Part shown: positions 1-64,000 of the stretch, one piece after another
Layout: each line of letters starts with the position of its first letter
How positions within the stretch are numbered: position 1 is the first letter of the stretch
From: Rutstroemia sp. NJR-2017a BVV2
Taxonomy: Eukaryota; Ascomycota; Leotiomycetes; Helotiales; Rutstroemiaceae
Assembly (NCBI GenBank): GCA_002946415.1
Contig: NJPS01000057.1
Coordinates: forward strand, 294,836 to 358,835
Direction: 5' to 3'
Length of the DNA: 64,000 bases
Notes under the pieces: model-generated
The model's input: only the letters and a program-made list of their open reading frames with translations
Database searches by the model: none
Told to the model about the DNA's origin: nothing
Translations under genes and position numbers: made by a program

Positions 1-504
1 GCAGACCAGCAAGGTACCCCGATCCGTATATAGTAACCTATATCTACAATAGCACCCCAAAACTATATCCCCGAGGGATGGAGTTAGTACACAATCAATA
101 CTGTACTGCTCTACGAGGACTACAACTTCTCAGATAAGTCCTTCTGTACAAAGACTGCTATTACCACCTATATTATCCAATTTATCATACAGACTACATA
201 AGCAAAAGAAACTAACCATAACCTATAGACTATATACCATGATGATTTCGAAGGATGAATAGAAGAGCTATTCGCTCTAGCTAGTACAGTACTCCTCCGT
301 CAACTACAAGTATATATAATGGAACAAGGGGTATTCGTTCAAAATGTTATTGGAGACAGATCATACACTAAGGTCTTTATAGCACTTCTTAGAGAAGAGA
401 AACCCCATAAATAGACAGAAGAAGAGTTCCAGCAACTTGGGACCTACTGTGGATCTCCTAAAGCAAGGGCTTTAGGCAAGCAAACTAGTCCCCTTCGACC
501 TATA

Positions 505-1488
505 GTGGAAGTACCGCAAACCCCTTCCGTAGCCCCAGATACAGACCGAAACCCGCCAAAGCAGCAGGAGGCCGAGAAACCGGTGCATACACCAGAAATT
601 AGCGGGGAAGCCCGGGTTCAGCACCCCACCCCTATTTGGAATCCTTCCGGCCGTATCAGCAGCACCCCGCATCCTGCTTTAGATTCCGCAATCATCACTG
701 CGCAGGACCCTTCGGCGTACAGCAAACAGCTTAGCAACCTGCATAAGCTCTTAAATGACAACCGGAAGAAGTACAGCGGTAAGATGTACGAAGTGATCGA
801 CATCAAGCTCAGAGTCTTCTGGGACTACTACACAAAAGCAGGCTTACCTCCAGAAGCATATACCTTCGGATTCTCATCCATCCTAAGAGATCGGGCATTG
901 GATTACTTCTTCAATCAGATCTCAGGAAGGAACCTCTCCTTTCGTACAATACGAGATATAATCCAAGAGTACTTCGAGACAGACAAACAGAAGCAGACTT
1001 ACCTTTCTAAATGGAGGTCTATTACATACCAAAGCATACAACAGCAGCACCCTAACAAGACTGAGATACAATACCTCGAGCTACTCTTTGATAAGGTCCG
1101 TACCCTACAGAAGGGCTTATCATATAAATATCAGAACGAGTACAATCTACGGGATCAAATCCTCAATGCATGCCAAGGCGTACCTGACTATAGCTTTGCA
1201 CTATATAAGCCGTCAGATACCTTTGAGTCAGTATACTCAGATCTATGCAACTCCATTGCTACTGCCGTATACAACCATCAGCAATCCACTACACTCGTTG
1301 CGGACAAGCAGTACTAGGTCGACCGAAAGTACGAGGGTTCTCGTACCCGTTACGGCCGTAATACTCCACAACAGTTTTCTGCTCGAGGAAGGTGGACCGC
1401 AAGGGCACAAGTACCCCGTAAACACCCAGAACGACCTGGAAAGAGGTACCTTATATACAAGAAAGAAGGATACTAGTCCATAAACCAT
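505..1488 (+). pseudogene. copia gag region with destroyed zinc knuckle
   Basis: The longest open piece (505-1317) begins with a Pro/Gln/Thr-rich stretch and continues into a helical capsid-like region ending near a TAG at 1315. Downstream in frame lies the remnant of a C-X2-C-X4-G-C-W-S-X2-H zinc knuckle. The three expected Cys codons (1447-1449, 1456-1458, 1471-1473) all read TAC (Tyr), and the Trp after the third is the TAG at 1474-1476. Each change is one G-to-A step from TGC or TGG. The placement of the knuckle rests on resemblance to ascomycete copia elements; the codons themselves are read directly. Confidence 0.8.
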
Positions 1489-1779
1489 CCTAGTACAGAA
1501 GTAAAGAAAGCATTTAACGAATACAAAGAGCAGCTAATTACTGAAGAAGACTTTAGCAACAGTGAGGCAGACCAGTACATCCAGTACGAAGAAGAGCAGC
1601 AAGAAGAAGAAGTACCAGAGGATCAAGGAGGAAGTATATACGAGCAGATACTTACAGAGCTTGGCCCAATCGACGGCCAGCAGGCAATAAATACACTTCT
1701 TGATCAAAGCACTATATACCTATTTACACAAGAGGACTTGAAACCATCTCAAGTACAGTACGAAGAGATCTTTACCTTT

Positions 1780-2178
1780 GAGGAACGATACTCTGCAGCC
1801 AAGTTCCAGAGGATTATACCAGATAGTAGAGCATCTGGCGTCTCTACAGCAGGAGAACCTCAATTTCAAGTACTACAGCGAGAAGACCCCAGTATTGTAC
1901 TTACCCAGGCAGACGACAAGGACCATACGATCCGCTTCGGGAAGGGAATAGCAAGCGTTAAGGGTACTACTGTCGTTAGTACACCAGTAGGTGCAATTAC
2001 CTTCCACATCGTCACAGCCAATACCCCCTTTCTCTACTGTATCCAGGATATGGATAAGATGAACGTACGGTTTGATAACCTACACAATATCCTCGTACAA
2101 GGAGATAATATTGTCCCTATCGTCCGGAAATGGGGACATCCTTGGATACTTCTAAAGAAAGAAGAAGCAATTGCATAA
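1780..2178 (+). pseudogene. copia aspartic protease region
   Basis: The frame reads I-I-P-D-S-R-A-S-G-V-S-T; GAT AGT AGA at 1822-1830 stands where retropepsins have the catalytic Asp-Ser/Thr-Gly. The Gly is replaced by Arg (GGA to AGA, again G-to-A). The domain continues with F-H-I-V-T-A-N-T-P-F and an I-L-V-Q-G segment near the end, then a TAA at 2176-2178, most simply a former CAA. The open stretch is 146 codons. Function would be lost through the active-site change even without the stops. Confidence 0.75.
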
Positions 2179-2189
2179 GCATACATAAC

Positions 2190-3051
2190 GGAAAAAGAGC
2201 TGAAGCAGCTACATCGACGTTTCGGACACCCGTCCGTACGCAAGCTGTCACTACTGCTGGAGAAAGCAAGACAAGAGGATATTAATATACATACACTTGA
2301 ACATCTCACCAAGTACTACAGGCACTACCAGTTACATACCAAGTCACCAGGCAGGTTCAAGTTTACAATCAAGGACGATATCGACTTCAACTACGCCATC
2401 ATCGTCGACATCATATACATAGGAGGTACACCAGTACTTCACCTTATAGACGAAGCAACCGCATTTAATACAGCACGGTTCCTAAAGAACATCTCAGCGA
2501 AAACCACATAGAATACAGTACATACATACTGGATTGATACGTACCAGGGACCACCCGATTATATCGTACATGATACAGGAACCAACTTCGCATCCAATGA
2601 GTTCAGGCAAAACGCACGCACTATAGGCTCCGAGGTGAAGGAGGTACCAGTCGAAACACATAATAATGTAGGCAAGGTCGAGCGCTACCATACCCCTCTC
2701 CGACGAGCATACGAGATCTTAAGCGAAGAGCTACAGGACGAGCAGATCTCCCGAGATGATATACTACAAATGGCTGTTAAAGCAATCAACGACACAGCAG
2801 GTCCGGACAGACTAGTACCTACTCTCTTAGTCTTCGGCGCCTACCCCCGGCTCAACCATCAATCAATCCCATCACCATCTATACGCGTACGAGCAGATAC
2901 AATCGACAAAGCAATAACAGAAGTCAGGAAGCATAATGCTCAACGGCAGGTAAAGGACGCACTAGAAGTTAGGAATAGCCCACGAACCTCTGACCTAATT
3001 AACCTCCCCCTCCAATCGGATATACGCATCTACAGGGAAAAAGGCGGATAG
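2190..3051 (+). pseudogene. copia integrase (GAG-pre-integrase plus DDE core)
   Basis: The HHCC zinc motif begins L-H-R-R-F-G-H-P (His codons 2212-2214 and 2227-2229), but the two zinc Cys are Tyr (TAC at 2317-2319 and 2326-2328). The catalytic triad survives: Asp 2407-2409 in I-I-V-D, Asp 2572-2574 in I-V-H-D-T-G-T-N-F, and Glu 2680-2682 in G-K-V-E-R-Y-H, with exactly 35 residues between the second Asp and the Glu (DD35E). Stops at 2509 (probably Trp) and 3049 interrupt it. Confidence 0.88.
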
Positions 3052-3059
3052 ACAGGACC

Positions 3060-4302
3060 ATTCAAACTTATCGGTATAGAAGGAGAGGATAGAATCGTAC
3101 ATATGCCAGCAGGTCCGACCCGCTTTCGGACGACATCTATAAAACCCTTCTACTTGGAAGAGATTCCAGAGCTTCAGATCCAAACCGAACGCCCTGTTCA
3201 GCCTGGCCACAAAAAGGATGGCCCAGCAGCTCCCCGGAAGCTGATCCCGCAAGTCATAATCCCTTTCCGACAGGCAGAAGCGTTCTTGACAAAGAAAGAG
3301 CAAAGCGACTATGAGCTAGCACAGCAACTACGTATACAAGGCACCATCACTACAGCAGGAGCACCCTTCGAGCTCTCTCAAAAGACGGAAATTGACAGCT
3401 TGATTGCCCGTAGAGTATTCGAAATGGTACAGTACGATCCAGCTGTACATAAGGGACGCATCTTCAACACCAGACTAGTCAACGAGGTGAAGGGCAAAAC
3501 AACGTCAGCTCCGTACGAGAAGAGCAGGCTCGTAGCACAAGGGTACAACGACCAAGGCAAAGAGAGCATTCTCACATAAGCACCTACAGTGCAGAGATCA
3601 AGTCAACGTCTGCTAGAAGCATTAGTCCCCACACTCCAAGCACAAGGGATGAGAGTAAGTATACGCGACATCACACAAGCATACCCACAATCGACTACCG
3701 AACTAGCCCGTACGATTATTGCTAGGTTACCAAGGCAGATCGAACACCAGTACCCTAAAGGAACAATAATGATCATCCGCAAACCCCTATACGGCATAGC
3801 AGAAGCAGGTATGTATTGGTAGGTTACATACCACACACACCACCGCGAGAAGCTCGATATGGAAACATCCTCGTACGACCCATACCTCTTGATCACCACA
3901 TCTCAGGATGCATTCGCAGTAGTTGCCCTACAAACCGATGATACACTTATCCTAGGAAATGAAGTATTCCATAACAAGGAAGCACAAGAGTTAAAGAGAG
4001 CTAGTTTGATCGCAAAGCCAGCAGAAGTACTTACATCCGCAAGCTCCCTAACCTTCAACGGATACCGCCTAATTCAAGAGGGTAACGAGCTATTGATTAT
4101 ACAGAAGGGACAAGGCCAGAAGATCAAGACAGTTGAGCTAGCATCTAAGCAGCATACGAATAACTACCGCGAGCAACGCGCTAGAGGCGCTTACCTCTCA
4201 AGCATATACCAGCCAGAAGCAAGCTTCGACCTTTCGGTTGCAGCACAGCATCAGGAACCTACGGATAACGATATACAAGCACTCAATAAGCATCTCCAGT
4301 AG
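3060..4302 (+). pseudogene. copia reverse transcriptase
   Basis: The frame contains R-L-V-N-E-V-K-G-K, S-R-L-V-A-Q-G-Y-N-D, the V-S-I-R-D-I-T-Q-A-Y catalytic-Asp region, I-M-I-I-R-K-P-L-Y-G-I and A-L-Q-T-D-D-T-L-I-L-G. The paired aspartates are GAT GAT at 3937-3942. Stops at 3577 (Gln), 3820 (Trp) and 4300 split it. Unlike the other RTs in the window, both catalytic aspartates are preserved, in keeping with weaker mutation of this copy. Confidence 0.88.
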
Positions 4303-4339
4303 CAAATAGACAACCCGGAAAGAGAACTACACTATATAC

Positions 4340-4881
4340 CGCTGAATCTGAGCTATACCAAGCTCTTCGTATACGTTGATGGCTCGTTTGCCAACAATAA
4401 GGACCTTAGCTCGCAAATAGGGTTCGTCATTTTTATGGCAACCGAAGAGCACACAGCCGAAGCATTCAAGATAAGAGGCAACCTTGTACATTGGAGCAGC
4501 ACTAAGAGCAAACGCGTTACCAGAAGCATCCTTGCTTCCGAGATCTACGCAATGGTCGCTGGCGTCGACATAGCCATCATCATGAGCCAAACACTCGGTA
4601 CGATCCTAAAGCAGCTGCACCTGCCAGTACTACCAACTGTGGTATACACCGATTCATACAGCTTGTACGACTGCCTAGTCAAGCTTAGGACGACGAAAGA
4701 GAAGCATTTAATGATCGATATTATGGCATTACGACAATCGTACGAACGCAGAGAACTAGCTGAAGTACGATAGATCAAAGGAGATGATAATCCAGCTGAT
4801 ACTATGACGAAAGCAACTCCAAACAAAGCGCTCGAGAAGGCACTAAACGACAACGAGCTCACCGTACGTATAGAAGGATAA
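4340..4881 (+). pseudogene. copia RNase H domain
   Basis: Type I RNase H residues are readable: Asp 4378-4380 in Y-V-D-G-S, Glu 4540-4542 in L-A-S-E-I-Y and Asp 4651-4653 in V-Y-T-D-S-Y. Past a TAG at 4771 (Trp-type) comes the copia tail I-K-G-D-D-N-P-A-D-T-M-T-K and the natural stop at 4879-4881. The acidic triad is intact. Confidence 0.85.
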
Positions 4882-5690
4882 GTAGTCCGAAAAGAGAAGT
4901 AATATCGGAGAAGGAGGATCCCTTATATTTTTCCTTATTTCCTTGAATTCACTTATTTTTAGTCAGGATAATGCCGGAGATTTTAAAGTTTAAGTTTCTG
5001 TTTCCACAGCAACACCATATAAAATCGACACTTTTAAGAACACCCTTGGAGATGGACACAAGCAACGAAGGATATACGAAAAGGAAGAATAGAATTTTAA
5101 GAATCGACACTCGATATACACTATATATAAAGGAGCTAAAAAGATAAGAATATATAAAGAGCTCCTTAGTTTCATAGCGAAAGCGACCATTATTTCAACA
5201 ATTTTGGGCGCAACTGGTTGCAGGCAAAATAGGAGGGCAGGAGGGATCGAAAATGAGCTTATAACTAAAGCCCGCTTACCTAAGCAACATATCACATGCG
5301 CATATAACGTGCACAGGCCGAAAAAGAAAAAGTTGCCAATATCGGAACATCGGTACTTCGGCTAGGCAATAGCCATATAGGTTATCATACCTCAGGTATA
5401 AAGTGTACCCCATCAAAATAGCTGTATACATTTTAGGTCGCTGCATACCTATCTATGCATCTACATATGCCGAAGCTGGAGTACCGGAGAGTATTAAAAG
5501 GAGCTTCAGAGTACACTTATTATATACCATAAATAAGCCATTGTACGGCCAGTTAGTTGTAGAAGAATAAGACGATTTTACCCATTGATATAAGCTGGCC
5601 ATTATGCGCTCAGCCTAGTATCCCGGGTAAACATTAGCATAAGTTCACATAACCTTATTGGATCTTCCCCTCTTTAAGTATATTACTTTT
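4882..5690. other. 3' untranslated/LTR region of the copia element, boundary not resolved
   Basis: Composition stays like the copia coding part until about 5690, where it drops abruptly to very AT-rich DNA. A purine run at 4907-4918 (GGAGAAGGAGGA) is a plausible polypurine tract just past the stop. The 3' LTR probably starts after it, but its partner LTR is outside the window, so the ends cannot be fixed. No credible gene; an antisense 101-codon frame here is chance. Confidence 0.5.
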
Positions 5691-6426
5691 ATAAGAAGGT
5701 CCAACCAACAATAGTAGTTATATTTCTAGTAATAGAAGAAATTAATTATAGTTTTAGGTTTTTAAATAATTTTTCTTTTCTTATAGATACTAACTAGTTA
5801 GTATAAGAATATTAGAAAGGAAAAAGATTTTCTTATTAGTTTTAGTTTTTATTTTTAGAATTTAAATTTGAATATATAGTTTTTCACTTCTATTTTATAC
5901 TTATATATATTATAACTTAACTTTGTTATATTAATGATTTTAAATATTTCTAGATAGCTTCTTATATCTATAATAAATTTATTTCTAATTTCTATATATC
6001 TTCTACTAAGATATAATCTTTCTATTATATTAAATATTATCTTTCTCTTTTTTTATTCTAGTAATCTTGAACTAATTCAATTTCCTACTTTAGTTAATCT
6101 TCTATCTATATTAATAATAGTTTAGCTATTTCTCCTTTCTGGTTTATTTATAATTTTAATAAAGAAATATGAAAAATATTATAAATTCGGAAATAAGATA
6201 GCAATTATATATAATATATTTAACTATAGTTACTAATATATTTAAGAATCATAAATAAATTTAAATACTTATTTATTAATTTTGTATTTGATCTAAGTTA
6301 TTTAATATTATAGAATCTGATTATAACCTAATTATTAACTTGGAATTGTTACTATTTATACTTCGAATTATAAAATTTCTTCTAATATTCTTATACTAAA
6401 CAGAGATAGATTATTAGCAAAATATA
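5691..6426. other. AT-rich, RIP-like DNA flanking the first chromovirus
   Basis: TpA-rich DNA with no open frame of useful length. The minus strand shows a faint amino-acid bias broken by many TAG/TAA, probably an older element, but no domain can be named. Confidence 0.5.
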
Positions 6427-6976
6427 TATTACGATATACTTAGAATAAGAGCCTAAGGATCTTAGGCTCAGAAGATAACTAATCACTATTTGGTAAAGTC
6501 GAACCATTATATAGAGATTATATAATAAAGTAGAGTCTAGATATCTATACTTATAGTACAGAGATAGAAAAAAGATATCTACAATTATTGGTATACCTTT
6601 GTAAGAAACAGTACTATAGAAATAAGGTATCTAGGAAGAGATAGGTACTAAAGTAATTAATAGTATCTTTAATAGAACTTCAGACTAGAATTATATAATA
6701 TCCTAGTAGCTTCTAGTAGTTCTAGTAATAGGAATTGATAGAACTGATAAGATAATAGAAAACAAAGATCTATATAACTAGATAGTTTTCCTTAGTATAT
6801 AGAGCTTTATACTTAATAATAATTACTATTTGTTTATCTACTATTACAATTACGATCGATTCTCTATATAACTATTTTCAATAATAAACTTACAATAGTA
6901 CTATTAGTTGTTACAATCTTTAGTATTCGAGATTCTGATTATTTCTATATAACTTAGAAGATAAGTATTCGTAATA
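6427..6976 (+). repeat. 5' LTR of chromovirus A1
   Basis: 550 bp, aligned over its whole length with 12740-13289. The differences are mostly A/G and C/T swaps, as expected when two copies are RIP-mutated independently. The first bases TATTACGA and last bases TTCGTAATA form a short terminal inverted repeat. Confidence 0.92.
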
Positions 6977-8809
6977 CTTTAAGTACTATTATTATTTTAT
7001 ATACCGAATCGATATAGCTCTATAAAATCTATCTACTACTCGGACTATAGATACTAGAGATTATAATAACGATATTCTTATAAGAAATAGATTTTCTACA
7101 AACCTCAAGTTACAAGAAACCTTTAAAGTCGCTAATCTAGATAAGTTTTATAAAGACTAATAAGAACTTAAGATATTCCTTTTGTAGTTCGGAATATACT
7201 TCCGATTTAACCCCGATAAATTCGATACTAGAGATATAAAGAATATTTATATTATTTCCTACTTTAGGAGTAAAATATTGAAATAAATCAAATTCTTTTT
7301 TTCAGACTACTTCGAGAATAGTATATAACTATAGAACTATATAGCTATAACTACCAAGATCTTCGACTTATAGAAGGGATTTCGTATAGAAATCTGAAGA
7401 GTTTTTGGAAATATCAATTCTATCAAGATAGTAGAGTATCGTTTATTTGGACTTAGATAAATAGGGTTAGCTATCAATTATACTATCGAATTCAGAAAAT
7501 GGTCTAATTAGACTAAATAGGGAACTACTACCTTGATCAGCTATTATAAATATAGGTTGAAAGACTTTATTAAACTAGAATTAACAAGACAAATATAGGA
7601 AGATAATAATAATCTAGATAAATAGATTAAGGATTCTATTTAGATTGATAACTAGTACTATAAATATCTCCAAGAAAAGTAGTTCTATAGAACTAGAAGT
7701 CGGGCTAGACTTAACAAAGGCAAACTACAATATTCTAGACAATGAAATACTAGGGAAAGGATTTATAGTAATTCTATAGAACTAGATATAATAAGTTCAA
7801 AGAATAATTTTTCCCAAGAAGAAAAGAATTATAAATGAAAAAAGAAACTTTATTTCAAATATAGTTTTCCAGATTACCAAATACAAGATTACCGAAAAAA
7901 GCTTCAAGGAATAAGATCTAAACAAATTAACTAGAAAAGAAAGAAATAATTTAAGTCTATAATAGAATAAGATAATAGTTAGACTATATCCAGATACCAA
8001 TTAAGTATAATAAATAGTTATTATATTACTCAAGAAATAGATTATATATAACTATTATAGATTATCTATTATAGAGATTCTTATCTAGTTTATAAAGTAG
8101 ATAAGAAGGGGATAAACTGATACTTAAAGAAGCCTAATAGTAAGAAAACTACTATTTAAGATAAATCTCCAAAGTAAAAAAAGATATAATTTCTAAAAAG
8201 AATCAGTTATTATAGAACTAGGTTTTAGAGAAAAAAGGAATTTACTAGTTTACTAAATAATAATAGATTCTGGAATAATACTCGAAATATCCGAGATCAA
8301 CCAATTATAGATTGCTATTACAAATTGGAACTTGAGATTAGTTTTATTAGAATATAATAAAAAACTCAAATCTATCAAAGATTTAAGGAATTTCAGTAAT
8401 ATAATCTACCAAGCAATAGAGAGACTTAGAAGATTATTTATCAATATAGTTATAAAGACTAATAAAATATATTACTATAAGAACTGAATTAACTATAATA
8501 GATAGTATTATAAGTCTTTAGATATAAGGTATCTACCAAGTATATCGATATTCTTATTAATCGAATTCTTAGAATAAAGATTAGAATAGATCTAAGTATA
8601 GTTTGAGAAGATATAATCGATACTTAGAAAAGATTCTTTGGTTTTATAAAAGATAATAAGTTTAAGATTATAGACCGAAACCAGAAAAAAATTAATTAGG
8701 AATAACTTACCGAAGATATAAATAGAAGACTAGTTAGAGAGCTAAAGACTATTTTAGAATCAGGATAGATCCTTTATACTATATATATAAACAGGTATTT
8801 GTTTCAAAC

Positions 8810-8860
8810 AATAGTAGACTTGGGAGCAATAGAAAATTTTATAATATCAGAAACTATAGT
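8810..8860 (+). pseudogene. chromovirus A1 protease active site (DLG instead of DSG)
   Basis: In frame 3 the sequence reads T-I-V-D-L-G-A-I-E-N-F-I. GAC TTG GGA at 8817-8825 replaces Asp-Ser-Gly; TCG-to-TTG accounts for Ser-to-Leu. It sits between gag and RT, where the retropepsin of a chromovirus belongs. Confidence 0.7.
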
Positions 8861-9326
8861 ATTAACGAAATTACGAATCTTTAAGAAACCAGTTCTATAT
8901 AAGCTTTACTTTATCGATAGATAATTAGCTAAAGAGAATAAATTGGTTCAATATAAAATATAAGAATTCGAAATATAACTAAGATAGTATTCTGAATAGA
9001 TAAAAATAGATTTAATTCTACTAAAAGAATATCAACTGATTTTGGGAATACTATAATTAGAGAGCTATAATCTATATATCAACTAGATTATAAGAACTAT
9101 ATAGTATAATAAATATAAGTATAAGAAAGAATTTATATAAGATCTTATAAGACCAATACCTAGTCAAAAGTTAAAGATAATATATTTACCGAGGTCGAAT
9201 ATCTTAGCCTAGGATCCCTTACTGAAAAATATATCAATATAGTATTAGAGATATATCGAGATCTTCAAGGAAAAACCTTAAAAGGATATTTTGCTAAAGT
9301 ACTAGCTTTAGAATTATAAGATAAAT

Positions 9327-10013
9327 TTGGAAGAAGAAAAGAAATTACTATTCTTACTAATTATACTATTATCGAAGAAGAAGCTTAAGTTGCTTTATAA
9401 ATATCTCGACGAAAACCTAGTAAAAGGATTTATAAAGAAATTCTTTTTATTTATAGAAATACCAATCTTCTTTATACCTAAGAAAGAAGATAAGAAAGAT
9501 AGACTAGTTATTAATTATCAAAAACTTAATACTATTACTATTAAAGATCGATATCTATTACTACTAGCTAGTAAATTACAAGATCGAATCAGAAAGACTA
9601 AATATTTTACAAAATTGGATCAGTATACAAAATTCAATCTAATTCGAATCAAGGAAGGAGATAAATAGAAAACAGTATTTTATATATAATATAGATACTA
9701 TAAATACCAAGTTATATCTTTTGGGTTTATTAATATATTAGTAATATATATATATCTAGTTAATAACTTATTAAAGAAATATTTTGATAATTACTATATA
9801 GTATACTTAGATAATATCTTGATCTTTATCGAAATCTTCGAAGAATATATCAAGATTGTAAAGGAAATACTTCAGATATTAACAGATATAGATATTCTAC
9901 TGAAGCCTTCGAAATATAAATTCTATATTACTGAAACCAAGTTTCTAAAATATATTATCAGTATAATAAGACTCAAGATAAATCCAAATAAAGTAAAAGA
10001 AGTTCTAAAGTAA
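9327..10013 (+). pseudogene. chromovirus A1 reverse transcriptase
   Basis: The best preserved part of the element: open pieces at 9327-9668 and 9819-10013 in the same frame. Readable motifs are L-D-E-N-L-V-K-G-F-I, I-P-K-K-E-D, R-L-V-I-N-Y-Q-K-L-N, Y-F-T-K-L-D and Y-Q-V-I-S-F-G-F. The catalytic box reads V-Y-L-D-N-I-L-I-F (GAT AAT at 9810-9815), so the second Asp of YLDD is Asn. RNase H traces follow to about 10480. Confidence 0.9.
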
Positions 10014-10859
10014 AAACAATTTACTATTATAAAAGAAATATAATCATTTTTAGAATTTACGAATTTTTATAAACGATTTATCAAAGACTATTTAAAAATT
10101 GTAATATCTCTTATAGAATTAACCAAGAAGGATATCGAGTATAAATAGAATAGTATAATATAATAGGTATTTGAAATCCTTAAATAAGTCTTTATATAAA
10201 TATTAGTTCTTATTACCTTCGATCTTAAATAACCAATCATTATTGAGATAGATATATCAGATTATATATTAGATATAGTTCTAAGCTAGTTAAGCAAAGA
10301 TAAGAAGCTATAGCCAATAGTATATTATTCAAGAAAGCTTCAGTTAACCAAGCTGAATTATAAGATTTATAACAAAGAGTTTTTAGCAATTATCGATATT
10401 TTTAGAAAATAGAAAGTTTACCTTGAAGGATCTAAATATATAGTCTAAATCTATTTAGATTATAAGAATTTGGTATATTTTATAATAACCAAAGTTCTAA
10501 ATAGATAATAAATACAATAGATAGAAATACTAGTTATATACAATTTCAAGATACTATATATTAAAGGAAACGAAAATACTAGAACTAATATATTTAGTAG
10601 AAAATCTGAATATCTAGAAAATAAAATATATAAATTATATATTATATTTCGCCAAAACAGAGATTCATTAATATTCAATTTAGTCCAATTAGCTACAATA
10701 ATATCACTTTATAATAACTACTTGGAGAAATAAGTATAAGAGTATTATAAAAATAATTCTATTATAAAATAAGTATTAGAACAATTAGGTAAAGGATTTA
10801 TAATTAAGAACAAAGTTATATATTTCTATAAGAAGATATATATTCCTTTGATCTTAGTA

Positions 10860-11480
10860 AAACAATTTACTTAAAAATAATATAAACTTCTGGTTTATAG
10901 ATATTAAGGAATTACTAAGATATTTATAAAGATCAAAACAAATTTATATTTCCTATAAATAAGGAAGATAGTTAAGGAAGTTATCAGAAACTATAATATT
11001 TATATATAGAATAAAACCTTATAGTATATTTTGTATAGCTAGCTCAAAACTCCGGATATATCTATTTAGCTATAGAAATCTATTATATAGAACTTTGTAG
11101 TTAAATTACTATTTTCAAAGGATCTAATAATAGAAGTAATATATAACTCTATTTTAATTATAGTAGATCGATTAACTAAATTTGGATATATAATTCTCTA
11201 TAAGGAAAGTAGTATAGCTGAAAACTTAATTTATATATTTCTATAGATAATAATTAGTATATATAGTATACTAGATAAAATTATCTCTGATCAAGATAAG
11301 CTCTTTATATCGAAGTTCTGGTAAATACTTATAATACTACTAGAAATCAAAAGGAAGTTCTCAATAATATTCTATCTATAGACTAATAATTAGATAGAAT
11401 AATTGAATTAGATTATAGAATAGTACTTATATTGCTATATAAATTATTGATAGAATAATTAGATAGAACTATTACTGCTT
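10860..11480 (+). pseudogene. chromovirus A1 integrase
   Basis: In the same frame as RT, the sequence shows I-L-I-I-V-D-R-L-T-K (around 11150-11180), then D-K-I-I-S-D-Q-D-K-L-F-I-S-K-F-W and an I-K-R-K-F-S-I-I-F-Y-L region where gypsy integrases have the S-T-A-Y-H-P-Q-T segment. Several TAG/TAA stops interrupt it. This is the standard D-D-E core of Ty3/gypsy integrases. Confidence 0.85.
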
Positions 11481-11786
11481 ATATAGTTTATATATAATAT
11501 CTCAAAAACTGTAATAATAAATATATCATCGGTATATACCAATTTTGGCTTCAAACTAAAAATATATAATACCCAACTTCTAGATATAGTAAACTCGGAT
11601 ACCGGAATAACGAAAGTAGAGGATTTAAAGAATCTATATAAACAACTTTTACTTGATATCAAGTTCATTATATAATAAATAGTATAATATTATAACTAGA
11701 AATATAATATAGAACTAATATTTAAAGAAAGAGATAAAGTTTACTTTTTTAAACAAAATATCAATATAAAAAGACTAAGTAACAAA

Positions 11787-12115
11787 TTGGACTATAAGAA
11801 ACTAGAATCCTTTAAAGTTAAGGAAGTAATTAAACTAGTCAATTATTATCTAGAACTACTAAGAATAATAAATATATATCTGGTATTCTATATTTCACTT
11901 CTCGAATCAATATTATTAGAAATACCGAATATATCTTATACCGATATTGAACTTCTAAACCTAGATATTATATATAAAGTCGAAAGGATATTGGACTATA
12001 AGTATATTAGAGAAATACTTTATTATTTGATCAAATAGAAAGATTACCCAAATTCAGAAAATATATAAAAACCAATTAAGAATCTAAACTATCTATAAGA
12101 TTTGGAGAAGTTCTA
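11787..12115 (+). pseudogene. chromovirus A1 integrase C-terminus and chromodomain
   Basis: An open piece at 11787-12038 continues through one TAG. It contains Y-K-V-E-R-I-L-D-Y-K, then L-Y-Y-L-I-K, the residues K-D-Y-P-N-S-E-N-I and I-K-N-L. This follows the chromodomain pattern V-E-x-I-L-D ... Y-L-V-K-W-K-G-Y-x-x-x-x-x-T-W-E-P, with the aromatic-cage Trp codons turned to stops. A C-terminal chromodomain places the element in the chromovirus lineage, which targets heterochromatin. Confidence 0.8.
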
Positions 12116-12739
12116 CTTAAAGAATCCTTAGCTTCTAGCTAAATAGCTAGTTTAGAATCACTTATCGAAGAAAGCTCGAAGATCGAAAAATCAATCTTGA
12201 AAGAATTAGATATCTAAGGAACTTATTTAGTCTATTTAGTCTATTCCTTTTCCAACTATTTCTTCTTCTCAAACTCCTTTAGTATATCTATTATATATAG
12301 ATTATATTATAATATTTTCTTAGTCTTTTCTTTCAGCTTTTGTTATTATTTTCTTAAACAAAGAATTTTCGTTATAATCTTCTTTTTCTCGGTTTCTAAA
12401 TAAGCTTCTTTATATTATATTATTATCTAAGAAGAAATAGAAATTCCGAAAACATTATAAAAATCATATCCAATACTTTTGATATATTTTCTATAACAAT
12501 CTATTTTAGGAAGAATATAATATTCTAGATTCTTTTCAAAATAACAAAAATATTTTACTAATATTATTCTTCTCTTTTCCTTTGTTCGAAAATAAATTAT
12601 AAGATAACTTTTTGAAGATCGGGATAATTCTTTAAATATAATAAAGAAAAGAGGAGCGAGATATTTATTAAAAACCCAAATAAGTACTCTATACTATTAT
12701 AGTAAATATCGAGACGATACTAGACTAGAAAAGGAATAG

Positions 12740-13289
12740 TATTATAATATATTTAGAATAAAAGCCTGAGAACCTTAGATTCAGAGAATAACTAACTACT
12801 ATTTAGTAGAATCGAACTATTATATAAAGATTATATAATAAAGTAGAATCTAGGTATCTATACCTATAGTATAGAGATAGGAAAAAGGTATCTATAATTA
12901 TCGATATACCTTTGTAAAGAATAGTACTATAGGAATAAGGTATCTGAAAAGGGATAAGTACTAGAGTAATTAATAGTACCTTTAGTAGAATCTTAGACTA
13001 GAATTATATAATATCTTAATAGTTCCTAGTAGTTCTAGTAGTGGGAATTAATAGAACTGATAAGATAGTAGAGAACAAAGGTCTATATAACTAGATAGTT
13101 TTCCTTAATATATAGAGCTTCATATTTAATAACAATTACTACTTGTTTATATACTATTACAATTATAATCGATTTCTTATATAACTGTTTTCAATAATAA
13201 ACCTATAATAATACTATTAGTTATCGTGATTTTTAGTACTCGAAACCCTAACCACTTCTATATAACTCAGAAGACAAATATTCGTAATA
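12740..13289 (+). repeat. 3' LTR of chromovirus A1
   Basis: 550 bp, partner of 6427-6976. It is slightly less mutated than the 5' copy in places (for example the CCTAACCAC run near 13246), showing that the two LTRs took different hits. Followed by ATATA at 13290-13294. Confidence 0.92.
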
Positions 13290-14435
13290 ATATACTTTTT
13301 AGTAAATATTTTAACTCTTTCTTTAATATAAAATACTTTCTCTTTAGGAATATTATCTTCGATATTCTGAATATATAGAGTGAAGTTATAAAAAACAATA
13401 AATAAAGATATATTTATAAAAGTATATTGAAAGTTATTATATATAAACTTTATAAATATAAGTTTTGTTAATTAATTGCTCTAGTTATATATATAATAAT
13501 AGTAGAGATAATATTTAAATATCTAGTTTTGATATTCTATTTATCTATTGATTTGAAGTCGAAATATTATACTAAGTTTATAATAGATAGATAAAAGGAA
13601 ATAGAATATAAATTAGAAATTGGATATAAACTAGATTCTCTAATTAATAATAATATTTACTAATATACCAAAATCTTTAAAAATCTTCTATATAAAAATC
13701 TCTACTAGTATAGAAATATTAATTATCTTAATTATAGAAATATATTATATTATCTTTATAAACCTATTAATAATTACTAGAATCAAGTTATAAATATAAT
13801 TATTTAGTTTACTTAATAGTAACTTTATAATAAAGTTTATTATAATTTCTTATTATAGTCTAATTAAGGGAGAAAAGGAATTTAATTTATTATAAAGTAA
13901 ATATCTTTTGATTTTCGTTTTCTAATATATTATATAACTGTTAATATATTATTTTATATCTATTTTTATATCAAACCAAAAATACTTTTTAAATAATAAT
14001 TCAAAAGTTCTAGAAAACTTATAATATTTTATTATTAGATTATTATAATAACTCTATAATAGTTCTATTTTAAAATCTATATTTAATAATATATAATAAA
14101 TAGTTTCTTTTTTCAAAAATCTACTATTCCTTATTATAATATTTATCTATATTTGAGATTTAATATTCTTATCTTATTTTGATATCAATTTATATTTTTT
14201 TTTCTAAACAAAGTTATTATTTTATTATAATATTAGAAGAATATCAAAAATTGATTCTATTATAGATTCGAATACTATTTCGATTACTAATATATATAAT
14301 AATTATAAGATATATTATTTATAATTAGTAATTCTATTAATAGATTTAAATATAGTTTCTTTTTATATATATAATCTAATTCTATTACTTTTAGTTCTAT
14401 CTTAGAAATTTTATAATATAGATATAATAACTTAA
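13290..14435. other. AT-rich inter-element DNA
   Basis: No open frame and no repeat that I can match. Probably the continuation of the block interrupted by chromovirus A1 (compare 5691-6426). Confidence 0.5.
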
Positions 14436-14985
14436 TATTACAAATACTTATCTTCTAGATTATATAGAAGTAATTAGAATCTCGAGTACTAGAGATTATA
14501 ATAACTAATAATATTATTATAGATTTATTATTAATAATAGTTATATAGAGAATCGATTATAATTATAATGATAGATAAATAAATAGTAATTATTATTAAA
14601 TATAAAACTCTATATACTAAGGAAAACTATCTAATTATATAGATTTTCGTTCTTTATTATTTTATTAATTCTATCAATTCCTATTACTAAGATTATTAGA
14701 AACTACTAAGATATTATATAATTCTAGTCTAAAGTTCTACTAAAGATATTATTAATTACTTTGATATTTATTTATTCCTAGATATCTTATTTCTATAATA
14801 CTATTCTTTATAAAAGTATATTGATAATTATAGATATCTTTTTCTTATTTCTATATTATAGATATAGATATCTAGATTTTATTTTATTATATAATCTTTA
14901 TATAATAATTCGACTTTATCAAATAGTAATTAGCTATTCTCTAAACTTAAGATCTTTAGACTTTTATTCTAAATATATTATAATA
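14436..14985 (-). repeat. 3' LTR of chromovirus A2
   Basis: 550 bp, reverse complement of the LTRs at 6427-6976 and 12740-13289, with ends TATTACAAATAC and TATTATAATA. Equal length in three copies fixes the LTR boundaries for this family. Confidence 0.9.
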
Positions 14986-17879
14986 CTATCTTCTTTCTAA
15001 TCTAATATTATCCTGATATTTACTATAATAATATAAAGTATCTATTTAGGTTTCTAATAAATATTTTGTTTTTTTCTTCTTTATTATATCTAAGGAATTA
15101 TCTAAATCTTTAAGAAGTTATTATTTAATTTATCTTTGGATAAAGAAGAAAAGAAAGATAATACTAATAAAGTATTTTTATTATTCTAAAAAAAATCTGG
15201 AATATTATATTTTCTCTAAAGTAGATTATTATAAGGAATATATCAAAAATATTAATTGTGATTTTTATAATATATTTGGGATCTAGATAGTAATATAATA
15301 TAAAGAAACTTATTTAAAAACCAAAAAGGAAGAAGTTATAATAAAGATTCTTTATTTAAAGAAATAATAATGAAAACTGAAGGAAAAAGCTAGAAAAATA
15401 TTACAATATAATTTATATATAATAAATATATTAAAGGAGTTTGAGGAAAAAAAGAAATTAGAAAAGAAATAGATTAAATAAATCAAATAAACTTTTTAGA
15501 TATTTAATTTCTTCGAAATCGATTTTTCGATCTTTAAGCTTTCTTTAATAAATAATTTTGAACTAGTTATTTAGTTGAAAGCTAAAGGTTTTTTAGATAG
15601 AATTTCTCTAAATCTTATAAATAATTCAGGTTCTTGATTAGTTTCTATATATTTTCCAAATATAGATATTCTTCTTATTTGATCAAGTAATAAAACTTTT
15701 CTTTAATATATTTTTGATCTAATATCTCTTTAACTTCGTATTCAGTATTTAAGTTAACTAGTTCAATTTCGATATAAGATATATTTAGTATTTCTAGTAA
15801 TATTAGTTCAAGAAATAAAATATAAAATATCAGATATATATTTATTATTTATAGTAATTCTAGATAGTAATTAATTAGTTTAACTATTTCGTTGATCTTG
15901 AAGAATTCTAATTTCTTATAATCTAGTTTATTATTTAATTTTTTTATATTAATATTTTATCTAAGAAGATAAATCTTATTTTCCTTTTTAAATATTAGCT
16001 TTATATTATATTTCTAGTTATAATACTATATTATTCGTTATATAATAAACTTGATATCAAATAATAATTATTTATATAAATTCTTTAAATCTTCTATCTT
16101 TATTATATTGATATCTAAGTTTACTATATCTAGAAGCTAAATATTATATATCTTTAGCTTGAACTCAAAGTTAGTATATACTAATAATATATTTGTTATT
16201 ACTACTTGAGATATATTATATACGAATTATATAAATAATAATAATTTTACTTAATTATCCTATCGATAATTTATATAATAGTATAAATACTATTTTATAG
16301 TTTGGTTTAGTTATTCTATCTAATTATCTATCTATAAATAGAATATTATTGAAAACTTTCTTTTGATCTTTAATAGTATTATAAATATCTACCAAAACTT
16401 TGATATAAAAAGTTTATCTCGATCCAAAATAATTTCTTCTAGTATATTATATATACTAATTATTATTTACAAGAATATATAAACTAAGTCTTCAGTTATA
16501 CTATTTTCTTTATATAGAATTATATATCTAAACTTGGTTAATTAATCTATAATTACTAGAATAGAATTATATATTATTTCTATAATTGGATTTTTCAAAG
16601 ATAGTAGTTTGATTATAAAGTTTTATATAATAGATTTCTATAGTTGAGAAGATATATCTAGATTTTTGAGTTAATTATATAAAGTATATTATAAGATCTT
16701 ATTCTATATATAGATATTATAATTTCTGATAACTTCTTTAACTATCTTTCTTATTTGTAAGAAATAATAGTTTGTTTTTATCTTTATAAATATCTTCGTA
16801 ATTCTTTGATATCTATAAACTAGTAGTTTATATTATTTCTAAGTAAACTACTTAGCTAAGATTAAAAAGATATATATCTTTCTATAGAAATATATAATTT
16901 TATTTTAAATTATAAATCCTTTATCTAGCTTTTCTAATACTTATTTTATAATTGAATTGTTTCTATAATACCTTTATATTTATTTCTCCAAATAGTTATT
17001 ATAAAGTAATATTATTATAGTTAGTTAAACTAAATTGAATACTAGTAAATCTCCTTCTTAGCAAAATATAATATATAATTTATATATCTTATTTTCTAGA
17101 TATTCGAGTTTTCTATTAAATATATTAGTTCTAATATTTTCATTTTCTTTGATATATAGTATTCTGAAGTAGTATATAGCTAATATCTTTATTTATTATA
17201 TTTATTATCTATTTAGAATCTTAATCGTTATAAAGTATACTAAGTTCTTATAGTCTAAATAAATCTAGATTATATATTTAGATTCTTTAAAGTAAATTCT
17301 CTATTCTTTAAAAGTATTAATAATAATAAATAATTCTTTATTATATATTTTATAATTTAGCTTTATTAGTTATAGCTTTCTTAAATAATATATTATTAGT
17401 TATAATTTCTTATCTTTATCTAGTTAGCTAAAGATTATATCTAATATATAATTTAATATATCTATCTTAATAGTAATTAATAGTTTTAGATCAAATATAA
17501 TAAAAACTGATATCTATATAAAGATCTATTTGAAAATATCAAATATCTCTTATATTATATTATTCTATTTATACTTATAATCCTTCTTAGTTAATTCTAT
17601 AAATAGTATTATAATTTCCGAATAATCTTTGATAAATTATTTATAGAAGTTTATAAATTCTAAAAACGATTATATTTTTTTAACTATAGTAAATTATATC
17701 TATTTTAAAACTTCTTTTACTTTTCTTAAATTTATTTTAAATCTATAAATCTTAATAATATATTCTAAAAATTTAGTTTTGATAATATAGAATTTATATT
17801 TTGAAAGTTTAAGTAAAATATCTATATCTATTAAAATCTATAATATTTTTTATATAGTCTTGATATATTTTTCAAAGAT

Positions 17880-18386
17880 CTTAGTAAAGATTAAGATATT
17901 ATCTAAATATATTATATAGTAATTATTAAGATATTTTCTTAATAAATTATTAACCAAATATATATATATTACTAGTATATTGATAAGTCCAAAAAATATA
18001 ACCTAGTATTCGTAGTATCTATATTATATATAAAATACTATTTTCTATTTATTTCTTTTCTTAATTCGGATTAAGTTGAATTCTATATATTAATTCAATT
18101 TAGTAAAATATTTAGTTTTCCCGATTCGATCTTATAACTTATTAACTAATAGTAATAGATATCGATTTTTAATAGTAATAGTATTGAACTTATAATAGTT
18201 AATAACTAATTTATCTTTTTTATCTTCTTTCTTTAGTATAAAGAAGATTGGGATTCTTATAAATAAAAAGGATTTCTTAATAAATCCTTTCGCTAAATTC
18301 TCGTCAAGATATTCGCGAAGTAATCTAAGTTTCTCTTCTGATAGTAGTATAATTAGTAAAAATAGTAACTTCTTTTCTTTTTCCAA
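17880..18386 (-). pseudogene. chromovirus A2 reverse transcriptase
   Basis: The open piece 18132-18386 (minus) is nearly the same protein as the RT of A1, with L-D-E-N-L-A-K-G-F-I, L-K-K-E-D and K-L-V-I-N-Y. Further along in the same frame the catalytic box is Y-L-D-N (GAT at 17903-17901, AAT at 17900-17898), the same Asp-to-Asn change as in A1. Confidence 0.87.
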
Positions 18387-18632
18387 TTTTATTTTATAAT
18401 CCCAAAACTAGTACTTTAATAAAGTATTTTTATAAAGCTTTTTCTTGAAGATCTCGATATATTTCTAATATTATATTAGTATATCCTTTAATAGAGGATT
18501 CTAGATTAAAATATCTGATTTTAGTAAATATATTATCTTTTTTTTTTTAACTAAATATTAATCTTATAAGATCTTATATAAACTTTATCTTATATTTATA
18601 TTTATTATATTATATAGTTATTACAATTTAGT

Positions 18633-18648
18633 TAATATATAGATTATA
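18633..18648. repeat. Left target-site duplication of LINE copy 1
   Basis: TAATATATAGATTATA occurs here and again at 34984-34999, immediately beyond the LINE 3' end. Chromovirus A2 sequence is continuous across the two copies when compared with A1. Confidence 0.8.
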
Positions 18649-21600
18649 TATTAATATTATAATTCTCGCAATTTTCGAAATCGATTATAAATAGTAATTA
18701 ATCCCAATATTAGATTTAGGAACTTAGTAAGCCTATAAGTTAACAAACTATAACTCGATATAATACTAGCTATAGAAGTAGTAATAGTTTCGAATTTACT
18801 AATATAGATAGAAATATATAAATACGAAACTAATATAGGAAAAATATATATAGAAAAGAAAGGGAAAACGGAAATAGAAATTATAAATAAAACCTTTATA
18901 AAGTTTAAGTTTATAAGAAAGAAAAATAAAATATAGAATATAATCCAAAAGCTAGTAAAAAGATAAAGAAATCAAAATAGAGAATAAGTATTCTATAAAT
19001 ATATAGAAGAGGTATTTATAAAGTTTAAGAAAGAAAAGAGAAATATCTTATATAAGAAACCAAAAAGGATCTAGACTAATATAGTTAAAAATAGCTTACT
19101 AGTATATAAAGAATATAAAGTATTATTTATAGTGAAAGATAAAACTATATTTGTAAAACCAAGTAAAATCCTAGTAAAGGAGATCAACTAGGTAATAGAT
19201 AAAGAAGTAATATAAAGGATCTATATATTTCTAGAGGAAAAGATAATATTGATATTTACTATTAAGGAAGCTAAGGCAAAGTAGCAAAGTAGAATAAAAC
19301 TAAAAGAAGTATTTAGTAAAAGTACCGAAAATAAGAAGCAGATAGTAGATATAATAGTATTTGGAATATCTAGATAAATAGTTATAGAATTTACAAATAG
19401 CTAACTCCTTAAAGAAGTAGAAAGGCAAAATCTTAGATTATAAATAAAGTATATAGTAGCTATTAGGATTAATAAGAATAGAGGAAATATAATATTAATA
19501 CTTGGCTTTAATATCAATAAAGAAGTAAATAGAATAATCGATCAGAGAATATTATAGAATAGTATATTTCTATTAACTAAGTAATATATTAAAGAGATAC
19601 TAACTTTATAATATTTCAAGTATTAGAAATATAGTTATAGAATAAAGTAATATACTACTACTCAAAAGTATTATATATAGTATATAAATATAGAATATAA
19701 TATTAAGTTATACCTAATTACAAAATCAGTAGTAGCTAAGAGTTATATAAGTTGTGATATAATAGAATATAATGTAATTGATAAAATCTGTTTATATAAT
19801 CAGCAAGATCAATATAGAGCTATCTAGATATATATAAAAAAAGAAAGAAGATATCTAATAAATAAATTTTAGTTTCAATTCGGTTTCTAAATAGATAGAT
19901 AGTTTACTTTAAACTTAAGTAATATAACCAAGCCTGAATTCATAATTATAAACTACAAATAGATATATTATAGAGGAAAACTATTGGTAGTAAATATAAT
20001 AGATATAACTAGAATAGTCTTAATTAGTAAGTTCTTTTTAGACTTTAGTTTAAATATCTAGCTAAGTATAGTATTGAATCTACTAAATATCTCTAGGTTT
20101 ATTTAGAATACTAAGATAAATATAGAAATAACTAACTAGTAATAAATAAGTTCTCAATTCTATAATATAATATATATAAGAATAGAGAAGTAATAGAATT
20201 GTTATTCTATAAAGAGAAGAAAGTAATAATAATAATAATATAGGAGCTCTAGCTAAACTATAGAAGTAGTATATACTATCTGAGCTTAGTAGCCTATATT
20301 CCGGTATATAAAAGCGAATAAAGAAGTTACTTATTTATAAATAAAGTTATTAAAAAAGAAAACTAGAAATATAAGATCTAGAATAAGGATCTATATATAA
20401 TAAAGTTTCTATCGAGTTTAGGGATTATCTGGATTTATAGTATTTACTTGTAATCTTTAGGTAATTATAGAAATATTAACTATAAATACTTATTTAACCT
20501 ACTATAACTTATATTCAATAAGGATAGTGAATATATTATAATAGATAACCTCAATCTTTATTATCTACTATAGTCTAAGCTATAATATCTATTATATAAC
20601 CAAACTGATAAGCTACTTAAGATAATATAATAACTTAATCTACTTACCTCTTATAGAAACAAAATCTTCTCTATTATATATAATAAAATAATAATCGATC
20701 TAATATTTTCTATTCCAAGATTTATAAATTGCTTATTAGAATATATAATTATAACCAATAAAGAATATAGATCCGATTATATAATAGTATACTTAAGATA
20801 GAATATCGAGTTAATAATAGTAGTAAAACAAAGATATAGAAACTAGAAACTTATAGATATTATATAGATCAAGTAAATAGCTCTATACTTACCAAGATAT
20901 AATATCGAGTAATATATAATAAAGAATTTGAAAGTATATACTATAAAGCTTATCTTCCGGATCTAGAGAATTATCGATATTATAATTTTATAGAAACAGA
21001 ACTTAGAGAGAACTAAATATTAGTAGATATCGAAGATTAATATAATAGTTAGAGTAGTATATACTATATACTAGTAGTAGTTTGCTAATAGAGAAAATAA
21101 ATAACTGAAATAGTATATTAAGTAACTTCAGAAAGAAAAGAAATATATAATTTATTAAGTAAAGTAGTTAATCTAGAAATAAATAATATATAAGTATTGC
21201 AAAATAGAGAAGTTATAAAAACTAATAAGATAGAATAGGAGAATAATAGTAGAATAGAATATAATCTCGATACTTAAGCTCGAAGAAAGTAGAAATATAA
21301 ACTTATTTGAAGAAAAGGTATATATACTTATTTAATATTTCTATAGAGATAGATAATATCTTCCTAGTACTCTATAATAGCTATTAAGTAATCTAGAAAA
21401 TATCGAGCTAGATAATATCGATAACTAGAAATACCTATCAGAATTCGAGATTAGTAAAAAATTCATTATCAAAAAGTTTACTAATCTACTCCAAAGATAC
21501 TTTAATTATTCTATATTAAGAGAAGACCAAATTCTATACTACTTCTTCAAGAAGCTAAACTAACTATTTATAGAAGTGATTACAAATTTAGCTTAAGTTA

Positions 21601-22784
21601 ATTAGAAGTTCGAGTATATACTAAGAAGTTTGAAAAATATATTAATAATAATATTATAGAAACTTGGAAAACCGAACTATAAATAAGTGAAATTCTAGTA
21701 GCTAATTATATTACTAAATATATTGAGAAAGCTGATCGAAAAAGCTATAGCTTAGAAAATCTATAATATAACCAAATAATATAATCTACTATCAGATAAG
21801 TAGATAGAAATAAAAGTATAAAGAAGTATAGTAATAGTATTAAACTTACTTATCTTAATAATCAAGTTAACCTAAGTAAGTAAAGGATAAATAGTAATAT
21901 TACTTTTACTAGATATAGTAAAAGTATTTAATATAATTATCTACTTATATCTAGTAATAGTAATCTAGAAACTTGATTTTCTTTAATAGATTAGTAAATA
22001 GATAATAAGTTTCTTAAGTAATAAGACTATATATTTCTTATTTGCTAGTAAGATATTAGAAGAGTTCTTACTATAAGTAGAGATATCCCAAAGATTATTA
22101 CTTTTATTAATACTCTTTCTGCTTTATAATATAGAATTTATTCGGATATACTTATTCCCGAAATAAGAACTATATATAAAAGGGTTTATCGATAATATAT
22201 ATTTAATTATAATAAACTTGAGTATAGAGACTAACTATGATAAGTTTATAGATATATACTAGAAGATCCTAGAATATACTTAGTATTATAGAATATACTT
22301 TGTATTAGTAAAATATAAACTTATTTACTTTATAAGAATATAGAACAAATTCAACTTAGTAACTATAATCTAGTTTAAATAAAGAGCAGAATATATCCTA
22401 TTACCGAATATATAAATATTTAGTATTTAGCTCGATATCAAACTCAATTAAAAAGTATATATAAAGATAGTTCGAGAAAAGAATACTATAGTACTAACTA
22501 TATTTAGTAGGCTTAATCAGATAATCTAGAGCCTAATACTATACCAAGTATAAATCTTATATATAGTATATATATATATTATACTACTATACAAAGTAGA
22601 AATATAATATAAATCTAGAAAGAGAGATATAGTTAAGTAAGAACTCGAGCAAATATAAGTAATATATCTACGAAAAATTATTAGAATATACTAAACTATA
22701 CCTATCTATAAAGTAGAAGTAGAAGCAATAATCTCTCTAATCAGTATATATTATAATGAGAAACTTAAGAAATTCTTCGAGTAT
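18649..22784 (+). mobile_element. Tad-like LINE copy 1, 5' part (ORF1, endonuclease, most of RT)
   Basis: Matches the LINE at 37554-42476 throughout. ORF1 ends in a CCHC-like knuckle near 19610-19660 with Cys turned to Tyr. ORF2 starts near 20130. It has an apurinic-type endonuclease, including the N-L-N-L-Y-Y remnant of the G-D-x-N-x-H motif and S-D-Y for S-D-H. The RT has F-L-L-Y-N and G-F-I-D-N-I-Y-L-I (GAT AAT at 22191-22196). It is interrupted at 22784 by an LTR element and resumes at 34230. Stops are TAG/TAA throughout. Assignment to the Tad clade rests on ORF layout and RT motifs. Confidence 0.85.
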
Positions 22785-22987
22785 TGTAAAGAAGTATAGA
22801 TATACCGTCGATATATATAGTAAACAATATTATAAATACTATTATTTAGTAATAAGAGTAAATAAGAGAGAAGAAGATATTAATTACAAATATCTATACT
22901 AGTACTAGATATAAGAGATAAAACCTTAGAATAGAAAAATATTTAATTTGGCTACTAGATATATACTATAACTTCAATTCTATTATA
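22785..22987 (-). repeat. 3' LTR of element C
   Basis: 203 bp, beginning TGTAAAGAAG on the plus strand and ending CTATTATA. Pairs with 34027-34229 over its full length with transition-type differences. It keeps an unmutated TG end, whereas the partner has TA. Confidence 0.88.
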
Positions 22988-23029
22988 TAGATCCTCTTCC
23001 GAAAACAGTCGCTTTTTGACTACTTTAGA

Positions 23030-25600
23030 CTACTTCTCTTTTACAAATAATAGTTCTTCTTTGTTAGATTCTATTACCACTTCCTTATTCAAAATATCAA
23101 TATCTAGTTCAACCTTAGATATAGATATACTACTAGTATAAGAGAGCTCTAGATAATAATAAAATAACTTCTTCTTGAAAATATATTTTTCCTTCTCTAT
23201 TATTTGCTGGTATAATTCCAGAATCACAGATACTGTTTTCTTGTACTACTGTACTATAAACTTATAAATAGCTTTCTGATCTTTTCCCAATAATATATCT
23301 TTCTCTTTCGTTACTATAAGAAAGCTTTATTGCCTTTGGTATACTAGTATATTCGAAATTACTCTTAGACCAACTAGTTCTATCTCTACAAAAAAGCAAT
23401 ATAATATAGTATTATACTAGTTCGGAAATCCTGAAGGAGTAGCTTTAGGTAAGACTTGATTACGATATACTTCTAATAGTATACTCTATATCTCTTCTTT
23501 CTGTATTTCTAGAATCTTATTATCTTCCTATACTATAACAAACCAAAATAATATTATATATCTGATCTTCGTTATAGATCTAGTAACTCTATATAGTATT
23601 GATAGAAATATAATCTTAGTATCCCTAGATTTATATAGTATAAACTTCCAATCTAGATCAAGTATATACAAATCCTCCTTTATAAAGATCTAGTTATTAA
23701 TCCGATAGACAAAATCGTCAATCTGCTACCTTTTTGCTTTTATTCTATCCCATCACTATCCTAACTTATACTATATCCTAGATATAAAGAAGATATAGTT
23801 CTCGTTATCCTCCTTATCTATCAATACTATCTCTTGGATTATCGATACTTCTTGTTCATTTACTAGTAACTTAGGTATATTCAAATCGATATAATAAAAG
23901 TAAGTCCTATTACTAGGAAAACTATATTTAGTATAATAGAGGTAACTGATTAGTCTCTATACTGAATCAGATCTCAAAGCTATATACAATATATAGTAGG
24001 CTGGGTCTTATCATATCAACTGTTATATAATCAAGTAGAATATATTTCTTAGCTAGCCAATATTTTTGTATTTATTAATCTCGTGAAGATACTAGAAATA
24101 GAAGTTAAACTTATTATTCAAATATTGCTTAAGCTCCGGATTTTCAAACCACCAAATAAATAAGAGAATTATTATACTTTCTTTATCTTCCTATCATATA
24201 GCAATTATCTTATCCTATATTGCGAGAATAGCCTCCTAATCGAAAAAGAAAATAGTACTAGCTTAGTTATATACAAACTTATATAGCTTTAGACTATCTA
24301 ATAGTCTGGCAAAGCAGTTGGTAATACGAAACCACTTATATATATTCTTAGTAGTCTTCAATTTTCCAATATTCAGTCGGTAGTCCTAAATATACTTCAG
24401 CCTCTTATCCAGCTGTTTATAATCCAAGTATTTAGTATATAGTTCAAGGTAATCTACTATAAGCTATCTATATAGGAAGCAGACTTTCTTAAATATATAT
24501 ATCTTTTTCAAGAGTTTCATACCTATTATAGTCTCCAGCGATTTTCTTTTGTTGACTGCTATTTTCTATCTAAGTATTATATCTTCCGAGTACCGATAAT
24601 TCTTCAACTTAGTTGGCTTTTCTTTCTTTATCTCTTCTTTACTATTTTCGTTATTACTATCTCTAATCAGTTTATCCTCTACCTTATTTATTTCCTCTTT
24701 ATCTAGGTTATCTTTATTACTAGAAACTATTCCGAACTCTTCTACCTTCTATTATAGTATCCGAAGTACTCTTGATCTGAAGCTCCTATCCCTACTCTGA
24801 TCTATATTATCTATCCCCACCAAATTTTGCCCTATCGGGTAAAGTGAAACTTCCCTATTATTACCTTCTTCACTCTTATCCTTATCCAAATCCATTACTT
24901 CTCCTTCGATTATATCTTCTCTAATTTCTTCCAAAAATCTATATATACCAAACTTTATTCTTAGCTTTTGCACTTGTTATACTAATATCTCTTATATATC
25001 CTTCTTTCTATTTTTGCATACTCTATCGAAATCATCCGAGTTAATAGCCTTAGTATCTTTAACCTATTTTTTCCTACTTATAAATCTTTCAATAGTTGCT
25101 ATATTCACTAATCATATAGCCTCTTCCAGTTCTATAAACTCTATAAGCTTTTGAATAAAGTAAAGAAAATTTATTAAGTAGTCCTTATTATCTAATTATC
25201 TAACCACTTTACTATTATTCTTCTAATATTTTGCAATAACCTTTTTTGTCTCTACTATTTTGTTTCTTCTAACTTTATTACTTTCTATAATATTGAAGAT
25301 TTCGAACTATCAACTAGCGAATTCGTTCTCTAAGATATATATTCTAAATACCTTACTATACTAGATAAACAAAAATATCTTCTCTATTATATCTAAAATC
25401 TTATTATGAAATTGAAGTATATTCTATAAGATCTCCTTCTCTACCTTATATCTTTCTTCTACTAGTATTTATAATAGAAACTCCTTTACTTTCTATATAC
25501 TCCTGAACTGTCCTCCAACTTCAGAATCATTACTATATATCTTAGAGAAAAGTATTATTATTATATTATCTTCAGATAAAACTATTTTGTAAGTATAGGA
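23030..25600 (-). pseudogene. Element C accessory ORF in sense direction, possible 2OG-Fe(II) dioxygenase domain
   Basis: A single minus-strand frame can be followed from about 25600 to the TAA at 23030, roughly 850 codons, broken by TAG/TAA/TGA. The two longest open pieces (24752-24973 and 23030-23227) are in the same frame. The N-terminal half is rich in Lys, Glu, Ile and Arg and looks helical. The middle has W-W-F-E-N-P-E-L and L-Y-K-F-V-Y-N. Further on is Y-Y-I-D-L-N-I-P (Tyr 23893-23891, Asp 23887-23885), then Q-E-I-V-L-I-D-K-E-D-N-E-N, a doubled Trp region, and I-L-Y-R-V-T-R ... L-F-W-F near 23540-23610. If Tyr stands for His (CAT to TAT), these read as H-x-D and distal H...R boxes of a 2-oxoglutarate/Fe(II) oxygenase. 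That is inference. It could instead be an unrelated retroelement-specific protein. The frame agrees with that of pol. Confidence 0.5.
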
Positions 25601-26164
25601 ATTTTTTGTATTTATAATAAGGAGAGAAAAAAAGTTTGAAAAGTTGAAAGTTCCAAAATCGAAAAAGAAAGAAAAAGATATCTATTTAAGCTAACTCTAC
25701 TATAGTTATTTATTACTTCTGTTAATGAAAATTCACCTTTTTTAGCCAAAATTCACTACTTTCTAGCTTAATTAAGCAAATTTTTTAAATATAAAGTCGG
25801 TTTCTGCTTTCCAAAACCTTTCTTTCTCTTTCTTATTTTTCTAATCTCTTCCTATAAGCAGATTAGTATCTTATCTCCTTCCCTATTTACTATATATTTC
25901 TCTTAATAATATAGCTTTCCCTATATACAGTTATTATATATACTTACTATAGGTTCTCCTAATAATTCTACTATACCTCCTATACTATAATACAAATATA
26001 GGTACTTTAATAAAGAACTATTTGGTATTATACTACCTTTACTAGAAGTAAACGAAGGAAATACTACTGATGATAATAGTAATCTATCTAGTATATAAGT
26101 ACTATCTACTACTAGTATTTGATCTTTCCTTCCACCATTTTTCATACTAATATTATTAAGTATT
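25601..26164. other. Spacer between the divergent accessory ORFs of element C
   Basis: Non-coding in appearance, with A- and T-rich homopolymer runs and polypyrimidine stretches near 25820-25870. The two accessory ORFs point away from each other here, so it would be the place for a shared promoter. A 74-codon minus frame at 25921-26145 has no support. Confidence 0.4.
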
Positions 26165-27259
26165 CTTCATATATACAAAGCCCCTATCAGTATATTCCTA
26201 CCAAAATTCACTACTAAGTATATTTGCGAGACTGAGCTATACAATCTAGATCTAGTAGATCTCATTCTGGCCAATCTCCAGACTACTAATATAGAATATC
26301 TGGTACTTTCGGACTACTACTTTGAGATATTATAGTTCGCAAATACTATCTATCAGATAATACAAACAATAGTTTGCAAGTTTAAAGCTACCTTTGTACT
26401 ATATCTAGTTATTTGCCTAGCTAGATAGTATTGTAGTTACCTTCTTATTAGTCCTAATAAACTAGTTGTGAAAATCTGTAGCTAATACTACAATAGAGAT
26501 CGAAATAACCAAATATTCTTATCCTTCTCTGATCTGGATAAGAATACTATTTTAAGTTATCTTGATTATAAAGAATAGATTCAGGTTCTTCTCAATAATA
26601 GTAATAAAGTAGATATTCAAGAATACTATATCTATATTATATCCCCTTATCTAGGATATAATCACTTCCCTCAGGTTTCTTCCTCTCTTCAAATATATAC
26701 TTCGGTCAAAACAACTGGATAAGAACTACTAGTATCTAGAGCTAGAATACCATTAATAGATCAGATAGTAGTAATATATAATTACAATAAGATAGAGATT
26801 TTGGGTAGATATAAATCGAAATAGCTTACTAAGACTAAGATAGATAATATTGCTGAGAGTATTATATATTCTACTAAGAAGCCTTATATTTATAAGGGAT
26901 CTAAAAAGATCAAATCGAATCTATTCCTATTTTCCGAATATATCCAGGATAGTAATAATACTCTTTTATCTTCTACTACTATAGGTACCTTCTCTCTCAA
27001 ACTATCCAAGATCAAACTCAACTTTATACTACCTATCAGTAATACTAAATTAGTACTACCTTACCCTTTATCCGAAAGTAAGTATAAGAGATATATATCT
27101 ATTGGGAAGCTTTCTATTACTATAGTATCCTACAGAATCACCTATTTAGTTAAGAAGGCTACCCAAGCTTCTTCTGTAAGCAAGTATCAGCTAGGACCTA
27201 GTACTACTGATAAAGATATTGCCAGAATACTATAGACTGAGATAAATAGAATATAGTAG
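26165..27259 (+). pseudogene. Element C antisense accessory ORF, unknown family
   Basis: One plus-strand frame (frame 2) of about 365 codons is continuous from 26165 to tandem TAGs at 27254-27259, with only TAG/TAA inside and no frameshift. It runs opposite to gag-pol. The N-terminal third has an ordered, hydrophobic pattern (for example C-E-T-E-L-Y-N-L-D-L-V-D-L-I). The rest is rich in Ser, Thr, Lys, Ile and Pro and looks disordered. No catalytic motif is recognised. Composition is less AT-rich than most of the element. It could be a separate older insertion, but no terminal repeats were seen at its edges. Confidence 0.5.
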
Positions 27260-27799
27260 ATAAATCTCTCTTCTTTCTTTTTTTTCTTTTTTGTATTTCT
27301 TCTCTTTCTATAACTACTACAGCCTCAAATTATAACCAGAATCCTATATATTAAAAGCACTTTTTATATCCCACCGATACCCAATATTAGATTAGTAGAA
27401 AGAAAGAGAATATAATGAAATAATTTCAATAAAAACTTAGCCTATACCTGTCTGTAAACTCCCAATTATAAAAATTTAACAATAAAATCCTCTTTGTTTT
27501 TTACTCTATTTAGGATATTATATACAATTTAATCTACTAGATAGAGTAAATTCATTATTAGCAGCTTTATATCCTTTTTTCTTTTCTTGCTCAGTTAACT
27601 ATTACTACCTCTTTTCCAAGACTATACCGAATATCCACCTCTATAATATAGTTACTTATTGAGTATCTTATCTTCTTATTTCCTTATCCCTTTTCTTTCT
27701 TCCTTATATTAATATACTATATTCGATAATTTCCTTATCCCTCTTCTCTAGTAATATCTCTATCGATTTCTCTTCTTACTGATCTAGTTTAGATCTTAT

Positions 27800-28900
27800 A
27801 CCTTCTATATCTTATTCCTTCTTATCTATATCTCTTTCTATCATTACCGGATCCTAAATTCTATATCTCTTATAAAATACTTTTATCTTGTTTCTGGCAA
27901 AGGTTCCTTGTAATTTAGTTCTATCTATCTCCTCTAGTAGGAATATTCCTTTCTTAGATATAGCCTTACTAACCCGAAATAGTCTAAACTATCTGTATCC
28001 AAGTTTTAGCTTTGATGATATATCAACTTCTTATAATATATTATATAATAGTACTACTTTGCTCTTCTATATATTCTACAAATATACTTATCTGGTATTG
28101 TTAAACTGGTCTTTATCTATAATCCTTATCCTTTTCTGTTTTATAGTAGCTTCTTCTAAGTCTTTATCTCTAAGTTGGATCTGCCTTATCTATAATACCA
28201 GAAACTCTGTTTTACTAGCAATATTTTCCTAATCTATAATCTGCTATATAGGTATATATATCTCAATTGGTAGTATAGCTTCTGACCTGTAATTGAGATA
28301 AAACAATGAGAATCCAGTTGTTGATTTTACTATAACCCTATCTACTAGTAGAACAATATATAGATTATCGACCTATTTTCCTTTTCTACTATCGGTTATT
28401 TTAGCTAAAGCCTCTACTATAGGTCTATAGCTTCTTTCGACTATTCTATTTGCAGGAGTATAGTAAGGTAATATTATTATTTATACTATACTATACTTCT
28501 TAGCTAGTATCTTAACCCAACCTTTATTTTCCAGACTATTATCTATAACTAACTTTCCAAAGATACTATATCTATAAATGATATCTTCCTATATAAATAC
28601 TGTAATTGATTCTAAGTTTGCTGATCTTAGAGCTTATCTCTCTAGCTAGCTACTAAGGTTATATCTTATTATAACTAGATACTTTTTCCCTCTATACTTA
28701 GATATATAGATTATATCTAGTTCTATCTTGCTCTATAGTATACTAGTCTATATTGGGTAAAGAGTCTCCTTCTAGCAGAGATTACTTCGAAATTGATATC
28801 TATTATATTACTATACAAAAGTTTTTATATCTTTATAGTACCTATCTCAGAAATATCTCTTGGCTACCTTCTGGTATATATTTTCCCTATCTTTATATCC
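27800..28900 (-). pseudogene. Element C integrase
   Basis: On the minus strand (same frame as RT) near 28380-28560 the sequence reads F-G-K-L-V-I-D-N-S-L-E-N-K-G-W, then L-P-Y-Y-T-P-A-N-R-I-V-E-R-S-Y-R-P-I. This is the D...N-G-x-x-E-R part of the DDE core, with Gly-to-Arg and His-to-Tyr changes. The C-terminal part near 27880-27960 has K-G-I-F-L-L-E-E-I-D-R-T-K-L-Q-G-T-F, a conserved tail in fungal gypsy integrases. The family assignment is from recalled motif patterns. Confidence 0.8.
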
Positions 28901-30049
28901 GGTTTCGTTATAGAGAGTATAAAGAACTACTAATCTTTCTTCTTCCGAATCAACTATTTTTCTCTTAGATAGACCTTTATTAGATCTTCGAAAGAGTATA
29001 CTATCTTGGACTCTATAGTTCAATATTCTAGCTTTGAATAAACAGAAATCTGACTTAGCAACTTAAGTTGGTTTCTTCAATATTATAAAGAATTCTACTA
29101 TCAATCTCGAGTCCAAACTCTATTCTCTTTCTACTAAGAAGGTTTGTATAGATATAATCCCGATTTCTCGATAAAGGATTACTTGGCAGAAACCTATATA
29201 TATATCTATAAAATCGTCGATTTCTTCTTCCTAGATTTCGAATTATAGTTCCTTATCTATTGCCGGCTTCCTAGATAGTCTATCTATAGTTATATATTTG
29301 TTTCCGAGAATATACTTAACCTCGAAGTCAAATAGTCAAATTTATATTATCTATCTAGTTATAAATATACTAGGCAAATCTGTAGTAGTTGAATTGAGTT
29401 ATACTACTAGTATAACTATATCGGTTTTCAATAGAAAATATATCTTATATAAGTAGTCCCGAATCTTTTTAAGAGTTTTTAGTACTCTTTTATATTCTCT
29501 TTTTGTAGTATTATAATTCTACTTAGCTAGTATCTATTAGCTACTATTATAGTATATAAGATATCTCTTCTTTTTTTTGTCCTATTATATTAATACTATT
29601 CTCTATCTACTTAGGCTTATATCAATAGCGAGGATTATAAGACCAGTACCGTGTACTATATCTAGCCTAACAAGAGCTGGTACTATAGTTAGTATTAACT
29701 TTAAACTATCTATTACTAGATTATACTTTGTTATCTATACAAAGTCGATACCTTTCTTTAGTAGCTAGTATAGTAGTATAGCTCTTGTAGTAAACAAGTC
29801 GATCTAAATTCGATAGTAGATATAGACCCTAATAAATACTTATATTTCTATTTGAGATTTATATAGTATCTAATCGAGTATCTTAAGAACCTTTTCACTA
29901 TCTAGTAAATATCCTTCTATATAGTAAATATAATTAATCAATTTAATCCTATCTACTTTGAATTGAGATTTGGGATCTATTGTTATACTAATTCTTTCTA
30001 TATTAGCTAGAACTTGGTCCAGATTATATAAATACTCTAGTACAAATCT

Positions 30050-30900
30050 CCGAATATCTAGTATAACCTCTATATTGCTATACTTTATCTATAGGTCCAA
30101 AATAGGTATATTATTAATAAAGATCCTATAGTACTTAAAGATATAATCTTTCAATATTATCTTTCCTATTTTTACAAACTAAGTAACAGAATTTGTAGTA
30201 CTCTGAATAAGAGTAGTATATTAGACTAGTCCTTTAGAAATTATAAATATAGTTATATTTCGGCTATTTGAATAAAGCGAAATTTGATTATAGCCAAAAT
30301 AGAAATCAATTAGCAAGATAATCTAATATCTAGCAAATTCTTCCGAAATTTCATCTATATTTAGTAGTAGGTTTATATCTCGAATTGTAATAATATTGTA
30401 CTTTATAGTTATATCTATAAACCTATACTTCCTGTTTTTTTTCTTAACTACAAACTATTGATTTCTGTATAGCCTATAGTAGTATTCAAGTATTCCTGTC
30501 TCTAGATATTTATCAATTATAGTATTAATTTCGGTAGCTAGATATCTAGGGACTACGAATCCGAGACTTTACCAAACCTTATATAGAATTATCTATATTT
30601 CTTGAGGAGATATAATATTATTATCTATTCTTCTATATTCCGAAAACTCGAATATTATCCCTTTCTCTCTTTAGAATAGTAATTCTAATAATATCTCCTT
30701 TTCTCGAGATATCAATCCTTCCTCGAAAATCAATTTCTTAATCCTTTCTATTATCAACCTATTTCCCTATCTAATATTCGAAAACTTTGGAATTAACTAT
30801 CTATCCTATTTACTTATTGGTTCAATTTTATCTCTTTGTTATTCTTTTTCAATCTATTTCTATTTCTATTCTGGATCTCTTCCAAGTACCGATTTATCAG
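30050..30900 (-). pseudogene. Element C reverse transcriptase
   Basis: Minus-strand frame with I-I-D-K-Y-L-E-T-G-I-L-E (near 30495-30530), F-V-V-K-K-K-N-R-K-Y-R, T-I-R-D-I-N, L-L-I-D-F-Y-F-G-Y and T-N-S-V-T-Q-F-V. The catalytic box reads R-I-F-I-N-N-I-P-I (AAT AAT at 30115-30110), where gypsy elements have F-L-D-D. Both aspartates are thus Asn. RNase H traces lie between about 29000 and 29950. Confidence 0.85.
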
Positions 30901-31499
30901 AGATTCCTTTTTTAATAGATACGATCTTATTAGCTTTTCTCTTATATATATCAAAAATACTAATAGTAGGAAAGAAATACTTTATTTGAAGTACTGTAAT
31001 TAAATCCGTTTCCCTTTGATTAGTAATATCCTTGCTAATACTCTATATACTTATATTAAAAGTATTTAGTTTGTCTTTCTCTGTTCTGAAAATATCCAAT
31101 CTACTAGATAAGGTAAAATTTCGCCGATATTTTTCTATTCTACTACTTTTAATACTTTTATTGCTAGGTAAGTATACTGTTTCTAGCCTAGCTATAAATT
31201 TCTCTAGAGAGTACTCTTCTTCTACTAAGAATCAGCTATACTTGTAATACGAATTATAACTTACTTTATTCTCTTATCGTTAACTATTATTATATACTAA
31301 TATCTATCTTAGTAAGAAAAGGTAAGTAAGCTAGTTATAATAAAGAACTAGCTCAATACGATATTATTCTATAAACTATCTATTATAAAGAAGTTGGTAG
31401 TTATACCAATACTTCTAATCTTGATTGTAATATTCTTGTATATCCTATTAAACTTCTTTCTTTCACTACTATATTCTACTATTCTATACTAAAGATCAG

Positions 31500-31600
31500 A
31501 TTATATTCCCAGACCGGTATATTCAGCAACTCTACTCGATATCAAGTCTATCTCGATACTACTATCGATTAATACTAGTACTTCTAGATTTCCAATTGTT
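31500..31600 (-). pseudogene. Element C aspartic protease active site
   Basis: The minus strand reads V-L-I-D-S-S-I-E-I-D-L-I-S-S-R-V-A-E, a retropepsin D-S-G-A pattern with Gly changed to Ser. It is placed between the zinc knuckle and RT, as expected. Confidence 0.7.
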
Positions 31601-32430
31601 ATCCTAACTTTTGGGCTAGTTATAATAAACGGTATCTTAACTTCCTCGAGTAGTACCGATTATACTTATATTGTTTCTCTATCGGATCTTGGTCTTATAT
31701 CGGAAAGTATAATAGTAGCTATATTTTTGAATAATATCTTTTAGAATATATCTAAGCAAGCTACGATCTCCTTCTTAGTAACCTTCTATAGCTTGTTATT
31801 AAGGATTTTGTTTATCAGTTCTATTGGATTAACTATATATCTAATTATATTTATATATTTCTTAATATAATAGATCATTCTTGGATCTACTTTCTTCAGT
31901 ACTTCTATCTATTCCTTATCAATATTAACCTCTTCTATATCTATTTCCTTACTTGATTTATCAGCTACCTCTACCGATAGTCTCTTCTAATTACTAGTAT
32001 AAGGGATCTTCAGAGTAGTTATCTTCTTTTCTTTTTGGATTCTTTCTTTAAGAATATATTACAGATCCTTCTATTACTCCTCAGTAACTAACTTCTTACT
32101 ACTGCGAAGAATAGTTATATATATATCGATCTCATTTTCTAGCTCTTTATTATCAGACTCTTCTATCTATACTACCTCCCCTGATATTCCTCTAATAGAT
32201 ATAATATTTGTAAGATAGCTTAGTATTGTTCATATTTCTATCTAGTTTGCAGTAATAGCCTCTACTTACTGATAAATTGCTATTTGCTAATATTTACAAA
32301 TAATATCTCTTCCCTTTATTCCTCTAGGAACCCAAACTATCTTACTCCTTTTCTCTACCTTTCTGTAATATATCCTCTTTTCCAGTATTTTATATACCAG
32401 CCCTTGTTCCTGATCAATAACGAAATCAGG

Positions 32431-32472
32431 ATAATTCCTTCGAAAATATCTCTCTTCTTAGTAATAGAAACA
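32431..32472 (-). pseudogene. Element C gag zinc knuckle with three of four ligands turned to Tyr
   Basis: On the minus strand, residue spacing fits C-X2-C-X4-H-X4-C exactly. The first Cys is intact (TGT at 32472-32470), but the second Cys, the His and the last Cys all read Tyr (TAC, TAT, TAT), and position 5 is TAA (Gln-type). Each change is a single C-to-T or G-to-A step. Confidence 0.75.
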
Positions 32473-34026
32473 AATTATAATTCGAGAATAGTAAAGCTCT
32501 TCTATATAAATACCAATTCCTGTAATCGGCCTATAAGGTGGATATAATAGGTCAACTCTCTTTGTAGTACCAGTTAGATATATATCTCAATTCGCCCTAC
32601 TAGATAGATTAAATCTAATCTATTAACTATTTGGAATTATATTTACTATTGTCCTTACCGATATAGCTAGTAATTCGAAAGTTCTCATTAGGTTCTCAAT
32701 CGTTCTATAAGAGATTTCGTGAAATTACTAACTGATAATAGATACAACGAACTACTTCTCTTTGGATATCTATATTATATTCCCAAACTGATCTACTAGC
32801 TGATTTAATATTTCTTATCCTTGGATATCCAAATCGAACTCTTATACTATTTTATTGCTTTCGAGGATCTCGATAGCAATCTTGGTTATCTTATTATATA
32901 CTATAGTAGCTAGCTCTTCGATATTGATCTTGAGTTTCTATATAACTTTGCTTCGGATTCCTTAAGGGAGATTATTTAAGAACCAGATTTCTCTTATATA
33001 GCCTTCAATTTGATTCTTTTTGAGAAAAGTAATAGATATAGCTGAAAATTAATAGATATATATTTAAATATCTATTTCAGTATCTCTCTTCTTATCCTTT
33101 AGTACTTTTAAAAAAGTATAAGAATTCATCTACTAGATCAAGTTATAATCTTTATACTCAGATACAAGAGTAGTATATAGCTTAGTCTAGTCTTGATCTA
33201 CTTATTCCGACAAGGTTTTGATATACTACTTTACTACTAGACTATAGTACTTTAGTAGTTATCTCATTTTCACTTTATCCTCCTACCTTATATCTTCTAC
33301 CTGATCTTCAAACCTTTCCAAGAACTCTGTAATATTATATCCCTCAAAATACAGAGTTCCAGGACTCTATAGTAGAGGAATCGAAAGTACTATCTTAGTA
33401 AATATTATAAATATAGATTAGTAGCTAACTTCTTATATAACCCCTGAACTTACAGAAGAAGAAGAGAGAGATATAGATACTTCTAAGAAGTTTTCGAGTA
33501 GTATAGAGTTCTGTAGTCTGATTAATAACAAATTCGAAAACCGATAACCAACTTGTATTACTAAGAGGAATACTAATATTATATCTTTTATAGTAGTCTA
33601 TCCTATTTTTAATAAATTAGAGTTTTCTTTTATAATATATCTCCTTACTACTATATATCCTATATCCCCTTCCGATTTCCTCTCTACTTGTTTCCGCTTT
33701 ATATTTATCTCTTTAGTAATTATCTTTATATCTATTCTTATAACTTATTCCTATATAAGACCTTATCTACTTTTGTGAAAACTTCTAGTTAATATATTTC
33801 AGAATCTCTATTTAGAATAAGAATTTTTTTTATCTAGCAAATCCTCTCTATTCAAGAGCTTAACCTTACTTCCTTTTCCCCAAAAGCTTTTATTCGCAAA
33901 TACTGAACTTTTAGCAAATAGTATACTCGATATCAATAAAACCGACTTCTTATCTCAAACTTATATTTCCAGATAACGGTATAATATATATTACCCTTAA
34001 CTATCGCTCCTTATATAAGTTACCAA

Positions 34027-34229
34027 TATAAAGGAGTATAGATATACTATCGATATATATAGTAAACAATACTATAGATACTACTATTCAGTAATAAGAA
34101 TAAATAAAGGAGAAGAGAATATTGATTATAAGTATCTATACTAGTACTAGATATAAGAAATGGAATCTTAGAATAGAAAAACATTTAACTCGGCCATCAG
34201 ATATATATTATAGTTTCAACTCTGTTATA
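34027..34229 (-). repeat. 5' LTR of element C
   Basis: 203 bp, partner of 22785-22987. It starts TATAAAGGAG, in which the first TG has become TA. The host LINE resumes directly after it. Confidence 0.88.
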
Positions 34230-34999
34230 GTATTAGAAAAATACTTCTACCTAGTAGGTCTATTAAGAATAGTATTTATAGATATAAAAAAGAGAAGATA
34301 ATAAGAAGATAAAACAGAACTTATCGAGTATCCCGACCAAATATACTAATTAAGCTAAAATACTTAAGTCTAAGAAGTAAGTATAGAAAGTATAATAAGT
34401 AAAAGATATAACTAAATAATATAGTATAGTAATAAAGAACTTGATATTAAGTAAAAATAGATTCAAACTATATAAAAGACTTAGTAAAGTAGAAAGTATA
34501 ATATTTATTTAGAATAGAATAAAGCAAATAAGTTATATATATTTTCTGAATATATAGAAAGTACTAGACTACGAATCCCTAATTTATATATATTACTATA
34601 CTAGTATAGAAACGATTGAGTATATCCTTTTATATTATAATACCAAGTAGATAAGAAGATAGTAATAAAGAAGAATAACTATTACTAAGTTACTCGATAG
34701 TCCAAAATAAGTATAATAGATAGCTAAATAGCTGATCTAAAATAGATAGTTCGAGTATTTCAGATTTGCTAACTAGTTGTAATATAAGTAGTAAAACTAA
34801 AGAATAACTAAGTAATATAATTATAAAGAACGAGAATAAAGTAAGTATATAAAAATAGGAAATATAAAGTAATATAATTAGTAGTTTTGTCTAAAGAGGT
34901 TCTACTAATATAATTAATTAGATTAAGTCCTCTTTATAGCCAATATTATATATACTAGTTAGCAGATAAGAAATAAATAAAAATAATATATAGATTATA
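34230..34999 (+). mobile_element. Tad-like LINE copy 1, 3' remainder with A-rich tail and target duplication
   Basis: Continues the LINE frame interrupted at 22784 and matches 41700-42440 of copy 2, including the R-I-P-N-L-Y-I-L-L-Y region and the C-terminal segment that in related LINEs carries a Cys/His cluster. It ends in GCAGATAAGAAATAAATAAA. The 16-bp duplication TAATATATAGATTATA occupies 34984-34999. Confidence 0.85.
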
Positions 35000-37412
35000 A
35001 TTTCTTAGTTATAATATTCTCAAAATTAATTAGTATTTTCTTAATAAAACCAAATCCATTTTTATCTATTTAGAATACTATTTTAGTTATATCTCAAATT
35101 CTTATATTTTATACTAAACTAATCTATCTCTTTTAGTTAATTATTTATTAACAAAATAGAGTTTATATAAAATTAGTTTCTCGAAAATTTATAATTTTGC
35201 TAATACTATAATTTCTAATATTATAAAATTTTCTATTACTTTTAAATCTATTATTGTTCGAAGTAAATATCTATTTATATATATTTTATAAAGAATCTAT
35301 TCTGATTCTAGGATAATTCTAAATTCCCTAACTAGTTTATTATTTATATTTTCGGTAAGTTATTTTTAATTAATTTTTTTCTAGTTTCGATTTATAACTT
35401 TAAACTTACTACTTTTTATAAAATTAAAGAACCTTTTCTAGATATCGATTATATTTTTCTAAATTATATTTAAATTCATTCTAGTTTTTATTCTAAGGAT
35501 TTATCTAATAGGAATATTGATATATTTAGTAGATACTTTATATCTAAAGATTTATAATATTATTCTTTATAATTGAGTTAGTTTCTATAATAATATATTT
35601 TACTAGTTTTTATAATTATATTAATAAATAATCTTCTAAAACTTTTTATTACTTAATAGATTATATTACTAAAACTCTTTAAATCCTTAATAGATTCGAG
35701 TTTCTTTCTATATTCTAGTAAAACTAATTTTAAATTCTAGTTTATAATAGTAATTTGTAATTAGTTAATCTTAGATATTCCGAATATTGTTCTAGAATCC
35801 GTTATTATCTAATAAGTTTATAAATTCTTTTTGTTTTCAAAATTTGATTTTATAATAACTAATTCTTTCTAAGAACTATATTTCTTTATATTTTGGAAAT
35901 TTATTTTAAATAGTAGTTTTCTTATTACTAAGTTTCTTTAGATATTAACTTATTTTCTTTTTATCTACTTTATAAATTAGATAAAAATCTTTATAGTAAA
36001 TAGTTTATATCAGTTATATATAATCTATTTTTTAGATAATCTAATAACTATTTATTATATTTAATTAATATCTAGATATAGTTCAATTACTATTTTGTTC
36101 TATTATAGATTTAAATTATTTCTTTTCTTTCTAGTTAATTTACTTAGATTTTATTTCTTAAGATTTCTTTTAATAATCTTTTATTTAATATCCTAGAAAT
36201 CTATATTCGAAATAAAGTTTCTATTTTTATTAATAATTTTATTTGTTTTAGAAAAGATTGTTTTTTGAATTTATTATATCTAATTATATAAAGTTACTAT
36301 AAATCTCTTCTCTAATATATTATTTTTTAGAAAACCTTAATCTTTTTTTATTTTATTAATATTATTAAAGATATTGATCTATATTACTAAAATATATTTT
36401 TCTTTGAAACTTATAATCCTTATTATTGATATAAATAATTTCTTTAATTAGATTATTTATATTATTAATTAAGTTTTTCTAAAATAATTCGAATTTGATA
36501 TTTCTTTTCAATCCCTTTATATAATAATTAAATAATACTATTATTCTCTAGTTAGTTTGATTTCTATATTTTCAGAATTCTGTTATATAATTAATTATAA
36601 ATCTGGTTTATTATAAACTAAAAAGTTGTTATTTTATAGTTCTTATAATATCGATATTTCTAAATATTTATTTGATCTCTTTATGAAATTCTTTATAACT
36701 TATAAATATAACTATAGTAATTACTATTATTATAGCTAGATTATAATTATTCTCGAAATAGTTAGATAGAAAAGGTTTAATTTATTTAACTATTTTGTTT
36801 CTTAGATAAAAAATAGTTTAGAGACTTTTAATATCTCGGATATCGAATTTATTAATATTGAATCTGAAATATATTCTTAATTATAGAAAAAAGGTTTCTA
36901 ATTTCCTTTTGTTATTATTATATTTATCTAATAATATAATCTTCAAAGTTTCCTAAAATCTAAATTTCTTTAGTTTATTATTATTACTATTACTTTCTTT
37001 GTTATTGATATTATTATAAACTATAATAATATTGCTATTATAGTTTAGTAGAGATATAATTATATTTATAATAAGTAATAAAATTAGTAACTAGTTTATA
37101 GGTTTTATTATTACTAAGATTACTAGAAGCTATTAGGATATTATATAATTCTAGTCTAAGATTCTACTAAAGATATTATTAATTACTCTAATATCTATTT
37201 ATTTTTAGATATCTTATTTCTATAATATTATTCCTTATAAAGGTATATTGATAATTATAAATACCTTTTTTCTATCTCTATATTATAGATATAGATATTT
37301 AGATTCTATTTTATTATATAATCTCTATATAATAGTTTGACTTTATCAAATAGTAATTAACTACTTTCTAAATTTAAAATTCTTAGACTTTTATTCTAAA
37401 TATATTATAACA
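35000..37412 (-). mobile_element. Chromovirus A2, 5' half (gag, protease) and truncated 5' LTR
   Basis: Reverse complement of A1 gag and protease (compare 7250-9100). Element A2 therefore spans 14436-37412 with a 16.3-kb interruption. The 5' LTR is cut: only 302 bp (37111-37412) match, and the other 248 bp plus the gag leader are missing or replaced. The outermost bases read ...TATAACA, so the terminal CA survived here although all other copies of this LTR end show TA. Confidence 0.82.
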
Positions 37413-37553
37413 AATATTTAACTCTATATTATACTATTTATAATATTATATAAATTAATAGTAGAGATAGATATATCAAATATCAATAATTATATTATTA
37501 TATATAACTTATTAATTAACTACTAATATATAATTATAATCTAGATTAATAAT
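37413..37553. other. Short AT-rich gap and left target duplication of LINE copy 2
   Basis: AATCTAGATTAATAAT at 37538-37553 recurs at 42477-42492. The rest is unassigned. Confidence 0.75.
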
Positions 37554-40500
37554 ATAGATTCAAATTCCAATTCTCGCAATTTTCGAAATCGATTGTAAAT
37601 AGTAATTAATTTTAGTATTAGATTTAGAAATTTAACAAATCTACAAACTAACAAACTATAGTTCGGTATAATACCAATTACAAAAGTAGTAGCGATTTCG
37701 AGTTTATCAATATAGATAGAGATATATAAATACGAAACTAATATAGAAAAAATATATATAGAAAAAAAGAAGAAAACAGAAATAGAGATTATAAATAAGG
37801 TTTTTACAAAGCTTAAGTTTATAGAAAAGAAAAAGAAAGTATAAAATATAATCCAAGAGCTAGTAAAAAGATAAGGAAATCAAGGTAAAGAATAAGTACT
37901 TTATAAGTATATAGAAGAGATATTTGTAGAGTTTAAGAAAAAAAAGAGAAATACTTTATATAAAAAGCCAAAAGAGATCTAAACCGATATAACTAAAAAT
38001 AGCTTATCAGTATATAAAGAATATAAAATACTATTTATAGTAAAAGATAAAACTATATTTACAAAATCGAACAAGGTTCTAGTAAAGGAGATTAACTAGA
38101 TAGTAAATAAAGAGATAGTATAAAGGATTTATATATTTCTAGAAAAAAAGATAGTATTGGTATTTATTACTAAAGAAACTAAAGCAAAGTAGTAAAGTAG
38201 AATAGAGCTAAAAGGAATACTTAATAAAGATATCGAAAATAAAAAGTAGATAATAGATATAGTAGTATTTAGGATACTTAGATAGATAATTACAGAACTT
38301 ATAAATAACCAACTTTTTGAAGAAGTAGAAAGACAAAACTCTAGACTATAAATGAAGTATATAATAGCTACTAGAATTAATAAGAATAGAGGAAGTATAG
38401 TACTAGTACTCAGTTTTAGTATTAATAAAAAGATAAATAAAGTAATTAATTAGAGAATATTATAGAATAGTATATTCCTACTAACTAAATAATATATTAA
38501 AGAGGTACTAACCTCGCGATATTTCAAGTATCAGAAATATAGTTATAAAGCAAAGTAGTATATTATTACTTAAGAATATTATATATAGTATATAGATATA
38601 GAATATAATATTAAGTTATACCCGATTATAGAATTAGTAATAGCTAAGAGCTGTACAAACTATAGTATAGTAGAGTATAGTATAATTGATAAAATCTATT
38701 TATATAATTAGTAAGATCAATATAGAACTACTTAGGTATATACGAAAAGAGAGAGAAGATATCTAATAAATAAACTTTGGTTTCAATTCAATCCCCAAAC
38801 AAGTAGATAATCTACCTCAAGCTCGAGTAATATAACTAAACCCGAATTCATAATCGTGAACTATAAGTAGATATACTATAGAAGAAGACTATCGGTAATA
38901 AGTATAATAGATATAATTGAAATAGCCTCAATTAGTAAGTTCTTCTTAGATCTTAGCCTAAGTACCTAGCTAAATATAGTATCGAGCTTGCTAAATACCC
39001 TTAGGTCTACTTAGAGTACCGAGATAAATATAGAAATAACCAACTAGTAATAAATAAGTTCTTAATTTTATAATATAATATATATAAAAGTAAGGGAGTG
39101 ATAGAGTTACTATTTTATAAAGAGAAAAGAATAGTAATAATAGTAATATAGAAGCTTTAGCTAAACTATAGAAATAGTATATATTGCCCGAGTTTAGTAA
39201 CTTATATTCTGATATATAAAGGCAAATAGAGAAGTTACTTATTTATAAATAAAACTATTAAAAGAGAAAGCTGGGAATATAAGATCTGGAATAAGAATCT
39301 ATATATAATAAAGCTCTTATCGAGTCTAGAAGTTATCTGGATTTATAGTATTTATTTGCAATCTCTAGGCAACTATAGAAATATTAACTATAAGTACCTA
39401 TTTGACTTACTATAATTTGTACTTAGCAAGAATAGCGAATATATTATAGTAGGCAACCTCAACCTCCACTACCTATTATAGTCTAAACTATAGTATCTGC
39501 TATATAATCAAGCTGATAAACTACTCGAGATAATATAATAGCTCGATCTACTTACTTCTTATAGAAGCGAAACCTTCTCTACTATATATAGTAGAACGAT
39601 AATCGATCTAGTATTTTCTACTCTAAAGCTTATAGATTATTTATTAGAATATATAATTGCAACTGATAAGGAATATAGATCCGATTATATAGTAGTATAC
39701 TTAAGATAGAATATCGAGCTAGTAGTAGTAGTAGAGTAGAGGTATAGAAACTGGAAACTTATAGATATTATACAGATCGAACAAATAATTCTATATTTAC
39801 CAAGATATAATACTAAGTAATATATAATAGAAAGCTTAGAAGTATATACTATAGAGCTTATCTTCTGGATCTAGGAGATTATCGATACTACAACTCTATA
39901 GAAGTAAAGTTTAGAGAAAACTGAATATTAGTAGATATCGAAGATTAATATAATAGTTAGAATAGTATATACTATATATTGGTAATAGCTTACTGATAAG
40001 GAAAATAAGTAACTAAAGTAGTATATTAAGTAACTTCAGAAAGAAAAGAAGTATATAATTTATCGAGCAAAGTAGTCGATCTGGAGATAGACTATATATA
40101 AGTATTATAAGATAGAGAAACTATAGAAGCTAGTAAGGTAGAATAGAAGAGTAATAATAGAATAGAGTATAATCTCGATACTTAAACTTGGAGAAAGCAG
40201 AAATATAAACTTATTTGAAGAAAAGATATATATACTTACTTAGTATTTTTATAGAAACAGATAATACCTCCTTAGTACTCTATAATAGCTACCAAGCAAC
40301 CTAGAAGATACCAAGCTAGATGATATCGATAGCTAGAAATACTTATCGGAATTCGAGATTAGTAAAGAGTTTATTATCGAGAAGTTTACTAATCTACTCC
40401 GAAAATACTTTGATTGTTCTATACTAAGGAAGGACCAAATTCTGTATTATTTCTTTAAGAAACTAGGCCAGCTATTTATAGAAGTGATTACAAACTTAGT

Positions 40501-42476
40501 TTAAATTAGTTGGAAGCTCGGGTATATACTAAGAAGTCTGAAAAGTGTATTAATAGTAGTATTACAGAAATCTGGGAAAACCAAGCTACAAATAGACAAA
40601 ATCCTAGTAACTAATTATATTACTAAGTATATTGAGAAAGCTGATCGAAAAAGCTATAATCCAGAAAATCCGCAATATAGCTAAGTAGTATAATCTACTA
40701 TTAGATAAGTAGATAGAAATAAGAGTATAAAGGAATATAATAATAGTACTAGACCTACTTATCTCGGTAATCAAGTTAACCTAAGCAAATAAGAAATAAA
40801 TAGTAATATTACTTTTACTAGATATAATAGGAATATTTGATATAGTTATTTATTTATATCTAGTAGTAATAGTTTAGAAACTCGGTTTCTCTTAATAGGT
40901 TAGTAAGTAGATAGTAAGTTTTCTAAATAATAGAACTATATATTTCTTATTTACTAGTAAGATATTAGAAAAATTCTTATTATAAGTAAAGGTATTCTAA
41001 GGATTACTACTTTTATCGATACTTTTCCTACTTTATAATATAGAACTTATTTGGATATATTTACTCTCGAAACAAGGACTATATATAAAAGGGTTTATCG
41101 ATAATATATATTTAATTACAATAAGCTCGAGTATAGAGATCAATTATGATAAGCTTATAGATATATATTGGAAGATCCTAAGATATACTTAGTATTATAA
41201 AATATACTTTATATTAGCAAAATATAAACTTGTTCACTTTATAAGAATATAAAACAAATTTAACTTAATAGCTATAATCTAGCTCGGATAAGGAATAGAA
41301 TATACTCTATTATCGAATATATAAGTACTCGATATTTAGTTCGATACTAAGCTTAATTGGAAAATATATATAAAGATAGTTCGAGAAAAGAATACTATAG
41401 TATTAATTATATTTAGTAGACTTAATTAGATAACTTAGAGTTCAATACTATACCAAGTATAGGTTTTATATATAGTATATATATATACTGTATTAATATA
41501 TAGAGTAGAAATATAATATAAATCTAGAAAGAGAAGTATAATCGAACAAGAACTCAAGTAAATATAAATAGTATATCTACAAAAGATTACCAAAATATAC
41601 TAAGCTATATCTATCTATAAAGTAGAAACAGAAGTAACAATCTCTTTAATTAATATATATTATAATAAGAAGTTTAGGAAATTCTTCGAGTACTAGAAAG
41701 ATATCTTTGTTTAGTAGATCTATCAAGAATAGTATTTATAGATACAGAAAAGAGAAGATAATAAAAAGATAAAATAGAATTTACTAAGTATCTCGACCGA
41801 ATATACTAACTAAGTCGGAATACTTAAGTCTGAGAAACAAATATAGGAAATACAATAGACGAAAAATATAACTAAATAGTATAATATAGTAACAAAGAAC
41901 TTGATACTAAGTAAAAGTAAGTTCAAACTATATAAAGGACTTAGTAAAGTAGAAAGTATAATATTTATCTAAAATAAAATAAAACAAATAAGTTATATAT
42001 ACTTTCTGAATATATAGAGAATACTAGACTATAAATCCTTGATCTATATATATTACTATACTAATACAAAAATAGTTAAGTATATCCTCTTATACTATAA
42101 TACCAAGTAGGTAAGAAGATAGTAGTAAAAAGAAATAACTATTACTAAATTGCTCGATAGTTTAGAATAAGTATAGTAGATAACCAAATAACTGATCCAA
42201 AGTAAATAGTTCGAGTACTTCAAGTTTGCTAACTAGCTATAATATAAGTAATAAGACTGAAGAATAACTGAGTAGTATAATTATAAAGGACAAAAATAGA
42301 ATAAATATATAAAAGTAGGAAATATAGAATAGTATAATCAATAGTCTTATCTAGAGAGATTCTACTAATATAATTAATTAGATTAAGCTCTCTTTATAGC
42401 TAGTACTATATATACTAGCTAGCAGATAAGAAATAAATAAAAAAATAAAATAAATCTATAATAGTAAAGAAATTCT
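37554..42476 (+). mobile_element. Tad-like LINE copy 2, full length, RIP-degraded
   Basis: 4.9-kb non-LTR retrotransposon with a perfect 16-bp target duplication (AATCTAGATTAATAAT) and an A-rich tail (42429-42455). ORF1 (about 37690-39060) ends with a knuckle remnant near 38516-38554 (Y-F-K-Y pattern for C-F-K-C). ORF2 (about 39090-42420) holds an endonuclease, with G-N-L-N-L-H-Y near 39450 for G-D-x-N-x-H-H and S-D-Y near 39680. RT follows, with F-L-L-Y-N and G-F-I-D-N-I-Y-L (GAT AAT at 41100-41105). Gln/Trp-type stops throughout. It is more conservative in some places than copy 1, so the two were mutated independently. Confidence 0.88.
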
Positions 42477-42492
42477 AATCTAGATTAATAAT
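42477..42492. repeat. Right target-site duplication of LINE copy 2
   Basis: AATCTAGATTAATAAT, identical to 37538-37553. Sixteen bases matches the length found for LINE copy 1. Confidence 0.85.
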
Positions 42493-42519
42493 CTTTATAG
42501 TTTATATTAGTTAATTAGT

Positions 42520-42985
42520 TTCTATAATAATAATATTTTATATTCTTTATATATTAATAAAGTATTCTTAGTTATATTAATCTAAATCTTTTTTAGTTTC
42601 TTATATAAGATATTTCTTTTCTTCTTTTTGAATTTTATAAATATCTTTTCTATATATTTATAAAATATTTATTCTTTACTTTGATTTCTTTAGTTTTTTA
42701 TTAATTTTTAGATTATATTTTATATCTTTTTTTTTTCTTTTATAAACTTAAATTTCGTGAAAGCTTTATTTATAATTTTTATTCTGTTTTCTCTTTTTTT
42801 TTTTTATATATTTTTCTTATATTAGTTTTGTATTTATATATCTTTATTTATATTGACAAATTCGAATTTATTATTACTTCTATAATTAGTATTATATCGA
42901 ACTATAGTTTATTAGTTTATAAATTTACTAAATTTCTAAATCTAATACTAGAATTAATTATAGTTTATAATTAATTTCGAAAATT
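42520..42985 (-). mobile_element. LINE copy 3, 5'-end fragment
   Basis: Reverse complement of the first 450 or so bases of the LINE (compare 18661-19110), from the 5' leader near 42985 into ORF1 near 42520, where similarity stops. Retention of only the 5' end is the opposite of the usual 5' truncation of LINEs, so it was probably cut by a later rearrangement. Confidence 0.75.
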
Positions 42986-45192
42986 TTTGAAAACTATATT
43001 TTAGATAATATAACTTTTTATTATTAATATCTCTAATTATTCTTAATCTATATAATAATAATCGATTTATTTATTTTATTATTCTATTTTCTATATTTAG
43101 ATTATTATATAAAAATTAGTTAACTTATATAATTAATTTATATAGATTATTATAATAATTTTCTCGATATTAATCTTAATATTTAATATATTAATTACTA
43201 TAATTCAACTTTTTATTTTCCAAATTTATATTTATAATATTATTCTCTTACTTTCGATCTATATATAATAAAATAGATATTCTATTATATTTTTAATTAT
43301 CTCTTTTATAATATAACTTTATATATAAATTATTTTATAATATCTAATTTTTAATATTATTTCTTTAATATTCTCTTTAATATAACTATTAATATATTAG
43401 TTAATATAGTAAATAGATAATCCAAATATTATAATATTTATAATATCTATAATTATTCCTAATATAATATATTAGTATATATAATATAATATTTATCAAA
43501 AAATATATAAATCAATTATTCTTCTAATTCCAACTTCTTAGTATAATATAAAAACTCTTTAGATATAACTTGATCTATATTAATTATAATCAACTAATAT
43601 AATTTATATCTAGATATCTCTTTAATTTACTTTTTATAATTCAATCTAACTATTTATCTATATTTGATAATATAATTGACTAATACTATAAATAATATTA
43701 TAATTATAATTATTTATTATTAGATTACTACTATTATAGAAAAAAACAATACTGATTTATTATTATTAGTAGATAATATAATAACTAATAGTTATATAGA
43801 TAATAAATAATATACTAATTCTAATATTATTATTTAGTTTTCAGATTGAGATTTTATATATAGATTATAATAAATATACTATAATCTAATCAATATCGAA
43901 TCTGATATAGTTTATTATTTATATTTAATTAGATAGTTAACCGATAATTCTTAACTAGTATAATAGTAATAACTAATATTTATATTTTTTCTTTTCTTCT
44001 TTATTAATATTTTATCTTTTGTTTTTTTATTTATCTTTTTATTCTCTTTTTTATTCTTCGATTTTTCTTTTAATATCTTTATTAACTTCTAATTTAATAT
44101 CTTATCTAACTTGAATAACTTATATTATATTATTGATATCTATTTATATATCGATACTAACTTTAGTTTCTATAGAAATTATTCTTTGATAATATATATA
44201 TATATTATTAATATCTATAAAATATTCTAGTTATTTCTCGAATTTAATATCTTTATATTAGAAAATATAATATATTAACTATCTATAAACTTCTATATAC
44301 CGCAAAATAATAATAATATCTATTTAACTATCAAATAATATCTAAATATCTTTATTTATTTCTTTTTGATTTATCTTAAATAATATCTTCAATCTTACTA
44401 CCAATCGAATATAATAATATTATATATTTTGAATTAACTAATTAAATACTTTATATAATATTTTTAATTCGAGTTTATTATCTTTTATTAAAATGATTAA
44501 TATTTATAATTTCTTTTAATTTAATATATTTAAATACTTGATTTATTCTATCTAATATAACTATAAATTAGATTCTCGAGATTTCTTTAATTCGGTAATC
44601 TAATAATAAATTTCTTTTTTAATTTATTTTATTTTCTATTATAATTATTTTTTAATAACTTCTAAATCAATATCTCTAGATAGTATAATAGAATAGGATT
44701 TTATTATCTGAATTTTAAAAAATATAGATCTAGATTCTTTAGAGAAAAATTACTAATAATAAATAGAAATCTATAATATAAATATTTTATAATTGATTTA
44801 TTATTTTTCTTTCTTTCTAGTATTAATCTAATTATATTCTTTTTAATAATACTTTTGAATAACTTGATATTAGTAATTAATATATATATATAAAATAAAT
44901 AGATATTTCTTTCTATTAATCTAGAATAGTTCCAATTCGGGAATAGAAAGTAGAATAAAGGTAATCAAGATAAATAATATATTTAATTTAACTTATTCTA
45001 AAATCAATTCTTCAATCTAATTTATTTTATTAGTAATCTACTTATATATTTCCTTAATTATATTATAACTATTAAAACTATTCAAATAATAAATAATCTA
45101 GCTAGATAATATAGTATATTGATATATAATACAAATTATAATCTTGAATATAGATAAATAAATAAATAAATCTATAATTTGATTCTTTTTTT
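42986..45192. other. Long AT-rich block, no identifiable gene
   Basis: Very high A+T with TpA-rich words. The minus strand between about 43850 and 44700 shows Lys/Glu/Ile-rich stretches broken by Gln-type stops, suggesting an old coding element, but no domain can be named. Confidence 0.5.
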
Positions 45193-45276
45193 AAATACTA
45201 TTTTAAATACTATTTTGAATACTACTTTAAATACTATTTTGAATACTACTTTGAATATTATTTTGAATATTACTTT
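45193..45276. repeat. 12-bp minisatellite, seven units
   Basis: Seven consecutive 12-mers alternating between AAATACTATTTT and GAATACTACTTT types, in perfect register. Unit differences are A/G and C/T only. It lies within a chance 106-codon frame whose start reads as repeated L-N-T-I/T. Confidence 0.88.
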
Positions 45277-45499
45277 TAATTCTTTTTTCAAAAATAAATC
45301 TTTTTTATTTCTTTTTCCTCTCTTTTTATATTTACTTATCTTTATATATTCAGTATCTATACTCTACTTTATATATAGAATAATTAGTTATTATTTTCTA
45401 TTTATACTTTTATATTTTTATACTAATATTCTACTGATTATATTTATATATAGATGGATTTGGATTATATATCTTGTAACTAGATCTATATATAAATAG

Positions 45500-45824
45500 A
45501 CTGGCCTTTATATAGATTAGCTTGATCTATATATAGATTTACCTTATCAAAAATCGACGACGATAATGATCTTTTGGTATAACTTACCTTCTAATAAAGT
45601 TTGAGGGAAATACTTAACAAGGTAGATATCGTATAAATTGAACTTAACTTATATTCGAATTTAAGCCGGATCCGAGCGATCTTGGAGCGGGTATAGACTT
45701 AATCCTAACAAATGAATCTTATCAAATGCATCTTATAGCCTCGGCAAATCGACGCTAAAATTTTGCGGGGGGATCAAATGAATCTTATATAAGATTCATT
45801 CAACAATTATGGTTAGGAATAGTA
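45500..45824. other. 3' flank of the secreted-protein gene with direct repeats and a perfect palindrome
   Basis: Transition from the AT-rich block to ordinary composition. CAAATGAATCTTAT occurs twice (45709-45722 and 45775-45788). A perfect 22-bp palindrome occupies 45778-45799 (arm ATGAATCTTAT), 26 bases beyond the stop codon of the minus-strand gene. It could act as an RNA hairpin in the 3' UTR or be the footprint of an excised element. Confidence 0.6.
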
Positions 45825-47027
45825 TTAGGTAGTAGAACAAGTCTCGTCAACCTTAAGACCCCCTTCCGGTTTCAACCACTGAATAACAGATTGTGTATTA
45901 GAGGAGAAGGGAGCAATAGCGCCAGCAGCAAGCGTACCAAAATTCGCATCGTCGTATGCCTGAAACCATAACCCAATTGCGTCAAACTGAAGGGCGTAGT
46001 TCGTCCCTTGAGTTTGAGTTGCTTGGAGATCGCTCGCACCTAAAAGGCATAGAACTTGGGTATAAATCCACGCGTAGTCGAAATCGTTGCTGGATACATC
46101 GGGGATGATACCCTGGCCTGCGTTATCGATATCAGAGGTTGCCACCATGTCCAAACCACCCTGATCGAAAAAGTAGTTGTTAAACAATGGAATACTATCG
46201 CCTGAATTGCGGGACTTGATACACCGCTTGTTCTCCTCTGTTGCTGGTCCTGGACCATTGCCAATCTTGAAGATACTATTTCCATCTGCATCATCGCCGG
46301 TGTAGGCAAAGTGTACTTCTTGGCCGTAGAGTTTAAGTGCAAAGGCTGGAATAACCCCCTCTGGGAACTGTTCACGTCTCACCACCTCTGACTGCGAGTC
46401 CCCTTGCACAGTTCCATCCCAAAATCCAATATGTCGAACCTCTACGCCAAGCTTGGAGGTGAAGTGATCTTCCACTCGTTTGAAGATATAGCTATCCCTT
46501 TTTGATGGTAACTGACCCGGGGTCCTGGCAAAGGGACCCAGACCCATACGCCCACCGATGAATTGGCTTAGGGCCATATTGACGGCGAAATTGACTGTCG
46601 CTGTCGCGCTCACCTTGGCGACTTCCATGAATATTTGGGCTGTTTTCCTACCCTCCGTGGCGATTGCTATTGCAGTAGCTACTGAGCCGGCAACACAAAT
46701 GAAGCCATTTTTGACGTTCGGATCAGATTGGAGTTCCTGGCAGTCGCCTATGAGGCCTACAAAACTGATAGCACTAATCCCAATAATAGCCGTTCTTTTC
46801 ACCACCTGCATAGCCAGTTGAGTTTTCGTTGTGAATTCATCCGGTCCGGTTCGAGTGACGAGTTCCTTTGACCCGGACCAGGACAATGGTGGTGATATTA
46901 AAGATAATCCCCCAAGTTGCTCGATATCTGTAGGATGAATTGTTGAGTTGACTGTTATAGGAGATAAACAGAATCCATAGAGAGTAAAAACAGCAACAGA
47001 TATAAGAAAGATATATATGTTTTTCAT
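45825..47027 (-). CDS. Secreted protein of unknown function, 400 aa
   Basis: An intact, intronless ORF in codon composition quite unlike the surrounding AT-rich DNA. Residues 1-22 (M-K-N-I-Y then a hydrophobic run) form a convincing signal peptide. A likely N-glycosylation site N-S-T is at 27-29. Three weakly hydrophobic, Ala/Gly/Ile/Val-rich stretches (about 79-95, 107-124, 138-158) could be helical hairpins or membrane-interacting segments. The C-terminal half is polar, with Asp/Asn/Gly-rich turns and aromatic clusters (D-Y-A-W, G-L-W-F-Q-A-Y). Cysteines at 96, 111, 269, 327 and 397, besides one in the signal, could form two disulfides. I do not recognise the family and find no catalytic motif. 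Standing alone between AT-rich blocks resembles effector genes of plant-associated fungi, but that is inference. A TATA-like TTATATAC lies about 70 bp upstream on the minus strand. Confidence 0.85.
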   Translation of the reverse strand: MKNIYIFLISVAVFTLYGFCLSPITVNSTIHPTDIEQLGGLSLISPPLSWSGSKELVTRTGPDEFTTKTQLAMQVVKRTAIIGISAISFVGLIGDCQELQSDPNVKNGFICVAGSVATAIAIATEGRKTAQIFMEVAKVSATATVNFAVNMALSQFIGGRMGLGPFARTPGQLPSKRDSYIFKRVEDHFTSKLGVEVRHIGFWDGTVQGDSQSEVVRREQFPEGVIPAFALKLYGQEVHFAYTGDDADGNSIFKIGNGPGPATEENKRCIKSRNSGDSIPLFNNYFFDQGGLDMVATSDIDNAGQGIIPDVSSNDFDYAWIYTQVLCLLGASDLQATQTQGTNYALQFDAIGLWFQAYDDANFGTLAAGAIAPFSSNTQSVIQWLKPEGGLKVDETCSTT

Positions 47028-47820
47028 GATAGATAATAGAAAAATGAAGAATCTTTATTATTCTTGTTTTTTGAAATGTCGATGGTGATTGGAGTATATA
47101 AAAGTCGCCGTGTATAATTGTTTGGCAGAATTATAATGATGATAATTATAGTGATGATAGGGATCAGAATATATCTATAGAGTGCTGATAGATTATTCTT
47201 TTTCTTTTCAGAGTAGAAGAATGAATCTCTCTTATAGTAAAACAATAATGGAAGCAGAAACATATCTAGTAAGAAAACCCCTCTAATGCTATCAATTCAT
47301 CTATCTAAATACTTAAGTATACCAAAAGAGGTAATTTATCTATAATTAGGCGAAGTGTAGAATATTATAGATATAAGCTTTAGCTACTATAATCACAGGG
47401 AATAAATGTAAATATCGATCAAGTGAGAATTGTAAGACTAAGTCAATGGAAATCCATTCTCTATAGTGTGGCTCAGACTGTAACCTGATAGAACCACTGA
47501 AGAAAGTAGGATAGAGTAGAAGTTATATAACAGAGAGCTGGAAACGCCCGGAAGCTACTACTATGCTCCTAGATAATTATATTTGCTAGAACCCTATTAT
47601 TCAATCTCCTGCTTGAAGTTTATCAATATATAAACGAACATCCTGTAATCGCTTCCACTATAATAATAGTTAGCCTGCGATATAATATGGAAGATTCCAA
47701 CCCCAGCTCTTGGAAGCGATGAAACCTCTATTCATAATATATAAATAATACCAATATATACCAACCAACATCAAATAGGAAAAATCTTACTTTTCTATTT
47801 TAAAGATTCAGAATAACAAC
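47028..47820. promoter_or_regulatory. Intergenic region upstream of the secreted-protein gene
   Basis: About 790 bp of moderate composition. It contains the TATA-like element near 47095-47104 (TATATAAAAG on plus) and no gene. A 79-codon minus frame at 47024-47263 is Ile/Tyr/Asn-rich and overlaps the gene start, so it is probably chance. Confidence 0.45.
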
Positions 47821-47940
47821 CACATCTAATTACACAGCCACCAAATATCCCACATCCAATCACACAGCCACCAAATATCCCACATCTAATCACACAGCCA
47901 CCAAATATCCCACATCTAATCACACAGCCACCATATATCT
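47821..47940. repeat. 30-bp minisatellite, four tandem units
   Basis: Four 30-mers start exactly at 47821, 47851, 47881 and 47911, each reading CACATCTAATCACACAGCCA followed by a CCAAATATCC-type end. There are few substitutions (C/T, plus A-to-T and C-to-T in the last unit). No spacers separate the units, so this is a tandem repeat. It lies 350-470 bp before the small gene at 48289. Confidence 0.93.
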
Positions 47941-48288
47941 CGCGCAGCAATTCCTTGTACCAACGAAAATGATAGAATGGCCGAATATATATCTACACGA
48001 TCGGAATATATTATTGGATAAAGCGCACTTTAAAATATATAGTAAGACAGTCTAAAATTAATATAAGAACTGTGTTTCTTTAGGATTATAGGTCATCTAT
48101 AACCCAGTTTTCTTCATCATTCTAACAAGAAACCAACATCTCACCTAGCTACCATCGCAACTTATCTCGATCGACCCAACTTCCCAACCCTGATCTTTCA
48201 CTCTAGAGCAATCACAAGTATCATACCTACTCATCAACCTTCACCAGCTAGCTGTGGTCAAACTCTAGGCGGCGCCGAATCAGCAGCA

Positions 48289-48644
48289 AGTAAGACATCC
48301 CTAACCTGCACGAACTAATATATACGCACACCATAAGACTTCTAACTCGGTCAACTAACGATCTGTATACAGTGGCTTGGAATCCCCATCCCAACGCACT
48401 CGTGCAGAAATGGGAGGAGCTTCGACTTATGCTTATACTTCTGGGTAACATGATATGGGCTATCGGAAGGGGAATAGAGGCTTATTGCCGCTTTGGGACC
48501 TGGGGAACAACAAAATTACTTGATAAGGCCAACCTCATCGCAGGTGCTTTATGTGTGCTGGGGATACCTCTTGCGGCTTGGCACACAGTGGATCTATATA
48601 TTGACTGGCAACGTACAAAAAGGGATAATGATATAAAAGAATAG
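48289..48644 (+). CDS. Small putative membrane protein, 90 aa, start codon split by an intron
   Basis: The frame 48373-48644 has no ATG of its own near the start. An intron with GTAAGA at 48290, an internal CTAAC branch-like sequence (in TCAACTAACGATC, 48350-48362) and ACAG ending at 48372 would join A at 48289 to TG at 48373, making ATG and then A-W-N-P-H-P-N. Coding parts would be base 48289 plus 48373-48644. The protein has one hydrophobic helix at about residues 18-34 (L-R-L-M-L-I-L-L-G) and another at about 53-70 (A-N-L-I-A-G-A-L-C-V-L-G), then a charged tail ending K-R-D-N-D-I-K-E. I do not recognise the family. No ATG occurs in the presumed 5' exon back to about 48100, which fits an untranslated first exon. 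Codon composition supports a real gene. An alternative is a longer protein starting further upstream through another intron. Confidence 0.6.
48290..48372 (+). other. Predicted 83-bp intron interrupting the start codon
   Basis: 5' GTAAGA, CTAAC at 48354-48358 and 3' TACAG fit ascomycete intron signals; 83 bp is a usual size. Splicing creates the only ATG in frame with the downstream ORF. Confidence 0.6.
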
Positions 48645-49550
48645 TCATCTCCAATGGTTCGAGCATATTGAATACTTGTGCTCTCTGTATAATCCAACTC
48701 AATGCACGGCGTATGGATGAAGCCTTCATAGGGCTATCCGTCAGTGGACTCCGTGAATCGCTACACTTTTCCATTCCCGTCAGAAGCCGTTGCACGTGCC
48801 AGATTGCGGCTTGATTCGGCAACGGCTTCGGTATGGTACATTTAAGGTTCGGCGGTTGATCCTTCGCCGGCGGAAGTTTGAAGTGATTGGAGGGAAGGGG
48901 ACAGGCGGGAGAGGGAGAGGGAAAGGAAGCGGGAGAGAAGAGAGAAGGAGTCAGCCGGGAGTCCGAGAGAACGAAAGTTGACAGTCGAATCAACGATACC
49001 GACTAGCTCGGAAAAACTGGAGGGCCATGTTCGACATGAATTGCCTCGCTTGAAATGTTCCGGCCGGGAATATCCTAATGAAGATTGAACGGTAGGACTG
49101 TAGAGTGTGGAGTGTGGACTTTGCGGAGCTGGTGGTGGAGTATGTGGGTGCTTGCTGCACTACATTGCATTGCAGTCAGATAAAGCAGCATGGGATGTAT
49201 TGGATGTATGGATGAGGTTGGGTGTATTTTCCCGGTATTATGGGAAGTGAAGGATTGCGCCCTAAGCTACGCTAATCTGGTTACGGACACGACAAAGATA
49301 AGAAACAACAAAGTTATTGTTGGTATGTATCAGGCTGGTTGTCACCTTGCTCACACTCCCTGGTATGGTTAAAATAACTGTTGATGATGCATGGTTTTTT
49401 TTATTCTGAGTGGGCATTGTAGCCCTTATTATATGCACCAGAAATGGTGCAATGCTGTAGACTAATTACAATTTCCATTCACTTAAAAGTGGTGGAGATT
49501 ACCTCCAGTACGAGTGAATGCGCTTTGCCACTCGTCCCAACAGTTATATC
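48645..49550. other. Intergenic region with G-rich tract and several inverted repeats
   Basis: No convincing gene. Overlapping frames of 60-150 codons on both strands lack consistent composition. It holds an 11-bp perfect inverted repeat (48783-48793 with 48819-48829), a purine tract 48888-48950 with G-quadruplex spacing, a 7-bp stem with GAAA loop (49434-49451), an 8-bp inverted repeat CATTCACT/AGTGAATG (49476-49483, 49513-49520) enclosing TGGAG/CTCCA, and CGAGTG/CACTCG (49511-49516, 49529-49534). Confidence 0.6.
48892..48921 (+). promoter_or_regulatory. Potential G-quadruplex within a polypurine tract
   Basis: Five runs of three or more G (48892-48894, 48897-48900, 48907-48909, 48913-48915, 48919-48921), separated by 2, 6, 3 and 3 bases, satisfy the usual G3+N1-7 rule. 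The surrounding tract 48888-48950 is almost pure purine on the plus strand. Confidence 0.6.
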
Positions 49551-50270
49551 TAAATATAGTGAGCAGGGGATGAAATATAGTATATTGTTGAAGATATCTA
49601 GTATCTTCGAATAATACTAACAAATTATTGTATATATAGCTAATTATAGATTGTAAATAGTATTGATCAATCGATCGTTATCGAGAATATTATAATATAA
49701 TCAATAATTAATTACTCGATTATAAAATAATGAAAATCATTTATTAAATCATTTATTTTAAAATCTAAAATTAGTTTATTTATATATTATTATATTTAAT
49801 AAATCTTTATTTTATATTTTATAAAATATTAAAATTTATAAAAGATATATTAATATAAAAAAGTTAATAAGAATATAAAGAAAAAAAAAGAAAGTAAAAC
49901 TTAATTTAATTTTAAATAAAGATTTTTTCTTTTCAATTCTTTTTTTATAAAAAAGATAAAGCAAAAAGAAAGAAAAGAAAATAATAATTAATTTATTTTT
50001 AATAAGAACTTTATATTTCAATTTCAATTATCTTATTATAATTTTATAATATTTTTATAATCTCTATTATCTTATTTTAATAATTAATTTAAAAATTTAA
50101 AGTTTATAAATAATATATTTAAAATAATTTTTAGTAATATAATATATAATCTAGTAATATTTTAATTTAATTTAATTATTCAAAATATTATAATATAAAT
50201 CAAATATGATATTTATAAGATATAAAAGATTTAATTATAATTACTATATATATACTCTATAACTCTTTAT
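49551..50270. other. AT-rich block between the two gene islands
   Basis: Abrupt shift to very high A+T at both edges. A short inverted repeat GAAGATA/TATCTTC sits at its left border (about 49590-49608). No element could be matched and no gene seen. Confidence 0.55.
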
Positions 50271-50891
50271 AAACCTTGCTAGTCTCATTAATTCTGACCG
50301 CTACCTCTATACTATAAGCTCCATCGCAGTTGTATAGAGAGCAGCTATGTGGGACATTATCGGAGCTTGCGACGAAGCCGCATCCGACCGGCGTCGTCGA
50401 GGATGAGGATGCGAGCGAGTGGAGCAAATCATACTAGCAGTCCGTTTCCGTCCCCTCCATTCTGTACCTCCTTGCCCCTCCATGAAGCAATCCTAAATCC
50501 TTCTGTTGTAGGTACTCGGATAACGTATTCACGAACGTTCCAATAATCTTGGGAGATATAGACATGCATCAGGAGAGCATGGGTTGGGGTAAGGCACAGT
50601 TGATGTGTATCTCGGTTGGCTAAAACACAACCAACCAACAAGCACCCCTCTGATAATCCCCATCGGGATTTCCTAAAGGGAATCAATCCCGCCAATTTTT
50701 TATGTAAATGCGTGATTTCCTTTCCCGTAGCGTGCCGAAGTTGGTAAATCTGTTTGTCAACCTCAGACCACCTCAATCTTAACCTCATTCTCATTCTCAA
50801 CCTGAATCTCTTCCATCTACACTTGCTCCATACCAATCCGCCCCACTTCTCGTCCTCGATAGTTTCATCGCGGCAGATATCTTACACCAAG
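50271..50891. other. 5' region of the dehydrogenase gene
   Basis: Ordinary composition. It holds a low-complexity (CTCAACCT/CATTCT-like) pyrimidine-rich stretch at 50765-50815, typical of fungal promoters. An antisense 135-codon frame (50429-50836) starts with TTG and is Arg/Met-rich from the pyrimidine tract, so it is not called. Confidence 0.5.
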
Positions 50892-50948
50892 GTATGTATC
50901 ATAACTCAGAACTCTATGACGATTACCAAGACTGACAACCGACTACAG
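50892..50948 (+). other. Possible 57-bp intron in the 5' UTR of the dehydrogenase gene
   Basis: GTATGT at 50892, CTGAC at about 50932 and CTACAG ending at 50948 fit fungal splice signals, 27 bases before the start codon. It would not change the protein. Confidence 0.45.
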
Positions 50949-50975
50949 TAACAGAGACAAACGACCACACCAAAA

Positions 50976-51926
50976 ATGAATATCGGCAAGAAATCAGTAC
51001 CCTTCAAGGCTGAACGCGATATCCCTCCCTTAGATAGAAAAGTAATCTTAGTCACAGGAGGCAATATCGGTCTAGGAAAACAATGTGTGCTCGAATATGC
51101 CCGGCATAACGCCTCTGTCATCTACCTCGCAGCCCGCAACCTCACCAAAGCCAAGATAGCACTCCAGGAGATCCAAGCACTCCTACCCAAAACCTCCCAA
51201 ACAACCATCAAACTCCTCGAACTCGACCTCTCCTCCCTTTCCTCTGTAAAATCCGCAGCCGAAAAACTCAAATCCGAAACCTCGAGACTCGACATCCTGA
51301 TGCTCAACGCCGGCATAATGGCGGCACCCCCGGGCCTCACCAAAGACGGCTACGAACTCCAATTCGGCACAAACTACCTCGGGCACGCCCTCTTCGCGAA
51401 ACTTCTCCTCCCAACCCTCGTATCCACCTCTGAACAGATCCCAAATGCCGACGTGAGGATAATAATGCTCTCCTCACACGGCCACATATACGCCCCCAAA
51501 CCGGACGGCATCAAATTCTCCACCTTGAAAACGCTCGCTGAGGAACTAGGCGCGTATACGCGCTACGGACAAAGTAAACTCGCCATAATCTTATGGGTTA
51601 GGAAGATGGCGCAACTGTATCCGAAGTTTACGTTGGCGAGTATCCATCCTGGAGTCGTGAAGACGAATCTGATGAATAATGCTACGGGTTCTAGTCTTGC
51701 GATTAGGATGTTGGGGAAGGTGGTTAGTAAGTTGGTTACGCCTGTTGATCAGGGGGTGAGGAATCAGATCTGGGCGAGTGTAGCGGCGAGGGAGGCGGTG
51801 AGGAGTGGGGAGTATTATGAACCGGTGGGGATTGAGGGGTGTGGGACGGAGTTAGCTAGTGATATGGAGTTAGCGGAACGGTTGTGGGGGTGGACGGAGG
51901 AGGAGTTGGAAGGTTGGAGTGCTTAG
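50976..51926 (+). CDS. Short-chain dehydrogenase/reductase (SDR), retinol-dehydrogenase/WWOX-like, 316 aa
   Basis: NAD(P)-dependent oxidoreductase with a Rossmann fold. The cofactor loop T-G-G-N-I-G-L-G is at residues 27-34, the N-A-G motif at 111-113, the catalytic Ser in L-S-S-H-G-H at 166-167, and Tyr197 and Lys201 in Y-G-Q-S-K; I-H-P-G follows at 223-226. Length and motif order match classical single-domain SDRs close to fungal retinol-dehydrogenase-like proteins. No signal peptide or membrane helix, so probably cytosolic. The ATG sits in AAAAATGAAT, a good context. Substrate unknown. It is tail-to-tail with a Zn2Cys6 regulator remnant, and such pairs occur in secondary-metabolite clusters, but no biosynthetic backbone gene is in the window. 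The coding strand switches from C-rich to G-rich near 51570. Confidence 0.93.
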   Translation: MNIGKKSVPFKAERDIPPLDRKVILVTGGNIGLGKQCVLEYARHNASVIYLAARNLTKAKIALQEIQALLPKTSQTTIKLLELDLSSLSSVKSAAEKLKSETSRLDILMLNAGIMAAPPGLTKDGYELQFGTNYLGHALFAKLLLPTLVSTSEQIPNADVRIIMLSSHGHIYAPKPDGIKFSTLKTLAEELGAYTRYGQSKLAIILWVRKMAQLYPKFTLASIHPGVVKTNLMNNATGSSLAIRMLGKVVSKLVTPVDQGVRNQIWASVAAREAVRSGEYYEPVGIEGCGTELASDMELAERLWGWTEEELEGWSA

Positions 51927-52590
51927 ATAGGAGGGAAGCTGGGGGCTTTCTGGTGCGGAGATATATAGGTTATTTTGGATGTGGCTATGGAATTTTATTT
52001 TAAATCTTGGGTTGTGAATACTTGAATTCGATCAGTCCTTCTGCATCGATAGCCGAAAATCACTCATTGAATTTTTTATGAGATTGAGTAAATATTTTGT
52101 CCCATGACAGGTGTTTAGGCTCGTGCGGCCGCCTACCCTGCTTCAATCATATCGGGATTACCAAATAGGGCTTTGCGGAATGATGCGCTATAAGGATACC
52201 TCCATCAATTGTGCGGCGCACTCGCTTCACCTACCCTCCATAGAGAGCTTTTCTAGGCTAAAGAGAAGACACAACATTCTGATGGAAGAAACTTTCAATT
52301 ATCTCAGAATGTGAGCATTCCCATATTCAAACTACCTAGTTGCAAGTTTACTCACATTCAAGAAGCGATTTTCTCAAATCCAAATAAAAATTGGTATCTA
52401 TTCAGACATCTGACATGTTTATTGGTTCTTAGCGAGGAGTCAATACACCTCATCTCACCTCAACTCACTCAGCTAGACCGACCCATCTTCCTGTGTTGGC
52501 TCGTGGCTGCTTCCAATCCATCCATTCACGATTTCCCGCCTCTCCCCTTTCCTCCCCAACCAAACACCACCCAACTCCCAAAGGTGCAAA
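51927..52590. other. Intergenic region between convergent genes
   Basis: Ordinary composition, no credible gene. Plus-strand frames of 67-126 codons at 52111-52873 either lack support or are shadows of the minus-strand regulator remnant. Confidence 0.5.
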
Positions 52591-53400
52591 TCAAGCACCA
52601 TCCAAACTAATCAGCTCACTCAGAATCCTCCTCATTCTCCTTTTAGTGCCAGAAAGCATCATATCCCTCATCCCCCTCTTCTCCAGTTTCTCCACCGCAG
52701 AGACGAGCTCTTGGCATTTTGTCTCGAGCAAGACGCGCATTACTTGGCACCATTCTTGGCGGGATTCGATTTGGAATTCGCCTACGTTGCCTAGTCCCGC
52801 TCCTCTTCTGCTATGTATGGAGTTGTTCTCTTCCGCTTTCTTCATGGTAGTGGTGGCGGTGCTGGTTTTGTGACTGTTATCTTGTTGCTGTCGTAACTCG
52901 TGGATGAAATGCGCAACTCCCTTCTCTAGATGTACGGATAATCGCTCGATGATGAGGGCCAGGAGCATGGATGTTGCTTTTGGTGTGGGACAAGATTCAC
53001 ATGTGACCAAGGGTAGAATCGGGATAGGGCGAGTTTTTGATCGTTCAGAACGACGTCGGTGGAGAGGTTCGTGGCGTTGTATTCTTTTCTCTCGAGCTCC
53101 TCGAGCATTTGGACGGCGGATTGGGAACAGGAGTATGGTTGCGTGTCCGAGAGGGAGTTTTGGAGGGAGGAGAGGATGTTTTTGCTGGTTGTGGAGAAGT
53201 GGGATGGGTTGCAGTTGGATGACGATGAGTGGGTTGTTGGGCCGGGAGTGGCTTCGTGTGGCGTTGGGGAGCCGGCTTGTGAGGGGGATTGTGGATCGAG
53301 CTCGTTTGGCTCGGGGTATATACCGTAGTCGAAGTCGTCGGCTATATCGAATAAATATATAAGAATATCTTTGTTGATATCAAAGAATGAAGATCGGGGG
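52591..53400 (-). pseudogene. AflR-like Zn2Cys6 transcription factor, C-terminal remnant with frameshift and missing N-terminus
   Basis: Two minus-strand frames read as one protein. The upstream part (53400 to about 53012) has D-D-F-D-Y-G, a Pro/Ser-rich linker, S-C-S-Q-S-A-V-Q-M-L-E-E-L-E, then D-V-V-L-N-D-Q-K-L-A-L-S-R-F-Y-P. The downstream part (about 53010 to 52591) continues T-C-E-S-C-P-T-P-K-A and L-A-L-I-I-E-R-L, and ends with a coiled, basic segment (R-R-M-R-R-I-L). This is the conserved C-terminal layout of the aflatoxin-regulator family. The join needs one extra base near 53008-53016 (CCCTTGG), so there is a one-base deletion or a sequencing error. The N-terminal binuclear zinc cluster is absent because the frame runs into the AT-rich block at about 53400 (stop at 53424-53426). 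Probably non-functional. Confidence 0.7.
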
Positions 53401-53909
53401 TAGTTATTATAGTATATAATATTTTATATAATTAGAAAATCGATAATATAATATATAATTATAAAGTAATATTATATATTTATTTATATATATATAGTAT
53501 ATTATCTATTATCTTTATTATATATTATTAAATATCACGAACTATAATAACTAGATAAAAGAAATTAAATAAGAATAATAATAAATAATTATATAATAAA
53601 GTAATAATTATTTAATCTTCTCAAATTGATTTTCTCAATCTCTTTTATAAATTAATAATCTTTATAAAAAAGATCTAAAATATAAAATAAATCTAAATAA
53701 TAAGATTTTAAGATTGTTAATATTAAAAGTTTATATAAATAAATTATTAATATCCAAATTTCAAATTTATAAATTATTTATAATCTTTCTATAACTATAT
53801 AAATTCTTATCTAAATTAATAACTTTTATAATATCGATTAACTAATTAGTTTTTATAATATCGAATTAATAATTAGCAAGAATAAATAAATTTCTACTAA
53901 ATTATATTA
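53401..53909. other. AT-rich DNA replacing the 5' part of the regulator gene
   Basis: Sharp drop in G+C at 53400. No frame or repeat recognised. Confidence 0.5.
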
Positions 53910-54030
53910 TATTATTATTTATTTATTTCTAACTTGCTAGTTAATATATATAGTATTAGTTATAACAAAGTTTAATCTAATTAATTATATTAATAAAATC
54001 TCTCTAAATAAAATTACTAATTATATTATT
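53910..54030 (-). mobile_element. LINE copy 4, short 3'-end fragment
   Basis: Reverse complement of the LINE 3' terminus (compare 34880-34980). It shares the TATTTATTTATTTCT tail complement, the AACTTGCTAGTTAATATATA region and TTTAATCTAATTAATTATATT, after which similarity is lost. A 5'-truncated insertion is the simplest reading. Confidence 0.6.
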
Positions 54031-54849
54031 TTTGTTAAAATTTACTAATAAGGAATTATAAAAGTATTATAATATAGTAGTAATATTATCAGAGCCCAAA
54101 TATAGAACTCTAGTTGAAGATAAATTAATTACTATCAATTTCTTTTTTTTCTTTCTATTCCTTATATTAGAATCCTTTAAGATAGAAACTCTATTTCTTA
54201 TTTGATTAGTTTCTATTATCCTTCTTATATAAATAATTAATATCTGGATCTTCGAATTCTCTTTCTATATTTCTAATATTATTTCTTCTTTTAAATCGGT
54301 TTTATTATAATCTTGCTATACTTTATATATATATTTCTATTATATAAGTATTTGAACTTTTAATTCTTTCTTTCTCTAAATAGATAACTAATACTATCTA
54401 TATATAGCTTAATTATAACTTTAAAATTGTATTTACTAAACTAAATAATTATAATAATATATCTCGAAAGAATCGAATATATTTTAGAATTAAGAACTAA
54501 AGAACTAAGGAAATTTTGAAACTTGAAGAAGTTTAAATATAAGAGGCTAATTATATATAAAATATAGAACTAGCTAAAGACTATAATTGGAAGTTTAACT
54601 AAATAGATCTCTAATAGAAAGTTGATTAATTACTTTTATATAGATTATTATACTATCTCTCTTTTTAATAAGATATATTTTTATATTTTCTACTAGTTAT
54701 ATCTTAAGATTCTTTAAATTAGTAATTTATATATCTTGTAATTTTGAAAGTATTATTATAGTCTATAAGTATAGCTAAATAAATATAAAAAGTAAAGTTA
54801 AATAAGGGTTTAGTTATTAAATAAATAATAAAAGAAAATATTTCTTTTA
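54031..54849. other. AT-rich DNA, unassigned
   Basis: No domain recognised. It probably includes the 3' untranslated part of the gypsy fragment to its right. Confidence 0.4.
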
Positions 54850-55896
54850 TACTAGTACTATAAGCTAATTATCTTCAAGATAATTATAATCTTCTTCTCT
54901 TTCTTGATATAAATATAACTATTTAGGAAAGAATATAAGTAAACTAGATAATAAAGGGTTCTTGATATAGAAGTTATATAAAAATAGTAATAAAGTTTTT
55001 AGATTAGATACTTAATACTAAATCAAATTAATATTGTAATTTTGTTATTAGATATAATATATTAGTAATTTGTATATTAGTTTATATACTAGAATCTATT
55101 TTATAATATATTTGTTAGTATTAGTAATATTAATCAATAATAGAAGATTATTATATTATATAAATAAGAAGTTATTAACTACTTTATATAGTTTATCGAT
55201 AAAGAAGATATTATAGATCTATATAGTATCTAGAAACTCTAAATAATAGAAATAGCTAATCTTCTCAAATACTTTAAAGTATCTATTTATAAAATAGTTA
55301 AACTTTTTCGACAAATATTAAATTAGTAAATACTATATATTCAATTAGATATAATTATCTATATCGAAATCTATAAGTCTTCTATATTTATTTACAGATT
55401 CTATTATATATACTTAAGCTTTTTGGATTAATTTATAAATATATTCTAATACTTTATAATTTCTATAGATATATATATATATTTTCTATAGATTGAGGTT
55501 TTCTATAATAAATCGAAGTTTAGTTTTCTAATTCTATAAGATTCTAGAAATATATCTATAAAGTATTTCGAAAGATAATAGATTTCTTAGAGAAGTATAT
55601 AATAATATTAGTTATATATAATCTATTATAGATAAGAATTCAGACTAGTTATCTTGATAGTAATTAATAAAGGATTTTAATCTTTACTATAAATATTAGT
55701 TATAAATTTTAGTTTGGTTATTAGTTTATAAGTAATCTATAATTAAGAGTTTTACTTTAGTATCTAGGATATTATTGAATTCCTATTAAAAAGATAAGAT
55801 AAATTATAGATCTCGATCAGAAAATATAGTAATTAGAATTTTATAGTATCTATAGATATATATAAAGTAGAGTTTGGTTTATTTTTATAATATAGA
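54850..55896 (-). mobile_element. Gypsy element of a third family (B), integrase-end fragment
   Basis: On the minus strand near 55560-55740 the frame reads T-N-N-Q-T-K-I (for Q-T-D-G-Q-T-E), then F-I-N-Y-Y-Q-D-N and S-E-F-L-S-I-I-D-Y, the integrase region after the DDE core. Near 55180-55400 come K-Y-R-R-L-I-D-F, L-S-K-K-F, F-K-V-F-E-K-I, L-E-F-L-D-T and I-Y-N-I-F-F-I-D, the usual C-terminal G-P-F-x-V ... I-H-N-V-F-H-V pattern. RT and everything upstream would lie right of 55896, where an unrelated LTR fragment begins, so the element is truncated. Confidence 0.7.
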
Positions 55897-56188
55897 TATT
55901 ACAAATACTTATTTTCTGAATTATATAGAAATGGTTAGAATTTCAAATACTAAAGATCGTAATAACTAATAATACTATTATAGATTTATTATTGAAAATA
56001 GTTATATAGAGAATCGATTATAATTGTAATAATAGATAAATAAGTAGTAATTGTTGTTGAGCATAAAGCTCTATATACTAAAGAAAACTATCTAGTTATA
56101 TAGATCTTCGTTCTCTACTATCCTATTAATCCCATCAATTCCCACTACTAGGACTACTAGGAACTATTGGGATATCATATAATTCTAG
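55897..56188 (-). repeat. Truncated LTR of the chromovirus A family
   Basis: 292 bp matching 14436-14727, starting at the true LTR end (TATTACAAATACTT) and stopping at ATTCTAG. It keeps more C and G than the other copies (for example CCCACTACTAGGACTACTAGG), so it was mutated less. The same ATTCTAG ends each 252-bp unit that follows, pointing to a junction through microhomology. Confidence 0.8.
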
Positions 56189-56943
56189 TAAGTAAAAAGC
56201 AGGTTGAGATTTCGGGCGGGTTCATTCAAAATATAATACAATAGTACTAAATCTCGTTATTTTTGTTAACTAACTATCAAACTATTATCTAACTATTATC
56301 TAATTATCTTCTAATCACTCTTAATTAATTGATTAATTATATATAGCTCTATACCAATTTGCGACCGAATTATATCAACCTTACCCAAAAAGATAAACTA
56401 TTTCATTATATAACTCCCCCTACCTCAAATCAGATTCTAGTAAGTAAAAAGCAAGTTGAGATTTCGGGCGGGTTTATTCAAAATATAATACAATAATACT
56501 AAATCTCGTTATTTTTGTTAATTAACTATCAAACTATTATCTAACTATTATCTAATTATCTTCTAATCGCTCTCAATTAATTAATTAATTATATATAGCT
56601 CTATACCAATTTGCGACCGAGTTATATTAACCTTATCTAAAAAGGTAAACTATTTTATTATATAACTCCCTCTACCTCAAATCAGATTCTAGTAAATAAA
56701 AAACAGGTTGAGATTTCGGGCAGGTTTATTCAAAATATAATACGATAGTACTAAATCTTATTATTTTTATTAACTAATTATCAAACTATTATCTAATTAT
56801 TATCTAATTATCTTCTAATCGTTCTCAATTAATTAATTAATTATATATAGCTCTATACCAATTTATAACCGAGTTATATCAACCTTACCCAAAAAAGTAA
56901 ACCATTTCATTATATAACTCCCCTTACTTCAAATCAGATTTAG
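56189..56943. repeat. Three tandem 252-bp units
   Basis: Units begin at 56189, 56441 and 56693, each with T-A-A-G/A-T-A-A-A-A-A-G/A-C and a GAGATTTCGGGCGGGTT-type segment. Each carries a TATATATAGCTC box and ends in TCAGATTCTAG (the third in TCAGATTTAG). The third unit carries more TpA changes (GCGACCGAG has become ATAACCGAG). A remnant of a fourth unit without its middle lies at 56944-56993. A TATA-like box and the length would suit LTRs of an unidentified element arranged head to tail, but no internal region is present. Confidence 0.88.
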
Positions 56944-56993
56944 TAAACAAAATATAAGCTATATCTCAAAAAGGTAAAGTATTTCATTATATA

Positions 56994-57216
56994 ATTACTA
57001 TATAATTACTAAATAATTATTATTACCTTATTGATGATTTGTTATTTACTTCTTATTATTTATCTTTTATATTATCGATGTTTCTTCAGATACCTATTAA
57101 TAAATACCTCAATTCTTTATTCTCTTTTTTCTACAATTATATCTCGATCTAGACTCTTGTTAGAAGAACAATAATATTGTAATAATATATAATTAGCTTG
57201 CTAACACAATAAGATT
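56994..57216. other. AT-rich leader before the large degraded ORF
   Basis: Contains TAATTACTATATAATTACTAAATAATTA-like runs and no gene. It may be the promoter side of the ORF at 57217-61002. Confidence 0.4.
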
Positions 57217-60200
57217 TCTATAGTAAATAGCTCTAGTTCTATTCCTAATTCAACTTTATCTTATCCTTTTGTTTATATTCAACCAAATCTAGCTAGAACT
57301 ATAAAAGAAGATCTATAGAGAATCGAAAGCTCAGAACTACCTATTACTTCTATATCTTATTCCACTCCCGATAATAAGGAGATACTAGATCTCTTAGTAT
57401 TAATTACTTATAATTTAGCTACTATTTCGATACCTATTCAAGAATATATTATATCTGATTTGCTACCTACTCGAGATTGTATTATATCTAATTCGGTACT
57501 TATTCGAGAATATATTGTACCTGATTCGAATAATAGTTCTATATCTACTATAGATAATTTGCTTTTAGATCCTCTTCCAAATAATATCAGAATACTCAAT
57601 ATATCTAATCTCAATCTCGACGATTACCTTATTGATAATAACGGAGATATAGAAGAATAGGAGATTAGTAGATAGATATCTATAACTAGATCAATAAGTA
57701 GTAGATAGCTTTTTATAGATAATATAGGATCTAATATATAATAACTAGTAGATAAAGATAAAGATAATAGATCTAATTCTATAGATAAAGAAGAAGGTAG
57801 TAGATCTAGTTCTACAGATAAAGAAGAGAATAATCGATAAAATTGGGATAATAAAGAAAAAGATAAGTTTTTACTATCAATTATCGAAGAAGATAATTAT
57901 TCTATATCTTTCAATAATATAAAGGATAACGAAAATTAGTTAAGTAATAAGTAAAGTACTAGCGATACTAGAAAAGAAAACTAAATTGAAACTCAATTAT
58001 AGTAAGAAATTTCAGTATCAAACAAGCTTAAAGTGGATTTAGTTAAAGAGTTATATAATCATTTATTTCAATTTAATAGCTGTTATTCAGACAAACATTT
58101 AAAACAATATCGCTAGTATTCCGATAGTATATCAGTACCAAATCGCGAGTAATATCTCAATTTACCTAACTATACAAAATAGTTGGAGGAATCCAATATT
58201 CCAATAATTATATATTAACCAGACTTTTTTACTAAAGCTAAATAAGAAAGTTCTCTTATATCAGATTGGTCAAAATATTTTGATAGATATAATATCGATT
58301 TACTAACAAATCGCGAAGAAGTTACTAGCAATAACCAGGCTATTCAAGACAAATATACTTTGTATATATATATTAGATATTCTTAAAGTAAAGCTAGTAT
58401 ATCAGTAGTTTGCTTCGATATCGATAGCTTTCTAGGATTTACTTAAAGTCTTGTTATTATCTACTAGGAGATAGATATCAATCTTTTTCCTTATTTCTAT
58501 ATAAATATTCGAACTGATCTTTATCTTTATATCAAGATCTTTTATAATTTTGGAAAAGACGAAAAAGCGATTAGAGTTAAGCTATAGAAGATTCTATATT
58601 ACTATCTTGGTCGGATATTAGGTTATAAAGATATTAGTCTTTATATCTTCTTTCCTCGGATATATAAGCCTGATAAACCAACGAATTTCCTTAGAAAAGG
58701 TAATAGTCAGCTATATTATCTCTTACAAATCTAGATCGATTCGATTCTACTTTCTAGTATTTTTCGCTATATACTATCAATAAGTTACTAGTATCTACCT
58801 TATTCTTGGAATTATACTCGAATAAAAGTATAAGCTTATTATAGAGAGCAATCTATATATACTAGTACTAATAAGATAGAAGATCAGGTATTATTACTTT
58901 ATTATTCTCTATATCTATAAAGCTTTATTACTATCTAGTAGAAGATTGAACAATAATTAACTAAGCCTGAATATATAATTTATTATAAAGCAAAACTATT
59001 CTTTTCCAGCAAAAACACCAAACTTCGATTTTCTTATAGTATTCTATCCGAAATCTGGGAAGTATTTGAAAGATCTCTAATAGCTATACTTGATCTGATA
59101 TATATTGATCATAATGATATCTAATTAGATCTAGGTAAGGAAGTAATTACTATTGATTATATATTATATAGCTAGCAAACCGATAGTAATCTGCTACCTA
59201 TTACCTATCTATTAAAGATCTGCTATCTAAAGTCTTATTTTCGATAGGCTAAGTATAAGAAGCTAAGTCGATATATTATTCTTACTTTCTATCTTTCAGT
59301 TATACTATAAGATATAAGCAATTTAATATTAGATATATCTTTATTATTCTACTATCGATGAGAAGATTAGGTTTATAATCAAGTCTATAATAACTTTAAA
59401 GAGCTTTTCGATATAGTCCAAACAAAGCCTTTTAGTAATCCTTACTTAAAATAATTAGTATAGGATTCAAAAATAAAACAGATACTTCAATAACAAAGTT
59501 GAATAAAGCTAGTTATAGATTCTATATTATATAAGAGCTATTTAGTTAACAAAAAGCAGATAAAATACTCGATTATAGAAAAATAATAGCTTTCGATTAG
59601 TATTTGAGAGGAGAATCGAATTATATTTGCTTTTATAAATCGAATACGAATTTTGGTAGAGAATATAGGTATTTAGGCCCAAGTTCATAATATTACCTAT
59701 TATAATTCCTAGTATATATATTTGTTATATATAATTATCTATATGAAATATCTATTATAGAATATAAACAAATTTATAACAGCTTTCGAATAGATATTAA
59801 ACTTAGGAGTAAAGACTCGAATAGATTATAAGTATTATAAGCTAATAACTATATTATTATAAATACTACTATTCGCTTTTGATTCGGAACCTATTATATA
59901 GTAGAATGATCTCTAGAAAGAAAAGTTTCAATAATAAAGAGAAGAACCTGAAATACTCAAAATAGAGTTATAAACTATATAAACTAAATTCGGATATATA
60001 TAGTTCAATCCTTGAATTAACTGGAAATCGATAATATTTCGTTTTCAATTTACTAACTAAATAGTATTTAGTAACAGTATACTTTGTATAAATTACTAGA
60101 AGAACTTCTTATAAGTTAGAGAAGCTAAAGATAATTATATATATATAGAAGCTACTAGCCGATAGCTAGTATAATATAATGAAGACGAAGATTACTGATA

Positions 60201-61002
60201 TATAATAATCGAATATATTTATCTAATAATAATATATATATTCTATAAAGAAGTTTGGAATTACTTCAAGTTAGGATTTCGAGAAAGCTACTATAAAGAA
60301 GCTACTCGAGATACTATTTCTATCTATTATACTAAGATGGAATATCTATTAACTGCCGAAACAATAAAGAGTTTCTATATAGTTAATACTAATCAGATAA
60401 TAATTCGATTAATTAAAGCTCTTGTTTCATTTATTTAGGACTTCTCAGATCATCAAGATAATAACTATTAATAATAGGATAATATTTCTTTTCGTATTCT
60501 CTTTCGTCGAGCTAGTAAGTAGCTTTAATAATAGAATAGAGCTAATATAATAAAATAATTTCGAGAGTAGTTCAAAAGATATTTTATTATAACTATCTAG
60601 CTTATACCTTATCCACAATATAGCAAATTCTTTCAGAAAAATCAGGAAAAATATACTATAATAATAGGGATTTATTATTTATAATTGGTTAACTCGCTAG
60701 TAAAAAACCAATAAGATATTAAATATAATATACGATAGTTATAAAACTTGATAGAGGAGAAACTACAAATATATCGACTTAAGTACCTTAAACAAGGTAA
60801 AAATAGGATCGAATAGATACCGAATTAGTATTTATATAAGGATTGGAAAGAACCTATATTATAATATATATCTAAGAAGCCAACCAATAGTTTTCGGGAA
60901 ATAAATATCAAATTGGAAAAAGTTGGAGAAATAATTACTAAGATATAGAAACTAAATAATCCTTAGGTTGAAGACTAATTATATAGAGATAGATATATTT
61001 GA
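57217..61002 (+). pseudogene. Large degraded ORF of unknown family, about 1260 codons in one frame
   Basis: Frame 1 can be followed from about 57217 to a TGA at 61000-61002 with many TAG/TAA but no frameshift. The longest open piece is 57460-57660. The first 270 residues are low-complexity, rich in Asp, Ser, Asn, Glu and Thr (disordered). Ordered sequence then follows: V-V-C-F-D-I-D-S-F-L-G-F-T-Q (about 58410-58450), D-I-N-L-F-P-Y-F-Y, F-F-P-R-I-Y-K-P-D-K-P-T-N-F, L-F-F-S-S-K-N-T-K-L-R-F and S-E-I-W-E-V-F-E-R-S. Further along are I-E-Y-I-Y-L-I-I-I-Y-I-F-Y-K-E-V-W-N and T-K-M-E-Y-L-L-T-A-E-T. I recognise no catalytic domain and no transposase or helicase signature. RIP implies that it was once repeated, so it is probably carried by a mobile element. 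Confidence 0.6.
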
Positions 61003-61636
61003 GATTTAAGATCGAAATACTTCTTAAAGCTTATAGATAGCTAAAGTAGAGTTAATAGTTGATAATTAAATAGTAGTTCTAAGATTAAAGAAAAGTAAAA
61101 AGATAAAAGATTAATAATAGATAGATTATAAATAGTTGATAGTTTATAATCTAACCAAAATATTTTCACTATTTAATAACTGAAAGTATTTTTTCTTACT
61201 AATAACTAATTACTAGCAAAGAACTATAACTTAGTTAGTAATATAAAAGGTTACTAAGATCTATTTCCTTACTTTTTGCAACCGAGATATATTCATCAAG
61301 TTAGTATATCGTGATAAAGTAGTTATATTATTAGCAACTAATTACTACTGATAAACTGAAACCTTATTGGCAATTTAATATCTTATTAACTATATCTTAT
61401 TCTAATTTACAAGATAATAATGAATTATATAATGAATATGATTTATTACTTATCGTATAGTTTATTTTAAACCTTATTTTCTTAGATTCAAAACTATATT
61501 TTCTATATTTTCACTTTCTCTTTCCTATATTACAAAATATTATTTCGGTATATAGTTATTTGCTATCTATTTGTACTTAGCCTAATTCGATCTATTTTCG
61601 CTAACAATTCGACCAACTTATTCTATTCAAATAATT
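61003..61636. other. AT-rich spacer
   Basis: No gene seen. Words such as CTAGCAA, CTAACGA and CGCTAGC begin to recur and continue into the tandem repeat on the right. Confidence 0.4.
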
Positions 61637-61879
61637 GATTTACTAGCAACTTATTTCTCTTTGGATATTTCAATTAAATAGTCGATTTACTAGTAATTCG
61701 ATATACTATCAATTTGCTAGCGATTCAATTCTTTTTGGATATTTCAATTGAATAGTCGATTCGCTAGTAACTTGTTTCTCTTTTTAATATTTCAATTAAA
61801 TAGTCGATTTACTAGCAATTCGATATATTATCGATTCGCTAGCAATTCAGTTCTCTTTGGATATTTCAAGAAAATAGTT
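61637..61879. repeat. Composite tandem repeat, two units of about 121 bp
   Basis: GATTTACTAG-type starts occur at 61637, 61684, 61758, 61806 and about 61880, with alternating spacing of 47, 74, 48 and 74 bp. The short and long sub-units share TTCTCTTTGGATATTTCAAT and differ by an insert around TCGATATACTATCAATTTGC. Confidence 0.8.
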
Positions 61880-62063
61880 AATTTACTAACGAAAATAGAT
61901 CGAATATCTCTCTAAACTATTCGCTTTCAGCTTGCTTACTATTTACCATCTATCAGCTTTTGGCTAACTCTTATTTAGCTATGTTTTATCTACTGTACTT
62001 CTATCAACTTGCTTTCTACTTACTAGTATTTCGCTTTTAAATCATCGCCTAGTTACTATCGAA

Positions 62064-62290
62064 ACTATACTACCTCGTAAACAAGTAGTTGCTAAGCCGG
62101 CAAAGAAAGGCTAGCTATAATTGGTTATTAAATCTAGTAAGAAGATTATTATTTACCAGCCTTTCGGCAACAATAGAATAATAAATTGCCTTCGATCTTC
62201 TATCGAATAGTTATCTAATAGGTTACGATTCAGAACCTAACCAGTATAAAGACGATATCGGATAAAGTATATACTACTAGCTTTTTGATA
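62064..62290 (+). pseudogene. Weak coding trace, Lys-rich start
   Basis: Frame 3 reads L-P-R-K-Q-V-V-A-K-P-A-K-K-G, then K-S-S-K-K-I-I-I-Y-Q-P-F-G-N-N-R and L-R-S-S-I-E, with TAG/TAA between. The basic opening would suit a nuclear or nucleic-acid-binding protein. No family recognised. Confidence 0.3.
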
Positions 62291-62807
62291 CCAAAAGCTT
62301 ATATAAATTGCCTAAGTACCTTATATTTATACCTCTCTACAAACAAGTTTGGCTAGGAAATAAGTAAGGCTAATAAGGTCTTTTAGTTAGTATTTACTAG
62401 ATATTTGTTGTTGATTCGCTAGCTAACAGCTAGATTATAGCTATATAGCCTATAAAGAATATAGCAATAACAGATAATAGTATAGTTGCTATCTCGGTAT
62501 AAATAAAGGCCCTTTTTATATTCCTATCGATTATTTATTTTCTATAATTTACAATCAATTCACTAACGATTTATCAGCTATCAACTGAAACTGAGCTAGC
62601 TGCTTGTATTATAGTTACTACTACTATAGAATACAATCGAATCCTTATCGCTAACAAAGATAAAGCTAGCAAAGATTTCCTTATTACCGAAAGAGAAGTA
62701 ATTCAAAAGATAATCAATACTTCTATAGTATTCTCTTATATTAATATCGGCTTTATTATAAGTACTACTTACTAGCTATTAGCTAACAATTCACTATTTA
62801 CTTACTA

Positions 62808-63110
62808 ATGATATAGAAATTAAATACTATCAATACTATACCTACTAAGAAGCGAAAATATATCGAGTTAGAGATAACTAATATACTAACCAGCCTCGAT
62901 ACAAAACTCACTATCCAGTATTATAGCCTCGAGAACAAAGTAAACAAGCTAGTAACTGATATCGAAAATATTAATAGAAATTACCGAACTTAGGCTAAAG
63001 AGATTACTAAACTCAAGAAGTAAGTTATCTACTAGATTACTATATAGTATCTATTTACTAACGAATTACTAGAACTCTTACTATTATTTGTAGTTATCAA
63101 GTTGCTATCT
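62808..63110 (+). pseudogene. Weak coding trace, coiled-coil-like
   Basis: Also frame 3. From ATG at 62808 the sequence reads L-N-T-I-N-T-I-P-T-K-K-R-K-Y-I-E-L-E, then S-L-E-N-K-V-N-K-L-V-T-D-I-E-N-I and K-E-I-T-K-L-K-K, with heptad-like Leu/Ile/Val spacing and a K-K-R-K basic patch. Stops are Gln-type. It could be a second ORF of the same element as 57217-61002. Confidence 0.35.
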
Positions 63111-64000
63111 TAGAAGATATTAGCAAGCTAATTATTACCGTTAACAAACTAGTTGATACTTAGAATCTTGAGTAAGAATCTATATATTCGCTAGTAAAAG
63201 CTAAACTACCTGAATTCGATCTTGTGATTATACTCCGCGAAACCAAGTAGGTAGTAGCAGGTAATAATAATAAATCCGATAACAATTTAGAATTATAATA
63301 ATAGCTTATCGCTCTCGATTCGTTAGCTTTACGATATAATAATAATAAGTTTTCGGTCTTGAATTGGTTAGGGATAGTTAAGGATATAGTGAATTTTTCT
63401 TACTTTTTTGTACCAGAGTTGATATATTTTAGCCGGCAAATAGCTATTTGAGAGCTAGCTTATTACTTAAAGTTAAATATAAGTTAGGTAATTATTCAGT
63501 AGCAAATAGTAATAAATAGGATCTTTTTTTCATAATAGGTTAATACCAAAATGCGACGGAAATAGCAGCTATTAGATAACAAATATCTAGTATTTTACTA
63601 GTTGTTTTCTCATGATCTAATAGGTAGTAACGAGAACTACAATAATAACTAGATTATTAATAGATAGATTTTAAAAAATAAGAAGTTATATTATTAACTT
63701 CAATATAATCTCGAATAAATTATTTATTGATATTAATTTATAAATGAAATTGTTTCAGTTAAGAGAAAAATAATTAACTTTTAATAATTAAATTTATAAC
63801 GATATTATATCAACTAATTAGCTATAAGATATAATATAAATAGAAAAATATTATTAAAACTATATCTATATAAGATAATTATTATTATTATTAGATTTTT
63901 TATTATTAATAATAAGCTAATTAATAAATCAATTATTGAATATTTAATAAAATCTATTAAATATTTATAAAAATTCTATATATTAATAATATCATTTATA
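63111..64000. other. AT-rich DNA to the window edge
   Basis: Faint coding bias persists to about 63340, then very AT-rich sequence with no frame or repeat that I can identify. Confidence 0.45.

What the first reader, a model, noticed from the sequence alone, without database searches (positions are those of the whole stretch)
22785..34229. Oversized gypsy-type element with two accessory ORFs beyond gag-pol
203-bp LTRs and a host-site duplication define an 11.4-kb element. Gag, protease, RT and integrase account for roughly 27800-33900. The remaining 4.8 kb between integrase and the 3' LTR hold two long single-frame ORFs in opposite directions. Typical fungal gypsy elements stop after integrase or a chromodomain. 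Accessory genes in this position are rare, and one with a possible enzyme fold would be notable.
Basis: partly seen in the sequence, partly recalled or inferred. Interest (0 to 1): 0.78.

Follow-up and report, generated by a model that had tools for sequence, protein, structure and literature searches.

The report
Fungal retrotransposon carrying an oxygenase gene
A dead 11.4-kb fungal jumping gene carries, besides its copying machinery, two extra reading frames, one of them a broken relative of iron-dependent oxygenase genes; related enzymes are known from an orchid retrotransposon and from fungal DNA transposons, so this may be another case of mobile DNA taking up such an enzyme.

Summary
22785-34229 is one Ty3/gypsy element read on the minus strand: 203-bp LTRs, GTAT target duplication, empty sites in related repeats. 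Between pol (ends about 27850) and the 3' LTR lie two divergent frames: ORF B (+, 25502-27300) and ORF A (-, 25468-23000). A second full-length copy elsewhere (C64) has the same layout; a third (C20) has the LTR and both ORFs. Copies differ almost only by transitions, as repeat-induced point mutation (RIP) makes; every copy whose frames I read is broken.

Parallels: AlkB in orchid gypsy elements, TET/JBP in fungal DNA transposons, brtn in Botrytis Boty. My paper searches showed no such oxygenase in a fungal LTR retrotransposon. Its role is inference.

The parts
34027..34229 (-). 5' LTR (element reads on the minus strand)
   Evidence: 203-bp direct repeat with 22785-22987, 31 transitions apart
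22785..22987 (-). 3' LTR
   Evidence: the LTR probe finds 13 places in the genome, the window's two included
22781..22784 (.). target-site duplication GTAT, left
   Evidence: empty site at window ~41690, L017, L016
34230..34233 (.). target-site duplication GTAT, right
31200..33950 (-). gag and protease region (approximate; inferred from order, open frame and a recalled protease-like motif, no profile match)
   Evidence: no Pfam match
27850..31300 (-). pol: reverse transcriptase, RNase H, integrase (weak); no chromodomain detected
   Evidence: PF17917 E 2.2e-7 and PF17921 E 0.036; Ty3 RT 4ol8 E 2.7e-9 on the C4 copy, corresponding to about 30530-29270
27301..27849 (.). gap between the end of pol and the end of ORF B; copies C20 (27625) and C4 (27797) both break here
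25502..27300 (+). accessory ORF B, antisense to gag-pol (limits set by me for the tests); better supported in 26200-27300; no homolog found; 18 stops in 599 codons
23000..25468 (-). accessory ORF A, same sense as gag-pol (limits set by me for the tests); member of a 2OG-Fe(II) oxygenase-fold family, broken (37 stops in 823 codons)
23159..24556 (-). part of ORF A aligned to residues 241-711 of the Flavoplaca relative P0001, which includes the PhyH/DUF1479-like oxygenase domain (353-659 of P0001)
   Evidence: (E 6.2e-59 in this genome)
22992..23000 (-). purine run next to the 3' LTR (polypurine-tract-like; function not tested)
34009..34026 (-). stretch next to the 5' LTR where a primer-binding site would lie (no tRNA match tested)

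Best explanation
A Ty3/gypsy LTR retrotransposon of a RIP-active fungus acquired a divergent pair of reading frames between integrase and the 3' LTR and spread with them as part of the element. ORF A encodes a roughly 800-residue protein with a C-terminal PhyH/DUF1479-type 2-oxoglutarate/Fe(II) oxygenase domain; ORF B probably encodes an unidentified protein on the opposite strand. SHOWN: the layout; its recurrence in two full-length copies at different sites; ORF A's family and the predicted fold of its closest relative; differences between copies that are almost all transitions, with stops in every frame read. INFERRED: that the oxygenase was active when the element spread; that A and B are expressed apart from gag-pol, perhaps from a shared promoter near 25.48 kb; and that the oxygenase served the element, most plausibly by oxidising a silencing-related modification on DNA, RNA or chromatin (I give this role about 0.25). 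A metabolic or protein substrate is at least as possible. The confidence below is for the anatomy and the identity of ORF A, not for the role.
Against: Only two copies span both pol and the ORFs. Two of the four truncated copies (C4 at 27797, C20 at 27625) break inside the same ~550-bp gap between pol and ORF B, more coincidence than I like; it could mark a module boundary. Both presumed metal-binding histidines read tyrosine in 3 of 3 copies, so past activity cannot be shown; however all 5 family-conserved histidines do so (15 of 15 cells), as RIP would cause. The fold was computed on the relative P0001 (31% identity to ORF A over 89% of the searched region), not on ORF A. PhyH enzymes of known function mostly act on small molecules (recalled), which speaks against a nucleic-acid role. 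ORF A itself gives no Pfam oxygenase match, and P0001 none either. No relative's genomic surroundings could be seen.
Confidence: 0.85

Rival explanations
1. The A+B cassette is a separate transposon (for example a DNA transposon in which ORF B is the transposase and ORF A a passenger oxygenase, as in TET/JBP-bearing fungal DNA transposons) that jumped into a gypsy element before that element amplified.
For: Fungal DNA transposons that carry a 2OG dioxygenase gene exist (PMC12730594, passages). ORF B is unidentified. Two copies break in the gap next to pol.
Against: No inverted or direct repeat between the cassette edges (22988-23300 against 27201-27900, window only) above shuffles: best 11 and 13 against maxima of 13.5 and 14.5 over 20 shuffles each. 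One search lists short, low-identity pairs only and gives no null; none that joins the edges stands out to me. No copy of A or B outside the element was found in this genome. The frame of ORF A stays in use to within about 190 bases of the 3' LTR by family-conserved residues, leaving little room for a terminus. RIP could have hidden short repeats.
Confidence: 0.12
2. ORF A is a passively transduced host gene that gave the element nothing and was merely copied along.
For: Retroelements transduce host genes (PMC7264820, passages); the family is widespread in fungi.
Against: No host copy at E<=0.001 with P0001 in this genome, although other PhyH matches exist. The frame is full length against relatives, and stops fall mostly where relatives have Q, W or R (19 of 22 stop cells in 67 conserved columns x 3 copies; the other 3 at one glycine column), so it was probably uninterrupted when the element spread. 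A paired divergent frame is not expected from simple read-through.
Confidence: 0.2
3. ORF B is not a gene: the open frame is a by-product of RIP and strand composition.
For: RIP-mutated coding DNA can leave an antisense frame as open as the sense one (pol 53 against 55 stops, gag 47 against 49). No homolog. In a codon score trained on A and pol, all three minus frames score above all three plus frames across 25502-27300, and over 25502-26200 ORF B's frame is not the best plus frame.
Against: 18 stops in 599 codons is the lowest rate of the segments tested, and the best minus frame there has 37. Within the plus strand ORF B's frame scores best over 26200-27300, and no minus frame stands out there. 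The base skew between strands weakens over 26-27 kb, as a plus-strand gene would cause.
Confidence: 0.25
4. The oxygenase is an anti-silencing enzyme that removes or oxidises methyl marks on the element's DNA or RNA.
For: An orchid gypsy element encodes an AlkB-type 2OG enzyme with m6A demethylase activity in vitro (PMC9289625, abstract and Discussion). TET/JBP genes in fungal DNA transposons are speculated to counter C-to-T hypermutation (PMC12730594, passages). The host shows RIP-like mutation and holds three loci with C5-methylase domains.
Against: Nearest folds are PhyH/DUF1479, not AlkB or TET among the rows shown; no substrate tested; the copies were mutated regardless.
Confidence: 0.2

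Closest known systems
Phalaenopsis 25-kb Ty3/gypsy elements with an AlkB-type 2-ODD ORF (PMC9289625; abstract, passages and Discussion seen)
   Same: gypsy element, oversized, extra ORF encoding a 2OG-Fe(II) oxygenase
   Different: plant; oxygenase is ALKBH-like with activity shown in vitro; here a fungus, PhyH/DUF1479-like domain, plus a divergent second ORF, broken copies
Fungal DNA transposons encoding TET/JBP dioxygenases (PMC12730594; passages seen)
   Same: fungal mobile elements carrying a 2OG-Fe(II) dioxygenase gene
   Different: DNA transposons and TET/JBP type; [quoted passage not shown]
Boty / BcGypsy1 of Botrytis cinerea with antisense gene brtn (Zhao 2011, not seen; cited in PMC7264820, PMC8365987, PMC4227169, passages)
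   Same: fungal gypsy with an additional antisense gene
   Different: relation of brtn to ORF B could not be tested because no brtn sequence was at hand; no oxygenase mentioned in the passages
Gypsy elements of fungi with a dUTPase domain (Postia placenta), and an additional ORF of unknown function, in PMC2864245 (passages)
   Same: accessory enzyme or ORF in a gypsy element of this kingdom
   Different: different enzyme; basidiomycete
Plant Retand/Grande/RIRE2 elements with antisense ORFs between pol and 3' LTR (PMC11963269, PMC7264820; passages)
   Same: long pol-to-3'LTR region with antisense ORFs
   Different: their ORFs encode TRP28 and other domains; no oxygenase in the passages seen
YbiU / GIG2 type structures 4rgk, 7twe, 6akz (PhyH / DUF1479)
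   Different: chains of about 400-450 residues; 13-14% identity; no TE link known to me

Membership tests
Ty3/gypsy LTR retrotransposon | paired LTRs and short target duplication | tested here: met
Ty3/gypsy LTR retrotransposon | RT-RNase H of Ty3 type before integrase | tested here: met
   RT/RNase H; integrase zinc domain downstream, weak (E 0.036); integrase stretch found nothing in the PDB
Ty3/gypsy LTR retrotransposon | gag and aspartic protease | tested here: inconclusive
   open frame and recalled motif only; no profile match
chromovirus branch of gypsy | chromodomain after integrase | tested here: inconclusive
   no Pfam match, but RIP damage lowers sensitivity
PhyH/DUF1479-type 2OG-Fe(II) oxygenase (family of ORF A) | sequence homology of ORF A to the family | tested here: met
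   E 8.6e-56, full-length alignment
PhyH/DUF1479-type 2OG-Fe(II) oxygenase (family of ORF A) | PhyH profile in family members | tested here: met
   over cut-off in 6 of 10 relatives, partly picked for a listed PhyH domain or name; 0 of 5; 9 of 120 listed carry it precomputed; not in ORF A itself
PhyH/DUF1479-type 2OG-Fe(II) oxygenase (family of ORF A) | oxygenase fold | tested here: met
PhyH/DUF1479-type 2OG-Fe(II) oxygenase (family of ORF A) | H-x-D...H metal site and R in relatives | tested here: met
   70, 68, 71 and 70 of 71 rows; assignment as the metal triad is recalled knowledge
PhyH/DUF1479-type 2OG-Fe(II) oxygenase (family of ORF A) | metal site intact in the element copies | tested here: not met
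   both His read Tyr in 3 of 3 copies, D and R577 kept; all 5 conserved His do so
PhyH/DUF1479-type 2OG-Fe(II) oxygenase (family of ORF A) | enzyme activity | not testable with these tools
   needs protein
TET/JBP dioxygenase | Tet_JBP profile match | tested here: inconclusive
   not among matches listed for 15 relatives scanned; TET structures not among the 50 rows shown
AlkB-bearing gypsy (orchid type) | AlkB-type domain | tested here: inconclusive
   nearest structures are PhyH/DUF1479; AlkB not among the 50 rows shown
Boty/brtn | homology of ORF B to BRTN | not tested
   no BRTN sequence available

The most novel reading that the evidence does not exclude
A lineage of ascomycete gypsy retrotransposons encodes its own 2OG-Fe(II) oxygenase, with a divergent partner gene, to counteract cytosine-methylation- or RNA-methylation-based silencing, the retrotransposon counterpart of TET/JBP-bearing DNA transposons.
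Probability: 0.15. Interest if true: 0.9.

Novelty: new variant of a known kind. Interest (0 to 1): 0.68.

Why it matters
If fungal retrotransposons, and not only DNA transposons, carry oxygenases, then unrelated elements have taken up this enzyme class several times (orchid AlkB, fungal TET/JBP, here PhyH/DUF1479), which points to a shared benefit. [quoted passage not shown] This element shows that a different branch of the superfamily did enter one. It also gives a setting for a fungal family of uncharacterised proteins that can be assayed directly.

Tried and rejected
Searches that led nowhere: Pfam on all six frames of the accessory region gave only AAA_lid_TANC1 at E 0.41 (0.12 on ORF A alone), below cut-off. 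phmmer of ORF A against the PDB gave 28 sequences, all named DNA polymerase, at E 6.2e-4 to 7.1e-4 over residues 307-378; its relatives P0001 and P0006 gave no such match, so I take it as compositional chance. ORF B: no relative among 7,989 scored candidates, none in the PDB by sequence or profile, only DUF4187 at E 0.87 in one copy of three. Relatives of ORF A in viral contigs and in prokaryote contigs: patterns matched but none confirmed, so no genomic context of relatives was obtained. NCBIfam gave only methylphosphonate hydroxylase at E 0.025 for P0070, far below its cut-off. A codon-usage test mostly measured strand composition and did not decide ORF B. AlkB and TET structures were not among the 50 rows shown; that is no evidence of absence.

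Considered and rejected: chance LTRs (empty sites and a second copy); assembly artefact (the C64 copy differs throughout); separate insertion. An LTR at C4:716034 lies 4.1 kb from the C4 copy's LTR; with CTAT on both sides it is a solo LTR, not the partner of a shorter element. The two C4 copies are 99.98% identical over 9,928 bases and 53,066 bp apart near a contig end, so I count them as one.

Paper searches behind the novelty statement, seen as listings. Only open-licence PMC papers are held.
Full report
What was checked. The window is 26.6% GC with AT-rich kilobases down to 12% GC. Between 22785 and 34229 there are two 203-bp direct repeats that differ at 31 sites, all transitions. They are flanked by GTAT on both sides, and related host repeats elsewhere in the window and genome carry the uninterrupted site. 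The element therefore inserted into an older repeat and made a 4-bp duplication.

Coding layout. The element reads on the minus strand. RNase H (PF17917, E 2.2e-7) lies at about 29638-29396 and a weak integrase zinc domain (E 0.036, below cut-off) at about 28945-28796. The same region of the C4 copy matches Ty3 reverse transcriptase/RNase H in the PDB at E 2.7e-9. The integrase stretch found nothing in the PDB. Gag and protease are inferred from an open frame and a recalled motif. Pol ends near 27850. Stops per frame across copies show two further frames: minus strand about 25468-23000 (ORF A) and plus strand about 25502-27300 (ORF B), divergent. These limits are the ones I set for the tests; true starts are unknown. 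Shuffle tests support both, with the caveat that in pol and gag the most open frame is on the wrong strand and that a flank outside the element passed the same test.

Other copies. The window's own genome (43.4 Mb, 79 contigs, unnamed) could be searched. A 601-bp probe in the gag-pol part found 7 places, two probes in the accessory part 3 places each, a probe at the end of pol 4 places, and the LTR 13 places, the window's own included; these counts are lower bounds. C64 is full length, 22782-34233, at an unrelated site with ATAT duplications. C20 carries 22787-27625 and then another repeat family; the rest of the element does not resume in the next 37 kb fetched. C4 (one copy, duplicated at a contig end) carries 27797-34233 and then GC-rich DNA without an LTR. 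C44 covers 31871-34256 and C77 covers 30100-34233 with an insertion. So 2 of 2 copies that span the pol-accessory junction have both ORFs, and none of the copies examined is an LTR-to-LTR element lacking them. Against this, C20 and C4 both break within the roughly 550-bp gap between pol and ORF B, which I cannot explain.

Mutation. Compared with the window, C20 differs by 725 transitions and 0 transversions in 4,833 bases, C4 by 906 and 3 in 6,437, C64 by 1,823 and 21 in 11,452, C44 by 333 and 8 in 2,386, C77 by 846 and 28 in 4,134. This is the mark of repeat-induced point mutation, and the genome holds three loci with C5-methylase domains. The accessory part looks no older than gag-pol.

State of ORF A in the copies. 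At 67 columns conserved in at least 64 of 71 relatives, the window matches at 33, C64 at 29, C20 at 31. All 5 conserved histidines, including both of the presumed metal site, read tyrosine in 3 of 3 copies, while the metal-site aspartate and the arginine R577 are kept in 3 of 3. Of 22 stop cells in those columns, 19 fall where relatives have Q, W or R and 3 at one glycine column. The frame was therefore broken by the same mutation process as the rest, and whether the enzyme was active before cannot be shown. In this genome P0001 finds only the three element copies, although 8 PhyH matches exist elsewhere.

What ORF B is. Unknown. No relative was found. Its status as a gene rests on openness in three copies and weak compositional signs, and part of the codon test goes against it.

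How it probably works. Gag-pol would drive ordinary copy-and-paste. ORF A, in the same sense, and ORF B, opposite, diverge from a point near 25.48 kb, which would suit a shared promoter (inference). By analogy with the orchid AlkB-bearing gypsy, whose enzyme demethylates m6A RNA in vitro (PMC9289625, abstract, passages and Discussion), and with TET/JBP genes of fungal DNA transposons (PMC12730594, passages), the oxygenase may blunt host silencing. The PhyH/DUF1479 fold fits small-molecule substrates just as well, so I give this role about one chance in four.

Comparison with what is known. Extra ORFs between pol and the 3' LTR are known in plants (PMC7264820 and PMC11963269, passages) and, as brtn, in Botrytis Boty (cited in PMC8365987 and PMC4227169, passages; the original was not seen). 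A dUTPase in gypsy elements of Postia placenta and an additional ORF of unknown function are mentioned in PMC2864245 (passages), and complex elements with additional domains in PMC3248453 (passages). My searches (listings) did not show a report of a 2OG-Fe(II) oxygenase in a fungal LTR retrotransposon, within a library that lacks most subscription journals. I rate it a new variant of a known kind.

Noticed in passing
window 18590-22792 + 34229-35001, and 37490-42462: The element sits inside an older repeat; a second copy of that repeat without the element lies a few kb downstream in the same window, and others at L016, L017 and L026.
   Followed up: partly
window 6426-13294 and 14367-18663: Two stretches match the same C20 repeat family in opposite orientation, so most of 6-19 kb looks like further nested RIP-mutated elements.
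   Followed up: no
window 56204-60147: A ~252-bp unit repeated in tandem at 56204-56701, followed by 3.4 kb that matches (89%) the DNA directly beside the C4 copy's LTR (L009 1-3428).
   Followed up: no
G000 contig C4, about 716000-727000 and 769000-780055: Two stretches 53,066 bp apart are 99.98% identical over 9,928 bases, the second reaching the contig end; probably an assembly duplication. A solo LTR with CTAT duplications lies at 716034.
   Followed up: partly
L024 and L025 (G000 C25 and C74, 627000-633000): Two contigs share an identical 6-kb stretch at the same coordinates, with an LTR-like match and ~99-bp tandem repeats.
   Followed up: no
P0001 residues 271-274 and alignment A4: A C-x-x-H conserved in 70 of 71 rows, with two further nearly invariant cysteines, suggests a zinc site N-terminal to the oxygenase domain; it could be a nucleic-acid-binding part.
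   Followed up: no
window 27301-27849: Two truncated copies (C20, C4) break in this same gap between pol and ORF B.
   Followed up: partly
G000 C47:250071, C79:69971, C58:461305-462756: Three loci with C5 cytosine methylase domains, one with a 1486-residue open frame, candidates for the RIP/DNA methylation machinery.
   Followed up: no
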